A stretch of 64,000 nt of DNA from a bacterium (GTDB lineage Bacteria > Bacteroidota > Bacteroidia > Cytophagales > Cyclobacteriaceae), in the NCBI GenBank assembly GCA_024743255.1, contig JANSWY010000011.1:1-64000 (forward strand), read 5' to 3'. A program made the position numbers and the translations under genes. This document shows positions 1-64,000 of the stretch, piece by piece (position 1 is the first letter of the stretch; every line of letters starts with the position of its first letter). The notes under the pieces are model-generated. The model made no database searches. It was not told the DNA's origin and saw nothing but the letters and a program-made list of their open reading frames with translations.

Positions 1-1
1 C

Positions 2-646
2 GCCAAGACTCTTTATGAGTTAGGCAGCAAAAACCAATATTACTTTCAGATATTGAATAATTCCGGGGATGTCTTATTTGTCAGTAAGATTCCTTACTCC
101 ATCCAAAACCTGGCATCAGGCGCTAGGCTCATGATCAAATTAGCTTCTGACAGAGCTAACTATCAAACACAGATTAAAAACGAACAGACCTATGTTGTTC
201 TCACAAATCAAGGCAAAGAAGTAGCTATTTCTGATAGAGGCTTTCAGTTGGATGAAGAAGTGGAATTATTTGTAGACAATGCTCTCAAATTCTTTACTGA
301 AGAATATAATGAAAGAAATTTCTCACAAACTGTGAGATACCTGGGAGTTGATGGAAGAAATGCAGAAGTCTACAATTATCAGGTCAGTGCGGTTTATCCG
401 AACTGGACTTCAAGATTCAGCAATAAAGAATTCCTTCAACTTTTCGCGCAGACCCTATTTAACTGCACTCCAGCTCATGTCAACATAAACTTAGTTGGCC
501 TAAACAGAGGAGATATGGGGAAATTTGAGGATGTGTACTTCCAGTTCATGGATGAAATGGGCGCAGAAGCCAGTGATAAGAATAAAAATTTGGATCAGTT
601 AAAAACCAGGATCCTTGATTTACTAACTCTAAAAGATCAGGACTGA
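2..646 (+). CDS. C-terminal part of a large contractile-injection-system baseplate-like protein (5' truncated by window)
   Basis: The reading frame is open from base 2, so the gene begins before the window; a TTG at 53 is only an internal codon. About 214 residues are visible. The motif CTPAHVNINLVGL, followed by a conserved aromatic region (FEDVYFQFMDEMG), resembles the '-APAH(I/L)..ICW-' segment near the C-terminus of the large baseplate proteins (Afp11/Afp12-like) of extracellular contractile injection systems. The preceding stretch (VYPNWTSRFSNKEFLQLF) fits the same family. The stop lies 1 nt before the STAND gene, so it is in the same operon as the tape-measure and AAA+ genes downstream, which supports a structural role in the injection particle. 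The baseplate assignment is inferred from this motif and from context; the family could not be checked by search. Confidence 0.55.
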   Translation, partial: AKTLYELGSKNQYYFQILNNSGDVLFVSKIPYSIQNLASGARLMIKLASDRANYQTQIKNEQTYVVLTNQGKEVAISDRGFQLDEEVELFVDNALKFFTEEYNERNFSQTVRYLGVDGRNAEVYNYQVSAVYPNWTSRFSNKEFLQLFAQTLFNCTPAHVNINLVGLNRGDMGKFEDVYFQFMDEMGAEASDKNKNLDQLKTRILDLLTLKDQD

Positions 647-647
647 G

Positions 648-3600
648 ATGAGTGTTCAAGACGAAAAATATTCCCAGACTGCAAATAAGAACCCATTCCC
701 AGGATTACGGCCTTACGCTGAGGAAGAAGCATCTTTTTTCTATGGCAGAGAAACCGAAAAGCATCAACTTCTCAGACGTCTCACAAAAGATAGGTTAGTT
801 GCTGTTGTGGGAGATGTTGGAGTTGGGAAAACCTCGTTTGTCAATTGTCAGATTATCCCAGCTCTTAGAAATGGGTTTATCGCAAATGGAAGCAGTCATT
901 GGGATATCGTTCAGTTCAGACCTGGACAAAAGCCTATTGAAGCGCTAGCATTAGCATTTTTCAGATTAGTCGTACAATTTGAAGGAACATCAAGGATCCA
1001 ACCGGATTTAAATTTAGAGTTTGAAGAAACTCTGAGACATACTAAGTATGGTATTATTGATCTGGTAGAAAAAATCGCGGAGCTAGCTGGAAACACAAAT
1101 AATGGAAATGGCTCAAATAAAACCAATACGCTAATATATATTGACCACCTTGAGGACATTATGAGTCAAGGTGCTAATTCACTTGAAGTAAAAACTTTCA
1201 TAGTAAGACTTCAGGAATTGATTCAGCAAAATGCTTATCCAATATCTGTAATTGCTACACTCAGAACTGATTCTTTGAGAAGTTTTTCAAAGCATCATGA
1301 GTTATTGGAAAACCTTAATCGTAATCAGTTCCCTCTGGAAGAATTAGGGAGACCAGATTTAATGGCTTTACTTTCACACAATGTGAATAACGGCTATATC
1401 AAGATAACAACTGATTTCCTGAATCACATAAATCAATATTACAGAGAGAACCCAATTAACCTTTCGGAATTCCAGTATTTCATGAAAACCTGTGTGTATC
1501 AATATCAGCTTACAGGAGATGAAATGCAACCAATGGACATCCCTAACATTGATGATGTGGGAGGTTTGGATACTGCAATGGCTTCTCAGCTGGATAAACT
1601 GTATGATAAAATCGGATCGAAAAAGCAGCGTTTTGCCACATTAATCTTTCAGGCAATTACTCAACAAGCAAAATCCGGTGAAATCAGTCTGATACCGAGA
1701 AGCGTTATTGAGATTTCTGAGATTACTAATATCGAATACCAGGATATTATTGAGATTGCTCAATTATTTAGCTCAAATAACTACGGAGTTCTCAATGTTT
1801 ACAATGAGCAAGATATTGAAGGAAGACTAGGTTATCTGGATCAACTAATTGATCCCATTTCGATGGAAATCAACAAAATCCTGGAGCAAATATCTGGTTT
1901 CTTACAAGATGCTGATACCAATCTGGAGCAACAGCGAATTCTGCGAGAAATGCATCAAATCTTTGATAGGTTACAGACCATCGCAGTAGAAAATCCAGAT
2001 ATTCTTGATTCCAGAGAGATCCAGTTAGATGCGGAACAGATATTGGACCAACTAAATACCAATATTGCAGAGCTGGAAGCTGAAAAAGATCCTTCAAAAA
2101 GGCATTTAATCTCCGATATGGAGAGAGTGAGCTTATTACTTGACCAAACTAAGAACCGTATCTGGAATTTTAGCATCATAACTGTCGCTTCTGAAGTGGC
2201 GGTCCAGGAATGGCCGAAACTCTCTGAATGGATGTGGCAGGAGCAGCAGAATGCTTCTCTGTATTCTGATTTGGCTAAAGATGTTGAAAAGGAGGAGCCA
2301 TATTATGAAGGGCGTAAATTTGAAACAACCAGAGACTGGTATCAAAAATTACAGCCTCATGAAGGTTGGGCCAGAAGGTATGGCTTCAATTTCAAAGCTG
2401 TAGACGAGTTCTATAGAGAAAGTGAGCTAAAGTATCAGGGAATTCTTGAAGATAAAGACACTGATGAAAAGTCAAGACTTCAGAAATCAAGAAGAAGCAG
2501 GAATGCCAGAATCTTTATGGTTGCGATGGCACTTATCTTTATTGGAATCCTTGCTTACACCTCTAAAGTAACAAACGAACAAGTGGAAAGTGCTCGTGAA
2601 GCCAGAGATAGTTTGAGTCAGAAGGAAAAAGAAATCGCGGAGCTTCAAAGGAATGCAGATACTGTAAAACACTACGCTGATATTCTAATTGCAAATGCAA
2701 ATAGAGCAAATAATGCGGCGGATAGCACAAGAGAACTATCGGAACAATATGCCGCATCAGCAGAAGCTAATAGAGAACTTGCCAGAAATGCCAGCAGTAC
2801 ACTGGAGTCAATTAAGAAGCAGCAAAAAGACATCACAAGTCAGCTTTCCAGTGCTAAAAAATTGCTCTCAAGTACAGTTTCGCTCAAAGAGTATCTATCA
2901 CTATTAGAATCAATCCGGCAGCAATCTGAATTGGCCAGAAAGCAACTGGAAAATAATGACGACCCCTTGGCGGTAAGACCTTCTTTAAATACTGTTTATG
3001 AGCAGTACGTATTGATAACAGATGGAATGGAGCAGTTTGAGGGCCAACCTTTTTTGGATAGTACAGATATTCAGGATGTATTTAACATCACCAGAAATCA
3101 CCTGTTTGCCACTATGAATACCGCAGTACACAAGTTTGAAGAACAAACGGCTTTAAACAGCATATCCAAACCCTATATGATTGGCTCTGTGAAGGGCAAG
3201 TCTCCAAATAGTTCAACGGTACTGGTTGCATCAACCGACGGTGAGTTTGTCCCACTTCTGCAGGTATTGGAGGTTAGTGATGACAGAATAGAAAAGACTG
3301 ATGAGCTAAAATTACCTCGAGATGCATCCCTTGGATTTATCTCAATTGGTAGCTCCCGCAAGTTTACAAATGCTATGCTTGGCCTAAGACCAATCAATAA
3401 GGACCGAAGAGGTCTTGCATATTTAAATGCCAGCAGGGAGTTGAAGACTATCAAACATCCTGTACCTCCCGTGGAGATGTACGCACTTAGTGAAAATGAG
3501 TATTTAAGCATAGATCAGAATTCAAATGTATTCCTACTTCAGACTGATGGTTCAAAGGTGGACTCCACAAAAATCTACAACGGAGGGAAAAACAACTACC

Positions 3601-4190
3601 TGGCTTCTGACTATGCTGAGGTTGGATCAGAAAAGCTTTTATTTCTTGGGTTCTCAGATGAAGCCGGGGCAAACACAAGTATTATTAAGCTTACTTTCAG
3701 AGGAGAAAATAAGATGGCTCGAGAAGATTTTGCAAGATATGCCAAACACAAAGTTATTTCTGCCATCACATTTGTTGACAACAAGAACTGGTTGGTTGTT
3801 GGCAATCGACAAGGGGAGCTGTTCTTTCATGCAGCAACCACAAGCCTTCCCCTGATTTACGAAGCACTTTCAGATCACAATACCAAAGGTGTCAATTGCA
3901 TTACCTCTAATCCGATTCAATCAATAGTTCTATCTGGTGGTAGGGATGGAATTGTTAATGTCTGGAATATCGAAGATTTGGAAGAAGCTCTTGAACAGCA
4001 AAAAACATATGTTCCTCTCAACTTTGATGAATCGGCACCTATCAGGGACATGTTGTTCGTGGATGACAATACATTTTTAGTGGCAGCAACTGATGAAGGG
4101 CTGGATCAGAGAAATGGACTTATTACTGTCCTGCGTCTCAACTTTGATGAACTGGGTGGAGCCCTAAAAAAACTGAATGAATCTTTCTGA
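648..4190 (+). CDS. STAND-family NTPase (nSTAND1-like) with transmembrane helix, coiled coil and C-terminal WD40-like propeller
   Basis: 1180 residues. The N-terminus has the hallmark NPFPGLRPY...FFYGRE entry of nSTAND1 NTPases, then a Walker A GDVGVGKTS at about residues 55-63 and a Walker B-like LIYIDHLED near 163-171. A single transmembrane helix lies at about 622-642, preceded by a basic KSRRSRNAR stretch that predicts the NTPase on the cytoplasmic side. Heptad-rich coiled coil follows (about 645-760). The last 330 residues look like a beta-propeller, with one clear WD40 repeat near 1080-1112 (SGGRDGIVNVWNIEDL). STAND proteins are oligomerising molecular switches. Here one is embedded in a contractile-injection operon, 1 nt after the baseplate-like gene, so a role in controlling assembly, docking or firing of the particle at the membrane is plausible but inferred. 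Confidence 0.8.
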   Translation: MSVQDEKYSQTANKNPFPGLRPYAEEEASFFYGRETEKHQLLRRLTKDRLVAVVGDVGVGKTSFVNCQIIPALRNGFIANGSSHWDIVQFRPGQKPIEALALAFFRLVVQFEGTSRIQPDLNLEFEETLRHTKYGIIDLVEKIAELAGNTNNGNGSNKTNTLIYIDHLEDIMSQGANSLEVKTFIVRLQELIQQNAYPISVIATLRTDSLRSFSKHHELLENLNRNQFPLEELGRPDLMALLSHNVNNGYIKITTDFLNHINQYYRENPINLSEFQYFMKTCVYQYQLTGDEMQPMDIPNIDDVGGLDTAMASQLDKLYDKIGSKKQRFATLIFQAITQQAKSGEISLIPRSVIEISEITNIEYQDIIEIAQLFSSNNYGVLNVYNEQDIEGRLGYLDQLIDPISMEINKILEQISGFLQDADTNLEQQRILREMHQIFDRLQTIAVENPDILDSREIQLDAEQILDQLNTNIAELEAEKDPSKRHLISDMERVSLLLDQTKNRIWNFSIITVASEVAVQEWPKLSEWMWQEQQNASLYSDLAKDVEKEEPYYEGRKFETTRDWYQKLQPHEGWARRYGFNFKAVDEFYRESELKYQGILEDKDTDEKSRLQKSRRSRNARIFMVAMALIFIGILAYTSKVTNEQVESAREARDSLSQKEKEIAELQRNADTVKHYADILIANANRANNAADSTRELSEQYAASAEANRELARNASSTLESIKKQQKDITSQLSSAKKLLSSTVSLKEYLSLLESIRQQSELARKQLENNDDPLAVRPSLNTVYEQYVLITDGMEQFEGQPFLDSTDIQDVFNITRNHLFATMNTAVHKFEEQTALNSISKPYMIGSVKGKSPNSSTVLVASTDGEFVPLLQVLEVSDDRIEKTDELKLPRDASLGFISIGSSRKFTNAMLGLRPINKDRRGLAYLNASRELKTIKHPVPPVEMYALSENEYLSIDQNSNVFLLQTDGSKVDSTKIYNGGKNNYLASDYAEVGSEKLLFLGFSDEAGANTSIIKLTFRGENKMAREDFARYAKHKVISAITFVDNKNWLVVGNRQGELFFHAATTSLPLIYEALSDHNTKGVNCITSNPIQSIVLSGGRDGIVNVWNIEDLEEALEQQKTYVPLNFDESAPIRDMLFVDDNTFLVAATDEGLDQRNGLITVLRLNFDELGGALKKLNESF

Positions 4191-4205
4191 TAAATATTGG
4201 AAGAA

Positions 4206-6698
4206 ATGAGAATGACTAATTACATAGCATCTATAATTAAAATTGGCTTAGTCTGCGTCTTCATTACTCAGGCAAATACGATCACTGCTCAGGAAGAAAC
4301 TAATGCTCTTGACGAAATTCAGCGACTCTACGATGATGATAAGTTTGAGGAAGCGTACAATTATCTTTCTTTTCAGGTTGAACCTCTGTTTTCCAAAGAA
4401 TCAATTGATAATAAATTAGAAATTCTTAAGTGGGGCATTAAACTAAGTTTTCTGTTGGAACGATTTAATGATCTTGACAACTACTTAAATAGATACATGT
4501 CCTTTGAACCGGACATACCTCTAACAGAATTCAGCAACCCTCAGCTTAAAACCTATATTTCTAAACTACTTGATTCCCAAAGTAAAAGCCTTGTTTACGT
4601 TTATAAACACCCGCAAAACATTGATTTGGCTCCTGCTACAATTACCATTTACAGAAAAAATGATATCGAAAGATTAGGTGCCAGAAATCTAATAGACCTA
4701 ATGCGTATTACTCCAGGTTTCGCAGAATTGGGTGACAACAATGAGCGTGTCATTGGAACCCGAGGAAGCAGCAATACAACCTTACAAGACATTTTATTTC
4801 TGATCAATGGTCACAGAATAACAGATCTTCTAACCAGCACCAATGCTCCAGATTGGATCAGTCTGGATTATGTAGAACAAGTAGAACTGGTGAAAGGACC
4901 TGGTTCGGCTCTTTATGGTGGAAGTGCATTTAATGGTGTTGTCAACATTGTAACCAAAGACGGTAGAAAGAACTATCAGGAGATATCTGTTGATGTAGGA
5001 AATGGTGGTGATATCAATGATATAAATCACTACAATTACAAAGTCAATTATCAATTTGCCAAAAAAATCAAGAGCTCTGAAAATCTGTACCTATCTGCAA
5101 CACTACTTCAATCTGCAGGAAGTATTATAGATTATGCCCAGAGTGAAGAACAACTGGTGCTAGATGATGTAAGCGGAGATTCTGTATTAAGAAGTGCGGA
5201 CCTGGATGGAACTGAATTCATCAACCGATATGCACCAAGCTATGATATCCTATTAAACTATCAAAGAAGAAACTTACAAGTTACTGCAAATCTACAATCC
5301 AGTACATTCATTTATTCGAGACCGTCCTCTCTTAACTTGTGGCAATCTTTAGAAGCTGACACTTTAAGAAACTTAAGAAGAAGAACCGATAGACGTCAAT
5401 TTGTACAGCTGGAATGGTCTCTGCCTCTTAATTTGAGATTGAAACTAAGTGGAGATCATTTTCATAAAGACTTTTATACAAATGCCTATTCATTTGGAGT
5501 AGAAGACAATTCAAGACTTATTGGTGACGAACGTAGAGGAACTTTTAACCTGGAGTACTTCCATAAAAAAGACAAGAGCAATGGAGCCAGTAATAACCTA
5601 TTAGTTGGAGTAGAAACTTATTTCAACAATTGGAGATACAACTATTTTCAGGAAGATAGCTTGTCTCTGAAACTATCCCAGAATATTGACCAGTTTAGTG
5701 ATATTGATGAGGATAGAATGGAAGTAGTTGGAGCTGCTTATATGCAGGCTGAGAATCATCTTGTTCCAAACATGTTAGTAGCAACATTTGGAGTCCGACT
5801 CAACTATCACAACGTTTATTCCAGATTCGACAATATTGTTTTTGGTAAGACCTACTCACCAAGAGCTGGTTTAGTGTTTTTGCCAAGAGCCAACAAGAAT
5901 GGGCTTAGAAAATACAAATTAAAGGTACTATACAATTCAGCATTTTTACCTCCTCCATTCCTATATAGAAGAGGTGGAATCACAGGTTTCGTAGGAGCAG
6001 ATAATCTTATCCCCCAAAGTATTGAAAGTGGAGAAGTCACGCTATTTGGAGACTTGAATAAAAATCTATCCTACAATGTTCTTGTATATGCCAATAAAAT
6101 AGATAATCTAATCTCGCGACAAAGCGATACCTACATTAACGAAGAAACAGAAAAGAGAGTCACCGGTTCCGAATTTGAAATTGCCTTCAAGGACACGGTG
6201 AACACTACGAGTATCTCTATGTTTATGAACTTCGCTATGACCAAACTGAATAACTTCAAGGATTCGGTAAGGCATAATTACTTCGCACTATTTAGCCCGG
6301 ACCTTTATGATGAAGAAGATAACCTTGAAAGGTTTCCAAGAACACATCTAAATGCTGGAATAACAGTTGGTTTTGACTTTGACCGAAACATTAAAGTGAC
6401 CGCTGGCCTTACTGGTCAATTGATAGGGAAGTCTACAATCTCTTCAACTTATTTTGTGAACGTCAGTGGGGTGTTGGAAGAGTCAACAGAATCTGTATCT
6501 CAGGATTTGCCATCAGCTTTTGTATTAAATGCACTAGTGAATCTACATTGGGATAAGTACAGACTCGGAATATCCATGTTCAATGCGACAGATAAAGAAT
6601 ATTATTTACCATCTGCTGTTTCCAGAATTCAAAGACAAAGAGCAGAAGGAAGAATGGTCTATCTAAACTTTAGAATTAGGCTAGCGGCTGACGACTAA
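4206..6698 (+). CDS. TonB-dependent-receptor-like outer membrane protein
   Basis: I place the start at ATG 4206 (or ATG 4212) rather than the upstream TTG 4197, because a signal peptide ending ...NTITAQ then follows. After it come about 100 helical residues that may be TPR-like, not the usual carboxypeptidase-regulatory-like domain and with no clear TonB box. A well-conserved plug domain starts near residue 140 (TITIYRKNDIERLGARNLIDLMR; VKGPGSALYGGSAFNGVVNIVT), followed by a 22-stranded-type barrel with repeated aromatic beta-strands to the end. It lies 15 nt after the STAND gene and 3 nt before the SulP gene, so it is translated as part of the injection-system operon. Uptake of a substrate is the family role; in this setting it may instead be a surface docking or anchoring part. 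Substrate unknown. Confidence 0.8.
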   Translation: MRMTNYIASIIKIGLVCVFITQANTITAQEETNALDEIQRLYDDDKFEEAYNYLSFQVEPLFSKESIDNKLEILKWGIKLSFLLERFNDLDNYLNRYMSFEPDIPLTEFSNPQLKTYISKLLDSQSKSLVYVYKHPQNIDLAPATITIYRKNDIERLGARNLIDLMRITPGFAELGDNNERVIGTRGSSNTTLQDILFLINGHRITDLLTSTNAPDWISLDYVEQVELVKGPGSALYGGSAFNGVVNIVTKDGRKNYQEISVDVGNGGDINDINHYNYKVNYQFAKKIKSSENLYLSATLLQSAGSIIDYAQSEEQLVLDDVSGDSVLRSADLDGTEFINRYAPSYDILLNYQRRNLQVTANLQSSTFIYSRPSSLNLWQSLEADTLRNLRRRTDRRQFVQLEWSLPLNLRLKLSGDHFHKDFYTNAYSFGVEDNSRLIGDERRGTFNLEYFHKKDKSNGASNNLLVGVETYFNNWRYNYFQEDSLSLKLSQNIDQFSDIDEDRMEVVGAAYMQAENHLVPNMLVATFGVRLNYHNVYSRFDNIVFGKTYSPRAGLVFLPRANKNGLRKYKLKVLYNSAFLPPPFLYRRGGITGFVGADNLIPQSIESGEVTLFGDLNKNLSYNVLVYANKIDNLISRQSDTYINEETEKRVTGSEFEIAFKDTVNTTSISMFMNFAMTKLNNFKDSVRHNYFALFSPDLYDEEDNLERFPRTHLNAGITVGFDFDRNIKVTAGLTGQLIGKSTISSTYFVNVSGVLEESTESVSQDLPSAFVLNALVNLHWDKYRLGISMFNATDKEYYLPSAVSRIQRQRAEGRMVYLNFRIRLAADD

Positions 6699-6701
6699 AC
6701 T

Positions 6702-8636
6702 ATGAGTATTACAAGCAACATTAAAGGGGATATAACAGGAGGAATTTCTGCAGGTATTGTAACATTACCCGTGGCACTTGCTTATGGAGTTGCCACCGGA
6801 ATGGGACCTGCAGCTGGTATGTACACCGCAGTAATTCTTGGACTTCTTGCGGCGATTTTTGGTGGTACCAATACACAAATCAGCTGTCCAACTGGTGCTA
6901 TGACTGTTGTTGTTGCATTTATTGTAGGACAAGAGGTGAGCCTTGCTGGCTCCTTAGAGAAAGCTCTTCCTATTCTAATTATCATATTTCTGCTCACAGG
7001 TATTTTTCAAATTCTTATTGGTGTTTTCCGGTTCGGCCTAAACATAAGATATGTCCCTTACAGTGTAGTTAGTGGATTCATGAGCGGAATTGGAATCATC
7101 ATCATTTTGCTTCAGGTAAAAGACGTAACAGGTGTTTACAATGATGAAATCAGATCTATTCCTTCGATTCTGATGAATATGGGGCATTTCATAATGAATG
7201 TTCATTGGGAGACCCTGGTACTCTCATCAGCTACCCTCGTCATCATTTACACTACTCCAAAAATCAGTAAGAAAATCCCTGGTGGCTTAGCTGCTCTGAT
7301 AATCGTATCTGCAGTCTCTTATTTCGCTGGATTTGATGTTAAAAGACTTGGTGATATCAGTTTTGATTTGAGCCATTTGTCTATGTCACTATCATTTGAA
7401 GGACTTAACTCAGAAGCTATTGCAAGAATCGCACTGGCATCTTTTTCGTTGGCACTTTTAGGTTCAATCAACACACTGTTGACCTCTGTAGTAGCCGACA
7501 AAATGACCAAGACAATGCACAATAGTAACAGGGAACTGATTGGTCAGGGAGTAGGTAATCTTATTGCCGGACTGTTTGGCGGTTTTCCGGGAAGTGGGGC
7601 TACTGCTTGTACGGTTGCAAATATTCAGGCTGGTGGTCAGACTAAATTGTCTGGAGTAATTAGTTCGGTATTCTTGCTTGTGGTGCTCCTATTTGGGATG
7701 GATCTTGCAGGGCAGATTCCATATAGCGTTTTAGGTGGAATATTGGTTTATATCGGAGTGGTTCTCATTGATACAGAAACACTCAAAAAAATCAACAAAA
7801 TCCCGAAAGCAGACAATTTTGTGATGCTGACGGTTTTGACCTTAACCGTGCTTTGGAACTTGCTTTATGCAGTTTTATTAGGATTAATATTTGCCGCTTT
7901 TTACTTCATGAAAAAGATGGCAGATGTGGTAGAAGTTGATACAGAAAAAACCAAGGTAGATAGTATTGTAGATCAGGTAATCAAGAGTTTTCAGGATGAT
8001 AAAGGTTTTGGTAGCAAGGTTTTAATTAAAACTATTAAAGGACCAGTTTTCTTCGGATTCTCGAGTAGGTTTCTAGTGTCTATGAGAAATATCCCTAACA
8101 ATATTCAAGCTGTTGTATTTGACCTGTCATTGGTTCCTTATATGGATCATTCCGGCCTGAGAACATTTATGGAAGTGATCCAATTTTTGTCGGAGAAGAA
8201 AGTCAACATTTGTTTTAGTTCAGTTGGCAGATTAAATCTTCAACTACTTCAGGATTTTGAAATAGTTCCAAAACTAGTTGATGAGCGCCACATCTTTGAA
8301 TCAGTGGAAGAGTGCATCATGTGGTTGAAAGAACCGGGGCATTTGGAGAACAGTTTTGCCAAGGATGATGAATTATATGTTCCTCCAGCATTTACTCCAA
8401 ATGGTGATGGTATAAACGATGATTGGGAAATTAAGAACATTGACAAATATCCAAATGCCGAAATTAAGATCTTTAATCCTGAGGATAGAATAGTTTATGA
8501 ATCGGTTGGTTACAAAGAACCTTGGGGTGGAATGATTAATAACGAATTACTTCCTCCAGGAGAATACAGGTATCACATTAAGCTGATGAATGAAACAGCA
8601 GAAGTGAGAGAAGGCTCAGTATTCCTATTTAGATAA
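6702..8636 (+). CDS. SulP-family anion permease with STAS domain and a C-terminal gliding-associated (CHU_C / T9SS type B-like) domain
   Basis: 644 residues. Residues 1-400 are a multi-pass SulP transporter (GGISAGIVTLPVALAYGVATG; GGFPGSGATACTVANIQAGG). Residues about 430-545 form a cytoplasmic STAS domain with the typical YMDHSGLRTF loop. From about 563 to the end there is a domain beginning PPAFTPNGDGINDDW and ending PPGEYRYHIKL...GSVFLFR, which matches the gliding motility-associated C-terminal domain normally found on T9SS-secreted proteins. SulP proteins move sulfate, bicarbonate or other anions across the inner membrane. The fusion is odd: there is no signal peptide, and the extra domain would sit in the cytoplasm. 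It is the fourth gene of the injection-system operon, 8 nt before the tape-measure gene. The frame is continuous, so it is not an artefact of two genes. Confidence 0.85.
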   Translation: MSITSNIKGDITGGISAGIVTLPVALAYGVATGMGPAAGMYTAVILGLLAAIFGGTNTQISCPTGAMTVVVAFIVGQEVSLAGSLEKALPILIIIFLLTGIFQILIGVFRFGLNIRYVPYSVVSGFMSGIGIIIILLQVKDVTGVYNDEIRSIPSILMNMGHFIMNVHWETLVLSSATLVIIYTTPKISKKIPGGLAALIIVSAVSYFAGFDVKRLGDISFDLSHLSMSLSFEGLNSEAIARIALASFSLALLGSINTLLTSVVADKMTKTMHNSNRELIGQGVGNLIAGLFGGFPGSGATACTVANIQAGGQTKLSGVISSVFLLVVLLFGMDLAGQIPYSVLGGILVYIGVVLIDTETLKKINKIPKADNFVMLTVLTLTVLWNLLYAVLLGLIFAAFYFMKKMADVVEVDTEKTKVDSIVDQVIKSFQDDKGFGSKVLIKTIKGPVFFGFSSRFLVSMRNIPNNIQAVVFDLSLVPYMDHSGLRTFMEVIQFLSEKKVNICFSSVGRLNLQLLQDFEIVPKLVDERHIFESVEECIMWLKEPGHLENSFAKDDELYVPPAFTPNGDGINDDWEIKNIDKYPNAEIKIFNPEDRIVYESVGYKEPWGGMINNELLPPGEYRYHIKLMNETAEVREGSVFLFR

Positions 8637-8644
8637 ATGCTACT

Positions 8645-11600
8645 ATGGCTGGACCGGAAAATAAGCATGAGATTAATCAAATTAGATTAGAGCTCGACGG
8701 TCAGCTTAGTAACGAAACTTTGCAGTCGCTCAAGGATGAGATTCTTGCAGCTATTGAGTCTTGTTTTGATGAATTTTCCGGCCCGGAGGATCATGTTTTC
8801 ATAGATAAAATTGAGCTTGATCTAGGTGAAATAAAGTCGGAACACTTGCTGGAAGAGTTTAAAGTAAGAATAATTTACTTACTCCGACAAGAATTTGAAA
8901 AGTCGCTAACTCAAATGCGAGAGAAACAAAAACTCTCTCCTCCAAGAAGAAAAGAAAAGCGACTTATTGAAAACTTCCTTGATTATCTAGTCTTGGGTTA
9001 TTCCAAAGCGAAGGAGTCTGGTTTGTCAAGTCTTTTCGAGCAAATCTCGAAGGAGAATGTTGACAAAATATCCGAGATCTTTGATTCTGCATACCTTACA
9101 TCCAGCTCCAAAGAAAGAATTCTGAACCAAATCAGATTTGGACAATTAGATACATATTGGACAGGTGTTATCCCTGGGCCATACAAAGAGATTAGAAAAA
9201 TAAACCTTGTCATTCTTGAAGCCTATCAGGAAGTTCTTTCAATGGATTATGATCTTGGAGGTGCTCAAGGAGTTATTAAGAAAATAACACTCCAGTTTTT
9301 ATTAGGGAAACCAAAGAGTCAGATTACCCCGGAACTATACTTGGAGGAAATCAAGAGAAATATCTCTCTGCTAAAACCTCATAGTAAAAAACTGAAAAAA
9401 CCTCTTGAGGTAGTACTTCAGGAATTTGAAACATCCCAGGCACCCACTAAAATAGAATTCAAGGAGTCTCAAAACCAAATATCTAAATGGGAACAATTTG
9501 CAAAACAACGATATCCGGATAAATTTAAAGTATTAGATCAAATCAATATCAGAACTGCTCATGAAATCTCCAAGCAGTTTTCTGAAGAAGCTAATATTAC
9601 AAAAATTAGAGAGATATTAACTCAGCTTGCATTAGAAGCAATTATCTCAGACTATATCTCTACAGAAAAGGATTACATAAAATTCCTCGTTCAGGAAATA
9701 GAGCGAATAAGGCCTTTGGTTAAAAATGTACGAATTGAGAAACTGAAAAGTCTAATTACTCAACACAAATCTGGAGAGTCTCAGAATTTAGAAGCCAAAA
9801 TAAGTTTTAATAATATCAAGGAGTACCTATTAATAGGCAGATCAGATTCCCACAGCTGGCAAGAAATCTCCAAGTCCATAAAACAATCCATTACTCAGGG
9901 TGAAATAAAGACAATTGATCAGATCATACAGATCAATGCCTCCTCTAAAGAGATATCAACTCAGCTGAATCGACTTCTGCTGTTAACATACTCAGTAAAA
10001 GAAATCTTAGAGGTTATTCGCAATTCTTTGGATAAGGACCTGGGTGATCATAAATCAAGTTTTTTATTGCTGCTTGAAATCAATGAAAGTATCGTTAGAG
10101 TTTTCAATCTCGCCACAGCTCAGGATATTTTAACGTCACAAAAGCTCATCAAAAACCTCTTTGAGGGAAAAATTAGTTCAGCCCTTAGATTTCTATCACA
10201 ACTCGTTGAGGCTAAAAAGAGGATTCCAATAAATGAGTTTTTACAATCAATCACAACTGATCTCAAAAAAAGGAAAACTGATAGGACTACAAAGAAACTA
10301 ATCTCGGAAGCAGAAAAATTAGTGGCTACTGAGGTCAAAGAAGACACAGAATCGGAAGTATTCAGAACTGGAACAATTCTATCTCAATACATGTATTTTC
10401 TCAAGACTGGAATCTGGAAAAACCGAGAAGTACCTCCGCAAAAAGCTCTAGAGATGATATTGGAAGATTCAATTCAGCCATTTATCAATCAGCTCAGAAA
10501 TATCCTTTCCGATAGAATCTCCTGGACCAGGTTAATCTTCCAGAACCCAATAGAAATTGTTTTTCAAATTTTTGAGGTCGTATTTGAAGATGACGAAAAG
10601 TTTGAAGAGTTAGCAGTCACTTACAGATCACATCAAAAAGATCCTGAATTAAATCAATCGATCAGTCGGCTATTCGAATTATTCATAGAATATAAAATTG
10701 CCTCACTCACCGAGGATATCTCATTCGAAAACCTGCTTCAGGATATTCAATCAGAACAGCCTCCTGCTGCGTTAGAGGTAATTGCAGATGAACAAATAAC
10801 CAATGTTATTGCAGATTTAGAGTCTGCTTTTCTTGAGCCCACAGAGGAAGCTGATAAAGAATTAGAAAAGCTAATTAAGGATTTGCCTGAAACTGATATC
10901 AGAGAAATCTTTAACTCACTTATCTCTACGAGATCCTGGTATCTGATAGATACTTTCAATCAGCATGTTTTTAGCTCACCTGACGTGCAAAAGGCTGTAA
11001 ATATTGAAAGTCTATCGATGATTGTAAAGTTGATGGTCCAGGGAAGATCTATCCTGCTAAACGAATACTTATCGGACATTTGGATGGAAATGCAAACTGA
11101 TCCAATCCCGGTAGCGTCGAGGATAGTACAAAACAAACCATTTTTAGCTAATGCTGGTGAAAAGGACACATTTGATTTCCTTCCTACAGAAATTACTGAC
11201 TTTATAAATGAAATATCAAAGCTCACAGAAATAACTACTGAGGAATTCAAACAAATAAGACGCAAAATCATACAATCATATCCTGTATACTCACAGGTTA
11301 GGGATTTAAAATGGCACCTGATTGAAGAGTTTCAAAAAGACAAAAAACTTAAAGAATCGTCAGTTCAAACGATAATAGATTATCTGATTGAAAAAGATGA
11401 AACTCTGGCTTTAAAAACACTTAGAAATGTAATATTTGAAAAGACCAAGGTAACACAGGGTAAATGGCCACTTACAGATAAAGTGGAACAACTAATTTTG
11501 CAAGCAATCGAAACTACAGCTTTCGATTGGGTCCTATTTGAGGGAGCTGATGAGGTAATCATTGATAAGTTTCTAAATCAAATCTCTGAAAAGGTCAGAT

Positions 11601-14600
11601 CCAAGCTGGAGGAATTATTAAGAATAGAAAAGGCCGAAATTCCAATAGAAGTAGAAATCCCTGTCTCAAAGCAGTTGCAACTCAACCTACCTCACATCAG
11701 CCAGTTATTAAAACCCATTGGAGAAGATTCAGAGTTCTATGAAGACATTACGAAGTATCTGAAGGAGGCAATTGAAAAATCGGACAATACTTTCGATCTG
11801 AAGATCTATGTCATTCAGAAATTACATGAAAGCACCTCCTACTCTACCACAATCATTCAGGCACTTGCTAATAATTGGTTCAAACAGGAATCTTCTCATT
11901 CAATTCTGAGGCATTACATAAAAGTACTCCTTAATGAAGGTGAGAAAGAATATTTACGATATCTCTTTAGCAGTAAAGTCTTGTTCCAAAAGGAATTGAT
12001 CTCTTCGATGGAAAGCAGCCAATTTGATTGGACTGTCTTTCGTGGAATTCAGATTTCAAAAATTATTAGTTTTCTAGATTCCTATTCTGAAGAACTTAAA
12101 GAAGAGATTTTCAATCAACTTGGGTTGGCTCCTGCACTAAAGAATGATGAACTCGCTCAAAAATTATCTTCAAGAGCGATCACAATAACAAGAGTTCCTG
12201 AAAATAAAGAAGCTGAACTAAAAGACTTTGAACAACTGCTCAGAGCTTCAATCATTTCTGGACTAATTAAGTATCAACCTGTATTTGAAGATGAATCCCA
12301 TTTTCAAGAATACTTCAAAAACGTCATCAATACGGATTACTCAGTGATTAGTGTTTTTGAAGGTGCTCCAATTTCAGAAACAAAAAAATTACTCAGCATA
12401 CTGGATAAAGATCTAAAGAATAAAATCCAATCAATTGTCACCAGTAAAATTCCGGCTTCCTTTCAGACATTTTCTCAGTCTTTGATCAGAGAAAACAGAG
12501 GAGATTCTAAGAAACTAGAAGAGCTCACTCTCGCATTTGTGCTTACGAGAAAGTCTTACGAGTATCAAGAGTATATTAATGTTCTCGAGCGTGAAATAAG
12601 TGAGCTTACGATTCCTGTAGAATATTTGTTGGAGGAGGATGACTCAGCTCCTGTCCGAAAAAGGTTAACCTTCTCAGATATTAAAATTCTGATAGACTAT
12701 TTAAAGTATGAAGAACTAAAAACAGATGAATTTACATCTGTACAATTGTTGCTTAAAGTAATTTCTGAAAGTCCAATTCCATTCTTAGCGGAACTCAGAA
12801 AGCAAGTAAACTTAAGTGGGATTATTTCCAGAATAATTGAAATCACCCCAAAATCAAAACTTGAATGGTTAGCTAATTCTCTAGTTCCTGAACTTCCAAA
12901 AATTGAACTTACCGCACCTAACAAATCAGAGGTTTACTCTGAAAGATCAATCGCGCAGTTAATCACTCAGAAAATTAGGTTTGGAGAGATTCAGGAATTG
13001 GAATTCATCCTTAAAGCTGATGAAGAAATGGAGATTACGCCAATAGAAGTGCTAGCATCCAAGGATTCAGATCTTTCTTCAATTGAAATCGGAATCCGAG
13101 AACAATTCATTCTTGAATTTGATTCTTTTCAACTTTTAGAAGAACTAATAGCAACTGGAAAAATTCCATATTGGTCAAATTTGAAATCAATTCAAGAGAT
13201 CGAATTTTTAGTTGACACGATTTTTGATTGGCACCCTGAGAAAGCAAAAAAACTGATCAGTACTCAGATGAGTTCCCAACAGCATATCCGGAATTTCTTC
13301 AGTTTAGTTGGATCAGAGATCTACATTATGGTCTTTAAATATCTGGATAAGAAGGTTCATGATTATTACATAGAATCGATAGAGGCAGAATTAGCTGAGT
13401 TGGAGGACAGGATAACTTATCAACTTTCTACTGAAGCAATGAAAGAACTGATTGATTCCTATTATTCCAGGAAGCACATTTTAGAAAATGACATCAGGCA
13501 AATAATCAGCTCAAAAATTAAGGAATCAAACCTTTCAATTACAGTACGGGGTAGTAAAGATGAGCCTATTGAAGATCAAACACTAGCTAAGGAAAGAATC
13601 CCTTCAGTCGTTCCAGAACCTGAAGAAATTGAAACTGCTGAAACTATAGCCTTTCTATTGGAAGAAGAAAAAGTGCCATGGTGGTCCGAAATTGAATTCA
13701 GTGGTGATCAATGGCCAGTCTTAATTTCGAATCAATTAAAGACAATAGATTCTCAGGAACTACCAACCATACTTCTCTATATTCAAGAGACATATGGAAC
13801 CGCTCCTATTTCAAAACTTGCCCAAATATTAACTCAACAAGATTTCGATGAGATTCTTAATGTAATCCAACCCAATTTTTTCGGGTTCATTGAAAGTCTC
13901 AGACTAATTCTTGAAAAAATCGATTTAGAGATAACTCAAAAGATTTGGCAAGACTTTGTACTGGGAACAGTCATCTCTAAGAACATATTTCAACCTCAAG
14001 GTTTTGTTAAAAGCACAATCAGGTTTATTAGTGAGATAACTAAAAAACCAATAAAGGAAGTAAAAGCTGTAATCTCATCACAAATTGACAAAACGGATGA
14101 GGCCAGATACTTAGCTATTAAACAATTACTTCAACAGCCAGAAACAGAAGAGCTAGAGAGTCCTGGCTTTACGCAATTGGAAACTGCGCTTCAGCCATTC
14201 CATAAATTGCTTGACCTTTACATGAAGTACGGAGTTCTTAAGTACACAAAACAGTTTCCGATTAGAAGCAGTCACCAATTGGCCTTAGCTATAAAAAACT
14301 TTGGAGAAAAGTCAGAAGTTACTCAGGTAGTTACCCAAAATATTTCCAATAGTCAGATTAGAACAAGAATTATCAAATCAGAATCTGCAATAATTATCTG
14401 GAGTTATATTCAGATTTTATTCCCTTCTCAATTCAAAGAATTAACAATTTACAATACCAGCTTAAAACAGCTATTTGCTCTGAATTCAACCTCCTTCTCA
14501 ACCACAAAATTTGATAGAACCTTTTTTGAATTCATACTTGAGAACAAAGAAGAAACAAACATCCAGACATTAATTAAATCCGCAATCAAGATACTGCAGA

Positions 14601-15271
14601 CTGCTTTTAACATCAGCACAGATTCGTTGGACCCTATTCAAATTGAAAAAATAGGTCTGGATCCTAGATTATTTGATTTGTCAGTAAAATCGAAATCAGA
14701 AGAAAAGCCTCAAGAGCAATCAGCAGTGTCAGAACAACTATCATACAACCCAAATGAAAGTTTAAAAGACCATTTATTGATCAATACAGCTGGTATTGTT
14801 ATATTCTCTCCATATCTGACCAGGTACTTTGACTTATTGGAAATGACTAAAAATGGTCAATTTAAAGATGTAGAAACTGCCTTAAGAGCTGTTCATCTTT
14901 TGAACTTTATAGCGACAGGCAAGTCTGCTGCGCCGGAACATGAGCTGATGTTAAATAAAGTTTTATGTGGTGTTCCAATATTACACCCATTACCAATGGA
15001 AATTGATATTTCAGATAAGGAACGTGAAATTACTGAGGGGATGATAAAAGGTGCAGTTTTGCAAAACTGGGACAGGATGAAAAATTCCTCCATAGAAGCA
15101 TTGAGAGAAGGCTTTTTGATCAGAGATGGGTACTTATCGGAGAAAGATAAATCGTGGGAATTGAAAGTGGAGAAAAAAACACTCGATATTCTTATGGAAA
15201 GCATACCATGGTCATTTAGCACAGTAAAATTACCTTGGATGGAAAAACTAATGAACGTAGAATGGCAATAG
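8645..15271 (+). CDS. Contractile injection system tape-measure protein (very long)
   Basis: 2208 residues. The N-terminus (NQIRLELDGQLSNETLQSLK; VFIDKIELDLGEI) and C-terminus (INTAGIVIFSPYLTRYFDLL; AVHLLNFIATG; PEHELMLNKVLCGVPI) are the two diagnostic ends of the CIS tape-measure family (CIS_TMP). The C-terminal block is essentially the family signature. Between them lie many helical repeats carrying a short 'xxTGxxPxW' core, for example near residues 575, 1505 and 1680. In the family the protein sets the length of the inner tube and guides assembly in extracellular injection systems and Bacteroidota relatives. The 3' end overlaps the AAA+ gene by 10 nt, so the two are translationally coupled. 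The length is well above that of short-tailed injection particles, which suggests a long tube if length scales as in phages (inference). Confidence 0.88.
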   Translation: MAGPENKHEINQIRLELDGQLSNETLQSLKDEILAAIESCFDEFSGPEDHVFIDKIELDLGEIKSEHLLEEFKVRIIYLLRQEFEKSLTQMREKQKLSPPRRKEKRLIENFLDYLVLGYSKAKESGLSSLFEQISKENVDKISEIFDSAYLTSSSKERILNQIRFGQLDTYWTGVIPGPYKEIRKINLVILEAYQEVLSMDYDLGGAQGVIKKITLQFLLGKPKSQITPELYLEEIKRNISLLKPHSKKLKKPLEVVLQEFETSQAPTKIEFKESQNQISKWEQFAKQRYPDKFKVLDQINIRTAHEISKQFSEEANITKIREILTQLALEAIISDYISTEKDYIKFLVQEIERIRPLVKNVRIEKLKSLITQHKSGESQNLEAKISFNNIKEYLLIGRSDSHSWQEISKSIKQSITQGEIKTIDQIIQINASSKEISTQLNRLLLLTYSVKEILEVIRNSLDKDLGDHKSSFLLLLEINESIVRVFNLATAQDILTSQKLIKNLFEGKISSALRFLSQLVEAKKRIPINEFLQSITTDLKKRKTDRTTKKLISEAEKLVATEVKEDTESEVFRTGTILSQYMYFLKTGIWKNREVPPQKALEMILEDSIQPFINQLRNILSDRISWTRLIFQNPIEIVFQIFEVVFEDDEKFEELAVTYRSHQKDPELNQSISRLFELFIEYKIASLTEDISFENLLQDIQSEQPPAALEVIADEQITNVIADLESAFLEPTEEADKELEKLIKDLPETDIREIFNSLISTRSWYLIDTFNQHVFSSPDVQKAVNIESLSMIVKLMVQGRSILLNEYLSDIWMEMQTDPIPVASRIVQNKPFLANAGEKDTFDFLPTEITDFINEISKLTEITTEEFKQIRRKIIQSYPVYSQVRDLKWHLIEEFQKDKKLKESSVQTIIDYLIEKDETLALKTLRNVIFEKTKVTQGKWPLTDKVEQLILQAIETTAFDWVLFEGADEVIIDKFLNQISEKVRSKLEELLRIEKAEIPIEVEIPVSKQLQLNLPHISQLLKPIGEDSEFYEDITKYLKEAIEKSDNTFDLKIYVIQKLHESTSYSTTIIQALANNWFKQESSHSILRHYIKVLLNEGEKEYLRYLFSSKVLFQKELISSMESSQFDWTVFRGIQISKIISFLDSYSEELKEEIFNQLGLAPALKNDELAQKLSSRAITITRVPENKEAELKDFEQLLRASIISGLIKYQPVFEDESHFQEYFKNVINTDYSVISVFEGAPISETKKLLSILDKDLKNKIQSIVTSKIPASFQTFSQSLIRENRGDSKKLEELTLAFVLTRKSYEYQEYINVLEREISELTIPVEYLLEEDDSAPVRKRLTFSDIKILIDYLKYEELKTDEFTSVQLLLKVISESPIPFLAELRKQVNLSGIISRIIEITPKSKLEWLANSLVPELPKIELTAPNKSEVYSERSIAQLITQKIRFGEIQELEFILKADEEMEITPIEVLASKDSDLSSIEIGIREQFILEFDSFQLLEELIATGKIPYWSNLKSIQEIEFLVDTIFDWHPEKAKKLISTQMSSQQHIRNFFSLVGSEIYIMVFKYLDKKVHDYYIESIEAELAELEDRITYQLSTEAMKELIDSYYSRKHILENDIRQIISSKIKESNLSITVRGSKDEPIEDQTLAKERIPSVVPEPEEIETAETIAFLLEEEKVPWWSEIEFSGDQWPVLISNQLKTIDSQELPTILLYIQETYGTAPISKLAQILTQQDFDEILNVIQPNFFGFIESLRLILEKIDLEITQKIWQDFVLGTVISKNIFQPQGFVKSTIRFISEITKKPIKEVKAVISSQIDKTDEARYLAIKQLLQQPETEELESPGFTQLETALQPFHKLLDLYMKYGVLKYTKQFPIRSSHQLALAIKNFGEKSEVTQVVTQNISNSQIRTRIIKSESAIIIWSYIQILFPSQFKELTIYNTSLKQLFALNSTSFSTTKFDRTFFEFILENKEETNIQTLIKSAIKILQTAFNISTDSLDPIQIEKIGLDPRLFDLSVKSKSEEKPQEQSAVSEQLSYNPNESLKDHLLINTAGIVIFSPYLTRYFDLLEMTKNGQFKDVETALRAVHLLNFIATGKSAAPEHELMLNKVLCGVPILHPLPMEIDISDKEREITEGMIKGAVLQNWDRMKNSSIEALREGFLIRDGYLSEKDKSWELKVEKKTLDILMESIPWSFSTVKLPWMEKLMNVEWQ

Positions 15272-16596
15272 CATTTAACAACAGCATCGATTCACTTACC
15301 AAGGAATTGGAGTGGCTTAATAACATGATTTCCTATAGGTTTCATGAGTATTTCAAGCAATCTGAGGAAGCCATTTACCCTGAAGCACCTGATCTTTCTG
15401 GGGATGACTCATTCTATGCAAATACCATCAAGGAACTTCAATTGGAAGACATGCACCGGCTGTTAATCTTAATCGCATTAGCACCACATGTGAAGCCCGC
15501 AATATTTGATATTTTCTTTACCAAGAATTCATTATTTGATCGGGTCTATGCAGAATTTGGTGGGTTAAAAGGAGAAAAACACAGCGGATTTGTTCCGACT
15601 GGTGAAACAGCAGCCTTCATTATCGCTGGTAATAATCTTGATATCCGGTTTAAACTTCAAAAGTGCTTCGAAGATCATCATATATTGAGCACTGCCAATA
15701 TTGTTTCACTTGGCTTTACCAATTCCTATGAATCCATGTGGAGTGGTGAATTAATCATCAGCAAGGAGTTTCTCACAAACGTGACCTTGAATGAAGCATA
15801 CACTCCAAGGTTCTCCTCAAGTTTCCCAGCAAGTCAGCTAGATACCAAGCTTGACTGGGAGGATGTAGTTTTTGATCCATCGGTTCGTCAGGAAATTGAA
15901 CACATACAATCCTGGATCAACCATGAATCCACGATTATGAAGGATTGGAAGATGGGCAAATATCTGAAGAAAGGATACCGTGCACTCTTCTACGGACCTC
16001 CAGGTACCGGCAAATCAATGACAGCAGCATTACTGGGAAAGTCAAATGAGCTTAATGTCTATCGTGTCGACCTGAGTGCCGTAGTTTCCAAATATATCGG
16101 AGAAACAGAAAAAAACCTGGCCAATCTCTTTAATCTGGCTGAAAACAAAAACTGGATACTGTTCTTCGATGAAGCGGATGCCTTGTTTAGCAAAAGGCTT
16201 TCAACAAGCAGCAGCAATGACATGTTTGCCAATCAACAAGTAGCTTATTTACTACAAAGAATTGAAGACTTTAATGGTGTAGCAATTTTGGCGTCCAACT
16301 TCAAAGACAACATTGATGAAGCATTTTTAAGAAGGTTTCAAAGTGTTGTTTATTTCCCAAAACCAAATCAATCCCTAAGACTTCAACTTTGGAATAAATA
16401 TTTTGATCAATTTGATATGAGCGAAGTTGACCTGGATAAAATTGCTACCGAGTATGAAATTACTGGTGGTAGCATCATCAATATTCTCAGATACTGTTCC
16501 ATTTCTGCTGCAAAAAGATCGTCTAATACAATTCTTGAAAAAGACCTGATTAAGGCTGTTAGAAAAGAGTTCATGAAGGAAGGTGTTACCTTGTAA
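15262..16596 (+). CDS. CIS-associated AAA+ ATPase (Afp15-like)
   Basis: I use ATG 15262, which overlaps the tape-measure stop by 10 nt; an upstream TTG at 15235 is less likely. 444 residues: a poorly conserved N-terminal helical domain (about 1-200), then a classical AAA+ core with Walker A GPPGTGKS (about 246-253), Walker B ILFFDEAD (about 298-305), sensor 1 (VAILASN) and an arginine-finger segment (DEAFLRRFQ). This architecture matches the single AAA+ ATPase found next to the tape-measure gene in extracellular contractile injection systems, where it is needed for particle assembly. It is the last gene of the operon; no effector or toxin gene directly follows. Confidence 0.87.
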   Translation: MAIAFNNSIDSLTKELEWLNNMISYRFHEYFKQSEEAIYPEAPDLSGDDSFYANTIKELQLEDMHRLLILIALAPHVKPAIFDIFFTKNSLFDRVYAEFGGLKGEKHSGFVPTGETAAFIIAGNNLDIRFKLQKCFEDHHILSTANIVSLGFTNSYESMWSGELIISKEFLTNVTLNEAYTPRFSSSFPASQLDTKLDWEDVVFDPSVRQEIEHIQSWINHESTIMKDWKMGKYLKKGYRALFYGPPGTGKSMTAALLGKSNELNVYRVDLSAVVSKYIGETEKNLANLFNLAENKNWILFFDEADALFSKRLSTSSSNDMFANQQVAYLLQRIEDFNGVAILASNFKDNIDEAFLRRFQSVVYFPKPNQSLRLQLWNKYFDQFDMSEVDLDKIATEYEITGGSIINILRYCSISAAKRSSNTILEKDLIKAVRKEFMKEGVTL

Positions 16597-16734
16597 CTCA
16601 AATTGAACCATACTATTTTTTCATACACACTCAAGAGTCAAAGCATATAACCTTTTTTATATACTATTTAAAAGATATAAAAAAATATTTATCAATATTT
16701 CAGCCATTCTTCTAATTTTTCCGTGTAATAGAGT

Positions 16735-17049
16735 ATGAAAAGAGTAAAGAACATGGCCATCCTACTAATACTGGTTAGTGCTTCTATAGCCACTAGTATA
16801 GTTCCAAGCCATTTTTTTTATTCGCACATTGAAAAGATTGAACTCTCTTCCGAAACAGAATTTAACGAAATAAAGGAAGTTGAAGAGGCAATAACATCCA
16901 GAGCCAAATCGCACAAGTTTAAGTCTTTTATTTCCCAAGACCACTTCAGTCATAATTCCCCATTTTCACAACTTCTGGTATTCAATACTAGAAATGTAAT
17001 TCCAACAGACAACCCCAAGTACATTCAATTCTGTTCTTTTTTGAATTAG
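16735..17049 (+). CDS. Small secreted or membrane-anchored protein of unknown function
   Basis: 104 residues from ATG 16735. The N-terminus is basic followed by a hydrophobic stretch (KNMAILLILVSASIATSIV), so it is either a signal peptide or a membrane anchor. The rest is hydrophilic, with no domain I recognise. It stands alone, 138 nt after the injection operon and followed by a hairpin. It could be an independent small gene or a lineage-specific product. No cysteines suggest lipidation at the N-terminus. Confidence 0.5.
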   Translation: MKRVKNMAILLILVSASIATSIVPSHFFYSHIEKIELSSETEFNEIKEVEEAITSRAKSHKFKSFISQDHFSHNSPFSQLLVFNTRNVIPTDNPKYIQFCSFLN

Positions 17050-17062
17050 CCGATTATACCAG

Positions 17063-17089
17063 CTTCTAATGCTTATTAGAAGGTGTCAT
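17063..17089 (+). terminator. Hairpin, possible weak intrinsic terminator
   Basis: Arms CTTCTAAT (17063-17070) and ATTAGAAG (17075-17082) pair perfectly over 8 bp with a 4-nt loop (GCTT), just after the small gene that ends at 17049. The following tract contains only a short T run (ATTTT), so termination may be weak. Confidence 0.4.
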
Positions 17090-17166
17090 TTTAGGGTCCA
17101 TTCAAATCATCTTTAAAATTCACTGGATCCAATAATAAGTTATCGGCAATCAAAAATTAATTGATC

Positions 17167-18021
17167 ATGAACTTCAAGAATTTATTCTTTGTAGTGGTGA
17201 TATTAAGCGTAATCACTTCTGCAACAAGGGCACAAAGTGCCAAAAATTATAATGAATTATCTAAAGCGCTTCAAGAACAATCAAGTGTAGAGTGGCTCAC
17301 GCTCAGTAACCAAAATCTAAAAGAATTCCCCAAGGAGATACTTCAATTTCAAAACCTCAAGTATCTGGACTTAAGTAACAACAACATCAGTTCATTACCA
17401 GAGGATATAAGTAAACTAAATAATCTGTTTTACCTGGATCTTTCTGGCAATAGAATATCCAAACTTCCACTTCAGTTTTCAGAAGTGAAGAATTTGCAAC
17501 ACCTATATCTGGGCTATAATCAATCATTAAACCTGGAATATGATATTGAAATTCTTAGTGAACTACCACTTCTGAAAGTACTTGACCTTAGTGGTGATGG
17601 ACTAGATCAGCTTCCTTCTACTATTTCCAAGCTTGGGAGTCTGGAGTTTCTAGAGTTATCTGAGAATAGAATAAAGGTATTGCCTGATTCATTTACAGAT
17701 CTGAAGAATCTCAAAGTACTTTATATCGATAATGATCAGGAATTTGACCTGGATCAAAATATTTCAATTCTTGCAAGCCTCCCAAATCTAAGAGAACTCC
17801 ATCTGGAAGGAGACAGATTTACCAACTTGCCCTCTAAAATCGGCAACCTAAAATCTCTGGAATACCTATATCTCAGCAACAACAGACTAGATGAATTGCC
17901 TGAAGAGGTATTTGAAATGAATAAGATCAAAGAAATCGATGTGTCCAATAACCGAATGCCTCACATTCTTCTGGACATGTATCGTGACAACCTGGCCCCA
18001 ACAGTAAAAATTACTTTCTAA
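17167..18021 (+). CDS. Secreted leucine-rich-repeat protein
   Basis: The start is ATG 17167, giving a signal peptide (MNFKNLFFVVVILSVITSAT, cleavage after RAQ); the upstream TTG at 17161 adds nothing. About 284 residues with roughly eight bacterial-type leucine-rich repeats of the form LxxLxLSxNxIxxLPxx, covering residues about 45-270. No catalytic domain and no T9SS sorting domain, so it is probably a periplasmic or outer-surface binding protein. It lies 19 nt before the prohibitin-like lipoprotein gene, so the two are likely cotranscribed. Confidence 0.82.
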   Translation: MNFKNLFFVVVILSVITSATRAQSAKNYNELSKALQEQSSVEWLTLSNQNLKEFPKEILQFQNLKYLDLSNNNISSLPEDISKLNNLFYLDLSGNRISKLPLQFSEVKNLQHLYLGYNQSLNLEYDIEILSELPLLKVLDLSGDGLDQLPSTISKLGSLEFLELSENRIKVLPDSFTDLKNLKVLYIDNDQEFDLDQNISILASLPNLRELHLEGDRFTNLPSKIGNLKSLEYLYLSNNRLDELPEEVFEMNKIKEIDVSNNRMPHILLDMYRDNLAPTVKITF

Positions 18022-18040
18022 CAATTTAAACTCTATAGAT

Positions 18041-18823
18041 ATGAAAACGATAAAACTAATTTTTGCCATTTTAATTATTCCTGGGTTAATGAGCTGTTCG
18101 GTAGTTCGACAAGGTGAAATTGGAGTGAAACGAAAAGTCGGAAAACTCGATCAGGAAATTATTACTCCGGGAGCGGTTGGTTACAACCCGTTTGAATCCA
18201 GAATTATTAAGATGCCTGTGAGAACAATGAATATGGAAATCACTACAAATCTTCCATCTAAAGAAGGTCTTAATGTGAGAGCTGTAATCTCAATTCTCTA
18301 CAGGATAGTCCCAGAAAAAGCACCGATGATAATTGAGCAAATTGGTATTGGAAATGAGCAAGGGGTGATAAGCAGTGTCTTTAGGTCATCTGCAGCGGAT
18401 GTATGCTCCAGATTCTTTGCAAAAGATATGCACTCTGCACAGCGAGCAAATATTGAGAAAGAAATCACTGATCGTATGTCAGAACTACTTGCGCACAGAG
18501 GGTTTGAAGTAGAAGCAGTACTGATGAAAAACATTTCACTTCCAGCTGGACTGGCAAGAGCAGTTGAAGAAAAACTGGAGGCCGAGCAAATGGCTCAAAG
18601 AATGGAGTTCCTATTGGATCGAGAGCAACTGGAAGCTCAGAGAAAGATTATTGAAGCGGAAGGAATCAGAGATGCTCAAAAAATCATTAGTGAAGGACTA
18701 AACCAGAATATCATTCAGTGGCAAAGCATTGAGGCCTTCAAAGCATTAAGTAACTCTCCAAATACTAAGGTAATCCTAACAGATGGGCAATCCCCAATGT
18801 TATTAGACCCAAGCGGTGAATAA
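18041..18823 (+). CDS. Prohibitin / SPFH (Band 7) family lipoprotein
   Basis: 260 residues. The N-terminus is a lipoprotein signal with the lipobox GLMSC (Cys19). Residues about 22-200 form an SPFH/Band 7 domain (QGEIGVKRKVGKL; VRAVISILYRIVPE; ISLPAGLARAVEEKLEAEQMAQRM), followed by a helical C-terminal segment (EAQRKIIEAEGIRDAQKI) typical of prohibitins, which self-assemble into ring-like membrane scaffolds. A lipid anchor in place of the usual N-terminal transmembrane helix is seen in Bacteroidota members. Role inferred as membrane organisation or protease control. It follows the LRR gene by 19 nt and is closed by a strong terminator. Confidence 0.85.
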   Translation: MKTIKLIFAILIIPGLMSCSVVRQGEIGVKRKVGKLDQEIITPGAVGYNPFESRIIKMPVRTMNMEITTNLPSKEGLNVRAVISILYRIVPEKAPMIIEQIGIGNEQGVISSVFRSSAADVCSRFFAKDMHSAQRANIEKEITDRMSELLAHRGFEVEAVLMKNISLPAGLARAVEEKLEAEQMAQRMEFLLDREQLEAQRKIIEAEGIRDAQKIISEGLNQNIIQWQSIEAFKALSNSPNTKVILTDGQSPMLLDPSGE

Positions 18824-18856
18824 ATTCAAAGATTATAAGTAGTGTGATTGTTCCTA

Positions 18857-18896
18857 GGGGGCGTTTAGTGGGTTTTACGCCCCCTTTCCTTTTTAT
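18857..18896 (+). terminator. Intrinsic terminator after the prohibitin-like gene
   Basis: Arms GGGGGCGT (18857-18864) and ACGCCCCC (18877-18884) form an 8-bp GC-rich stem with a 12-nt loop, followed by TTTCCTTTTTATT. It ends the LRR/prohibitin unit and lies against the convergent NTF2-like gene. On the - strand the hairpin lacks a T tract. Confidence 0.8.
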
Positions 18897-19264
18897 TCCA
18901 CCAAATGACTACTCCCTCCAATAACTTTCCATTCTCTCCCAAACAATTTCCAGACTCTCAAAAACCTATAATCCCCATCAATCGGCTGACCCATAAAAGT
19001 CCCAGTCATCTCTACATCCGCAATTACAGTAGCAGAATCACCAATTATACTAATATCCGCGTACTGAACAGACATGTCGGAAACCTTCATATTACCTGAT
19101 CGATAAGATTCCAAATCCATTTCTTTGGTAACTACAGAACCATCTGGAATCACAAACAAAAGGTCATCATGAATCAATAAATCCAATAAAAACATATCTG
19201 ACTCCAGCATTGCTTTGCACAATTCGGACTCTGCTTTTTCAATTTGAACTTGTACTTCCATCAT
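18893..19264 (-). CDS. NTF2-like / SnoaL-like (DUF4440-type) protein
   Basis: 123 residues with the alpha+beta cone pattern of the NTF2-like superfamily: an N-terminal helix pair (ESELCKAMLESDMFLLDLLI), a HDDLLFVIPDG strand-turn, and a C-terminal sheet ending FGREWKVIGGSSH. Such proteins act as small-molecule binding or catalytic domains, often without known substrate. The ATG overlaps the amidohydrolase stop by one base (TAATG), so the two are translationally coupled and likely share a pathway. Confidence 0.75.
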   Translation of the reverse strand: MMEVQVQIEKAESELCKAMLESDMFLLDLLIHDDLLFVIPDGSVVTKEMDLESYRSGNMKVSDMSVQYADISIIGDSATVIADVEMTGTFMGQPIDGDYRFLRVWKLFGREWKVIGGSSHLVE

Positions 19265-20403
19265 TATTCCGGGAATAGGCTAGAATCAATATTGGGAATG
19301 ATATTCAATGCGTTTTTATAGTAAAGCTTCTTTAGAATATGATCCGGCAATCCCAACCCATACATACTCCAAAAAGCATGATATTTCTTATAATATGGGA
19401 AATACTCATCTTCTGTTTCCAAAACTCGGAAGTAGGTGTAGTACTCAGAAACTCGATAAGCATCCTTACCGAATAGCACTCTATCCTGATTCTTTTCAAA
19501 AAACCAATTGGCCATCTTTGGCTGTCGGCCCAGCTCTGCTATAATTGCTCCAATCTCAACATAAACATTCGGATAATCCTCGAGGAAAACATCAAGTTTT
19601 GCTAAGTCATTGGCCATCCAACCAAAATGTGCATTGATAAATTTAGTATTTGGATGCTTTTTGAAGACATTGTGTTGTTCCGCCATGATTTGATCGAATG
19701 GAGCTGGATCAGTGTCTGTTCTTTTTCTTCTCGGTCTCAATTTCAACTCCAACCATCTTTCGTTATCCTTATCATGTGGAGACCAGAATGGTTTTGGATC
19801 AGCGGAATGAATTAATACAGGAATTCCAAGCTCTCCGCACTTCGCCCAGATCGGGTCAATTCTTGGATCATCAATTGGAACTCTATTTCCATCCACATCC
19901 TTATTTCTAAGGCCAAGACTCTTATAAATCTTTAGACCATTGGCGCCATTCTTCACATCTTCCTCCAGTTGTTTCACAGCATTTTCAGTCCAGCCTTCTT
20001 TTCCTATTTCTTTAAATGAAACATTGGTAAATACAATAAAGCGGTTACCGGCAACCTCTTCCATGTCATCTACCATCTTATTCAGATAATCCTGATCACC
20101 TATATCGCCAGCAAACCGATTAAAGCCTCTACCGGAAAGGTTTACCATCACTCCCATATTAAGACTATCCATTTGACCAACCAGTCTCTTAATATCGTCT
20201 TGTTCCAAATTCCACTGATGATTATGAACATCAATAAAAGGATACTTTGCCCTGGTCACAGGGTTTTCAGGAACCACCAATGTTGAAATAGGATTGTATT
20301 CCTCAAATGACATCTGAGGTTCATCTGCTGAATCCTCTTGTGAAAAAGCATTAAATACAAATACAAAAAGGAGTGATAAACTAAGTAGAGAGTGTTTCAT
20401 CAT
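19264..20403 (-). CDS. Secreted amidohydrolase-family (TIM-barrel) metal-dependent hydrolase
   Basis: 379 residues with a signal peptide (MMKHSLLSLSLLFVFVFNAF, cleavage after AFS). The barrel carries the usual metal ligands of the amidohydrolase-2 family: DVHNHQ after strand 1, LIHSADPKPFW, INAHFGW and LFGKDAYR. The family hydrolyses or decarboxylates small cyclic or carboxylic substrates; the substrate cannot be read from sequence. Residues after LFGKDAYR (YRVSEYYTYFRVLE) form the C-terminal helices. It is the first gene of a two-gene - strand operon with the NTF2-like gene, transcribed away from the ilv operon. Confidence 0.82.
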   Translation of the reverse strand: MMKHSLLSLSLLFVFVFNAFSQEDSADEPQMSFEEYNPISTLVVPENPVTRAKYPFIDVHNHQWNLEQDDIKRLVGQMDSLNMGVMVNLSGRGFNRFAGDIGDQDYLNKMVDDMEEVAGNRFIVFTNVSFKEIGKEGWTENAVKQLEEDVKNGANGLKIYKSLGLRNKDVDGNRVPIDDPRIDPIWAKCGELGIPVLIHSADPKPFWSPHDKDNERWLELKLRPRRKRTDTDPAPFDQIMAEQHNVFKKHPNTKFINAHFGWMANDLAKLDVFLEDYPNVYVEIGAIIAELGRQPKMANWFFEKNQDRVLFGKDAYRVSEYYTYFRVLETEDEYFPYYKKYHAFWSMYGLGLPDHILKKLYYKNALNIIPNIDSSLFPE

Positions 20404-20734
20404 TTAATATTTTGGGAAATATAGAGAACTAAAACTCTATTGTACGTAAAGATTATACAGGTGGTACAATTCTCATTTGATTTATTTCATTAAGAAATCA
20501 ACTTTTATAATTACGATCTCTAACAAAATTTCATTTTTTCAATATTAATAAATCGAAAGTCAGTATCGAACATCAGATTAGATATTTTTCAACATTTCAA
20601 AAGTATTGTTATGAAATTCACAACAAACCATTCAAAAATTTGGCTTACATCTTAAACTCCCAAAGAAAAAATTAGGAAACTCCCTTGTTTCTGGAATTTT
20701 AGTTTCATTTCTTTACGTCACCTAAGAAGATAAT
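20404..20734. other. AT-rich divergent intergenic region upstream of the ilv leader
   Basis: This 331-nt region separates the - strand amidohydrolase from the + strand ilv leader and must hold both promoters. I could not assign a convincing TTG/TAnnTTTG pair. One inverted repeat stands out: ATTGTAC at 20439-20445 and GTACAAT at 20464-20470, with an 18-nt spacer, close to the amidohydrolase start. No ORF seen. Confidence 0.4.
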
Positions 20735-20812
20735 ATGTTACGAATTATTACTACAACCCTAATTATTACTGTCAGCGTCATTATTGAACGTCTGCAGCGG
20801 GGAGTGGTATAA
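20735..20812 (+). CDS. ilv operon leader peptide (attenuator peptide)
   Basis: A 25-codon ORF, ATG 20735 to TAA 20810-20812. Its product reads MLRIITTTLIITVSVIIERL then QRGVV. It has six Ile, four Val, three Leu and four Thr codons in 25, arranged as runs (Ile-Ile three times, Thr-Thr-Thr). These are exactly the products and precursor of the downstream ilv/thr genes. An intrinsic terminator begins 22 nt after the stop, and ilvD follows. This is the architecture of ribosome-mediated attenuation, comparable to the enterobacterial ilvL and thrL leaders. Its translation, not the peptide itself, is expected to be the function. Confidence 0.85.
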   Translation: MLRIITTTLIITVSVIIERLQRGVV

Positions 20813-20845
20813 ACTCAGGTATATAAAGAACTTGAAGCCGTCCCC
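20799..20845 (+). promoter_or_regulatory. Candidate antiterminator pairing of the ilv attenuator
   Basis: GGGGA at 20799-20803 is perfectly complementary to TCCCC at 20841-20845, which is the end of the terminator's left arm plus its loop. A ribosome stalled on the last Ile-Ile pair (codons 20780-20785) would leave GGGGA free to pair and disrupt the terminator. A ribosome reaching the stop at 20810 would cover it and allow termination. The pairing is read from sequence; the mechanism is inferred. Confidence 0.5.
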
Positions 20846-20866
20846 AAAAAGGACGGCTTTTTTTAT
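20835..20866 (+). terminator. ilv attenuator terminator
   Basis: Arms AAGCCGTCC (20835-20843) and GGACGGCTT (20851-20859) form a perfect 9-bp stem with a 7-nt loop, followed by TTTTTAT. It lies between the leader peptide and ilvD and has no other gene to terminate, which marks it as a conditional terminator. Confidence 0.87.
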
Positions 20867-20900
20867 GTCAAAACTTTAAACACGGTAGTAGAAAAGATTT

Positions 20901-22574
20901 ATGGAATTAAACAAGTACAGCAAAACGATTACTCAAGACCCAAGCCAACCAGCATCACAAGCTCAGCTTTATGCAACTGGTCTTACTGAGGAAGACATGG
21001 GCAAAGGTCAGGTTGGGATCGTAAGTACTGGATTTGAAGGAAATCCATGTAACATGCACCTCAACATACTGGCTCACCAGGTAAAGAAGGGTGTAAGAGA
21101 AGCTGATCTTGTCGGCTTAATATTTCATACTATCGGTGTAAGTGATGGGATCTCTAACGGAACAAGAGGTATGAATTACTCCCTGGTCTCCAGAGACATC
21201 ATTTGCGATTCTATCGAAACGGTTGCCAACGCGCAGTTTTATGATGCTATCGTACCAGTAGTTGGTTGCGATAAAAATATGCCAGGCTCTATAATGGCTC
21301 TAGGAAGATTGAATCGTCCAGGACTTATGGTTTATGGAGGTACAGTAAAACCTGGTAAATGGAAGGGTGAGGACCTTAATATCGTTTCTGCTTTTGAGGC
21401 ATACGGACAAAAATTAGGAGGAAACATCTCGGATGAAGACTATAAGGGAATCATCAAAAACTCCGTTCCAGGTCCGGGAGCATGTGGTGGAATGTACACA
21501 GCAAACACCATGTCATCCGCTATTGAAGCAATGGGAATGTCTCTTCCGTCAAGCTCTTCAAACCCTGCAGAGAGTGAAGACAAGAAACACGAAACTCATA
21601 GGGTTGGACAAGCAATAAGACATCTATTAATAGAAGATATCAAGCCAAGAGATATCATGACTAAAGAAGCATTCGAAAATGCTGTAAGGCTGATCATGAT
21701 ACTTGGCGGATCTACAAATGCGGTACTACACATGATCGCCATGGCGCATAGTGTGAATGTAGATTTTGGAATAGACGACTTCCAAAGAATCAGTGACAGC
21801 ACTCCATTCATCGCAGACCTCAAACCAAGTGGTAAGTATCTGATGGAAGACCTTCACAATGTTGGTGGTGTTCCTGCAGTAATGAAATCGCTTCTAAAAG
21901 AAGGATACCTACACGGAGACTGCCTAACAGTAACTGGCAAAACGCTGGCTGAAAATATAGAAGAAGGTCCGGCGCTAAAAGAAGGACAGGACGTGATCTA
22001 TTCTTTCGCTGAACCAATAAAGAAATCAGGTCATCTTCAAATCCTGTACGGAAATCTTGCGACAGAAGGATCGGTAGCAAAAATTACCGGAAAAGAAGGA
22101 GAGTACTTTGAAGGACCCGCAAGAATTTATGATGATGAGTTTGATGCAATCAAAGGAATCGGAGAAGAGGTTCAAAAAGGTGAGGTAATCGTAATCCGTT
22201 ACTCAGGACCTAAAGGCGGACCTGGAATGCCAGAAATGCTAAAACCAACAAGTGCTGTAATTGGAGCAGGCCTTGGAAAAGATGTGGCATTGATCACCGA
22301 CGGAAGATTCTCAGGAGGTTCACACGGTTTTGTAGTGGGACATATCACTCCGGAAGCTCAGGAAGGTGGAAATATTGCATTGATCCAAAATGGAGATATC
22401 ATCAGTATCGATGCTGTAAACAACAGAATTGATGTGAAACTTTCCGACGAGGAATTAGCTGCAAGAAGAGCTGCATGGCAACAACCACCATTGAAACACC
22501 AATCAGGAATACTATACAAATATGCAAAAACGGTTGCTACAGCTTCAGAAGGCTGTGTGACTGATAAATTTTAA
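20901..22574 (+). CDS. ilvD: Dihydroxy-acid dehydratase
   Basis: 557 residues, full family length. It dehydrates 2,3-dihydroxy-3-methyl(iso)valerate to the 2-oxo acids in valine and isoleucine synthesis. Iron-sulfur/active-site signatures are clear: [31 protein letters not shown] and, near the C-terminus, [16 protein letters not shown]. First structural gene of the cluster, 89 nt after the leader stop and 3 nt before ilvB; expected to be controlled by the upstream attenuator. Confidence 0.96.
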
Positions 22575-22577
22575 GTC

Positions 22578-24314
22578 ATGGAACTAGTAAATGAACAACA
22601 AAACAAAGCTGAAACCAGTACGACACCAATGAAAATCACAGGAGCAGAAGCAGTCATTAGATCACTCATCGCAGAGGGAACTGACCTGGTCTTTGGATAC
22701 CCAGGTGGGGCCATTATGCCTATTTATGATGCTTTGTATGATTTTCAGGATCAGCTGAAACATGTGCTTACTCGTCACGAGCAAGGAGCTATTCACGCAG
22801 CTCAGGGTTTTGCTCGCGTCGGTGATAAGCCGGGAGTTGTCTTTGCTACTTCAGGACCAGGCGCTACAAATCTTATTACAGGATTGGCAGACGCCAAAAT
22901 TGATAGTAATCCATTGGTTTGTATCACAGGCCAGGTTGGATCACACCTTCTTGGAACTGATGCATTTCAGGAAACTGATGTGATCAGCATTTCTATGCCT
23001 GTTACTAAATGGAATTTCCAGGTAACAAAAGCAGAAGATATACCAGGAGCAATTGCAAAAGCATTTTATATAGCAACTTCAGGAAGACCCGGACCAGTAT
23101 TGATTGATATCACAAAAGATGCTCAGTTTGCTGAATTGGATTTCCAGTATAAAAAGTGCCAGGGCTTTAGAAGCTATATCCCAAAACCAAGATTAGATTT
23201 TGAAAAAGTGGAAGCAGCTGCTGGTCTAATCAATCAAGCTAAGAAACCACTTATTCTATTCGGACAGGGTGTAATCCTTTCTGGAGCAGAAAATGAATTC
23301 AAGCATTTCGTGGAAAAAACTGGTATTCCTGCGGCATGGACTCTTTTGGGTCTTTCTGCAATGGATACAGATCATCCACTAAATGTTGGGATGCTGGGAA
23401 TGCACGGCAATTACGGTCCAAATAAGCTCACAAATGAAGCAGACCTGATAATTGCAGTAGGAATGAGATTTGACGACAGGGTAACAGGAGATCTTTCAAC
23501 TTATGCTAAAAACGCAAAAGTTATTCACCTGGAAATTGACCCTGCAGAAATAGATAAGAACGTAAAAACGGATGTTGCACTCCTTGCAGATGCTAAGGAA
23601 GCACTTCACGCACTTACTGAAAGTGTTTCTCCAAACGAACACAGCGAATGGCTGGCTGAATTCCGTTCACATGATAAAATAGAGCAGGAAAAAGTAATCG
23701 ATAACGAACTTCGACCTACTAAAGAAGGTATGACCATGGGGGAAGTGATCAGAAGGGTAAATGAGCACACCAATGGAGATGCTGTAGTGGTAACTGATGT
23801 TGGGCAGCACCAAATGATTGCTACCAGATATGCAAAATTCAAGCAGACTAAAAGTAATGTTACTTCAGGTGGTCTAGGTACAATGGGCTTTTGCTTACCA
23901 GCAGCACTAGGAGCTAAACTTAGCAGACCAGACAGAGAAGTGGTTGCAGTAATTGGTGACGGAGGGTTTCAAATGACTCTTCAGGAGTTGGGAACGATTT
24001 TCCAAACTGGTGCGGCTGTCAAGGTGATTATTCTAAATAACCAGTTCCTTGGTATGGTACGTCAGTGGCAGCAATTATTCTTTGATAAGAGATACTCGTC
24101 AACAGAATTAGTAAACCCAGACTTTGTAACAATCACTAAGGGATTTGGAATAGAAGCACAATCTGTTGATGCAAGGGATAATCTGGATAAAGGAATCGAA
24201 GATATGTTTACTCATGAAGGTCCCTATTTATTAGAGGTCATTGTGGAGAAAGAAGACAATGTATTCCCAATGGTTCCATCTGGGGCCTCTGTAAGTGACG
24301 TAAGATTATCCTAA
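22578..24314 (+). CDS. ilvB: Acetolactate synthase, large (catalytic) subunit
   Basis: 578 residues. It condenses pyruvate with pyruvate or 2-oxobutanoate, using thiamine diphosphate. Seen: the N-terminal Pyr domain with the catalytic Glu in TRHEQGAIHAAQG, the central FAD/DHS domain, and the C-terminal PP domain with the GDG...NN thiamine-diphosphate motif (VIGDGGFQMT ... IILNNQFLG). A non-conserved 20-residue N-terminal extension precedes KITGAEAVIRSL. It lies 3 nt after ilvD and 22 nt before the regulatory subunit gene. Confidence 0.96.
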   Translation: MELVNEQQNKAETSTTPMKITGAEAVIRSLIAEGTDLVFGYPGGAIMPIYDALYDFQDQLKHVLTRHEQGAIHAAQGFARVGDKPGVVFATSGPGATNLITGLADAKIDSNPLVCITGQVGSHLLGTDAFQETDVISISMPVTKWNFQVTKAEDIPGAIAKAFYIATSGRPGPVLIDITKDAQFAELDFQYKKCQGFRSYIPKPRLDFEKVEAAAGLINQAKKPLILFGQGVILSGAENEFKHFVEKTGIPAAWTLLGLSAMDTDHPLNVGMLGMHGNYGPNKLTNEADLIIAVGMRFDDRVTGDLSTYAKNAKVIHLEIDPAEIDKNVKTDVALLADAKEALHALTESVSPNEHSEWLAEFRSHDKIEQEKVIDNELRPTKEGMTMGEVIRRVNEHTNGDAVVVTDVGQHQMIATRYAKFKQTKSNVTSGGLGTMGFCLPAALGAKLSRPDREVVAVIGDGGFQMTLQELGTIFQTGAAVKVIILNNQFLGMVRQWQQLFFDKRYSSTELVNPDFVTITKGFGIEAQSVDARDNLDKGIEDMFTHEGPYLLEVIVEKEDNVFPMVPSGASVSDVRLS

Positions 24315-24336
24315 TCCATAAAATGAGATTTCAATA

Positions 24337-24888
24337 ATGAAACAAGTATATACCATAGTAGTATTCACTGAGAACAAAATAGGTTTATTAAACCGGGTTA
24401 CTTCAATATTTACACAAAGACACGTCAATATTGAAAGCTTATCTGTCTCGGATTCTGAGTTCCCTGGAATTCACAGATTTACTATTGTAATAGAGCAGGA
24501 GCAGGAAAAAGTAGAAAAAATCGCTAAGCAAATTGAAAAGCAAGTTGAAGTACTGAAAGCATATTACTTCAAAGATGAGGATACTGTTTTCCAGGAAATC
24601 GCTCTGTACAAAGTGGATTTATCTACTATCGATAATAAAGAATCTTTATTTCAAATCATTGAGGACCATGGTGCTATTCAAAACAGCACAATTGGCGACT
24701 TATTGATCATTGAAAAAACAGGACACAAAAAAGATACTCACGCACTTTTTGAAGCATTGCAGCCATATGGAATTATTGCATTTGTTAGATCGGGTAGAGT
24801 ATCACTTTCCAGATATGCTGCATCATTCTCGGGGCATCTGGAACAATTTGAATTACATTCTAAAGAAATAATTACTAATCACAATTAA
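24337..24888 (+). CDS. ilvN: Acetolactate synthase, small (regulatory) subunit
   Basis: 183 residues. The N-terminal ACT domain (TIVVFTENKIGLLNRVTSIF; RHVNIESLSVS) binds the feedback inhibitor valine. The C-terminal domain (about 80-165) is the ALS_ss_C type. It partners with the large subunit encoded 22 nt upstream; ilvC starts 7 nt after it. Long-form subunit of about 160-185 residues, as in most non-enteric bacteria (the ilvH/ilvN naming is interchangeable). Confidence 0.94.
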   Translation: MKQVYTIVVFTENKIGLLNRVTSIFTQRHVNIESLSVSDSEFPGIHRFTIVIEQEQEKVEKIAKQIEKQVEVLKAYYFKDEDTVFQEIALYKVDLSTIDNKESLFQIIEDHGAIQNSTIGDLLIIEKTGHKKDTHALFEALQPYGIIAFVRSGRVSLSRYAASFSGHLEQFELHSKEIITNHN

Positions 24889-24895
24889 AAAAACA

Positions 24896-25942
24896 ATGGC
24901 TAAATTAAAATTCGGAGATGTAGAAGAGAACGTTGTAACCAGAGAGGAATTTCCTCTGGATAAAGCGCTGGAAACATTAAAAGATGAGACTATTGCGGTA
25001 ATCGGTTACGGAGTTCAGGGGCCAGGTCAGGCTTTGAATTTGAAAGACAATGGATTCAATGTGATCGTTGGTCAAAGAAAAGATTCAAAAACCTGGGATA
25101 AAGCAGTTGCCGATGGTTGGGTACCAGGCGAAACGCTCTTCGAAATTGAAGAAGCTTGCGAAAAAGGTACGATCATTCAATACCTTCTTTCAGATGCTGC
25201 TCAAATCAAACTTTGGGATACGGTTAAGAAGCACCTTTCTCCTGGAAAAACTCTTTACTTCTCTCACGGTTTTGCTGTGACTTACAAAGAAAGAACCGGA
25301 ATCATTCCTCCAGCAGATGTTGATGTAATCCTTGTTGCTCCTAAAGGTTCAGGTACTTCTCTAAGAAGAATGTTCCTCGAAGGTAGAGGATTGAACTCTA
25401 GCTACGCAATCTTCCAGGACGCTACTGGAAAAGCATTTGAAAAAGTGGTTTCATTAGGAATCGGTGTTGGTTCAGGATATCTGTTCGAGACAACATTCCA
25501 AAGAGAGGTTTACAGTGACTTAACTGGTGAAAGAGGTACTCTAATGGGTGCTATCCAGGGAATCCTTGCTGCTCAGTACGAAGTATTAAGAGCAAATGGT
25601 CACACGCCTTCTGAAGCATTTAACGAAACTGTTGAAGAATTAACTCAGTCTTTAATGCCGCTTTTCGCAGAAAATGGAATGGATTGGATGTATGCCAACT
25701 GCTCTACAACTGCACAAAGAGGAGCACTTGACTGGTGGAAGAAATTCAAAGATGCTTCTCAGCCAGTTTTCGAAGAGCTTTATGACGAAGTTGCTAAAGG
25801 AAACGAAGCACAAAGAAGTATCGATAGCAATAGCCAAACAGACTACAGAGAAAAGCTTGAGCAAGAACTTGAAGAGCTTAGAGAATCTGAAATGTGGAGA
25901 GCTGGTGCTACAGTACGAACATTGAGACCTGAGAATAACTAA
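24896..25942 (+). CDS. ilvC: Ketol-acid reductoisomerase (NADP+)
   Basis: 348 residues. It isomerises and reduces acetolactate or acetohydroxybutyrate to the dihydroxy acid for IlvD. The N-terminal Rossmann motif is IGYGVQGPGQALNLKDNG, with a basic QRKDSKTW cofactor loop suggesting NADPH use; then YFSHGF and the knotted C-terminal domain with Mg ligands in DLTGERGTLMGAIQG. The motif GYGVQGPGQA (rather than GYGSQGHAHA) is the variant seen in Bacteroidota. A strong hairpin follows 30 nt after the stop. Confidence 0.95.
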   Translation: MAKLKFGDVEENVVTREEFPLDKALETLKDETIAVIGYGVQGPGQALNLKDNGFNVIVGQRKDSKTWDKAVADGWVPGETLFEIEEACEKGTIIQYLLSDAAQIKLWDTVKKHLSPGKTLYFSHGFAVTYKERTGIIPPADVDVILVAPKGSGTSLRRMFLEGRGLNSSYAIFQDATGKAFEKVVSLGIGVGSGYLFETTFQREVYSDLTGERGTLMGAIQGILAAQYEVLRANGHTPSEAFNETVEELTQSLMPLFAENGMDWMYANCSTTAQRGALDWWKKFKDASQPVFEELYDEVAKGNEAQRSIDSNSQTDYREKLEQELEELRESEMWRAGATVRTLRPENN

Positions 25943-25971
25943 GGTCCAGCACATAAAAGGTTAGTAAGATT

Positions 25972-26002
25972 AGACTCTGGATCAAATCCAGGGTCTTTTT
26001 AT
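25972..26002 (+). terminator. Intrinsic terminator between ilvC and ilvA
   Basis: Arms AGACTCTGGAT (25972-25982) and ATCCAGGGTCT (25986-25996) pair over 11 bp (one G-T) around a 3-nt loop, followed by TTTTATT. It ends only 17 nt before the ilvA start, leaving no obvious room for a separate promoter, so it probably acts as a partial terminator that lowers expression of the distal genes. Confidence 0.8.
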
Positions 26003-26018
26003 TAGCTGCCAAAAAAGG

Positions 26019-27284
26019 ATGGAAACAAACACAGCAACATACAGACCAACAGTAGAAAACGCCGAAAGAGCTCTTCAGCGACTAAAAAACATTGTGACGC
26101 ATACACCACTGACAGAAAACATCAATTTGTCGGATCAGTATAGAGCCAATATAAAATTGAAGCGTGAGGACTTGCAGGTGGTAAGGTCCTATAAGATTCG
26201 TGGTGCTTACAATAAAATCAGCACCATCAATCAAGATGCTTTGGAAAACGGTGTGGTATGTGCAAGCGCTGGAAATCATGCTCAGGGTGTGGCTTTATCT
26301 TGCTATAAGCTGAAGGTCAAAGGCACCATTTATATGCCCGCTCCTACCCCAAAACAGAAAGTGCAGCAAGTACGAATGTTTGGGAAGGATTATGTTGATA
26401 TAGTGTTGCATGGCGATACATTTGATGATGCCTACAATGAGGCAATCAAATTTTCACAAGCCAATAATTCTGCTTTTGTCCACCCTTTTGATGATGAGAA
26501 GGTTATTGAAGGACAGTCCACAATTGGGCTTGAAATTTTAAGAGATGTTGATACTAAAATTGATTACCTGTTTCTTCCGGTTGGCGGTGGTGGGTTGTCA
26601 TCCGGAGTGTCTTCAATCTTAAAAACATTAAGTCCTGAGACCAAAATTATAGGAGTAGAACCAAAAGGTGCTCCGGCTATGCATCAATCATTAAAGCAAG
26701 GGGAAGTCGTTACACTGGATCATATCGATAAGTTTGTTGATGGTGCCGCTGTTAAGAAAGTAGGTGATCTTACATTTAACATCTGCAAAGAAACTCTTGA
26801 TGAGGTGGCATTAGTCGATGAAGGAAATATTTGCACTTCTCTGATCAAGATGTATAATGAAAATGGAATTGTATTGGAACCAGCTGGCGCTTTGACTGTA
26901 GCTGTATTGGATCAATACAAAGAAGAAATTAAAGGAAAGAATGTCGTGTGTCTACTCTCTGGAAGCAATAACGACATCACCAGAACTGAAGAAATTCGTG
27001 AAAGATCACTTTTATCTGAAGGTTTGAAGCATTATTTCTTGGTTAGGTTTCCACAAAGAGCCGGCGCTTTAAAAGAATTTGTTGCTGAAGTATTGGGACC
27101 GGAAGATGATATTGTACACTTTGAGTACTCAAAGAGAACAAGTAGAGAAAAAGGTCCCGCAGTGGTAGGAATTGAACTCAAGACCAAAGATGATCTTAAT
27201 CCATTACTCAAGAGAATGAAAGAAAGAAACTTCTTTGGCGAATACCTTAATGACAACCCAGATTTATTTGTTTACTTAGTATAA
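26019..27284 (+). CDS. ilvA: Threonine ammonia-lyase (biosynthetic threonine deaminase)
   Basis: 421 residues. A PLP enzyme that converts threonine to 2-oxobutanoate, the first committed step to isoleucine. The PLP lysine is in VVRSYKIRGAYNKIS; the phosphate-binding glycine loop is LPVGGGGLSSG. The C-terminal about 90 residues (LVRFPQRAGALKEFVAEVLG onward) form a single ACT-like regulatory domain, as in the short Bacillus-type enzyme, not the two found in E. coli IlvA. SD-like AAGGA lies just before the ATG. It joins the ilv half to the threonine half of the cluster. Confidence 0.94.
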   Translation: METNTATYRPTVENAERALQRLKNIVTHTPLTENINLSDQYRANIKLKREDLQVVRSYKIRGAYNKISTINQDALENGVVCASAGNHAQGVALSCYKLKVKGTIYMPAPTPKQKVQQVRMFGKDYVDIVLHGDTFDDAYNEAIKFSQANNSAFVHPFDDEKVIEGQSTIGLEILRDVDTKIDYLFLPVGGGGLSSGVSSILKTLSPETKIIGVEPKGAPAMHQSLKQGEVVTLDHIDKFVDGAAVKKVGDLTFNICKETLDEVALVDEGNICTSLIKMYNENGIVLEPAGALTVAVLDQYKEEIKGKNVVCLLSGSNNDITRTEEIRERSLLSEGLKHYFLVRFPQRAGALKEFVAEVLGPEDDIVHFEYSKRTSREKGPAVVGIELKTKDDLNPLLKRMKERNFFGEYLNDNPDLFVYLV

Positions 27285-27305
27285 AGAATAACCCTTAATT
27301 TAAAC

Positions 27306-27321
27306 TTGGACATTAGTCCAA
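27306..27321 (+). other. Short perfect hairpin in the ilvA-thrA spacer
   Basis: TTGGAC (27306-27311) and GTCCAA (27316-27321) pair around ATTA in the 47-nt gap before thrA. No T tract follows, so it is not a terminator; it may protect or delimit an mRNA end. Confidence 0.4.
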
Positions 27322-27331
27322 ACCAGAAGAT

Positions 27332-29779
27332 ATGAAAGTATTAAAATTCGGTGGCACTTCAGTAGGAAGCGGGAAAAACATCCAGCAGGTCGCCGAGATT
27401 TTGAAAGGCCTTCCTTCCGATAAGTTATCAGTTGTAGTAGTCTCTGCCATGGGTGGGGTCACGGATATGCTTATTGAAGGGAGTACCATGGCTTCTCAAG
27501 GTGATGAAGACTACCTGAAAATCATCAAGAAGATTGAGAAGAAACACATCGATACCATCAAAGAAATTATTCCCGTAAAACAGCAATCGGGAGCATTGAG
27601 TAAAACCAAAATGCTACTAAATGACCTGGAAGATATATTCAGAGGTGTTTTACTTGTAAAAGAATTATCCCCAAAAAGTGCTGATTATATTCTTGGTTTC
27701 GGAGAAAGACTGTCTTCATTGATTATTTCTTTCTACCTGCAAGGAGAACTAAAGTCAATTTCTTTGGCAGATCCAAGAGAGTTCATTCAAACCGACAGAA
27801 AGTTTGGCAATGCCAATGTTAATTATGAAGTAACTAATGCTTCAATAAAAAAATATTTTAAAGGTAAATCAGGAGTTCAACTTTGCCCTGGTTTTATAGC
27901 TTCTACGCCAGAGAAGGAACCTACCACTCTCGGCAGAGGAGGATCAGATTTTACAGCATCCATTATTGCTGCTGCACTCTCTTCTAAAGAATTAGAAATC
28001 TGGACTGATGTTTCTGGTATCATGACATCAGATCCGAGATTGGTGAAGTCAGCACATCCGGTTCCTACCATAAGCTATGAAGAAGCAATGGAGCTATCGC
28101 ATTTTGGAGCGAAAGTGATCTACCCTCCTTCTATCCAACCTGCAATGGATAAAATGATTCCAATTTGGATCAAAAACACATTTGCCCCAGAGGATGAAGG
28201 AACCTATATATCAGACAAAGCAGAACCAAACGGGTCTCTGATCAAAGGAATTAGTTCTGTTAAAAACATTGCCTTGATTAATCTTTCGGGAAGTGGAATG
28301 GTAGGAATACCAAGCTTTTCTCATAGGTTATTCAAAGCACTTTCAGAGCAAAAGATCAATGTCATACTAATCACACAAGCATCTTCTGAGCACACCATTT
28401 GTGTTGGTATTGATGTAAAAGATGCAGATGCTGCAAGAGAGGCTATAGAACAAGAGTTTGAATTAGAGTTACAATTCCACAAGCTTGATCCGGTATTAAT
28501 TGAAACCGATTTAGCGATTGTAGCCTTAGTTGGTTCTGGCATGAAGGAGCAAGTGGGTGTAAGTGGCAGAATGTTTGACACACTGAGTGAGAATGGAATT
28601 AGTGTAAAAGCAATTGCCCAGGGTTCGTCAGAGAGAAATATCTCAGCAGTAATCACTCAAAACAACCTTAGAAAAGCAATCAACAGCTTACATGAAAGCT
28701 TCTTCTTATCTGATAAAAGAGCAATCAATCTTTTCATTGTGGGTGTAGGTAATGTAGGTGGAGAACTAATCAATCAGGTTCTTAAGCAAAGAAAATATCT
28801 CATTGAAAATGAGCATGTAGATCTTCGAATTGTTGGATTGGCCAATAGCCGTAAAATGGTTTTCAATCAGGAGGGCTACAAAAACAATAAATGGAAAGAC
28901 GCCTTGGGAGATGGCGAACCAATGGAAATCGGATCATTTATCGCCAAAATGAAAGAGCTTAATCTAAGAAACAGTATTTTCATTGACAACACGGCCAGCT
29001 ACGAAATCTCTGAATATTACAAGCAGATTCTGCAGTCAACAATTTCAGTTGTAACGCCAAATAAAGTTGCCTGTGCGTCAGACTATGATAATTATGTTGA
29101 TCTGAAGAAGACAGCTCAGAGATTTAAAGCGAATTTCTTATTTGAAACAAACGTTGGCGCAGGACTCCCAGTAATCTCAACTTTGAACGACTTGATTAAA
29201 AGTGGAGATAAAATCAACAAGATACAGGCAGTGCTTTCCGGAAGTCTTAACTTCATATTCAATACATATGATGAAGGAAAAAGTTTCACAGATATTGTAA
29301 AACAAGCACAAACAGAAGGTTACACGGAACCAGACCCTAGAATTGATCTCAGCGGAGTAGATGTAATGAGAAAAATCCTAATCCTGATCCGTGAAAGTGG
29401 GATCAAAATGGAACTGGATGAGATCAAAAGCAGACCATTTATTCCTGAGGCCTGCATGGACGCGGATTCAGTTGAAGAATTCTTCAAGCGTCTTCCAGAT
29501 CATGAAGACACTTTTCTGGAGATACTTAAAAGTGCTAAATCGAAAGGTAAATTGCTGAAATATGTTGCCACATTTGATAATGGACAAGCTTCAGCAGGTC
29601 TTGAAGAAGTAGGTGATGATCTTCCTTTCTATCAATTAGAAGGAAAAGATAATATTGTACTTTTTTATACAGAAAGATACCCAGAGCAACCCCTGGTAGT
29701 AAAAGGAGCAGGAGCAGGAGCATCAGTAACAGCATCCGGTATCTTCGCAGATATCATGAGAATTGCGAATAGCAATTAA
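27332..29779 (+). CDS. thrA: Bifunctional aspartate kinase / homoserine dehydrogenase
   Basis: 815 residues, the expected size for the fused enzyme. It phosphorylates aspartate and later reduces aspartate semialdehyde to homoserine. The kinase domain begins VLKFGGTSVGSG and contains TLGRGGSDFTASI. Two ACT domains follow at about 310-450 (feedback sites, presumably threonine). The dehydrogenase part has the nucleotide-binding GVGNVGGELI near residue 470, NKVACASDY and the catalytic region AQTEGYTEPDPRIDLSGVD. It is followed by a 230-nt structured spacer before thrB. Confidence 0.96.
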   Translation: MKVLKFGGTSVGSGKNIQQVAEILKGLPSDKLSVVVVSAMGGVTDMLIEGSTMASQGDEDYLKIIKKIEKKHIDTIKEIIPVKQQSGALSKTKMLLNDLEDIFRGVLLVKELSPKSADYILGFGERLSSLIISFYLQGELKSISLADPREFIQTDRKFGNANVNYEVTNASIKKYFKGKSGVQLCPGFIASTPEKEPTTLGRGGSDFTASIIAAALSSKELEIWTDVSGIMTSDPRLVKSAHPVPTISYEEAMELSHFGAKVIYPPSIQPAMDKMIPIWIKNTFAPEDEGTYISDKAEPNGSLIKGISSVKNIALINLSGSGMVGIPSFSHRLFKALSEQKINVILITQASSEHTICVGIDVKDADAAREAIEQEFELELQFHKLDPVLIETDLAIVALVGSGMKEQVGVSGRMFDTLSENGISVKAIAQGSSERNISAVITQNNLRKAINSLHESFFLSDKRAINLFIVGVGNVGGELINQVLKQRKYLIENEHVDLRIVGLANSRKMVFNQEGYKNNKWKDALGDGEPMEIGSFIAKMKELNLRNSIFIDNTASYEISEYYKQILQSTISVVTPNKVACASDYDNYVDLKKTAQRFKANFLFETNVGAGLPVISTLNDLIKSGDKINKIQAVLSGSLNFIFNTYDEGKSFTDIVKQAQTEGYTEPDPRIDLSGVDVMRKILILIRESGIKMELDEIKSRPFIPEACMDADSVEEFFKRLPDHEDTFLEILKSAKSKGKLLKYVATFDNGQASAGLEEVGDDLPFYQLEGKDNIVLFYTERYPEQPLVVKGAGAGASVTASGIFADIMRIANSN

Positions 29780-30009
29780 AAAGAAAATGAAAACTCATTT
29801 TTCGTTTCTTCGAAAGCTGAGCGATAACGAGTTAAATTTTCTAGCGTTTTGTCCGGCGTGGAACGCTTACTTTTTTGGCAATGCAAAAAGACTAGGCGTC
29901 CCCGTAAGAGCCCGTCCGGCTTGAGGACGAAAGCACGAGAAAGAACTAATGACTGGGTGTTTCTACCAGCCTTCAAATAAGGCAGAATCTCACTCAGTCA
30001 ACTAAGAAA
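29780..30009 (+). repeat. Structured spacer between thrA and thrB, candidate interspersed repeat
   Basis: This 230-nt gap is unusual in an otherwise tight cluster. It holds several perfect hairpins: AGCGTT/AACGCT (29843-29848, 29862-29867), CTTTTT/AAAAAG (29870-29875, 29885-29890), CGTCC/GGACG (29913-29917, 29925-29929), GCCTT/AAGGC (29969-29973, 29979-29983), and an outer arm TGACTGGGT/ACTCAGTCA (29950-29958, 29992-30000) closing just before thrB. The central block around 29860-29890 resembles short repeats I associate with Bacteroidota intergenic regions (from memory). A 45-codon ORF (29787-29924) crosses it but looks incidental. Confidence 0.45.
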
Positions 30010-30015
30010 GTGAGA

Positions 30016-30942
30016 ATGAACAAAATAAAAGTATTCGCACCAGCAACAGTAGCAAACGTAGCATGCGGTTTCGACATCATGGGATTCGCCTTGGAAGGTG
30101 TAGGTGACGTCATAGTGGTAGAAAAAACCACTGACAATAAACTCACAATTGCAGAAATCACCGGAACCACGGGAATTCCGACAGATCCTGAGAAAAACGT
30201 AAGCTCAGTTGCCATTCAGGCTATGCTTGACAAACTTGGCAGTGATCAGGGCTTTAGTATTTCCATTGAGAAAAAAGTAAAACCTGGTAGCGGACTTGGA
30301 TCAAGTGCTTCAAGTTCTGCGGGTGCCGTTGTAGCAGCAAATCACTTACTTGGTAATCCTTTCAAAAAAGAAGAATTGGTAGAGTTCGCGATGGAAGGAG
30401 AAAGAGCAGCAAGTGAAAAACCACATGCAGACAATGTCGCTCCATCCATAATTGGAGGATTCACAGTTGTTAGAGGTTATGAACCGCTAGATGTTTTCAC
30501 CATTGGATATCCAGAAGATTTATACGCAGCGGTAATCTTCCCGGAGGTAGAAGTTAAAACAGCAGATGCCAAGAAGATATTAAAGTCGCAGGTAAATCTT
30601 AGTGATGCCATAACGCAGTGGGGAAATGTTGCCGGCCTTACAGCAGGAATGATTACCAAGGACTATGATCTAATTAAAAGATCGATGAAAGATGTGATTG
30701 TGGAACCAGTAAGATCTATCCTTATTCCTTGCTACGATCAGGTTAAAGCTGCGGCTTTAGAGAACGATGCTCTTGGTTGCAATATCAGTGGTTCCGGACC
30801 ATCAATATTTGCACTTGCAAGAGGAAGGGAAGCAGCTGATAAAATTGCAGATGCAATGGGGGTAGAATTCACTAAAGCCGATATTGCATTCGATAAATAC
30901 GTCTCTCCAATCAATGGCAAAGGCACAGAAATAATTGACTAA
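30016..30942 (+). CDS. thrB: Homoserine kinase
   Basis: I take ATG 30016; a GTG at 30010 would add two residues. About 308 residues of the GHMP kinase family: it phosphorylates homoserine for threonine synthesis. Motif 1 is VFAPATVANVACGFD, the ATP loop is KPGSGLGSSASSSAGAV (about 90-106) and motif 3 is LGCNISGSGPSIFAL. The stop is 19 nt before thrC. Confidence 0.95.
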   Translation: MNKIKVFAPATVANVACGFDIMGFALEGVGDVIVVEKTTDNKLTIAEITGTTGIPTDPEKNVSSVAIQAMLDKLGSDQGFSISIEKKVKPGSGLGSSASSSAGAVVAANHLLGNPFKKEELVEFAMEGERAASEKPHADNVAPSIIGGFTVVRGYEPLDVFTIGYPEDLYAAVIFPEVEVKTADAKKILKSQVNLSDAITQWGNVAGLTAGMITKDYDLIKRSMKDVIVEPVRSILIPCYDQVKAAALENDALGCNISGSGPSIFALARGREAADKIADAMGVEFTKADIAFDKYVSPINGKGTEIID

Positions 30943-30961
30943 TTCCATTTTTTGATTACCG

Positions 30962-32260
30962 ATGAAATTTTATAGCACCAAACGTCAGGCACCAGAAACG
31001 AATTTTAAAGAAGCAATCTTCAAAGGGCTTCCAGAAGATAATGGTCTATACTTACCAGAATCAATTCCGGTTTTGTCAGAAGACTTTATCCAGAATATTT
31101 CGAATTACACTCTTCCAGAAATTGCTTTCGAAGTGGCTTCAAAGTACGTGGGAGATGAAATACCTGAGGATAAGCTTCAATCATTGGTAGCCGAAGTAAT
31201 GAACTTTGAAATACCAATTGTTCAGGTTGAGCCCAATATTTATTCACTGGAGCTATTTCATGGACCAACTTTGGCGTTTAAGGACGTTGGAGCAAGATTT
31301 TTGGCAAGGTGCTTATCTTATTTCGTTGAAAAAGCTGGTGAAAAACTGACAATCCTTGTTGCTACTTCCGGAGATACAGGAAGTGCTGTTGCAAATGGAT
31401 TTTATGGTGTAGAAGGCATTGATGTCGTATTACTTTACCCTAGCGGAAAAGTGAGCAAGATTCAGGAGATGCAGTTGACTACTCTAGGTAAAAACATTTC
31501 TGCTCTAGAGGTAAATGGCACCTTTGACGATTGCCAGAAAATGGTGAAAGATGCATTTCTGGATGTCGAGCTTAAAAAAGAAAAGAACTTAACTTCTGCC
31601 AACTCCATCAATATCGCCAGATTAATCCCTCAGAGTTTCTATTATTTCCATGCATACGCTCAATTAGAAGATAAATCAAAACCTGTGGTATTCTCAGTTC
31701 CTAGTGGTAATTATGGTAACCTATCAGCAGGATTATTAGCTAAAAGAATGGGGCTTCCTATTCACAAAATGGTTGCTAGTAGTAATATCAACAAGATTGT
31801 TCCCGATTATCTCAAAGAAGGTGTATTCAACCCAAAGGCTTCTGAAATGACGATTAGTAATGCAATGGACGTAGGAAACCCAAGCAATTTCGCCAGAATG
31901 TATGAACTGTATGGAGAATCTGTAGATGCAATGCGAGAAGACATTCAGGGTTACTGGTTTAGTGATAACGCCACTCGAGAAATAATGCGTGAAGTATATG
32001 ATCGAACAAATTATATGCTAGATCCTCATGGGGCGGTGGGGTATCTCGGCCTTACTTCGTTTATCAATAAGAAGGATGTAACCGGCATATTTTTAGAAAC
32101 GGCACATCCGGCCAAATTCAAAGATGTGGTTGACGATACTTTAGGTGAATCTATTGAAATACCATCGGCTCTTGCTGAATGTATGAAAAAAGAAAAGCAG
32201 TCAACTGTCATAGAACCTGGCCTGGAGTCTCTAAAAAACTTCCTTCTGGACAATAAATAA
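30962..32260 (+). CDS. thrC: Threonine synthase
   Basis: 432 residues. PLP enzyme converting O-phosphohomoserine to threonine. The PLP lysine lies in GPTLAFKDVGARFLA, and the phosphate-binding region is ATSGDTGSAVANGF. The N-terminus (MKFYSTKRQAPETNFKEAI) is the long-form type typical of Bacteroidota and Proteobacteria. Last gene of the ilv-thr cluster. Confidence 0.96.
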   Translation: MKFYSTKRQAPETNFKEAIFKGLPEDNGLYLPESIPVLSEDFIQNISNYTLPEIAFEVASKYVGDEIPEDKLQSLVAEVMNFEIPIVQVEPNIYSLELFHGPTLAFKDVGARFLARCLSYFVEKAGEKLTILVATSGDTGSAVANGFYGVEGIDVVLLYPSGKVSKIQEMQLTTLGKNISALEVNGTFDDCQKMVKDAFLDVELKKEKNLTSANSINIARLIPQSFYYFHAYAQLEDKSKPVVFSVPSGNYGNLSAGLLAKRMGLPIHKMVASSNINKIVPDYLKEGVFNPKASEMTISNAMDVGNPSNFARMYELYGESVDAMREDIQGYWFSDNATREIMREVYDRTNYMLDPHGAVGYLGLTSFINKKDVTGIFLETAHPAKFKDVVDDTLGESIEIPSALAECMKKEKQSTVIEPGLESLKNFLLDNK

Positions 32261-32324
32261 GTCAGAATCCAAGTTATGGGTTTTGACTACTAACGCACAT
32301 GTTAATGTTGAAACTCGTAGGGCG

Positions 32325-32528
32325 ATGAATGATTATTATATTTGGTACAACTCAAAGGACGGCAAATACTTTTTCGGATCTGAATCTCAATTCACTGAAA
32401 TCACTAAGAAATACAATGACAATTTGATCATTGCAGAAGAATTCATGAATTTAAGTCAGGAATTTGCAAAGAAGATCACCAATAAGTTAAATGAGAATTT
32501 AAATCTGTATAATCAGAGTTTACGTTAG
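32325..32528 (+). CDS. Small hypothetical protein
   Basis: 67 residues if started at ATG 32325; the frame is open from a TTG at 32283. Aromatic N-terminus (MNDYYIWYNSKDGKYFFG) followed by a charged helical half. No family recognised. Its 3' end overlaps the convergent 54-residue ORF by 4 nt. Could be a real orphan gene or chance. Confidence 0.4.
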   Translation: MNDYYIWYNSKDGKYFFGSESQFTEITKKYNDNLIIAEEFMNLSQEFAKKITNKLNENLNLYNQSLR

Positions 32529-32689
32529 CAGCCGCTAATCAGAGAATTGATCAGTGCAACCAGTCTCTCTTCAAAAACAATAGCCACACTCAAAAGCACT
32601 CCTGTAGCCACAAGTAGGCCGGATCTTATCGATTTATTTAGTATTTGGGTTGGTAATTTCAAAACTAAAAATGCTTTTCTTCTAAACAT
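32525..32689 (-). CDS. Small single-pass membrane protein candidate
   Basis: 54 codons on the - strand, ATG at 32687-32689 to TAA at 32525-32527. The product starts with a basic amphipathic stretch (MFRRKAFLVLKLP) and has a hydrophobic segment (SGLLVATGVLLSVAIVF) with basic residues before and acidic residues after it, as expected for a single-pass inner-membrane peptide. It ends in Cys. The frame continues through the region with no competing gene. No family recognised. Confidence 0.42.
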   Translation of the reverse strand: MFRRKAFLVLKLPTQILNKSIRSGLLVATGVLLSVAIVFEERLVALINSLISGC

Positions 32690-32773
32690 CTGTAAAACAT
32701 AAACCCCTTAGTATGGGCATTGTTTTGTCATTTTATTGACTATCAAAGGTGGTCATAGAAATCCTGAGTTTGT

Positions 32774-32810
32774 GTTAATGAAGTCCTAACATTTGTTAAT
32801 GAGTTGTTAA
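32774..32810. promoter_or_regulatory. Phased GTTAA repeats upstream of the first two-component system
   Basis: GTTAA occurs at 32774, 32795 and 32806, spaced 21 and 11 nt, that is two and one helical turns. A similar array precedes the second kinase gene. OmpR/PhoB-type regulators bind direct repeats with this phasing, so autoregulation is a reasonable inference. Confidence 0.45.
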
Positions 32811-32928
32811 AACCCACGTTTATAGTATCTAAAAGTCCTAATTTTATATTTCATCTTATTTTAACTGAATGAAATGAGCATGACTGTGCAAAATTCTACC
32901 AGTATGAATATTGCTTTCATGCGAATTC

Positions 32929-32972
32929 CATGCCTGCATGCTATAGTGCCATTATTTCGGCACGCAGGCATG
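32929..32972. promoter_or_regulatory. Long stem-loop in the leader of the first histidine kinase gene
   Basis: CATGCCTGC (32929-32937) pairs with GCAGGCATG (32964-32972), and inside it GTGCC (32946-32950) pairs with GGCAC (32959-32963), giving 14 bp with an 8-nt one-sided bulge and an 8-nt loop. It ends 27 nt before the kinase ATG and has no T tract. A 33-codon ORF (32874-32975) ends on its right arm. It may be a translational control element or a protein-binding palindrome. Confidence 0.45.
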
Positions 32973-32999
32973 TGACCGTTGGAGATCAATTATAAACAC

Positions 33000-34268
33000 A
33001 TGAAAAACAACCAGATTAGGTGGTTAATGATTCTTGGTGCCCTCTCTATTGCCGGAGTACTAATTGTACAGATTTTCTGGCTTAGAAAGGCGTTTGATTT
33101 AAGACAATCCCAATTCAATTACAATGTTCAGGTTGCACTGAAGAACGTTGTGGAATCATTGTGTCAATTTAATGGTTCAGATGTGCCGGAAAGCAATCCC
33201 ATTGAGCAGGTAAGTAGTAATTACTTCGTGGTTCGAACCAACGATGTGATCCCTCCAAATTCTCTTGAATATTTCTTAAAAGCAGAACTCCAGAAAAGAA
33301 CAATTGATTCGGATTTTGAATATACCATTTATGACTGTAGCAATCAGAATATAGTATTCAGTGAATATATTGATATAAACACCAGTGAAGAGCAACCTAA
33401 AGAAGAAGAGATACTTTCTCCTAAATACAAAGAGAATGAGTATTACTTTGGAGTCTTCTTCCCTCATAAAACAGCTAGTATAGTGAATCAAATGGGCATT
33501 TGGGTTTTCAGTAGCTCTGCTCTATTCATAGTAATTATATTCTTCACACTTGCCTTGTTTGTTATATTCCGACAAAAAAGACTTTCAGAAATTCAAAGGG
33601 ATTTTGTCAACAACATGGCCCATGAGTTCAAAACTCCCATCTCTACTATATCACTTGCAAGTGACTACTTAAGTAAACCGGAGGCTTCTAAATCCCCTGA
33701 GAAACTTTCCAATTACGCATCAATCATTCAAAAGGAAAACAACCGATTGATGAATCAGGTGGAAAGGGTACTTCAAATTGCTAAACCAGAAAAAGCCACT
33801 ATTCTACAATTGCAGGAAGTTGATTTATTTGGAGTTATTACTGAAGCCCGAGAGCACTTAAAATTGATGCATCAGGAGACCCCAATAGAATTTGAGATTA
33901 ACAACTCCTTTGGTACTTTGATGGTGAAGGCTGATAAAATGCATTTACACAACGCTATTTACAATCTGATCGATAACGGAGTGAAGTACTGCAATCGCAA
34001 CCCTAAACTCACACTGGACGTTGTTGAAAAATCGAAACAAATTACCCTGGAGATTTCTGATAATGGGATTGGTATTCCTGGTAAATACCAAAAGCTTATC
34101 TTCCAGAGGTTCTTTAGGGTTCCAAAAGGAGACCAGCACGATGTTAAAGGGTTTGGTATCGGTTTATTCTATGTGAAAATGATATTGAAGAAAATGAATG
34201 GCAGTATTCGATTAGTTCATTCGGATGAAAGTGGTTCAAAATTCCAAATAAAAATCCCAGCAGTATGA
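33000..34268 (+). CDS. Membrane sensor histidine kinase
   Basis: The start is ATG 33000 (the TTG at 32979 is upstream of it in frame). 422 residues: TM1 at about 10-30, a small periplasmic sensor domain (about 31-160), TM2 at about 165-190, then HisKA with the phospho-acceptor His208 in NNMAHEFKTPIST and HATPase_c with N-box NLIDNGVKYC, G1 ISDNGIGIPG and G2 VKGFGIGLFYVK. It overlaps the regulator gene by 4 nt (ATGA). The signal is unknown. Confidence 0.9.
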   Translation: MKNNQIRWLMILGALSIAGVLIVQIFWLRKAFDLRQSQFNYNVQVALKNVVESLCQFNGSDVPESNPIEQVSSNYFVVRTNDVIPPNSLEYFLKAELQKRTIDSDFEYTIYDCSNQNIVFSEYIDINTSEEQPKEEEILSPKYKENEYYFGVFFPHKTASIVNQMGIWVFSSSALFIVIIFFTLALFVIFRQKRLSEIQRDFVNNMAHEFKTPISTISLASDYLSKPEASKSPEKLSNYASIIQKENNRLMNQVERVLQIAKPEKATILQLQEVDLFGVITEAREHLKLMHQETPIEFEINNSFGTLMVKADKMHLHNAIYNLIDNGVKYCNRNPKLTLDVVEKSKQITLEISDNGIGIPGKYQKLIFQRFFRVPKGDQHDVKGFGIGLFYVKMILKKMNGSIRLVHSDESGSKFQIKIPAV

Positions 34269-34948
34269 CCAAAAAAGCCTCCATATTATTGGTAGAAGAC
34301 GATCCGTCTTTGGGCTACTTAATGAAAGACGCCCTGGAAGATAACTACAATGTAAAATGGTTGGTGGATGGTCAATACGCCAAGGAGAAGTTCAAAGAAG
34401 GCAATTTTGACGTCTGTCTGCTGGACATTATGCTTCCCAAAAAGGATGGTTTCTCAATAGCAGAAGATATCAGATCAATCAATCAGCAAGTACCTATATT
34501 ATTTGTTTCTGCCAAATCCATGGAAGAAGACAGAATTAAAGGTTTCATGAAAGGTGGTGACGATTATATCACCAAACCATTTTCAATGGATGAGCTTAAG
34601 TTAAGGATTGAAGTGTTTCTTAGGAGATCTGAATCCAAACCTAAGACAGAGGACCAAATAACAATTGGTCAATATGTTTTCACTCCACCTACTTTCACGT
34701 TATCACATCTTGGTGAGGAACAAAAATTGACCCGAAGGGAATCAGAATTGCTACAATACCTTGCAGTGAACCACACTCAGGTTATAAAAAGAGAGGACAT
34801 CCTTAATGCGCTTTGGGGCAATGATGATTACTTCAATGGTAGAAGCCTTGATGTTTTTATTAGCAAGCTGAGAAAGTATCTTTCAAAGGATCCTGAAATC
34901 AAAATCAATAACTATCACGGTGTAGGGTTTCAGTTTCAAATCCCGTGA
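34265..34948 (+). CDS. OmpR-family response regulator
   Basis: 227 residues. Receiver domain with acidic pocket VEDD, phospho-acceptor Asp54 in CLLDIMLPKKDG, Thr/Ser FVSAKS and Lys in DDYITKPF; winged-helix DNA-binding domain at about 125-225 (LTRRESELLQYLAVNH; RSLDVFISKLRKYL). Partner of the kinase encoded upstream with a 4-nt overlap. Likely binds direct repeats such as the GTTAA arrays nearby. Confidence 0.92.
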   Translation: MTKKASILLVEDDPSLGYLMKDALEDNYNVKWLVDGQYAKEKFKEGNFDVCLLDIMLPKKDGFSIAEDIRSINQQVPILFVSAKSMEEDRIKGFMKGGDDYITKPFSMDELKLRIEVFLRRSESKPKTEDQITIGQYVFTPPTFTLSHLGEEQKLTRRESELLQYLAVNHTQVIKREDILNALWGNDDYFNGRSLDVFISKLRKYLSKDPEIKINNYHGVGFQFQIP

Positions 34949-35029
34949 TATTGTAAGTGTAAATCATACACATTATTTGGTTATAACTAATTGATAATCA
35001 TTTTAATAAAGAGGTAACCTTGATTCATT

Positions 35030-35058
35030 TTGCTATTTCCTCAAATGTGTTATATTTG
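35030..35058 (+). promoter_or_regulatory. Predicted Bacteroidota-type promoter
   Basis: A TTG (35030-35032, within TTTTG) and TATATTTG (35051-35058) match the -33 TTG and -7 TAnnTTTG elements with an 18-nt spacer. It would give a leader of about 70 nt before the small ORF at 35137. Confidence 0.5.
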
Positions 35059-35136
35059 TTAACCCCAAAAAGGAATACTTCACCATAGGACTTAATTGGG
35101 AAACTTTTTACGCAGGTATAATAACGGAACTCAAGC

Positions 35137-35325
35137 ATGGAAAACACTTTCCCATTCGACACTAAGTCAGAAGACGAATTAATTTTGTCAGCTACCAAAG
35201 AAATTCTCAATAACATCCAAAAAGCATTAGCATCAGCAAAATCATTAAAAGAGCAACATCAATGGCTTCAACACAAGTCGGTTGTAGAAAAGATGCTGGA
35301 GAAAAGAGGCTTCCTTCAATATTAG
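35137..35325 (+). CDS. Small hypothetical protein
   Basis: 62 residues, acidic N-terminal half (ENTFPFDTKSEDELIL) and helical basic C-terminal half (EQHQWLQHKSVVEKMLEKRG). A consensus-like promoter lies 79 nt upstream, which favours a real gene. No family recognised. Confidence 0.5.
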   Translation: MENTFPFDTKSEDELILSATKEILNNIQKALASAKSLKEQHQWLQHKSVVEKMLEKRGFLQY

Positions 35326-35326
35326 A

Positions 35327-35359
35327 CACAAAAAAAGCTGACAGATTACTCCATCAGCT
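35327..35359 (-). terminator. Intrinsic terminator for the T9SS-exported gene
   Basis: Read on the - strand, AGCTGA (35359-35354) pairs with TCAGCT (35341-35336) around a 12-nt loop and is followed by a run of seven T. It lies 24 nt past the stop of the - strand gene. Confidence 0.6.
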
Positions 35360-35382
35360 CATGTTCACTTTACGCCTAATAT

Positions 35383-36351
35383 TTATTCTAAAACTAATTT
35401 CTTGGTCATTTTCTTTTTGCCGCTTGCAATTTCGAGCAAGTAAATACCCGCATCCTGGTCACTCAAGTCCATCTCTTCCTTAAACAATCCACCAAAGCTG
35501 CTGAACGATTCAGAATACACCTCTTTCCCAGCAAGATCTAAAATCGTAACCTTTAATGGAGCTTGCTCTGGCATTTTGAATCTTAATGTAAATCTTCCAT
35601 CATTTGGATTTGGATAGTAGCTAAGATCATCCACTTTCAAATTATTTGACTTACTGTATTTCGCTACATCATCGTCATCTGAATGGATATCAGAAATTGT
35701 TAGTGTCTTTCTTTCAATAATGATCATCTTGTTGCTTCCATTTTTAGGACTGACATGAAAATCAATATTGAAATCATCAAATTGGCTATTGATGTCCTTT
35801 AATCTTTCCTTAACATCTTGTAAGGCCTCCTCCATTTCATCGGTGTATTCAAAGACATCAACGTCAATGTCGTGTCCCATATCTTTCATTCTTTGCTTCA
35901 GGTCTTCAATACTCTCATCGCCATCCAAATGAAAAAAGAAGTTTTCTCCATCACTCTCAAGGTTCTTGAAAAACCCTTGCATTTCCTCAGAATCGAAGTT
36001 GAAGTCAAAGTTGTTATGCAAATCCATCATAATATCCTTTGAATCTCCAAAACTGAATGAAAAGGCATTATCGTCATTACTAAACCAGTGAAAGTCTGGC
36101 TCTTCTCCAAAGAATTCTTTGTATTCAGGATCATTCTCCATTTCCTCTCTACTGGAATACGTTTTCTCAAACGTCTTTCTTTCTCCGTCAACGTCTTTAG
36201 TTACCTTCAAAGTGATAGAGCCATCATCTGAAGTTGACATCTCAATGGATTTGCTTGAAGATTGAGCATTCGCTGCATCAGCAAACAAAACAAATAGCGA
36301 TAGCAATATTACTGCCACCATCCCATTTCTTTTAAGTATTGATCTTTTCAT
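35383..36351 (-). CDS. Secreted protein with T9SS type A sorting domain
   Basis: 322 residues: a signal peptide ending ...ADAANAQ, an acidic central region (about 30-220) rich in Asp, Glu and Phe with no recognised fold, and a C-terminal sorting domain of about 75 residues (LSYYPNPNDGRFTLRF; LKVTILDLAGKEVYSE; AGIYLLEIASGKKKMTKKLVLE) that targets the protein to the type IX secretion system. It is divergent from the second histidine kinase gene across a 128-nt region carrying the GTTAA array, so it may be a target of that two-component system. Confidence 0.85.
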   Translation of the reverse strand: MKRSILKRNGMVAVILLSLFVLFADAANAQSSSKSIEMSTSDDGSITLKVTKDVDGERKTFEKTYSSREEMENDPEYKEFFGEEPDFHWFSNDDNAFSFSFGDSKDIMMDLHNNFDFNFDSEEMQGFFKNLESDGENFFFHLDGDESIEDLKQRMKDMGHDIDVDVFEYTDEMEEALQDVKERLKDINSQFDDFNIDFHVSPKNGSNKMIIIERKTLTISDIHSDDDDVAKYSKSNNLKVDDLSYYPNPNDGRFTLRFKMPEQAPLKVTILDLAGKEVYSESFSSFGGLFKEEMDLSDQDAGIYLLEIASGKKKMTKKLVLE

Positions 36352-36404
36352 AATTCCTGTATTTTGAGTTTATGCTAAATTAGTTGGAAGGCTTTCCAAT
36401 CACT

Positions 36405-36440
36405 GTTAAAGAGTGGTTAATTCTTGTTAAAAAAGGTTAA
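36405..36440. promoter_or_regulatory. Four phased GTTAA repeats between the T9SS gene and the second two-component system
   Basis: GTTAA starts at 36405, 36416, 36426 and 36436 (steps of 11, 10 and 10 nt), all in the same orientation, in the 128-nt divergent spacer. A TAAATTTG sequence at 36468-36475 matches the -7 consensus close to the kinase ATG. The array looks like an operator for an OmpR-type regulator. Confidence 0.55.
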
Positions 36441-36479
36441 ACTCAAACACTTAGCTAATCATTACCGTAAATTTGAAGC

Positions 36480-38102
36480 ATGAAGAAAATTGCGCTTAAA
36501 TGGATTATCTCACTAATGAGTCTCGCGATCGTAGGATTGATTGCGTTTCAGCTCTATTGGGTAGATACTGTCATCAAAGCAAATGATGAGAGATTCAAGA
36601 AGGATGTGATGGAAGCCTTGAATCAGGTGGCGAATAAATTGGAAAAACAGGAGCTGCTCCTTTTTACATACGACAATTTCAGTACAAACCTGATGTGGAA
36701 AACACCCAATGTTGTATCAACCGGTGATGGGAATATTGAATTATTCGAAACCACATTCGAAAAGAAGACCATAGATCCCAAAATGCAGATTGACAGCCAG
36801 AATTGGGATATGAAATATGATTTTCAGGTATTGGTGGAAGCTACCAATGAAATGAAAGAAAGGACACACTTCGAGACGGTAACCATAGATAACTCCGACA
36901 ATGGATATGAAATTAAAATTGAGCGCAAATTAGATTCTCTTAAACAAGCAAACGAGCGATTAAAAAACAACTTTGCCAAAGTAACTCGCAAGTCAGAGAT
37001 GGTTCAGATGGTTATCCACGAACTGATTACAAACGACCGGTCATTAAAAAGCCGATTTGATTCAAAGCAACTAGATTCCCTGTTATATGCTGAGCTTAGA
37101 AATAAAGGAATTGATCTTGGTTATGAATATGCGGTGATTGACGATAGTGATAATTCTTTTATCCATACTGTATCTCACGGTATTGAAGAATCCAATCATT
37201 ATGATCTTTACGAAACTGATTTAAGAGCAAGCCTTTTCCCTAATGATATAATGGGAGAAACCGCTTTTCTTGCGATTACATTCCCAAATAAAAACAGCTA
37301 TCTACTCAAAAAAGTAGGAAGTACCTTGGCCTCATCTTTGATACTTGTGTTGATCATTATGTTCTGCTTTGTTTATTCCATTCAGACTATTTTGAGACAA
37401 AAAAGACTGTCTGAAATTAAAAACGATTTCATCAACAACATGACTCATGAGTTTAAGACGCCTATTGCTACTGTATCATTGGCTTGTGAGGCATTGCAGG
37501 ACAAAGATATCAGTAGTACAGAAACGATGAGATCCAGATATCTGAGCATAATCAGTGATGAAAACAAGAGACTCGGAGGTCAGGTTGAGAAGGTGCTTCA
37601 AATGGCAATTCTGGATAGGAATAATCTTAAACTGAAGAAAGAAGAATTGAATCTGCATCAGGTAATCAACAATGCAATTGATAAAATCAATGTTCTGGTT
37701 GAAGAAAAAGGAGGTGTAATTGAGGCTGAATTCAATGCTGAGAATGATATGGTTCGTGGTGACCAACTTCACTTAACCAACATCATTAGTAACTTGCTTG
37801 ATAATGCCAACAAGTATTCTCCAGAATCTCCTGAAATTAAGATTCAGACTTCAAGCAATACTCTTGGGTTGCTGATAAAAGTAAAAGACAAAGGAATTGG
37901 CATGACAAAAGATGCCATTAGAAATATTTTCAATAAATTCTATCGTGTTCCAACTGGAAATCTTCATGATGTAAAAGGTTTCGGGCTTGGTCTGGCATAT
38001 GTTAAAAACATGATTGATGCCCATGGCGGGACAATCTCTGTCACCAGCGAGCCAAAAAAAGGAAGTGAATTCACGATATTTTTACCATACTCACATGAGT
38101 GA
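36480..38102 (+). CDS. Membrane sensor histidine kinase
   Basis: 540 residues: TM1 at about 8-28, a large periplasmic domain (about 30-280) with coiled-coil character near 160-185, TM2 at about 282-302, then HisKA with His323 in NNMTHEFKTPIAT and HATPase_c (NLLDNANKYSPE, KDKGIGMT, VKGFGLGLAYVK). It is clearly paralogous to the kinase at 33000 in the catalytic part but has a different, larger sensor. It overlaps the regulator gene by 8 nt. Confidence 0.9.
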   Translation: MKKIALKWIISLMSLAIVGLIAFQLYWVDTVIKANDERFKKDVMEALNQVANKLEKQELLLFTYDNFSTNLMWKTPNVVSTGDGNIELFETTFEKKTIDPKMQIDSQNWDMKYDFQVLVEATNEMKERTHFETVTIDNSDNGYEIKIERKLDSLKQANERLKNNFAKVTRKSEMVQMVIHELITNDRSLKSRFDSKQLDSLLYAELRNKGIDLGYEYAVIDDSDNSFIHTVSHGIEESNHYDLYETDLRASLFPNDIMGETAFLAITFPNKNSYLLKKVGSTLASSLILVLIIMFCFVYSIQTILRQKRLSEIKNDFINNMTHEFKTPIATVSLACEALQDKDISSTETMRSRYLSIISDENKRLGGQVEKVLQMAILDRNNLKLKKEELNLHQVINNAIDKINVLVEEKGGVIEAEFNAENDMVRGDQLHLTNIISNLLDNANKYSPESPEIKIQTSSNTLGLLIKVKDKGIGMTKDAIRNIFNKFYRVPTGNLHDVKGFGLGLAYVKNMIDAHGGTISVTSEPKKGSEFTIFLPYSHE

Positions 38103-38790
38103 TACCAAAATCTTAATAGTAGAAGACGACCCTAACCTGGGTCAGATATTAAATGAATATCTAGGGTTAAAAGGATTCAAAACTCATCTAAGTACAGATG
38201 GGGAAGCTGGATTGCATGCTTACAAAGCAGGTGACTATGACCTCTGCATTCTGGATCTGATGATGCCAAAAATGGATGGGTTCTCTCTTGCCAAAGAAAT
38301 CAGAAAAGACAATGAAGATGTGCCGATAGTTTTCCTTACAGCTAAATCTATGAAAGAAGACGTGATTGAAGGCTTTAAAGTAGGTGCAGATGATTATCTC
38401 ACCAAGCCTTTTAGCATGGAGGAACTTTTGCTACGTCTGGGAGCAATTTTAAAACGTTCCCGAAAATCGGTGGTCCAGGATGAATTTCCTGAGCTTTATG
38501 AGCTTGGCGATTATAAATACAACTACCATCATCATCTTTTGACTTCATCTACTTCAGAAGTAAAATTGACTGGAAAAGAAAATGAGCTGCTTAGAATGTT
38601 TTGCGAAAATTTCAACCAGACAGTTGAGAGAGGAGCAGCACTAAAAAGAATCTGGGGTGATGATAGCTATTTCAATGCTCGTAGCATGGATGTGTATATC
38701 GCGAAGCTTAGAAAGCACCTAAAAGAAGACGAAAAGATTCAAATAATTACAGTACACGGACAGGGTTTTAAGCTTGTAAAGCTCAATTAA
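38095..38790 (+). CDS. OmpR-family response regulator
   Basis: I start at ATG 38095, giving MSDTKILIVEDDPNLG; the longer frame reads back into the kinase gene. 231 residues: receiver with Asp54 in CILDLMMPKMDG, FLTAKS and DDYLTKPF, then a winged-helix domain (LTGKENELLRMFCENF; RSMDVYIAKLRKHL). Paralogous to the regulator at 34265. The 8-nt overlap couples it to its kinase. Confidence 0.92.
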   Translation: MSDTKILIVEDDPNLGQILNEYLGLKGFKTHLSTDGEAGLHAYKAGDYDLCILDLMMPKMDGFSLAKEIRKDNEDVPIVFLTAKSMKEDVIEGFKVGADDYLTKPFSMEELLLRLGAILKRSRKSVVQDEFPELYELGDYKYNYHHHLLTSSTSEVKLTGKENELLRMFCENFNQTVERGAALKRIWGDDSYFNARSMDVYIAKLRKHLKEDEKIQIITVHGQGFKLVKLN

Positions 38791-38907
38791 TTTTACTATA
38801 TTATTAAGGATAACCCCGTAAGAAAAAATACTTCGCCCCGGATAATCGCTGAACTTTAAAGTTTTATTAAATTCCGGCTGATTTTAAGCCTGAAAAAACT
38901 ATTTGCT

Positions 38908-39630
38908 ATGAGAATCGTTCCGTCTATTTCTGTAATTAATGGTAGAACAACCAGACTTACTCAAGGTGATTTTGCCAATGAGAAGATCTACGACATCAGT
39001 CCATTGGATGTAGCCAAGAAATTTGAGGACCATGGCATCAGCAGAATTCACCTAATTGATCTTGATGGCGCCACAAATGGATCACCAGTCAACTATCATG
39101 TATTGGAGATGATTGCAGGTCATACCAATCTCAAAGTAAATTTTGCCGGAGGAATTCACAATGATGGTGACCTCATCAAAGCTTTCGAATCGGGAGCTGA
39201 GAGTATTACATCAGCAACCATTGCGGTTTACGATAAGGAGCTATTTAGTTCATGGATCATGTCTTATGGTCGTCAGAAAATTGCTTTAGGTGCAGACAGT
39301 TTAAATGGACTCATCAGAGTAGGTGGATGGCAGAAAGGCACTAAGATTGATCTTTTTGAGCATATTCAGTATTTCTACGACAGAGGTTTAAAATACCTAA
39401 AAACTACAGACATCTCCAGAGATGGTGCACTTGAAGGCCCTGCATTTGATCTTTATAAGCAAATAATGGAGAGATTCCCGGATCTATGTGTATTTGCCAG
39501 TGGTGGTGTTAGAAATATGGATGATATCAGAAAACTAGATGAAGCTGGCATCTATGGTGTAATTTTCGGAAAAGCTTTTTATGAAGGAAGAATAACTCTT
39601 CAGGATCTTGACGAGTTAGCAGTTAAATAA
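38908..39630 (+). CDS. HisA-like phosphoribosyl isomerase paralogue with substituted catalytic residue
   Basis: 240 residues, full HisA/HisF-barrel length. The two phosphate-binding halves are clear: VNFAGGIHNDGD and FASGGVRNMDD; the second catalytic Asp is kept in LGADSLNG, and TTDISRDGALEGP is HisA-like. The first catalytic Asp (position 8; family IPAIDLxxG) is Ser here: IVPSISVINGR. No other histidine gene is near, so it stands outside a his operon. It may be a HisA with altered chemistry, a paralogue with another substrate, or a lineage variant that still works. Confidence 0.75.
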   Translation: MRIVPSISVINGRTTRLTQGDFANEKIYDISPLDVAKKFEDHGISRIHLIDLDGATNGSPVNYHVLEMIAGHTNLKVNFAGGIHNDGDLIKAFESGAESITSATIAVYDKELFSSWIMSYGRQKIALGADSLNGLIRVGGWQKGTKIDLFEHIQYFYDRGLKYLKTTDISRDGALEGPAFDLYKQIMERFPDLCVFASGGVRNMDDIRKLDEAGIYGVIFGKAFYEGRITLQDLDELAVK

Positions 39631-39649
39631 TTACACTTAACGGATTGTC

Positions 39650-39991
39650 TTAAAAGAATGAAGTTAAGATTCCTTCATCCCTGGAATCTTCATACTTGAA
39701 TTTGTATAGGAAGTAGAAAATGAAGTTGTACTTGTTAACAGATTCACTCTTTTCTACTGTCTCCGGCTCTACTTCAACATCATCGTTATCGTTAGTAACG
39801 TTATCTGCAACATCAGAATCATCGTCATCAATCAGAGTAGACGCATCTTCATGTTGATTATCAGATTTGCCAGGATTTTCTTTTAATCTATTTGGTTGTT
39901 GCTGCTGGTCCTGCTGAGGAACAGTAATACCGTAGGAAGGGATTCCCAGGGTTAATGTTAGTAGTATTATCGTAGCAATTGACCTTAGCAC
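39650..39991 (-). CDS. Small secreted hypothetical protein
   Basis: 113 residues from a GTG start (no ATG in frame; a stop lies two codons upstream). Signal peptide (MLRSIATIILLTLTLGIPSYG), Gln-rich segment, an Asp-rich low-complexity stretch (LIDDDDSDVADNVTNDNDD) and an aromatic C-terminus (NFIFYFLYKFKYED). No family recognised. Convergent with the HisA-like gene. Confidence 0.55.
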   Translation of the reverse strand: MLRSIATIILLTLTLGIPSYGITVPQQDQQQQPNRLKENPGKSDNQHEDASTLIDDDDSDVADNVTNDNDDVEVEPETVEKSESVNKYNFIFYFLYKFKYEDSRDEGILTSFF

Positions 39992-40093
39992 AATTCAGAA
40001 ATATAGAGCGTATAACGTTCTCATTATCAAAAAGGTTTGCCAATATGCTAAAATTTTCTCAGAAATACACCAAGTTTCTCCGATAAGTACCAA

Positions 40094-40870
40094 TTATTCT
40101 ACAAATATTAGCACATATGCGAACGCTCCAATCATTCCCAGAAGTATAATTGTGATGTATGATAATATCCAAAGGAACAAAGCCTTCAATACCCCAAGAA
40201 TCTTCTGTTTGATCTGGTAAAAACCCAACACTCCAAAGATTATGTAAATCAGTGACAAAAATGTTATCAGAAGTGAAAACCAGCCAAACCCTATTTTGAA
40301 CATTACAATTGCAATGATTGTCAACCAAAGTGTGTGACCTGTGAGGTACATGTAAATCACACTATGCTCTATGTAATTGAAGCCCCTTTTACGATAAAAC
40401 AGTTTTGACCAAAGAGCAAGAAACGGAATAAACATCAGAGATACCCACCTGAAATTATCAGACATCCAATCCATCATATTTGTCATAAATTTCTGCTGAT
40501 CTTCAGTATTTTGTTCTGGCTGTACAACACCCATATAATCCTGACTGCTTTGCAAAAACTCTTTGACATCCACGTTAAGAAACTCGAATGTTAGGATCAT
40601 GATAGTAGATACGAGGAACAGATAGGCCAACGGCCCAATATATTTAACTCTGTTCCCTTGTATGTATGTTCTTGCAACCAGTCCGGGACTAGTGGTTAAA
40701 CCTCTTATTGTTCTACCAAATTTATTATCCCACCCCAGCCACTTGGAAGAAAATTCCAGGAACAGTTCTTTCCATGTGAGAGGTCTTACCGTCTGATGCT
40801 GCCCACAGTGTGTACAGTATTCTCCTGGTGCTTCATTGCCACAGTTTATGCAAATGTTTTCTTCAGGCAT
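40094..40870 (-). CDS. DUF3667-family membrane protein with zinc ribbon
   Basis: 258 residues. An N-terminal zinc ribbon with two CxxC pairs (CINCGNEAPGEYCTHCG), then the DUF3667 signature (GLTTSPGLVARTYIQGNRVKYIGPLAYL) and four to five transmembrane segments to the end. Widespread in Bacteroidota, function unknown. It stands alone on the - strand, divergent from tRNA-Val. Confidence 0.85.
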   Translation of the reverse strand: MPEENICINCGNEAPGEYCTHCGQHQTVRPLTWKELFLEFSSKWLGWDNKFGRTIRGLTTSPGLVARTYIQGNRVKYIGPLAYLFLVSTIMILTFEFLNVDVKEFLQSSQDYMGVVQPEQNTEDQQKFMTNMMDWMSDNFRWVSLMFIPFLALWSKLFYRKRGFNYIEHSVIYMYLTGHTLWLTIIAIVMFKIGFGWFSLLITFLSLIYIIFGVLGFYQIKQKILGVLKALFLWILSYITIILLGMIGAFAYVLIFVE

Positions 40871-41026
40871 GGTTTGGTTTGTTTGTAAAACAGAAATTTA
40901 CGAATTATCCTAATTGAATAGAACTTTCAAATTCGTTATTGAGAACAGAAATGGCAAATGATCCAACAATTAATTTATTGAATGGCCTATTTATTTCAAT
41001 TTCCTGAAATCCTTTTAAAACCTTTT

Positions 41027-41053
41027 TTGTTGTACCTGAGTCAATTAGATTTG
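41027..41053 (+). promoter_or_regulatory. Predicted promoter of tRNA-Val
   Basis: TTG (41027-41029, at the end of a T run) and TAGATTTG (41046-41053, perfect TAnnTTTG) are 16 nt apart, slightly short of the usual spacing. Transcription would start about 10-15 nt before the tRNA. Confidence 0.55.
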
Positions 41054-41073
41054 ATGTCCCAATATTTATTAAT

Positions 41074-41148
41074 GGAGTATTAGCTCAGTTGGTTTAGAGC
41101 ATCGCCTTGACAGGGCGGGGGTCACTGGTTCGAATCCAGTATACTCCA
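41074..41148 (+). tRNA. tRNA-Val (anticodon GAC)
   Basis: 75 nt. Acceptor arms GGAGTAT and ATACTCC pair fully with discriminator A. The D-arm is TAGCTCAGTTGGTTTAGAGCA; the anticodon stem TCGCC/GGCGG holds loop TTGACAG, giving anticodon GAC; the T-arm is CTGG-TTCGAAT-CCAG. CCA is not encoded. The GH25 gene starts 18 nt after it and may be cotranscribed. Confidence 0.95.
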
Positions 41149-41166
41149 CTTATCATCATCCATATC

Positions 41167-41892
41167 ATGAAGAAGTTTCCTTTTGTCGTTTTACTTTTCT
41201 TGATACCAGCTGGTCTTATTTTTTACATTGCTTTAATACAAAATTCAAGCAATCCATCGGGCATCACCATTGATCATCTTCAGTATCCTGTTATTGGGGT
41301 AGACTTTTCTCATCATTCAGGAGATATCAATTTTCAGAAATTGAAGCAAGACGGTGTGTCGTTTGTATTTTTAAAAGCCACAGAAGGTTCGAGTCATAAG
41401 GATTCCAAGGTAGACGAATACTTTAAAGAAGCTGTTAGAAATGAAATTCCAGTTGGGTTCTATCATTTCTACAGATTTGAGGAAGACCCGGTGCACCAAC
41501 TTAAATTCTTCCATAAAACTGTCTCAAGCAAAAATTATTCATTACCTCTGGTATTAGATGTTGAGGATTACGGCCAAACCAGTAATAAAACCAGAAGTGC
41601 TATTCGGCGAGATATTAAGACTTTTGTTGACTCATTGGAAAGTGTTGTAAAATGCGAAATACTGATCTATACTAATGAATCAGGCTATAATGATTATATC
41701 AAAGACAATGTTGAAAATGATATGTGGATCTGTTCCTTTGATGAAACAGAAAAAATTGGTGGGAACTGGAAATTCTGGCAGTATTCCCACCATGGTAAAT
41801 TAAAATATGTGGACGGATGGGTAGATTACAATACTTTTAATGGCTCCAATGAACAGTTTCAGAAGTATCTGAATGAGTTTTGCAGCCATTAA
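41167..41892 (+). CDS. GH25-family muramidase (lysozyme-like)
   Basis: The start is ATG 41167; an upstream in-frame GTG/ATG extension would lie inside the tRNA. About 241 residues with an N-terminal membrane anchor or signal (KKFPFVVLLFLIPAGLIFYIAL) and a glycoside hydrolase 25 barrel: GVDFSHHSGDINF (catalytic Asp of strand 1), FVFLKATEG, GFYHFYRF and LVLDVEDYG (DxE catalytic pair). It should cleave the beta-1,4 bond of peptidoglycan at the periplasmic face. Monocistronic apart from possible tRNA readthrough. Confidence 0.9.
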   Translation: MKKFPFVVLLFLIPAGLIFYIALIQNSSNPSGITIDHLQYPVIGVDFSHHSGDINFQKLKQDGVSFVFLKATEGSSHKDSKVDEYFKEAVRNEIPVGFYHFYRFEEDPVHQLKFFHKTVSSKNYSLPLVLDVEDYGQTSNKTRSAIRRDIKTFVDSLESVVKCEILIYTNESGYNDYIKDNVENDMWICSFDETEKIGGNWKFWQYSHHGKLKYVDGWVDYNTFNGSNEQFQKYLNEFCSH

Positions 41893-41908
41893 TTCGTTTC
41901 TCGTAGGA

Positions 41909-43237
41909 TTAATATTCTCTCAACTGCAACTGGACAATCTGATTATCAGCTTCTTGCAGCTCTTCCACATACGTAACATATTCCTCGTGTGTAGACAGAA
42001 CTATCCCGTCAAGGAAATTTTCAGCACTACCATGAACTTTGAATTCAAAAAATACCCTGTCAAGCAATTCGGATTCTTCTTCAGTGATTGGGTCTGTTCC
42101 GTATGCTATCCATTCGGTATGCTTAAACGCTATATCTATCAACTGTTGTCTAAGTTCAGTGTCTGTGGGTAAGTTTCTTAAAGTACCAATGTAAATGGCA
42201 TACTTCCCGGTAACATAGCTTTGAACATATGTATTACCATAAAGTAACCGAAATTCATCTCCCAACTCATTCTCGAGTTCTTCGGCTTTATTATCCACCA
42301 ACCAGGAAGACGTAACAGAGTACTCTCTATCGATACTTCTGCCTAATCCAACAAATGTCATGCCCTGGTTAAAAGGATATTGCTCAGCAACCCCTCTGAA
42401 CAATCTTCCATTTAAAGCTCCTTTCAAAGAATGAAACTCATTTGAATATCCAAATTGATCCATATCATCAAAACCTAACGTAGAATAGTATAATTCGACA
42501 TTTGCGACATCTGAGGCTTCAAAATAATTCTCTTGAGTAATTGATCCTCCCAGACCTGTCAGAATTCTTCTTTCACTTATTTCATAGTCATTATCCATGA
42601 CATTTAGCAATTCCATATCATCCATGTGGTCGTATGCGTTTGCTAAAATATCTCCAAGTGGCTCAGTTTTTTCAAATGTTATCTCACCGGATTTAGTGAC
42701 CACCATTGATTTTTCATTGGCTTCATAATCATAGGAGATCGCGATTGATATGCCTTCAGATTCAATCTCTTTATTACTGGAAATTATCTTATCATTTTCA
42801 TAAATGGACTCTGCAACATAACCATCACCATAGATCTTCTTTGAAACTAAAAGTCCATTCTCATAATCAAGCTCTGCATAAAGGTTTCCTTCTGTGTCAT
42901 AATACTTAGAACTTAGAGGTAAATTTTGCTCAGAGCGCTGATGTTCAAATCTAATGCCACCAGCATACGGCTCAATTTGGTAATAGACTTTGTAGGAATT
43001 TAGATATCCATTGTCATAGTAAATAACTTCATGCATTTTGTTTCCGGAAGATTGTGTTTTTATAGCTTCTTTGATCCATCCATTTGGATATCTGGAGACA
43101 ATTTCAAAATTATCTGTCGATGTAATGCTAAAATCCGGAGCAGGATCTTCTTCGATGATATCAGGATCATCACTGTTGCAGCTGAAGAGTAGAATTGACA
43201 TAGCAATTCCTAGCATCATATTGATTGGTTTGTTCAT
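41909..43237 (-). CDS. Lipoprotein with YwqK/MORN-like repeats and a degenerate MACPF/CDC-like C-terminal region
   Basis: 442 residues. Lipoprotein signal with Cys20 (ILLFSCNSDD). Residues about 45-180 contain repeated 'YPNGWIKEA / YYDNGYLNSYKVYY / YYDTEGNLYAELDYENGLL' units of the YwqK/MORN type. The C-terminal 200 residues hold a helix-strand region with LLYGNTYVQSYVTGKYAIYIG, which lines up with FGTHFVNSYFTGLFVYYIG in the paralogue at 45258 and so with the MACPF signature. Last gene of the sigma/anti-sigma operon, 30 nt downstream. MACPF membership is inferred from one motif. Confidence 0.6.
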   Translation of the reverse strand: MNKPINMMLGIAMSILLFSCNSDDPDIIEEDPAPDFSITSTDNFEIVSRYPNGWIKEAIKTQSSGNKMHEVIYYDNGYLNSYKVYYQIEPYAGGIRFEHQRSEQNLPLSSKYYDTEGNLYAELDYENGLLVSKKIYGDGYVAESIYENDKIISSNKEIESEGISIAISYDYEANEKSMVVTKSGEITFEKTEPLGDILANAYDHMDDMELLNVMDNDYEISERRILTGLGGSITQENYFEASDVANVELYYSTLGFDDMDQFGYSNEFHSLKGALNGRLFRGVAEQYPFNQGMTFVGLGRSIDREYSVTSSWLVDNKAEELENELGDEFRLLYGNTYVQSYVTGKYAIYIGTLRNLPTDTELRQQLIDIAFKHTEWIAYGTDPITEEESELLDRVFFEFKVHGSAENFLDGIVLSTHEEYVTYVEELQEADNQIVQLQLREY

Positions 43238-43249
43238 TATCGTAAGGTT
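43238..43249. repeat. Third, weaker copy of the CTTACGA element
   Basis: ATTATCGTAAGG here differs at two positions from the ATAATCGTAAGT copy upstream of the sigma-factor gene. It abuts the start codon of the lipoprotein ending at 41909. It may be chance. Confidence 0.3.
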
Positions 43250-43267
43250 TAATGTGTTGATTAAGTG

Positions 43268-44530
43268 TTATTGATTGATTATTTCTTTATTCTTATTGAA
43301 TTGATATTTGAGGGATAACTGGAGCCTGGAAGCTCTGTGCCTCTTTCTATCATCAAAGAATTCCGTTCTTGTGATGTCTTTTAGTCCAAACTTATATCGT
43401 GCGCTTAGAAAAAGTTTATTCCATATTCTGTGTTCATATCCAATAACCGGACCAAAAGTGTAGTTACTCAACTTTTGAATTTTTTTGTGATTATCGGAAT
43501 TCCCGGAGTAACTCGTGCTGAAAGAGCCACTTGAAACGAGTCCTGTATAAAATCCGAATTCTATGCTATTTCCTGATTGGAGCCTCCTCTGATAGACAGA
43601 AGCAACTTCTAACATTTGGAACCCATCCATGTCCAAAGAAATACCATAATCAAATTGGTCATCAATGAAGTATTGACGGTCATGCAAGATTCTATAACCA
43701 CCTAAATCAATAGCATTAAAATCAATTTGCCATAAAAGATCTTTATTTAATTGGTATTGAAAATAAAGTCCTAGCACAAATCCATTAGCCAGTTTAAATC
43801 TTGATTCTTCGGAATTGATATCATAAGTAACATTTGTCCCAAACCGAGCTCCAAAATAAGTTGGTAATGGATTGAAGCCACTCCCTACATATTTCTTCTT
43901 CACATAACTCTTTCCAAGCATTTTCTTAATGGCTCTGCCGTTTTTACGGCTTTGCTTTTTCTCTTCTTTTGTAAGTTCTGGTTGGATTGGTTTATTGATC
44001 TGTGGGTTTTCAGAATCTTCTTCAATCAGAATAATTGGACTGTCCCCACCAGTAGAAAGAGGAGTATACAGGCCTGTTTCAACCATATTTATATTGGTGA
44101 AAGCTTCAACAGATCTACTTCCTACTTGTTCTTCCTGAAGTTCTTGTATTAAACTTGAATTCGTATTGAATTGAGGTGCTTTTGATAGCTCACTATTGTA
44201 AGGATTCGCCTGGTTCGCGAGGATAATCTTTTCTAAGCTATCGTTGGTGGATACAGTTTCAAACCCATCGAATTGATCTGAAACGCCCGAAATGATGAGT
44301 TTACTTTCATTACTCATCAATGCTCCATTTACATAAGCATAGAAACCGGAAGCGAAGAGAATAACAAGTAACAACCCAAGACCATATTGCCATTTTGGAA
44401 TTACGGCTTTATTGGATTTATTGTCTAACAGTGCCTCCATTTTGGCCCATGCCTGTTCTTCAAATGGAAACTCAATGGACTCCACTGACTGTCTTATTTT
44501 CTGGTCGGTATTTTTATTCCACTTACTCAT
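43268..44530 (-). CDS. Anti-sigma-like protein fused to an outer-membrane beta-barrel-like domain
   Basis: 420 residues. The N-terminus (about 1-45) is a short cytoplasmic helical domain (RQSVESIEFPFEEQAWAKME) of the type that binds ECF sigma factors in Bacteroidota. One transmembrane helix follows at about 48-67, then a low-complexity linker (about 70-220) with a basic patch, and a C-terminal region (about 225-415) of alternating beta-strands (YFGARFGTNVTYD; FVLGLYFQYQL; GPVIGYEHRIW; LQLSLKYQFN) like small outer-membrane barrels. The start overlaps the sigma gene by 4 nt (ATGA), so it is very likely its regulator. A single chain spanning both membranes is the straightforward reading. Confidence 0.7.
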   Translation of the reverse strand: MSKWNKNTDQKIRQSVESIEFPFEEQAWAKMEALLDNKSNKAVIPKWQYGLGLLLVILFASGFYAYVNGALMSNESKLIISGVSDQFDGFETVSTNDSLEKIILANQANPYNSELSKAPQFNTNSSLIQELQEEQVGSRSVEAFTNINMVETGLYTPLSTGGDSPIILIEEDSENPQINKPIQPELTKEEKKQSRKNGRAIKKMLGKSYVKKKYVGSGFNPLPTYFGARFGTNVTYDINSEESRFKLANGFVLGLYFQYQLNKDLLWQIDFNAIDLGGYRILHDRQYFIDDQFDYGISLDMDGFQMLEVASVYQRRLQSGNSIEFGFYTGLVSSGSFSTSYSGNSDNHKKIQKLSNYTFGPVIGYEHRIWNKLFLSARYKFGLKDITRTEFFDDRKRHRASRLQLSLKYQFNKNKEIINQ

Positions 44531-45087
44531 ATTGCCAGCAGGTATTCACCAGTTTTTTTTAATTTTTCCTGAAGCTGTTTTCTTGCATTTGAGAGGTGCC
44601 ACTTTGAAGTCCCTTCAGATATATTCAATAGTTGGGAAATTTCTTTGTGGTTATAGCCCTCAATGGTGTAGAGAACAAACACATTTTTTGTTGCCGGAAC
44701 CAGGGTATCTATTACCTGAAGGAGTTCTTCTGATGTAAGATTACTTAATGCCTCCTCGTTTATTTCATGGTCCACCTCCACATCTAGTTCAATGGATTTT
44801 TTATAGGAAGTATGTTTCCGTACATGATCAATTGAAGTGTGAAAGACAATTTTGCGTATCCAACCTTCCAGAGAGCCCTCACCTTTGTACTTTTTAAGTT
44901 CAGTGAATACTTTCAGAAATGCATCATTGAGAACCTCCAATGCCTGCTCCTTATCTCTGGTATATCGCATGCAGGTATTCATCATAGTACTGAAGTACAT
45001 CACATATAGCTCCTTCTGTGCCCTTCTGTCATTTTTGAGGCACCTTGCTACAAGGTCTAATTGTGTGATATGATCGTTGCGTTGCAT
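44527..45087 (-). CDS. ECF RNA polymerase sigma factor
   Basis: 186 residues. Region 2 (YVMYFSTMMNTCMRYTRD...ALEVLNDAFLKVF) and region 4 (LLQVIDTLVPATKNVFVLYTIEG; HKEISQLLNISEGTSKWHLSNAR) are clear; the linker is typical of sigma-70 family ECF proteins. Coupled by 4-nt overlap to the anti-sigma/barrel gene and then to a lipoprotein. It likely directs its own operon and related genes in response to an envelope signal. Two copies of a CTTACGA-type element lie upstream. Confidence 0.92.
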   Translation of the reverse strand: MQRNDHITQLDLVARCLKNDRRAQKELYVMYFSTMMNTCMRYTRDKEQALEVLNDAFLKVFTELKKYKGEGSLEGWIRKIVFHTSIDHVRKHTSYKKSIELDVEVDHEINEEALSNLTSEELLQVIDTLVPATKNVFVLYTIEGYNHKEISQLLNISEGTSKWHLSNARKQLQEKLKKTGEYLLAI

Positions 45088-45109
45088 GTAATATTTGGCT
45101 TCTACTTAC

Positions 45110-45179
45110 ATAGTCGTAAGTGATCTGCCAAAGGGTTGGGTTAGCTGTAAAAAAAATTAAATATATGATAATCGTAAGT
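45110..45179. repeat. Two copies of ATA(G/A)TCGTAAGT upstream of the sigma-factor gene
   Basis: ATAGTCGTAAGT at 45110-45121 and ATAATCGTAAGT at 45168-45179 are 11/12 identical and 58 nt apart. Read on the - strand they are ACTTACGAyTAT, facing the sigma-factor gene. The first sits in an inverted repeat, ACTTAC...GTAAGT. Candidate ECF promoter or operator element. The rest of the 170-nt spacer (45088-45257) is AT-rich with no ORF. Confidence 0.4.
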
Positions 45180-45257
45180 CCATCATACGTTACAGCAAAC
45201 AGCCCAATAACCCTAAAAACGATCTAATAAGAGGGATTTCTCAGAATTTTTGGAAAA

Positions 45258-46574
45258 CTAAAAATTTACAAGTTGTGTCTGAACAATTTGCATTTCTGCT
45301 ATTTCCAGTTGTCTAATCGCGGTTTCATATTCATCATGATCATTGAGTATAAGACCATTTTCATCGATTGCTGAATTACTATGCACCTTAAACTCAAAAA
45401 AGACATTACTTAAAAGATCAAGTTCATCGCCACTAATGGGATCAGAACCTGTTGTAATCCAGTCGATATGTCTTTCTGCGATATCTATTATCTCATCCCT
45501 CAGGTCGTCATCACTTGGGAGGTTTCTGAGAGTTCCAATGTAGTAAACAAATAAGCCTGTGAAATAAGAGTTAACAAAATGTGTTCCAAACACAGCATTG
45601 AAGTTATCTCCAAATTCTTCTTTTTTCTCTTCTAGAAAATCCTCAAAGACATAAGTAGTTAACCCGAAATACTCCCCTTCTATAAAATTTGATTTTCCAA
45701 CAAAAACAACATCTTTCTCTGTGAATGGATATTGCTCCCTTATGCTCCTGAATAAACCATCGTTTAAAGTACCTTTTATTGTAAGCACCTCATTTGTACT
45801 TCCGAAGCTTTCAACAAATTCAGGGTCGTTCTCAGCATATACAAGCGATGATACCCCTACTGACACAAGTGGATCAATACTTTTCTGTTGATTTATGGAA
45901 CTTGTAGAAACAGATTCAATGCTCTGAAACCAAAGTTCATAATTACCTTCCGTTACATTTAGCAATTGAAAATCATCGTTATAATTAAAGCCAGTTGCGA
46001 TAAAATCATCAATACTTGATGTCATCATAATAAGTCCTCCATCAGCAGATTTTGTGGTTAGTGTTTTTAGATCATTACTATAGTCATATTCCACCTTTGC
46101 TATTGAAGAACCATCAGAATCCAGCTTTTCCTGAGTAAATACTCTACCACTTTTGTAGTTACTAATGGTTTTTGTATTGTCACTGTTGATCAATTCCTTT
46201 GTCACCAATTCTCCGCTTGAGTATTCCAGAGTTGCAAACAATTCACCATCTACATCATAATAGCTAGAACTCAATGGAAGATTTACGTCATTTCTGCCAT
46301 GCTCAAATTCCACATGCCCAGAATTGATTGAATACACTTTATAGGTGGACAGATAACCGTTTTCATGATAAGTCACCTCATATTCAGTAGCTCCGGAAAG
46401 AGTTGTTTTAACTGCAGATTTGATCCATCCATTTTCATATTTCTCCAGAACAGTAAAAAGTTCATCAGATTCAATTTCAAATGACGGCTCTTCAATCATT
46501 TCAGGCTCGTCACTATTACAACCAATGATTGAAACGATTACAAAAAGACAAAGAGACAGTGTGAATATTCTCAT
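45258..46574 (-). CDS. Lipoprotein with YwqK/MORN-like repeats and MACPF/CDC-like signature
   Basis: I start at ATG 46574 (TTG 46607 is upstream), giving a lipoprotein signal (RIFTLSLCLFVIVSIIGC). About 438 residues, paralogous along its length to the lipoprotein ending at 41909. The N-terminal half has YENGWIKSA / YHENGYLSTYKVY / YYDVDGELFATLEYSSGEL repeats. The C-terminal half contains a helix (EEKKEEFGDNF) followed by VFGTHFVNSYFTGLFVYYIGTL, which resembles the MACPF signature (Y/F)GTH(F/Y). It is directly downstream of the SdiA-regulated-type gene and upstream of the sigma factor on the same strand. Pore formation or surface antagonism is possible but not shown. Confidence 0.62.
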   Translation of the reverse strand: MRIFTLSLCLFVIVSIIGCNSDEPEMIEEPSFEIESDELFTVLEKYENGWIKSAVKTTLSGATEYEVTYHENGYLSTYKVYSINSGHVEFEHGRNDVNLPLSSSYYDVDGELFATLEYSSGELVTKELINSDNTKTISNYKSGRVFTQEKLDSDGSSIAKVEYDYSNDLKTLTTKSADGGLIMMTSSIDDFIATGFNYNDDFQLLNVTEGNYELWFQSIESVSTSSINQQKSIDPLVSVGVSSLVYAENDPEFVESFGSTNEVLTIKGTLNDGLFRSIREQYPFTEKDVVFVGKSNFIEGEYFGLTTYVFEDFLEEKKEEFGDNFNAVFGTHFVNSYFTGLFVYYIGTLRNLPSDDDLRDEIIDIAERHIDWITTGSDPISGDELDLLSNVFFEFKVHSNSAIDENGLILNDHDEYETAIRQLEIAEMQIVQTQLVNF

Positions 46575-46618
46575 AGATAGATAGTTTAAGTCAGCAAATC
46601 TAACCAATCAAAGTGACA

Positions 46619-47548
46619 CTACTTTCTCAACATAGGAAATTTCAGAATGTAACCCCTATCGCCTTCTCCCTCACTACTAATATACATATCTCCATTCGGG
46701 GCAAAACATATTCCTTCGGGTTGACTAAGCTGATTTGGAGAAATTGGATATGTTGCTTCAATATCGCCATTTGTATTAAGAACAACTAATAGTTTCCCAA
46801 CTGAAGCCAACACGTAAAACTTTTCATGAATTGGATGCCAGGCAATAGCAGATGGCTCAAATTTTATTCTGTTTTCATCGTATTGGTAGTCTTTATTCTC
46901 CTCATAGAATTTCTTTAAATCCTTTTTGGTAATGGTAAGCTTAGGCTGCTTTTTAAAGTCGTCAGTATCCAGGTCATAGGCGTATACCGTTTTACCTTTG
47001 ACTTTTTCTCCTTTGATTCCACCATCTTCCTTACATGCAATTAGCAATTGATTCTTTGCTGGAAAGTATCCCAGACCTTCTGTATCGTTTGATTTTCCGA
47101 GAGGAGTTTCGATTTTTTCTGCTTTTACTTTCTTTTTTGTTGTGAGTTTGAAATTGTAGAGATCTCCATCACTTTTTAACACATATACCTGATTTCCAAT
47201 AATTTCCACTCCTTCATAGTCACCAGATTTAGCGAATGTTATACCATAATCGATATCTCTCATATTCATGTCATAAATAAAAACCTTACCCGTTTCGTCT
47301 TCAATTGTGAGTAACCTACCCTTATCGTCCATGGTTAAACCTGAGATCTCAGATAACACATATGGCAAAAAGAATTTATCGCTATGTTTTTTTAGATCGT
47401 AATAAATATCAGTTTTTTCAGTTATGAGGAACATTGCATCGGCTCTTTCTCTACCGGGTACAGTATCACACCCTGTTGAAAGAGCAAAAAACATAATGAA
47501 TGGAACTATTGTTTTGAGTGAAGAAAATGTGGATTGAATGTATCCCAT
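46619..47548 (-). CDS. SdiA-regulated-domain lipoprotein (beta-propeller)
   Basis: 309 residues. Lipoprotein signal ending ALSTGC (Cys27). Six-bladed propeller-like sequence with LSEISGLTMDDKGRLLTIEDE, DYEGVEIIGNQVYVLKSDGDL, NDTEGLGYFPAKNQLLIACKE and QPEGICFAPNGDMYISSEG, matching the SdiA-regulated family common in Bacteroidota. The biological role is unknown; binding of a ligand or protein at the outer membrane is likely. It is divergent from the HD-PycTM gene. Confidence 0.82.
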   Translation of the reverse strand: MGYIQSTFSSLKTIVPFIMFFALSTGCDTVPGRERADAMFLITEKTDIYYDLKKHSDKFFLPYVLSEISGLTMDDKGRLLTIEDETGKVFIYDMNMRDIDYGITFAKSGDYEGVEIIGNQVYVLKSDGDLYNFKLTTKKKVKAEKIETPLGKSNDTEGLGYFPAKNQLLIACKEDGGIKGEKVKGKTVYAYDLDTDDFKKQPKLTITKKDLKKFYEENKDYQYDENRIKFEPSAIAWHPIHEKFYVLASVGKLLVVLNTNGDIEATYPISPNQLSQPEGICFAPNGDMYISSEGEGDRGYILKFPMLRK

Positions 47549-47671
47549 AATGCTTAAATATCAATTGGCTACCGATGTATACAATAAAATTAGTAGTAAT
47601 ATCATTGTAATTGAATAAATTGTGTGGACGTTTTTCAATAACTTTTTATTGCAACAACCAGAAAAAAGTAA

Positions 47672-48895
47672 ATGGCAAAGGACTTAGAACTGATTGGATC
47701 GGCAAAGAAATTTGCTGTAACGATTTTAAAAAACGATATCTCAAAGGATCTGGTATATCACTCTTTAGAACACACTGAAGGGGTAGTTGCAGCTTCCCAG
47801 GAAATTGGAAAAGAGTCTGGTCTTGAAGAGGATCAGCTGGAGGTGCTTGAGTTAGCAGCATGGTTTCACGACCTGGGCTACCGCGACACTATCCAAAATC
47901 ATGAGGAACATAGTATTGAAATAGCTGACCAGTATTTAACAGATGCCGGTTATGACAGTAAGAAAAAAGACCAGGTAATAGGTTGCATTAGAGCAACTAA
48001 AATGCCTCAGCAACCTCAAAACAATGTGGAACAAGTTCTGTGTGATGCCGACTTATCACACCTGGGTAAAGAGGATTTTTTCGAAAAATCTCAATTGCTT
48101 CTGGAAGAATTAAACACAGTTGGTGACGAATTTATAACAGAATCCAAGTGGTTGGAGATGAATAAAGAATTTATTCTTGGCCATACTTATTTCACAGATT
48201 ATGCAAAAGATAAATTCAATCCTGCCAAGGAGAAAAACCTAAAGCAGGTTAAAAAAGAACTAAAGAAAGCCAGTAAAAAGGACAAGCAAATTGAGTCCTT
48301 AGAAGAGAATATTTTAAAGCTAAAGGAGAAGGTTGAAAAGACTAAACAACTCAAACCTGACAGAGGTATTGAAACCATGTTTCGCCTGACTTCCAAGAAT
48401 CACTTGCAACTCAGCGCAATGGCCGACACAAAGGCCAATATCATGATTTCTATCAACTCCATTATTCTTTCTATTCTAATGTCTGTTTTGTACAGAAAGC
48501 TGGAAGAATATCCTCATATGGTGGTACCTGCACTTATATTAACTGTTGTATGTCTTGTGACAATAGTCTTCTCTATTTTGGCAACCAGGCCAAATGTTAG
48601 TTCAGGAAAATTCACACGAGACAATATTATCAACAAGGAAACAAACCTTCTTTTCTTTGGGAACTTCCACGCCATGAGACTGCCTGATTACGAGTGGGGA
48701 ATGAAGCAAATGATAAAAGATGCCGATTATCTGTACACTAGTCTGATTCGTGATATTTATTTTCTCGGTGTAGTATTGGGTAAGAAGTACAGATTGCTCA
48801 GAACGTCTTATACAATCTTTATGTTTGGATTTGTACTAGCTGTGCTAAGCTTCATCATTGCTGAAACGTTCTTTAAATCTCCGTACCCGTATTAA
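47672..48895 (+). CDS. HD-domain phosphohydrolase fused to a Pycsar-effector-type (PycTM/DUF5706) membrane domain
   Basis: 407 residues. Residues 25-180 form a complete HD domain: YHSLEH, the FHDLGY His-Asp pair (66-67), NHEEHS and CDADLSHLG, so metal-dependent phosphohydrolase activity is expected. A basic coiled coil follows (about 190-235). The C-terminal part (about 240-405) has the PycTM signature RLTSKNHLQLSAMADTKANI and transmembrane helices at about 256-276, 282-306 and 380-400. PycTM domains are membrane effectors of cyclic-pyrimidine anti-phage systems. It converges on ppk1 with a 3-nt gap, and a class III cyclase lies just beyond ppk1. It may also act in housekeeping nucleotide or polyphosphate signalling. 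Confidence 0.82.
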   Translation: MAKDLELIGSAKKFAVTILKNDISKDLVYHSLEHTEGVVAASQEIGKESGLEEDQLEVLELAAWFHDLGYRDTIQNHEEHSIEIADQYLTDAGYDSKKKDQVIGCIRATKMPQQPQNNVEQVLCDADLSHLGKEDFFEKSQLLLEELNTVGDEFITESKWLEMNKEFILGHTYFTDYAKDKFNPAKEKNLKQVKKELKKASKKDKQIESLEENILKLKEKVEKTKQLKPDRGIETMFRLTSKNHLQLSAMADTKANIMISINSIILSILMSVLYRKLEEYPHMVVPALILTVVCLVTIVFSILATRPNVSSGKFTRDNIINKETNLLFFGNFHAMRLPDYEWGMKQMIKDADYLYTSLIRDIYFLGVVLGKKYRLLRTSYTIFMFGFVLAVLSFIIAETFFKSPYPY

Positions 48896-48898
48896 GTT

Positions 48899-50935
48899 TT
48901 ATTGCTCTTTTGCTTTTACCATTTCATAAGTTCCAAATTGTGCTAAGACTTCCGCTCCGGAAGATTCTATACTTTGGTCCTCTATGTTTTCATTTAACCT
49001 AGTAGCCTTTACATTATCAGTAAGCTGTAGATTAATGATTTGCTTAATCTCATCTTTAAGAGCCGGCTCGTATATTGGGAATATCACCTCCACTCTGTGA
49101 TATAAGTTTCTTGTCATCCAATCTGCAGATCCCATGAAAATTTCCTCATTGCCATCATTGTGGAATATAAATACCCTTGCATGCTCCAGGTAGCGGTCCA
49201 CGATTCTTCTCATAGATATATTGTCGCTTAACCCTGGCACACCGGGTCTTAAACAACAAATACTTCTAATGATCATTTCAACCTTAACTCCAGCCTGGCT
49301 GGCCTCATATACTTTATCTATGATGCCTCTTTCTTCCAGGTTATTAAGCTTGATGATAATTTTTGCCTCCTTACCAGCTTTCGCATTCTCAATCTCTCTG
49401 TCTATCAATTCATAGAACTTGTCTACTATGTTGAATTGAGATACCAGCAGATGCTTAAATGCTGTTGGTTCTTTTCTCTTGTACAGGAATTTGAATACCT
49501 GAGCAAGTTCATTCGTCATCCCATCATGACAAGTAAACAGACCATGATCGGCATATATTTTGGCAGTTTGCTCGTTGAGGTTTCCTGTTCCGAAGAATCC
49601 ATAGTATTTATTGGATCCATCTTCAAGCTTCTTTTTGATTAGAGCAACCTTAGCATGAACTTTCAATCCAGGAATGCTATAAATAATCTTAACCCCAGCT
49701 TCCTGCATTTTTGAAGCCCACATTAGGTTATTAGCTTCATCGAACCTTGCTTTTAGTTCCATGAATACTTTTACTTTCTTACCGTTTTTGCAAGCACTAA
49801 TCAATGCATCACCAATCACTGACTTCTCGGCCATTCTATAGAAAGTCACATTGATTTCTGTCACATCAGGATCAATTGCAGCCTCGTTGAAGAATTGCAA
49901 TACATAATCATAACTGTGGTATGGAAAGTGTAATAGTTGATCTTTTTCATCAATTGCTGACAACATGGATCTGTGCTGATCTAATTCCTTATGTTGAATT
50001 GCAGGTAGTTTAGGGTATTCCACTTCTTTTCCAAGAGGATTAGGCAACTGGAAATAGTCATTCAGATTGTGGTACCTCCCGCCAGAAACCATATCCTTTT
50101 CATCTAACCCAAATTGTTCTTGCATATGAGATAGAAGCTCCTCGCTGGTGCTGTTATCATACAAAAACCTGGATGGATCTCCCAGATCTCTTTTTGTAAT
50201 CTGCTTTTCAATCTTACCTACTAAATCTCCACTGTACTCATCATCAATATGCAAGTCAGCGTCTTTGTTTAGTTTAATACTGATGCACTCTTCAACTTCA
50301 TAACCAGGGAACACCAGATCCAGATGTAATCGGATAATATCATCAAGGAAAATATATTGATGATTGCCCCCTTCAACTGGTAATTCAAAAAACCTTGGAA
50401 GCTTGTCAGAAGGAATATTCACATAGGCAAAATGTGTTTCTCCATCCTTTTTCAATCTAAAGCTCAAGTATAATTGTCGGTTGTTAAGGAAATCAGCACC
50501 TTTAGATACTTTCCAAATTCTTGGTTTGAGGTAAGCAAGAACCTTGGTCTTAAAATAGTATAGAAGCGAGCTTTTCTGATCAACTGTAAAATTACCTTCT
50601 TTATAGATTGACAACCCCTTCTTTTCTAATTCTCCAAATACCTCACCTAAAGTCTGACCGTAAAGATTGAGCTGCTCATTTACCGCAGTATGAAGCTCCT
50701 TCAATAAAGCGGATGGATCAAGGTTCAATTTTTTATTGATCTTCTCTTTGTTGATCTTTTCGAGACTCCTTATTCCAGCTACCCGAACTCTGAAAAACTC
50801 ATCCAGATTTGAGGAATAAATTGCAAGAAACTTCACTCTGTCCATCAATGGCACAGATGGATCTCTTGCTTCATTGAGCACTCTCAAATTAAATGTTAAC
50901 CAACTTAAGTCTCGATTAAAATACTTTTGATCCAT
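48899..50935 (-). CDS. ppk1: Polyphosphate kinase 1
   Basis: 678 residues, complete. It polymerises ATP gamma-phosphate into polyphosphate, and the reverse. N-terminus KYFNRDLSWLTFNLRVLNEA; the catalytic histidine in GLKVHAKVALI; FGTGNLNEQTAKIYADHG; a second HKD-like motif with MGSADWMTRNLYHRVEV. It is 3 nt downstream of the cyclase gene on the same strand, hence cotranscribed, and convergent with the HD-PycTM gene. Confidence 0.95.
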   Translation of the reverse strand: MDQKYFNRDLSWLTFNLRVLNEARDPSVPLMDRVKFLAIYSSNLDEFFRVRVAGIRSLEKINKEKINKKLNLDPSALLKELHTAVNEQLNLYGQTLGEVFGELEKKGLSIYKEGNFTVDQKSSLLYYFKTKVLAYLKPRIWKVSKGADFLNNRQLYLSFRLKKDGETHFAYVNIPSDKLPRFFELPVEGGNHQYIFLDDIIRLHLDLVFPGYEVEECISIKLNKDADLHIDDEYSGDLVGKIEKQITKRDLGDPSRFLYDNSTSEELLSHMQEQFGLDEKDMVSGGRYHNLNDYFQLPNPLGKEVEYPKLPAIQHKELDQHRSMLSAIDEKDQLLHFPYHSYDYVLQFFNEAAIDPDVTEINVTFYRMAEKSVIGDALISACKNGKKVKVFMELKARFDEANNLMWASKMQEAGVKIIYSIPGLKVHAKVALIKKKLEDGSNKYYGFFGTGNLNEQTAKIYADHGLFTCHDGMTNELAQVFKFLYKRKEPTAFKHLLVSQFNIVDKFYELIDREIENAKAGKEAKIIIKLNNLEERGIIDKVYEASQAGVKVEMIIRSICCLRPGVPGLSDNISMRRIVDRYLEHARVFIFHNDGNEEIFMGSADWMTRNLYHRVEVIFPIYEPALKDEIKQIINLQLTDNVKATRLNENIEDQSIESSGAEVLAQFGTYEMVKAKEQ

Positions 50936-50938
50936 GGG

Positions 50939-52219
50939 TTATAATATTTTGATGACTTCAATTTCTTTTTCTATTCCTTTCAGCTTTTTATTCCCTAAAC
51001 TCGACCAATCCGAAACACCATTTTCTATTTGTTCGAAGTAATCTTTAGAGACCAAAAGCCTGCTTTTAAATTCTTTGTTCAATTGTTCCAATCTGGAAGC
51101 TATTATAACAGTTGTTCCTGAAACAGAAAATTGTTTCCTGTTATCATTTCCGATATTGCCAGTAACTACATCTCCACTGTGTATCCCCATTCCTATCTGC
51201 ACCTCCCCAAGTTTTTCAACATGCTGGAAGATTTCCTTAGCTGCCTCCAGTGCCGTCTCCTCATGATTGTCTAATCTCACCGGAGCACCAAAGGTCGCCA
51301 TCAAACCATCTCCAAGGATCTGATTAGTAATTCCATTGTGTTTATTTATTATGTCGATTAAGGGGCTAAAAAATTTGTTTTGAAAATCAATTACCTGCTC
51401 TGGATCTTTGCCCTGAACAAAATTTGTAAACCCTCTGATATCCAGAAATAGAATGGTTACCTCCTTCTTTGCAGAAACATCCTGATTATCTATTAATGCA
51501 TCAACAACCTGTTTAGATACTTGCTGACTAAAAAGCTGCTCCATTTGGTTTCGCTCATCTTCATATCTAACACGTGATTCCAGTAGCTTCCTGAATCTAT
51601 AAGAAACAAATGCCGCACATCCTGTGGCAATTATGAAAATAACACATCTGATATAATAAAGTGGTGTAGGTAGTTGCAGAGTGAATTTAGCAGCTTGCTC
51701 ATTGTATCCAACCGCTAGAGTTATGGCTACAGCATAACACAAAACAATAAGCAGTCCACTTAAAAGAGTTAGCCTAAAATCCAGGTGTAGAATAGAAATT
51801 ATCAGGATTGGTATGCATAGAAAAATTACTGGTGTATCAATTAGAGCTGGTAACTCTAATTTATTCAAAAGAAAGATTAGAATTAATCCAGGTATCAGTG
51901 ATTCAAGAATTGTCGTACCAATTTTATATCGCATTAGTACACCTTGCCCCTTTTTAAGTCGTCTATTAATGTGAATCAATGCAATAATCAAATGAGCTAC
52001 TAAAGCCTGACCACCAATTAGGATTTGGTAATAGTCCATTCTGCTTTTGAAAACTTTAGCTATTTGATCCCCGATGATAATGGAATCCAAAATGGCTGAA
52101 GTAAACGAAAGCATCATCACCATCAGGAATACGATGAGACGGATTTTCTCAATTTTAGCAAGCTGAAACTCAAGTCTGCTGTCACTAAAATTTGTGTTTT
52201 GTAAGGTCAATGTTTTCAA
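50939..52219 (-). CDS. Membrane-bound class III nucleotide cyclase with non-canonical base-selecting residues
   Basis: 426 residues. The start appears to be TTG 52219: no in-frame ATG lies upstream before a stop, and the first internal ATG is inside TM1. About six transmembrane helices (26-205), a linker helix, then a class III cyclase domain (about 252-395). Both metal Asp are present (D260 in FLDIRGF, D304 in ILGDGLMATFGAP) and the transition-state Arg376 is kept. The adenine-selecting Lys is Gln300, the Asp is Thr369 (family GDxVN, here GTTVI), and the catalytic Asn is Ile372. So the fold and metal site look intact but ATP preference is not supported; another nucleotide or loss of activity is possible. 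First gene of the ppk1 unit. Confidence 0.82.
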   Translation of the reverse strand: MKTLTLQNTNFSDSRLEFQLAKIEKIRLIVFLMVMMLSFTSAILDSIIIGDQIAKVFKSRMDYYQILIGGQALVAHLIIALIHINRRLKKGQGVLMRYKIGTTILESLIPGLILIFLLNKLELPALIDTPVIFLCIPILIISILHLDFRLTLLSGLLIVLCYAVAITLAVGYNEQAAKFTLQLPTPLYYIRCVIFIIATGCAAFVSYRFRKLLESRVRYEDERNQMEQLFSQQVSKQVVDALIDNQDVSAKKEVTILFLDIRGFTNFVQGKDPEQVIDFQNKFFSPLIDIINKHNGITNQILGDGLMATFGAPVRLDNHEETALEAAKEIFQHVEKLGEVQIGMGIHSGDVVTGNIGNDNRKQFSVSGTTVIIASRLEQLNKEFKSRLLVSKDYFEQIENGVSDWSSLGNKKLKGIEKEIEVIKIL

Positions 52220-52291
52220 TTCAGTAACTTTCGTTAACTTTAGTTTGATGTCACAATAAACAACCCATTTTTTTAAAATTCGCTACTTACA

Positions 52292-53131
52292 ATGGAAATA
52301 AAAAATATACTCGTTCCAGTTGACTTTTCAGAAAGCTCAAAGAACGCACTTCGCATAGCCATTGGATTGGCCAAAATGAACAACGCTTGTGTGCATATGA
52401 TTAATGCAGTCCATATTCATGCACCTCATCCGGATGTAACTGGTGGATCATTAATTGAATCTATTATCAACGATTACGAAACTCAAGTCCAACAATCATT
52501 TGATGAACTGGAAAAAGAAATTGTTGAGCTAAATGAAGTAGAACATGATTCTGAAAAGTTTGTCTCCTATTTAACGGATGCTATTTATACCTGTATCAAA
52601 AAACAGAGTATTGACCTTGTTGTAATGGGTACCAGACAACAACATGAAGAAATTGAACATCTGCTGGGGACACATGCAACAGATGTAATTGGGTTTTCTG
52701 AAGTTCCTGTTTTGGTAATTCCAGGCGGATCAAAACTCTTCAGTCCCAAGAAAATTGCATTTGCTACAGATTTGAAAAAAATTCAGGATCCTGAAAGGTT
52801 GGAGTCACTAAAGTATTTCGCTGAGGCATTTGGTTCGGAGATTACTCTATTCCACATCACGACCAATATGAGCACGGTAGTTCCAACAGGAGAAAAAATG
52901 GAAGAAGCGGAAAAGCTTGAAAATTACCTGGGCAATTTGAAATACAATGTAGATATCATTGAAGAAAAGAAAGTTTCTGAAGGGATATTCGATTTCATCA
53001 AAGAGCACAACATTGATATGTTGGCAATGATGCCGAGAAACCATTCCATTTTTGAGAAAATATTTAAATCAAGCGTTTCGAAAAAAGTAGCGATTGATAT
53101 TGAAATTCCAATGTTAACATTTCATGAGTAA
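52292..53131 (+). CDS. Tandem universal stress protein
   Basis: 279 residues, two UspA domains (about 1-147 and 150-279). The first begins KNILVPVDFSESSKNALRIA and has a partial nucleotide motif (VVMGTRQQ ... LLGTHATDVIG), with the usual GxxG replaced by GTRQ. The second domain lacks the ATP motif (MMPRNHSIFEKIFKSSVSKKV). Cytoplasmic; likely a stress or redox sensor. It overlaps the GNAT gene by 8 nt. Confidence 0.9.
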   Translation: MEIKNILVPVDFSESSKNALRIAIGLAKMNNACVHMINAVHIHAPHPDVTGGSLIESIINDYETQVQQSFDELEKEIVELNEVEHDSEKFVSYLTDAIYTCIKKQSIDLVVMGTRQQHEEIEHLLGTHATDVIGFSEVPVLVIPGGSKLFSPKKIAFATDLKKIQDPERLESLKYFAEAFGSEITLFHITTNMSTVVPTGEKMEEAEKLENYLGNLKYNVDIIEEKKVSEGIFDFIKEHNIDMLAMMPRNHSIFEKIFKSSVSKKVAIDIEIPMLTFHE

Positions 53132-53984
53132 ATACTTGATTAGATCGCTTCAAGAGAGTGATCTGGATCAGATGTATGATACATTTATAGAAGCTTTCTC
53201 TGATTATCAAATCAGCTTCAACCTTACACGAAAGCAATTTGATCAACGCTTTCTGGAGAAACTCAATATAAATTTTAACCTATCTGTTGGTGCCTTTTAT
53301 CAAGAAAAGTTGGTAGGATTTATCTTCCACGCTCTCAATGAATATCGGGGGGAACAAATGCTGTATAATGGAGGAACGGGAGTAGTGCCAGCGCATCGGG
53401 GACAAAAGTTGGTCAACATGATGTATGACCATATCAAAACTTTGATGCGTCAGAATGATATTAAGAAATCTGTGTTGGAGGTCATTACAACAAATCATAA
53501 GGCCTATAAAGCCTATGAGAAAGAAGGGTTTGTTGATTTGAGACTACTAAAATGTTTCAAATTGACTTCTCTGCTGGAAAAAGTGGAAAACGACAAAATT
53601 CAAATTGAACTAATAGAAAACCCGGACTATAACAGGTACAAATCTTTTACAGATTATGAGCCCTCCTTCATTGATACCTTTAAACAGCTTCCTTATAATT
53701 CAAATGATGTTGTAATAGAAGCAAGAATAGAAAATGAATTGGTTGGCTTCATGGCATTTCAGCCCCACCTGGGAAGGATTAGCCAATTGGCAGTGAATAA
53801 AAGTGCACGTAGTAAAGGAATTGGTACGGCTCTACTTCTAAAAGCTCAGGAGATCTCTGAAAATAAAAACCTTACACTACTAAATGTAGATGAAGAAGAA
53901 TTCGATATGATTAATTTTTTAATCAATCGAGGATTTGAAAACCAGCTCGATCAGTACGAAATGTATCTGCAATTAGATCAATAA
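53124..53984 (+). CDS. Double GNAT-domain N-acetyltransferase
   Basis: 286 residues from ATG 53124. The N-terminal GNAT domain has GGTGVVPAHRGQKLVNMMYDH as acetyl-CoA loop; the C-terminal domain repeats the fold with LAVNKSARSKGIGTALLLKA. Both halves keep the motif A glycines. Substrate unknown. It overlaps the universal stress gene by 8 nt and precedes murF-alr. Confidence 0.88.
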   Translation: MSKYLIRSLQESDLDQMYDTFIEAFSDYQISFNLTRKQFDQRFLEKLNINFNLSVGAFYQEKLVGFIFHALNEYRGEQMLYNGGTGVVPAHRGQKLVNMMYDHIKTLMRQNDIKKSVLEVITTNHKAYKAYEKEGFVDLRLLKCFKLTSLLEKVENDKIQIELIENPDYNRYKSFTDYEPSFIDTFKQLPYNSNDVVIEARIENELVGFMAFQPHLGRISQLAVNKSARSKGIGTALLLKAQEISENKNLTLLNVDEEEFDMINFLINRGFENQLDQYEMYLQLDQ

Positions 53985-54048
53985 TTTCAGTTTGGAACTA
54001 ATAGTTTAACCAGTTTTTGTAATTTGTTATTGGTAAGCCCCACTTGGA

Positions 54049-56478
54049 ATGGTATTTAGTGAATTAGATAAACTTACTGGAGGAGAAATTATCCAACTTC
54101 ATCAGGATCTGACAATTTCTCACCTTGTTACTGATAGCAGACGACTAGTTAATTATCAGGGGGCATTATTCTTTGCAATTCCTGGAGAGCAGCATGATGG
54201 GCATAATTTTATCAAGGCATTATATGAGAGTGGTGTAAAGCAATTTGTTGTTGAAAAACCGGTATCTGAACTACCCAAAGATTGCAACATCATCAGAGTA
54301 GATAATACGCTTGAAGCGCTCCAAAATATCGCTTCAGCACATCGATCTGGGTTTTTCTATCCTATTATTGGTATTACCGGATCCAACGCCAAGACAATTG
54401 TGAAAGAGTGGCTTGCAACATTTCTTGAAAGGCGATATCATGTAATCAAAAGCCCAAAAAGCTACAACAGCCAATTAGGAGTCCCATTATCGGTTTGGCA
54501 AATGAATGACAATCATAATCTTGGGATTTTTGAGGCTGGAATTTCCAAACCTGGAGAGATGAAAAAACTCGAACGCATCATCAAGCCGGATATTGGAATA
54601 TTCACAAACATAGGAACCGCACATGATGAGGGTTTTGAATCAAGAGAGCAAAAAATCGGAGAGAAGATCTCTTTATTTAAGTCTTCAAAGGCAATTGTAT
54701 ATTGTAGAGATCACTCTGATATCCATGATCAGCTAGCAGTTTTGAAAGGAGTTCAACTAATAAGCTGGTCTCAAAAACATGAAGAGGCAACCGTAAAATG
54801 TGATTTTAATAAGAATCTAATTAAGGTAACTTATCAGCACAAGGAATACTTCTTTAGTACCAGATTTGAAGATGCTATTTCTATTGAGAATCTACTGCAT
54901 TGTATTACTGCAAGTCTGGTATTGGGATTCTCTCAACATGACATTCAGGCTGGTATTGATGGAATTCAGGATGTCAATATGCGTCTTGAAATGAAGCATG
55001 GAATCAATGGTTGCTACCTAATTGACGATTCATACAACAATGATTTCTACGGACTTGAAATAGCACTGGATTTTGTTAATCAGCAGAATCAAAGGCCACA
55101 AAAGTCCATTATCCTTTCTGATATTTTACAATCCGGAAAAGATGCTTCTGCACTTTACTATGAAGTGAATGAACTCCTGAAACGAAAGGGCATTACCAGG
55201 TTAATTGGAATTGGGCCTACCATTTCAAAGTCGAAAAATCTATTTGAGCTCGAGACTGATTTTTTTGAATCAACAGAGGAGTTTCTGGAATCTGACATTT
55301 CATTCTCGAGGGAAATGATTTTAATTAAAGGAGGTAGGAAGTTTGAGTTTGAGCGAATTGTAAGGCTACTGGAACAAAAGGTTCACAGAACTGTACTGGA
55401 AGTCAATCTTGATGCACTATCGCATAACCTAAATTTTTATCGCCAGAAACTTGATGCTTCTACCAAAATAATGATCATGGTAAAGGCCTTTGCTTATGGA
55501 GGAAGCTATGAGATTGCCAACCTTATGCAATACCATAATGTAGATTACCTGGGTGTGGCTTATACAGATGAAGGTGTATTGTTGAGAAAGAACGGTATCA
55601 ATACACCTATTATGGTAATGAATCCTACAGAGGATAGTTTCCAATCGCTAGAGCAATTTGATCTTCATCCGGAAATCTACAGTCAGGAGATGTTGGATAA
55701 CTACCTCACATTTTTTGCCAACAAAAGCAGAATTCCTGCAATTCATATCAAACTGGAATCTGGCATGAACAGGCTGGGCTTCAAGGAGGAGAATATTGAT
55801 AAATTAATAGAATTCATTTGGCAAAATCCGGCATTGAAAATTGCTGGAATATTTACACACCTTGCTGGATCTGAAAGCTCGGAGCATGAAGAGTTTACAC
55901 ATGGCCAAGTCAAGAAATTCCAGAGAATGGTGGATAAGATTCTTCCCCATCTTCAGGAAAAGCCAATTATTCATGTTGTGAATTCGGCGGGAATATTAAA
56001 GTATCCCGAGTACCATTTTGACATGGTCAGACTGGGAATTGGTTTATATGGCTTTGAATCAACTGGCAAAAACCAGCATGACTTAAGAGTGGTCAGTCAA
56101 TTGAAGACTACCATTTCCCAAATCAAGCATGTTAAAAAAGGGCAGTCTGTTGGCTATTCCAGAGTTGGGGTGGCAGATAAGAGCGATATGAAAATTGCTG
56201 TTTTGGCGATAGGTTATGCTGACGGTTTTAGGAGATCGCTATCGAATGGTATTGGTCAGGTTAATATCAATGGCCATCTGGTTCCGGTTGTGGGGAATGT
56301 CTGTATGGACATGACCATGGTTGATATCACTGGAATAGATGCAAGAGAAGGTGATGAGGCCATAATTTTTGGCGATAACCCGACTATCTCTCAATTAGGA
56401 GAATGGATGAATACAATTCCTTATGAAATTCTCACTAATGTTAGTGAGCGGGTTAAAAGAGTTTTCTATTCAGGTTAA
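54049..56478 (+). CDS. Bifunctional UDP-MurNAc-tripeptide:D-Ala-D-Ala ligase (MurF) / alanine racemase
   Basis: 809 residues, a fusion characteristic of Bacteroidota. Residues about 1-440: a MurF-type ligase with N-terminal recognition domain (TDSRRL), ATP loop GITGSNAKTIVKEW (108-121) and C-terminal domain. Residues about 445-809: fold-III alanine racemase with PLP Lys479 in MVKAFAYGGS and catalytic Tyr in SVGYSRVG / AIGYADGFRR, and CMDMTMVDIT near the end. Together it makes D-Ala and attaches D-Ala-D-Ala to the peptidoglycan precursor. The Walker A has Ala114 where MurF usually has Gly (SNGKT); this could be a clade variant. Confidence 0.94.
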   Translation: MVFSELDKLTGGEIIQLHQDLTISHLVTDSRRLVNYQGALFFAIPGEQHDGHNFIKALYESGVKQFVVEKPVSELPKDCNIIRVDNTLEALQNIASAHRSGFFYPIIGITGSNAKTIVKEWLATFLERRYHVIKSPKSYNSQLGVPLSVWQMNDNHNLGIFEAGISKPGEMKKLERIIKPDIGIFTNIGTAHDEGFESREQKIGEKISLFKSSKAIVYCRDHSDIHDQLAVLKGVQLISWSQKHEEATVKCDFNKNLIKVTYQHKEYFFSTRFEDAISIENLLHCITASLVLGFSQHDIQAGIDGIQDVNMRLEMKHGINGCYLIDDSYNNDFYGLEIALDFVNQQNQRPQKSIILSDILQSGKDASALYYEVNELLKRKGITRLIGIGPTISKSKNLFELETDFFESTEEFLESDISFSREMILIKGGRKFEFERIVRLLEQKVHRTVLEVNLDALSHNLNFYRQKLDASTKIMIMVKAFAYGGSYEIANLMQYHNVDYLGVAYTDEGVLLRKNGINTPIMVMNPTEDSFQSLEQFDLHPEIYSQEMLDNYLTFFANKSRIPAIHIKLESGMNRLGFKEENIDKLIEFIWQNPALKIAGIFTHLAGSESSEHEEFTHGQVKKFQRMVDKILPHLQEKPIIHVVNSAGILKYPEYHFDMVRLGIGLYGFESTGKNQHDLRVVSQLKTTISQIKHVKKGQSVGYSRVGVADKSDMKIAVLAIGYADGFRRSLSNGIGQVNINGHLVPVVGNVCMDMTMVDITGIDAREGDEAIIFGDNPTISQLGEWMNTIPYEILTNVSERVKRVFYSG

Positions 56479-56490
56479 TGCAATTAAAAT

Positions 56491-56835
56491 ATGGCTTACG
56501 ATGAACATCTGGCCGATAGAATTCGGCAAGTGCTAAAAGAGAAAAATATCCCTGCTGTTGAGAAAAAGATGATGGGAGGTCTCACCTTTATGGTGGATGA
56601 GAAAATGTGCGTTGGTATCGTAAAGTCAGACCTAATGGCTCGTGTAGGTCCTCATAAAATGGATGAGGCGCTATCCAGAGATGGCTGTAGACCAATGGAT
56701 TTTACAGGAAGGCCCATGAAAGGATATGTATTTATTTCCCCTGATGGAGTAGATATGGATGACGATCTCAATTACTTTATTGAGCTCGCTTTAATATTTA
56801 ATAAGGAGGCTAAGAGTAGTAAAAAGAAGAAGTAA
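56491..56835 (+). CDS. TfoX N-terminal-domain family protein
   Basis: 114 residues, cytoplasmic. It matches the TfoX_N family: KKMMGGLTFMVDEKMCVGIV, MARVGPHKMDEAL, PMDFTGRPMKGYVFIS. The stand-alone N-terminal domain is common in Bacteroidota and is not a proven competence regulator. Basic tail KSSKKKK. It lies 12 nt after murF-alr. Confidence 0.88.
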   Translation: MAYDEHLADRIRQVLKEKNIPAVEKKMMGGLTFMVDEKMCVGIVKSDLMARVGPHKMDEALSRDGCRPMDFTGRPMKGYVFISPDGVDMDDDLNYFIELALIFNKEAKSSKKKK

Positions 56836-56850
56836 GTCAGTAAAATTCTA

Positions 56851-57006
56851 TTAACCACAACCTAGGTTCCTCTTGAAATCTCTATCTGGTAGACCCTGTG
56901 GTTTTTCCTTGGAATTCTCGATTTCCGTGTCATCCTCTTTTTGTGCAGCTTTTAGCTTCTCAAATTCCTTTTCTTTTTCTTTTAGTTTTTTGGTAAACTG
57001 GTCCAT
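56851..57006 (-). CDS. Conserved small protein ending in RDFKRNLGCG
   Basis: 51 codons on the - strand, ATG 57004-57006 to TAA 56851-56853. Product: a basic/acidic helix (MDQFTKKLKEKEKEFEKLKA), an acidic linker, then PQGLPDRDFKRNLGCG. From memory, small Bacteroidota proteins with an 'LPxRDxKKNLGCG'-type tail recur in this phylum, so I regard this as a real gene although it is short. The Cys in the final LGCG could bind metal or take part in redox. Convergent with the TfoX-like gene. Function unknown. Confidence 0.68.
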   Translation of the reverse strand: MDQFTKKLKEKEKEFEKLKAAQKEDDTEIENSKEKPQGLPDRDFKRNLGCG

Positions 57007-57073
57007 TTTTTGCTTAACGTTTTAGACAACCAAATGATTCAGAAGTGGGTCATAAAATAAAAAAGCGCGCAAA

Positions 57074-57514
57074 ATGAAGTACTTACCCCTAGCCATTTCG
57101 ATTCTATTCCTGGCAAGCTGTAGTCAGGACGAAGTATTGGATGAACTTGTAGAACCAGTTGCTATAGCCAATATGCATGATTGCCACGAACATGAAAACT
57201 GGGATCCCGCCACGGTAAGAAATACACTGGAAGGAACCTGGAGATGGATGTATTCTGTTTGCGATGGTGAAGCTGATTTCGAAAGATTCGAGGGTATTAC
57301 GATTTCATTTGAAGGAGTAAACTCATTGAAGTTTTTCAAAGATGGTGAGTTGATTGAAGAAACCGAATGGAATCTAAAATCGGAAGATCTAATTTTTAGA
57401 ATTGAAACTGAAGTGGAGAGCGTATTGCTATCTGGTGATATTTTCTTTTGCAACAACTATCAGTTAGCAACCAGTAGCGAAGAATGTAAGCAAATGTTCT
57501 ATCGAGAACTATAG
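57074..57514 (+). CDS. Lipoprotein of unknown function (lipocalin-like)
   Basis: 146 residues. Lipoprotein signal with Cys16 (LFLASCSQDE). The mature part has LEGTWRWMYSVCDGE and beta-rich segments (ITISFEGVNSLKFFKDGEL; DIFFCNNYQL), like lipocalin-type lipoproteins of Bacteroidota. Three further cysteines could form disulfides. Monocistronic. Confidence 0.7.
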   Translation: MKYLPLAISILFLASCSQDEVLDELVEPVAIANMHDCHEHENWDPATVRNTLEGTWRWMYSVCDGEADFERFEGITISFEGVNSLKFFKDGELIEETEWNLKSEDLIFRIETEVESVLLSGDIFFCNNYQLATSSEECKQMFYREL

Positions 57515-57580
57515 ATTTTATTCCCATAGTCTACATCTGTTTCATCAACCTTAAAAATACTGAAAACACCCCTATTTTTT

Positions 57581-57623
57581 GTAACATAAGTTACCCTACA
57601 ATCCGAATTGGGTAGTACCTTTA
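57581..57623 (+). promoter_or_regulatory. CRP/FNR-family palindrome and -7 element upstream of cydAB
   Basis: GTAAC (57581-57585) and GTTAC (57590-57594) form a perfect inverted repeat with a 4-nt spacer, the usual geometry for CRP/FNR-superfamily operators. TACCTTTA at 57616-57623 is one base from TAnnTTTG. The palindrome centre would fall about 40 nt before the start of transcription, a class II activator position, and no TTG is in the -33 place. Confidence 0.55.
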
Positions 57624-57679
57624 CGCACCTACCGACCTGGCAGATTTAATAGAATTATCCACTCAAAACAGACAATACC

Positions 57680-59056
57680 ATGGACGTTGAAGTGCTCTCC
57701 AGGATACAATTCGCTTTTACCATTTCGTTTCATTATATCTATCCCCCATTAAGTATTGGATTGGGCTTAATCATGGTCATTATGGAAGCAATGTTCCTTT
57801 GGACAAAGGATCAGACCTATTCTATGATGGCAAGATTCTGGACTAAGATCTTTGCTTTGACATTTGGAATTGGGGTAGCCACTGGGATAGTGATGGAATT
57901 TGAATTTGGCACCAATTGGGCAACCTACAGCAGGTACGTAGGTGATGTATTTGGAAGTGCTTTGGCAGCTGAGGGAATTTTTGCATTTGCTTTGGAGAGT
58001 GGATTTCTGGGACTTCTTCTTTTCGGATGGAACAGAGTGAAACCAGCAATACATTTTGTAGCTACAGTTGGGGTATTTCTTGGGTCAATGTTTTCTGCAG
58101 TTTGGATTGTAGTAGCTAACAGCTGGCAACAAACTCCTGCGGGTTATCATATTGTGGGAGAAGGTATGAATGCCAGAGCGGAGATAACAGATTTCTGGGC
58201 CATGGTTTTCAACCCTTCCAGTGTTGATCGAATGCTTCATGTATGGATTGGGGCATTCTTAGCAGGAGCATTTTTGGTATTGAGTGTGCATGCCTATTAT
58301 TTGATAAGAAACAGACATGTAGAAATCTCTAAAAGAGCTTTTAAGATAGCGTTGGTGGTTGCAACAGTCTTTTCTTTCGCTCAGCTAATTACCGGGCACC
58401 ATTCTGCTGATGGTGTGGCTCAAAACCAACCAGCCAAGCTTGCCGCTATGGAAGGGCATTATGATAGCTTAGCAGTTGCAGATTTGTACTTATTTGGCTG
58501 GGTTGATCAGGATAGCGAAAGAGTGACTGGAGTCTCCATTCCAGGTGGGCTTAGTTTCCTGACACATTTTGATTTTGAAGAACCAGTAATTGGTCTGAAC
58601 AGCTTCAAAAAAGAAGACAGACCATCTCAGGTGAATGCAGTTTTCCAGTTTTATCATATCATGATTAGTATTGGCATGGCGCTGATTGGTTTGACTGCCT
58701 TAGGAACCTTCCTCTGGTGGCGTGGTAAGCTTTTTGAATCAAAATGGATTCTTCATGTCTTTGCATGGTCAGTGTTTCTGCCACAAATCGCAAATCAGGC
58801 GGGCTGGTTTGCCGCAGAAATGGGACGCCAACCATGGGTTGTTTATGGACTTTTAAGGACTTCTGATGCTTTATCAAAAACTGTTACGGCAAATCAGGTA
58901 ATGTTTTCATTGATAATGTTTAGCATTATCTATTTAATTCTATTCATATTATTTATTTATCTGCTCAATAAGAAGATAAAGCACGGACCTAATGACAAAG
59001 AATTGATCGATGTGAGAACTCATCAGAAAGAAATTGCAGACGTAATAGCCAGTTGA
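57680..59056 (+). CDS. cydA: Cytochrome bd ubiquinol oxidase subunit I
   Basis: 458 residues, short Q-loop type. Oxidises quinol and reduces O2 at low oxygen. Heme ligands: His18 in FTISFHYIYPPLSIG, His in MLHVWIGAFLAGA, and Met in AEMGRQPWVVYG. Nine transmembrane helices. The stop is 2 nt before cydB. A CRP/FNR-like operator lies about 90 nt upstream. Confidence 0.96.
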   Translation: MDVEVLSRIQFAFTISFHYIYPPLSIGLGLIMVIMEAMFLWTKDQTYSMMARFWTKIFALTFGIGVATGIVMEFEFGTNWATYSRYVGDVFGSALAAEGIFAFALESGFLGLLLFGWNRVKPAIHFVATVGVFLGSMFSAVWIVVANSWQQTPAGYHIVGEGMNARAEITDFWAMVFNPSSVDRMLHVWIGAFLAGAFLVLSVHAYYLIRNRHVEISKRAFKIALVVATVFSFAQLITGHHSADGVAQNQPAKLAAMEGHYDSLAVADLYLFGWVDQDSERVTGVSIPGGLSFLTHFDFEEPVIGLNSFKKEDRPSQVNAVFQFYHIMISIGMALIGLTALGTFLWWRGKLFESKWILHVFAWSVFLPQIANQAGWFAAEMGRQPWVVYGLLRTSDALSKTVTANQVMFSLIMFSIIYLILFILFIYLLNKKIKHGPNDKELIDVRTHQKEIADVIAS

Positions 59057-59058
59057 TC

Positions 59059-60105
59059 ATGACAAACGAATTATCATATTTTCTTGGAATAGACTACCCA
59101 ACCTGGTGGTTTTTGATTGTTGGTGCAGTATTTTCCGGCTATGCAATTCTGGACGGTTTTGACCTTGGTGCTGGAGCATGGCACTTATTTTTTAGAAAAG
59201 AAGAAAGTCGAAGAATTGCGTTGAATGCTGTTGGGCCGGTATGGGATGGAAATGAAGTTTGGCTCGTAATTGGAGGTGGTGCTTTATTTGCAGGATTCCC
59301 AGTTCTATACGCTTCTTTATTTTCTGGAATGTATATACCGTTTATGCTCTTCCTGGCATTTCTGATCTTTAGAGCGGTCTCAATAGAATTCAGGAGTAAG
59401 GAGAAAATGAAATGGTGGACACAAATGTGGGATGTAGCTTACACCATCTCTAGTGTAATGCTGGCGATTCTGCTGGGTGTGGTTTTAGGAAATGTCCTTC
59501 AGGGAATGCCTTTAGATGAAAACCATGAGTTCTGGGGAAGTTGGCTTTCTTTCCTTAATCCTTATGCTCTTCTGGTAGGAGTCACAACACTTTCAATATT
59601 TATGGTTCATGGAGCAATCTATTTAACCATGAAAACAGAAGGCAGATTGTTTGTGAAAGTGAATCGATTATTATGGTGGGCAATTGGGTTCTTCATTATC
59701 TGTTTCTTGGTATTATCAATAACTACGCTGATATATCTACCCCATTTGAGTGATCGGTTTTTTAGTGATTATTGGTTATTTATTGTTCCTGTTTTAATGT
59801 TTCTGAGCATTGCCAACATTCCTCGATTAGTAACCAAAAAGAAGTTTGTGCATGCCTTTTTATTCAGTGCGCTCACTATGAGTTTCGCACTTATTTTGGT
59901 TGCAATTGAACTTTATCCTGTTTTGCTTCTATCAACCTCAGAAGTGAGTAATAGTATTACAGTTTACAATGCTGCCGCTTCTCAGAAGTCACTTGGGATT
60001 ATGTTGAGAATTGCTGCAATTGGAGGGCCTTTGGTGTTGGCTTATACTGTTTTTGTTTATAAGACGTTTTGGGGTAAAGTGAAATTGGATGAGATGAGTT
60101 ACTAA
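59059..60105 (+). CDS. cydB: Cytochrome bd ubiquinol oxidase subunit II
   Basis: 348 residues from ATG 59059 (a TTG at 59053 overlaps the cydA stop). Conserved FSGYAILDGFDLGAGAW, GPVWDGNEVWLV and ALFAGFPVLYASL; eight transmembrane helices. Forms the membrane heterodimer with CydA. Confidence 0.95.
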   Translation: MTNELSYFLGIDYPTWWFLIVGAVFSGYAILDGFDLGAGAWHLFFRKEESRRIALNAVGPVWDGNEVWLVIGGGALFAGFPVLYASLFSGMYIPFMLFLAFLIFRAVSIEFRSKEKMKWWTQMWDVAYTISSVMLAILLGVVLGNVLQGMPLDENHEFWGSWLSFLNPYALLVGVTTLSIFMVHGAIYLTMKTEGRLFVKVNRLLWWAIGFFIICFLVLSITTLIYLPHLSDRFFSDYWLFIVPVLMFLSIANIPRLVTKKKFVHAFLFSALTMSFALILVAIELYPVLLLSTSEVSNSITVYNAAASQKSLGIMLRIAAIGGPLVLAYTVFVYKTFWGKVKLDEMSY

Positions 60106-60109
60106 TTGC

Positions 60110-60880
60110 ATGAACTATACTGATCAACATCGATTTTGTGAAATTTGTGATAATAGGGTCATGAAAAAATTTGACCTAATATGTGGGAAGACAGGAGAGA
60201 AACCTTCATTTCAAGATAATTGCCCTGATTTTTCTCTTGATGAAGGTAAAATACATGAACGTCTTGATCCTTTAATGAAGGAGGTACAGAATTATATTGA
60301 TAAAGTCACAGAAGCTCCCTATAAGGAGGCCTTTATTAGTGGACGCCCAGATTTTTTGAATAACTATTATGACCCAAATATCAAGTTGACTTCAATGTCA
60401 AAGTTGTTGTTTGTAGAATCCAGAAAGAAAAAAGTCTATTTTCTTATACTTGCCAATATTGTTAGTGTGTTTTTCACATATCAGCTACTTTATGGCAGTG
60501 TGGTCGAGAATATAGTGCAATACATTCTAATGATTTTCTTTATTGCATTTGGCCCTTTATCAATTTTCTTCTTCTTCGATAACAGAATAGTGTTTTCTCT
60601 TACTGAAAAAGGAATCAAACATGGCAAAAAGTTTTATAAATGGAACGATATTCTGTTCATAAATTTCAAACATTCCGGAGGTTCTGGATCACCTTCTGAT
60701 CTTGTGGAAATATCCTTTTACAAACGTAATAAAGAAGCAATAATCATTGATTATATTAAATATGACAGAAAGGTGGTAGCTACTGCTGTTATCCGATTTC
60801 TTGAAAAATATAAAGCAAATAAAGTCCCAGGACTCTACTCAAGTTCTGTGGGCAATTCAAAACCCAAATCATCAGGATAA
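60110..60880 (+). CDS. Membrane protein with N-terminal cysteine motif, unknown function
   Basis: 256 residues. The N-terminus has a CxxC motif (FCEICDNRVMKKFD) followed by LICGKTGEKPSFQDNCPDF, a Cys-rich signature that recurs in unrelated Bacteroidota membrane proteins and probably binds metal. Two transmembrane helices at about 107-128 and 134-155, then a basic beta-rich C-terminal domain resembling a bacterial PH-like membrane-facing domain. It lies 4 nt after cydB but need not be functionally linked. Its 3' end overlaps the convergent gene by 46 nt. Confidence 0.7.
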   Translation: MNYTDQHRFCEICDNRVMKKFDLICGKTGEKPSFQDNCPDFSLDEGKIHERLDPLMKEVQNYIDKVTEAPYKEAFISGRPDFLNNYYDPNIKLTSMSKLLFVESRKKKVYFLILANIVSVFFTYQLLYGSVVENIVQYILMIFFIAFGPLSIFFFFDNRIVFSLTEKGIKHGKKFYKWNDILFINFKHSGGSGSPSDLVEISFYKRNKEAIIIDYIKYDRKVVATAVIRFLEKYKANKVPGLYSSSVGNSKPKSSG

Positions 60881-61284
60881 GAAGTATTGTGATTGAGGAT
60901 CTCATTCTTTCTTACAACCGTTTCGTTTTCCCAAAATAGCGAATACGCCTTCATGTAAGAATAATCATTAAACTCTGATTGAATGTAAAGTTCGTATAAG
61001 AGGAAGTAACTTTTAATCTCGTTTAGAAATATGTCCTCACAGGCAAGCAATTTGTATGTCACATGACTCAAATGCCCACTGCCCCCAGCTTGATCCCCGA
61101 GATTCTCCAGTGATTCAATAATTTGATTTCCTAAAGGTCGCCGTTGTTCAGCATGAACATTATTACAAGAAAACTCGCTGCAATTAAACAAACCGTCCTC
61201 AATCACGATAGGTGCAGGATCGGTCCCAACTTCAAAGTGTTTACAGAAGGAGGTAATAGGACAATTTATTCCATTACATTTCAT
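60835..61284 (-). CDS. Cysteine-rich protein of unknown function
   Basis: 149 residues with an N-terminal cysteine cluster (KCNGINCPITSFCKHFEVG; GLFNCSEFSCNN) suggesting a metal or Fe-S site, then a helical domain. It overlaps the upstream - strand gene by 11 nt, so the pair is an operon, and overlaps the convergent + strand gene by 46 nt. No family recognised. Confidence 0.6.
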   Translation of the reverse strand: MKCNGINCPITSFCKHFEVGTDPAPIVIEDGLFNCSEFSCNNVHAEQRRPLGNQIIESLENLGDQAGGSGHLSHVTYKLLACEDIFLNEIKSYFLLYELYIQSEFNDYSYMKAYSLFWENETVVRKNEILNHNTSYPDDLGFELPTELE

Positions 61285-61645
61285 AGAGCACTTTCTGTTT
61301 TAATTGCATTAAACTTTCTATCCACATCTCATCCTTTTGTTCAATCGCTTTGGATATCTGCTGTTCAAGTGGTTCCAATATTATATCTCCAATCTCCAGA
61401 AGTTGATTAAAGGCCTCAGAATAACCTGGCCAATTTGGATCCGCCAATGAATCTAGGTAGAAGTTGATGATTCTGATATCTGGCAAAAACCTTGTGAGCA
61501 ATTCATTAACTCGTACCCATAAAAACTTCCTGGAAGGATCTGTTCCAATTTTAATTAATTCGGAAATAATGACGCTACTATCAGAATTTTTCAGGAATTC
61601 TTCAATTGAATTTTCATCGCCTTCTTCAAGCAGGGTTAATAACAT
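61274..61645 (-). CDS. Small helical protein (DUF5071/HEAT-like), unknown function
   Basis: 123 residues, almost all helical, acidic. The segment LADPNWPGYSEAFNQLLEIGD resembles the 'NWPG...A..LL..G' core of small HEAT-like or DUF5071 proteins, some of which sit in toxin-immunity loci. It overlaps the Cys-rich gene by 11 nt. Tentative. Confidence 0.55.
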   Translation of the reverse strand: MLLTLLEEGDENSIEEFLKNSDSSVIISELIKIGTDPSRKFLWVRVNELLTRFLPDIRIINFYLDSLADPNWPGYSEAFNQLLEIGDIILEPLEQQISKAIEQKDEMWIESLMQLKQKVLYEM

Positions 61646-61657
61646 CTTAACAATTAT

Positions 61658-61805
61658 TTATAGAACAAGCCAGGCAAATGGTGATGAAGAGTCATTGGTG
61701 CGTTGGTATCCTGGCGAGTTTGGTTGTGGAGGTGGCATGCGTAAAGCGGTAGATCAAGGGTTTATTAAGTTAAGGAAATTGTTCGGTTTTCAATACATTT
61801 CTTGA
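61658..61805 (+). pseudogene. Possible 3' remnant of a gene
   Basis: A + strand frame of about 48 codons ending at the TGA 61803-61805 reads IYRTSQANGDEESLVRWYPG then EFGCGGGMRKAVDQ and ends KLRKLFGFQYIS. It has a protein-like composition but no start codon of its own in a free region, since upstream it runs into the antisense gene. It may be the tail of a decayed gene, or chance. Confidence 0.25.
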
Positions 61806-61817
61806 AAAATTATCCAA

Positions 61818-62369
61818 TTAGTCACTCCACCTTAACATGTATTCATATTTATCAAACTTATGAATCCCAGTAACTCTCACTGAATCGCTTCTTTGTATAT
61901 TAATCATTTTGTAACCTAGTATATCCTCATCTCCAATGATTTCCTCGATCAGCTTATAATCCCTTCTATCAAAAGCAACCAAAGCAGAATCGATGTTGAT
62001 TTCCAGGTCATACGCTACACTATCCAAACTCCTGTCGGAATCATATTCCACAAAAACACAAAGTACTTGATCATGTGAACCCTTATCAAACTTGAATTGG
62101 AAATAACTATTTCTGGATTCAAATATATGGTACCACTTCTCAATCAACCTGGGTATTGAATCAGTAGAGAGAAAGCTCAATAAGATCTCATCGTTTCCTG
62201 TTGCCAAAGACGTCATATCTTCACTAAGGTTGATCGCCTGCAATTCGAAATTCACCGTGTCAGAAGTGATATAATGATAATCTGGCTTGATTGTCTTGCA
62301 GGAATCAAGAATGAATAACAGAACGCAAATTGATGCCAGTCTAAGCAGTTTTGGGCTTTCTAAGGTCAT
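61818..62369 (-). CDS. Lipoprotein of unknown function
   Basis: 183 residues with a lipoprotein signal ending ILDSC (Cys24). The mature part is alpha/beta, acidic, with no recognised domain. The start overlaps the 3' end of the Lnb-type gene by 29 nt, so it is downstream and coupled to it. Confidence 0.65.
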   Translation of the reverse strand: MTLESPKLLRLASICVLLFILDSCKTIKPDYHYITSDTVNFELQAINLSEDMTSLATGNDEILLSFLSTDSIPRLIEKWYHIFESRNSYFQFKFDKGSHDQVLCVFVEYDSDRSLDSVAYDLEINIDSALVAFDRRDYKLIEEIIGDEDILGYKMINIQRSDSVRVTGIHKFDKYEYMLRWSD

Positions 62370-63528
62370 AGGCGATATACAATGCCCTTAATAAAAGTAG
62401 TAATACCCATGGCACCAACGCCATATGAATTGTCTGTGGCAAGAATGACCAGGTCAGTATTAATAGACCATAGATGATGGCCGTGCCTAAAAAGTACTTC
62501 CTTATAAACAACCTGTACTTTTCTTTATTAACAAAAAACACAACAATGATGTGTGTAGGTAGGGCCCAAATTAAGTTGAAGTTCTGCCATGAAATATGGA
62601 CTGTCCCAAACCAAAGGAACAATAAAAATAGTCCTACAACACCTGTTATCCCAAACAGAAATGAATCAACCCACTTCCCTCTTTTTCCTTTCTTAAAGCT
62701 CCTGTTTGTTAAGAACCCAAAAAGGAAAAACATGATAATGAACCAGTTCAAAGGGGTTAAAATTGGTCTTTCATTGACTTCTTCTTTCGGCAGGAATATA
62801 TTTTCAGTTTTTAGTACTAATGGTTTTACTCCCACTGAGTCCTTAATAGTACTTTTTGCATAGGATTCAAATACGTAATCTGGTAAAAACATATATTCCT
62901 CACCAGAAGCTTCTTTATCCACTCCCACTCCTAACCCCAGATCTATCAGGAAATCACCCCAATACTGATGCGCCAAATATCGATCCATCAAATCTCTGAT
63001 GGTAACGCCAGATTCTACATATGATGAATCAAAGCTGATCTCTGGACCATAAAGATCTCTTACAACTGTGTACATCTTAGTAGCACAATTGTCATATACA
63101 TAATTGTATAGGTATTCCCTGTTTTCAGGCTTGGCGTTGTTCTTAAGAAATTCAAATATCTGCTGTTTCTGTTCTGTGGTAAGATCCAGAACCTGTCTTT
63201 TGATGAATCTGTTTTGTGATTTATAAAACTGAAAGAACCTGGGAGCTCTGCTTACTCCCAGTTTGTATCTCATTATTCCTCTCGAGAAATTCCAATAGAA
63301 GTTCTCCTGATCGAAATCAAATATTCCGTAGTTGTAGATAAGATCTATTCTGTTTGCTGGATCTTTGATGTGAAAAGCACTGTGGCCAAACGCAGAATAA
63401 AGCTCGCCCTGATAAGGTCCTAACGTCACAACGGCAAACTCGCTTTGATCAGAAAGTTGCTGAGCATTTGAAATAGAAAGTGTAAGGAATATTGCTAATA
63501 GCAGTGATAAGCAAGATTTTAACTTCAT
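62341..63528 (-). CDS. DUF4105 / Lnb-type membrane protein, candidate lipoprotein N-acyltransferase
   Basis: I start at ATG 63528 (TTG 63558 upstream), giving a signal peptide (MKLKSCLSLLLAIFLTLSIS then NAQQ). About 395 residues. The periplasmic domain has the NlpC/P60-like pair expected for Lnb: His49/His53 in FGHSAFHIK and Cys148 in YVYDNCATK. The C-terminal part (about 245-390) has five to six transmembrane helices. DUF4105 proteins of Bacteroidota are now linked to lipoprotein N-acylation (Lnb). That assignment is from family knowledge and not tested here. Confidence 0.8.
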   Translation of the reverse strand: MKLKSCLSLLLAIFLTLSISNAQQLSDQSEFAVVTLGPYQGELYSAFGHSAFHIKDPANRIDLIYNYGIFDFDQENFYWNFSRGIMRYKLGVSRAPRFFQFYKSQNRFIKRQVLDLTTEQKQQIFEFLKNNAKPENREYLYNYVYDNCATKMYTVVRDLYGPEISFDSSYVESGVTIRDLMDRYLAHQYWGDFLIDLGLGVGVDKEASGEEYMFLPDYVFESYAKSTIKDSVGVKPLVLKTENIFLPKEEVNERPILTPLNWFIIMFFLFGFLTNRSFKKGKRGKWVDSFLFGITGVVGLFLLFLWFGTVHISWQNFNLIWALPTHIIVVFFVNKEKYRLFIRKYFLGTAIIYGLLILTWSFLPQTIHMALVPWVLLLLLRALYIAYDLRKPKTA

Positions 63529-63596
63529 CAGGAAACTGTTTAAGAAAGATTCCGCCAAATGTAGTTAAATTCACACAATTAGGGGGTTAACTATTG

Positions 63597-64000
63597 ATGA
63601 ACAACAATTTCAACGACATATTAAATCTTTCTTCTAAGCTTACTTTGAAGAAATCCATTAACGCAGCAAAGGTGTGGCGTAGCTTTAATGTTTCTAAGAA
63701 GTCAAAGAGTGTTTATCATCCGGGTTCACCAATAAGTATTTCCATTGAACCCACTACAAGTTGTAACTTGAGGTGCCCTGAATGCCCAAGTGGTTTAAGA
63801 TCCTTTTCCAGGCCTACAGGAATGCTTCAGAATGAACTATTTAAGAAAGTAATTGATGAGTTGGAGAAGACGTTAGTATATCTGACTTTCTACTTTCAGG
63901 GTGAACCATATCTTCATCCAAATTTCCTTGAGCTCGTAAACTATGCCAGCAAAAAAGGAATTTATACAGCTACTTCTACCAACGCTCATTACCTCAATCC
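63597..64000 (+). CDS. Radical SAM protein, N-terminal part (3' truncated by window)
   Basis: Start ATG 63597, open to the window edge (about 134 codons). After a basic leader comes ISIEPTTSCNLRCPECPSG, the CxxxCxxC [4Fe-4S] motif of radical SAM enzymes, then FYFQGEPYLHPNFLELV (the GGE-like motif) and YTATSTNAHYL. This layout is typical of SPASM/twitch-type radical SAM proteins. Specific substrate not determinable from this part. Confidence 0.88.
   Translation, partial: MNNNFNDILNLSSKLTLKKSINAAKVWRSFNVSKKSKSVYHPGSPISISIEPTTSCNLRCPECPSGLRSFSRPTGMLQNELFKKVIDELEKTLVYLTFYFQGEPYLHPNFLELVNYASKKGIYTATSTNAHYLN

Follow-up and report, generated by a model that had tools for sequence, protein, structure and literature searches.

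A rare fusion protein joins an inner-membrane transporter of the SulP (SLC26) family and its STAS domain to a CHU_C domain, the family of T9SS type B C-terminal domains (CTDs), and half of the genomes in which we found it encode the fusion inside the operon of a contractile injection system (CIS), a machine resembling a phage tail. The window, meaning the whole 64,000-nucleotide stretch of Cyclobacteriaceae DNA that was analysed, encodes the fusion on the forward strand in a single uninterrupted frame (6702-8636, 644 amino acids) with no internal stop (Table 1). The transporter domain scores E=1.7e-78 with Pfam Sulfate_transp (264.5 bits against a cut-off of 23.2), which places the protein among SulP/SLC26 transporters. 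The STAS domain follows C-terminally (E=4e-10, 39.8 bits against 22.6), and the end of the protein matches both CHU_C in Pfam (E=6.2e-19, 68.4 bits against 27) and TIGR04131 in NCBIfam (aa 560-642, E=7e-16, 58.1 bits against 35). Within the terminal domain, FTPNGDGINDDW starts at aa 564 (nt 8391) and GEYRYHIK occupies aa 620-627. A preliminary description of this DNA had claimed that the domain is fused in frame behind the SulP and STAS domains, and the single frame together with profile scores over the cut-off for each of the three models bears this out.

Table 1. Features of the fusion gene and its CIS neighbourhood in the window.
Feature	Position (nt)	Strand	Basis
Conserved CIS gene o1153, 3' end, cut by contig start	2..646	+	phmmer E=1.3e-39 to the L037 (UBA6059) homologue
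nSTAND1 NTPase, one TM span (about aa 620-638), WD40-like propeller	648..4190	+	Pfam, hydropathy
TonB-dependent-receptor-like outer-membrane protein	4197..6698	+	signal-like N-terminus, ~115 aa extension, then Plug domain
SulP-STAS-CHU_C fusion protein, 644 aa	6702..8636	+	Pfam, NCBIfam; full-length homologues
SulP (SLC26) transmembrane domain, aa 8-376	6723..7829	+	Pfam; nearest NCBIfam model BicA; solved relative 6ki1
Asn257 codon, aligned with Asp258 (Na+ ligand) of BicA	7470..7472	+	sequence alignment; BicA roles as described in PMC13249358
STAS domain, aa 440-537	8019..8312	+	Pfam
Conserved linker (W-x-x-EPG), aa 541-558	8322..8375	+	55.2% mean pairwise identity, six fusions
CHU_C / T9SS type B CTD-like beta-sandwich, aa 560-641	8379..8624	+	Pfam, NCBIfam; fold match to PorZ, NucA and RemZ CTDs
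CIS tape-measure protein (PF19268)	8645..15271	+	Pfam
CIS-associated AAA+ ATPase	15235..16596	+	Pfam

The transporter part resembles BicA most closely among the NCBIfam models. A profile of the SulP alignment matched the solved relative 6ki1 at E=1.3e-131, and the BicA equivalog model NF050096 scored E=9.2e-113 on the window protein, at 377.6 bits well below its curated cut-off of 880, so that the protein falls outside the equivalog itself. BicA was also the best structural match of a predicted full-length model, which is of moderate quality (pLDDT 75.9, pTM 0.59, 14 alignment rows).

The fusion is rare. A whole-protein search of 291 genomes of the order recovered full-length SulP-STAS-CHU_C matches in five, including the genome of the window, and a profile of the STAS-CHU_C half matched the same five among 390 genomes. 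A sixth genome, Flammeovirgaceae bacterium UBA6059 (L037), shares 64% identity over the tail and was found among the best 80 of 592 stretches scanned in named genomes; L038 from the same scan is the contig of G016 again and adds no genome. The fusion is known on this basis from at least six genomes, and the five other proteins are 47-65% identical to that of the window (48% for G244, 65% for UBA6059). The families of G016 and G011 were represented by two and one searched genomes, all with the fusion. No second genome with both parts was found in a phylum-wide draw, where, besides the window's own genome, 5 of 395 genomes matched at E<=1e-30, all at profile positions 1-151, which cover the STAS part. 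An assembly or frameshift artefact is ruled out by the same full-length fusion in five other genomes, and the last residue, R644, is kept in all six. The preliminary description had named an assembly join, a frameshift or a lack of homologues as grounds for giving up the fusion, none of which applies; the list of genomes with both domains on one chain that it asked for comprises the six fusions, three of them inside CIS operons. In our literature searches, which covered papers in part, we met neither a SulP-CHU_C fusion nor a SulP/TonB cassette within a CIS locus. A Kordia paper (PMC7477175) was considered as a precedent and rejected, as the CTD term in the parts at hand refers to a large surface protein that carries a signal peptide, and SulP is mentioned in a metabolism table.

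A single origin of the fusion is the simplest reading of the sequences and probably the correct one. In a tree of 15 SulP proteins built without the linker and CHU_C columns, the six fused proteins form one group (100/100), within which the three CIS-located copies (100/100) and the three lone copies (88/91) each group together. The SulP row of L028, on a long branch, was left out of this tree, and its rooting serves for drawing only. The fusion group was recovered at 98/93 in an alternative tree that included both L028 and the CHU_C columns. An inner-membrane anion transporter resembling SulP/BicA would once have gained, C-terminal to STAS, a beta-sandwich like that of type B CTDs, most simply by gene fusion from a T9SS substrate.

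The acquired domain should lie on the cytoplasmic side of the membrane, because both termini of BicA are cytoplasmic (PMC13249358) and no transmembrane span follows STAS in the fusion. Hydropathy and inspection by eye, rather than a dedicated predictor, showed no signal peptide in the window protein, the N-terminus of which runs into the transporter, and no span between the STAS and CHU_C positions given by Pfam. The lack of a signal peptide and a cytoplasmic location had both been proposed before, and both hold by these measures. Other CHU_C proteins begin differently. The same genome has 19 other CHU_C matches (17 over the Pfam cut-off, 14 with the start in view), and a signal-like N-terminus was seen in 13 of the 14, with 11 flagged by script and two recognised by eye; L163, the only one without it, may be missing its real start. 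The best 80 of 592 CHU_C stretches include 78 non-fusion loci, 77 of which gave an open reading frame. A hydrophobic N-terminus is present in 59 of the 62 with the start in view, and of the remaining three L040 also reads as a signal peptide while L069 and L102 seem fragmentary. Of the 77 reading frames, 5 contain three or four TM-like stretches, against nine flagged in the SulP part of the window protein.

Conservation of the added domain argues for a retained function. CHU_C shows a mean pairwise identity of 51.3% across the six fusions, compared with 50.0% for the transmembrane domain, 44.9% for STAS and 55.2% for the linker; since its value is as high as that of the transporter, the domain is not decaying. 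Among the positions conserved in the exported-type rows described next, fifteen core ones are shared by all six fusions (T565, P566, N567, D569, G570, I571, D573, W575, I577, W608, G610, Y622, Y624, G638 and R644). We compared the domain with 51 exported-type CHU_C rows, whose export is assumed from their N-termini and which comprise 48 of the 78 non-fusion loci (from the best 80 of 592) and 3 of the 19 other matches in the same genome. The 48 rows were fetched by patterns including the FTPNGDGI stretch, which biases conservation there. Several positions that are common in the exported-type rows are rare or missing in the fusions. In the NRxG turn, R593 and G595 are each found in 2/6 fusions vs 44/51 and 50/51 rows; N562 is found in 0/6 vs 38/46, Y623 in 0/6 vs 36/51, and D609 in 1/6 vs 42/51. 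The share of strongly conserved positions kept is 0.63-0.84 in the fusions vs 0.66-1.0 in the exported-type rows, which puts the fusions at the low end of the range and hardly outside it. As far as six sequences can tell, this pattern of loss and retention fits a CHU_C fold kept for another purpose. A domain left over passively from a chance fusion would explain the loss of some positions nearly invariant in exported-type copies, but this reading is very unlikely given the transporter-like identity of CHU_C across six genomes and the core positions kept in each of them.

Structure prediction of the C-terminal domain, recommended in the preliminary description, returned a T9SS-CTD fold. The model of the domain alone (pLDDT 85.4) matched the CTDs of PorZ (Z 9.0, 86 aligned, 3.0 A), NucA (Z 8.6, 73 aligned, 2.0 A) and RemZ (Z 8.1, 73 aligned, 2.6 A), with streptococcal proteases in the same Z range. 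The fusions thus share with T9SS type B CTDs (TIGR04131 / PF13585) the family scores, the fold, the C-terminal position and the final Arg in 6/6. They differ in lacking a signal peptide, in sitting on a polytopic transporter at a presumably cytoplasmic location and in keeping the R and G of the NRxG turn in only 2/6 each. Secretion of type B substrates requires five motifs (PMC12618676). The T9SS translocon component SprA is encoded in all six fusion genomes (cut by a contig end in G011), which together with the largely kept CTD positions would suit a C-terminus that is exported and truly sorted by T9SS. Such sorting is nevertheless highly improbable for a protein that has the C-terminal CHU_C/TIGR04131 domain of a type B substrate but no Sec signal peptide, no span between STAS and CHU_C, and the cytoplasmic termini of its BicA relatives. 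On the cytoplasmic side the domain would be beyond the reach of T9SS and may serve as a protein-binding module.

Three of the six fusions are encoded within CIS operons. The order nSTAND1, TonB-type protein, SulP-CHU_C and tape measure is kept in the window, G244 and UBA6059, and the AAA+ ATPase gene follows the tape measure on the same contig in two of the three. The gaps before and after the fusion gene are 3 and 8 nt in the window, 3 and 5 in UBA6059, and 19 and 21 in G244. The most complete run, on one strand of UBA6059, comprises the sheath, three tube proteins, a LysM-type protein, the spike, a small PAAR-like protein (by eye), gp25, a baseplate J-like protein, o248 and o1153, followed by nSTAND1, the TonB type, SulP-CHU_C, tape measure and AAA; apart from tape measure, sheath and AAA, these names are labels based on inspection and on homology to G244. 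In G244 the gene order is identical until the contig ends within the tape measure, and L232 is probably the continuation of this locus across the contig end. The o1153 piece in the window matched no Pfam family. In the window's own genome the only sheath match (L246, C156 end) stops some 70 bases short of the end of another contig, so that its CIS operon probably extends over more than one contig. Two members of the cassette besides the fusion have an envelope character, namely a TM span in the nSTAND1 protein and a signal-like N-terminus with a Plug domain in the TonB type.

CIS of the same order without the envelope cassette are common. We surveyed 60 tape-measure stretches from 56 genomes of the order, and in none was a SulP or TonB-type neighbour detected (phmmer 1e-5). 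These 56 are part of 77 tape-measure-positive genomes, with small endosymbiont-like and some other genomes left out; several stretches are cut by contig ends, one of the 60 is L232, the probable continuation of the G244 locus, and phmmer recognised the tape measure in 59 of the 60 (all except L233). An nSTAND1-like gene without the rest of the cassette occurs in three stretches (L218, L230, L231). The o1153 gene mostly adjoins the tape measure or lies one large gene away, with exceptions in L212 and L216 (opposite strands) and in L230 and L231 (at a distance of two genes, one being nSTAND1-like), and was not seen in many tape-measure stretches outside a CIS cluster. An nSTAND1-like gene near a CIS is therefore not peculiar, while the three-gene envelope set was seen only in three genomes. 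Eight CIS loci (L174, L179, L180, L184, L187, L188, L193 and L203) encode a protein of 1000-1800 aa between o1153 and the tape measure, which is the slot of the cassette. This protein starts like YPVFEANQVLTNxHLN, and the copy in L187 has Big_9 and CarboxypepD_reg domains. Behind the CIS operon of the window, on the same strand, lie genes for an LRR protein with a signal-like N-terminus (17161-18021) and a Band 7/SPFH protein (18041-18823). Further along, 47672-48895 encodes a fusion of an HD domain with a Pycsar effector (PycTM) domain.

The remaining three fusion genes (G011, G016 and G033) have ordinary, mutually different neighbours and are not near CIS genes. G011 and G033 have CIS genes on other contigs, while G016, at 99% completeness, gave no tape-measure (CIS_TMP) match and no sheath by family or by search with the G244 sheath protein. 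Because half of the fusions lie elsewhere and G016 lacks a CIS, the fusion cannot serve solely to hold the base of the injection particle, and a role confined to CIS is ruled out. The preliminary description had read the domain as a possible adaptor re-used inside the cell, perhaps at the base of the injection particle. The T9SS-CTD fold and the three copies in CIS operons agree with this idea, which fails as an account of the other three, G016 among them. The link to CIS may have been gained when the CIS branch took up an existing protein, or lost in the lone branch, and the tree favours neither. The lone fusion of G033 lies divergently beside an ilvD-like gene (by translation; L024 2904-4574), and an ilvD gene is found in the window at 20901-22574, roughly 12 kb downstream of the fusion; this may reflect an ancestral neighbourhood common to both. 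Both the lone fusion of G011 and an unfused SulP of G185 lie beside D-Ala ligase, PASTA, T9SS-tail and rhodanese genes (by eye; L021 14419-18774 and L027 6233-12304), which suggests an old common place of the SulP gene.

The CIS-located copies differ from the other SulP proteins in the transporter core. BicA binds Na+ through Asp258, Thr262, Gly300 and Thr302, and bicarbonate through Thr69, Ala301 and Na+ (PMC13249358). At the place of Asp258, residue 257 of the window protein, all three CIS-located copies have Asn and all 13 other SulPs compared have Asp (three lone fusions and ten unfused proteins, two of the latter being near-copies encoded in a single genome). The CIS-located copies retain the remaining residues cited for BicA. 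In the lone copies, Thr69 is replaced by Ala in two of three and Ala301 by Thr in all three. Among positions that 10 or more of 11 others share, 15 are changed in all three CIS copies vs 5 for the lone copies, a count that carries no weight given the roughly fivefold greater length of the CIS branch (0.74 vs 0.14 changes per column in the 15-SulP tree). The exchange of Asp for Asn is likewise one event, on one long branch where many changes are expected. Judged from these residues, Na+-coupled transport by the Asn257 copies is doubtful; the CIS-located proteins are plausibly impaired in it and may act as sensors or docks.

The fusion might still be an ordinary anion transporter in which CHU_C tunes STAS-mediated dimerisation or transport, with CIS operons having adopted it for ion or pH homeostasis. 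It resembles BicA and other SulP transporters in fold, STAS domain and most substrate-site residues, the STAS domain required by BicA for dimerisation and transport (PMC13249358) is kept throughout the family, the lone copies all have Asp257, and such a role would suit lone genes in three genomes, G016 without any CIS among them. What sets the fusions apart from these transporters is the C-terminal CHU_C and, in the CIS-located copies, Asn for the Na+-ligand Asp. An ordinary transporter would not be expected to hold a tight, conserved place beside two other envelope proteins in the CIS operons of three of the six genomes, or to have lost the Na+ ligand in exactly these three copies. The substrate-site changes of the lone copies mean that an unchanged transport role is not assured there either. 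We regard this explanation as a real possibility, clearly short of an even chance.

A related receptor pair occurs outside CIS. Besides the window's own genome (G000) and G244, only G198 among 291 genomes encodes a protein closely related to the TonB type (E<=1e-60). This genome gave neither a tape-measure (CIS_TMP) nor a sheath match, and directly upstream of its TonB-type gene (L252, 8396-10924) lies a gene for a protein with the layout TIR, TM, WD40 (4601-8356). TIR domains commonly have a role in bacterial immunity. From this single case, the envelope pair looks like a receptor with an exchangeable cytoplasmic output, nSTAND1 or TIR. The cassette could then be a device that senses invaders at the envelope, with SulP-CHU_C as a membrane relay beside the nSTAND1-WD40/TonB pair and with the CIS as its output, fired within the cell to bring about its death. 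The Streptomyces CIS, the firing of which needs CisA, does induce cell death under stress (PMC12237407), and the G198 pair has the same layout. Against this, there is one case outside CIS, similarity between the TIR and nSTAND1 proteins is weak beyond WD40, and no SulP-CHU_C lies beside the G198 pair, and we consider invader sensing quite improbable.

We favour, at somewhat less than an even chance, a transporter-derived membrane protein with CHU_C as a cytoplasmic binding module, the CIS-located copies of which were recruited to an envelope-spanning docking or sensing cassette, similar in role to CisA. This reading rests on the fusion itself, the grouping on one branch, the conservation and predicted fold of the domain, the operon position in three of six genomes and the Asp-to-Asn exchange shared by the three CIS copies. 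Recruitment on one branch would have brought the gene together with the nSTAND1-TM-WD40 protein and the TonB-type outer-membrane receptor into a CIS operon, and the transporter part would have lost its conserved Na+ ligand. The CIS-located protein would then be an inner-membrane dock or sensor that positions or triggers the CIS, with a putative path from receptor to CIS. A precedent is CisA of Streptomyces coelicolor, a membrane protein encoded in a CIS cluster and proposed to bring the cytoplasmic CIS to the membrane for firing (PMC12237407). CisA shares the membrane location and the CIS-cluster gene with the CIS-located fusions, but as described there its architecture is unrelated: it is bitopic, its cytosolic part is largely unstructured, and it is no transporter bearing a beta-sandwich. 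DauA of E. coli, also a bacterial SulP protein, acts in signalling by binding membrane partners, though the consulted parts of its description mention neither CHU_C nor CIS (PMC5703999). Several points count against docking, namely the three lone fusions, one of them in G016 without a CIS, the many CIS without the cassette, and an Asn that represents one event on a long branch. In addition, AlgoCIS of Algoriphagus, likewise a Bacteroidota CIS, is of the extracellular type with particles never seen anchored to a membrane, and the text of its paper mentions no transporter or TonB protein (PMC8894135). A bolder version is unlikely, and holds that a T9SS export-signal domain was domesticated as an intracellular dock. 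A transport-dead SulP-CHU_C, the TonB-type receptor and the nSTAND1-TM-propeller protein would form an envelope-spanning receptor that holds and triggers the CIS, with an output exchangeable for TIR.

The CHU_C/TIGR04131 domain is used to call proteins exported. The fusion indicates that the domain can persist on the presumably cytoplasmic end of an inner-membrane protein, so that relying on this domain by itself for annotation can lead astray. Should the CIS-located copies be docks, they would reveal a way in which some Bacteroidota link a cytoplasmic CIS to their envelope, open to study through three defined genes. This would add a further coupling between CIS and membrane to the T6SS envelope complex, the baseplate extension of tCIS, and CisA.
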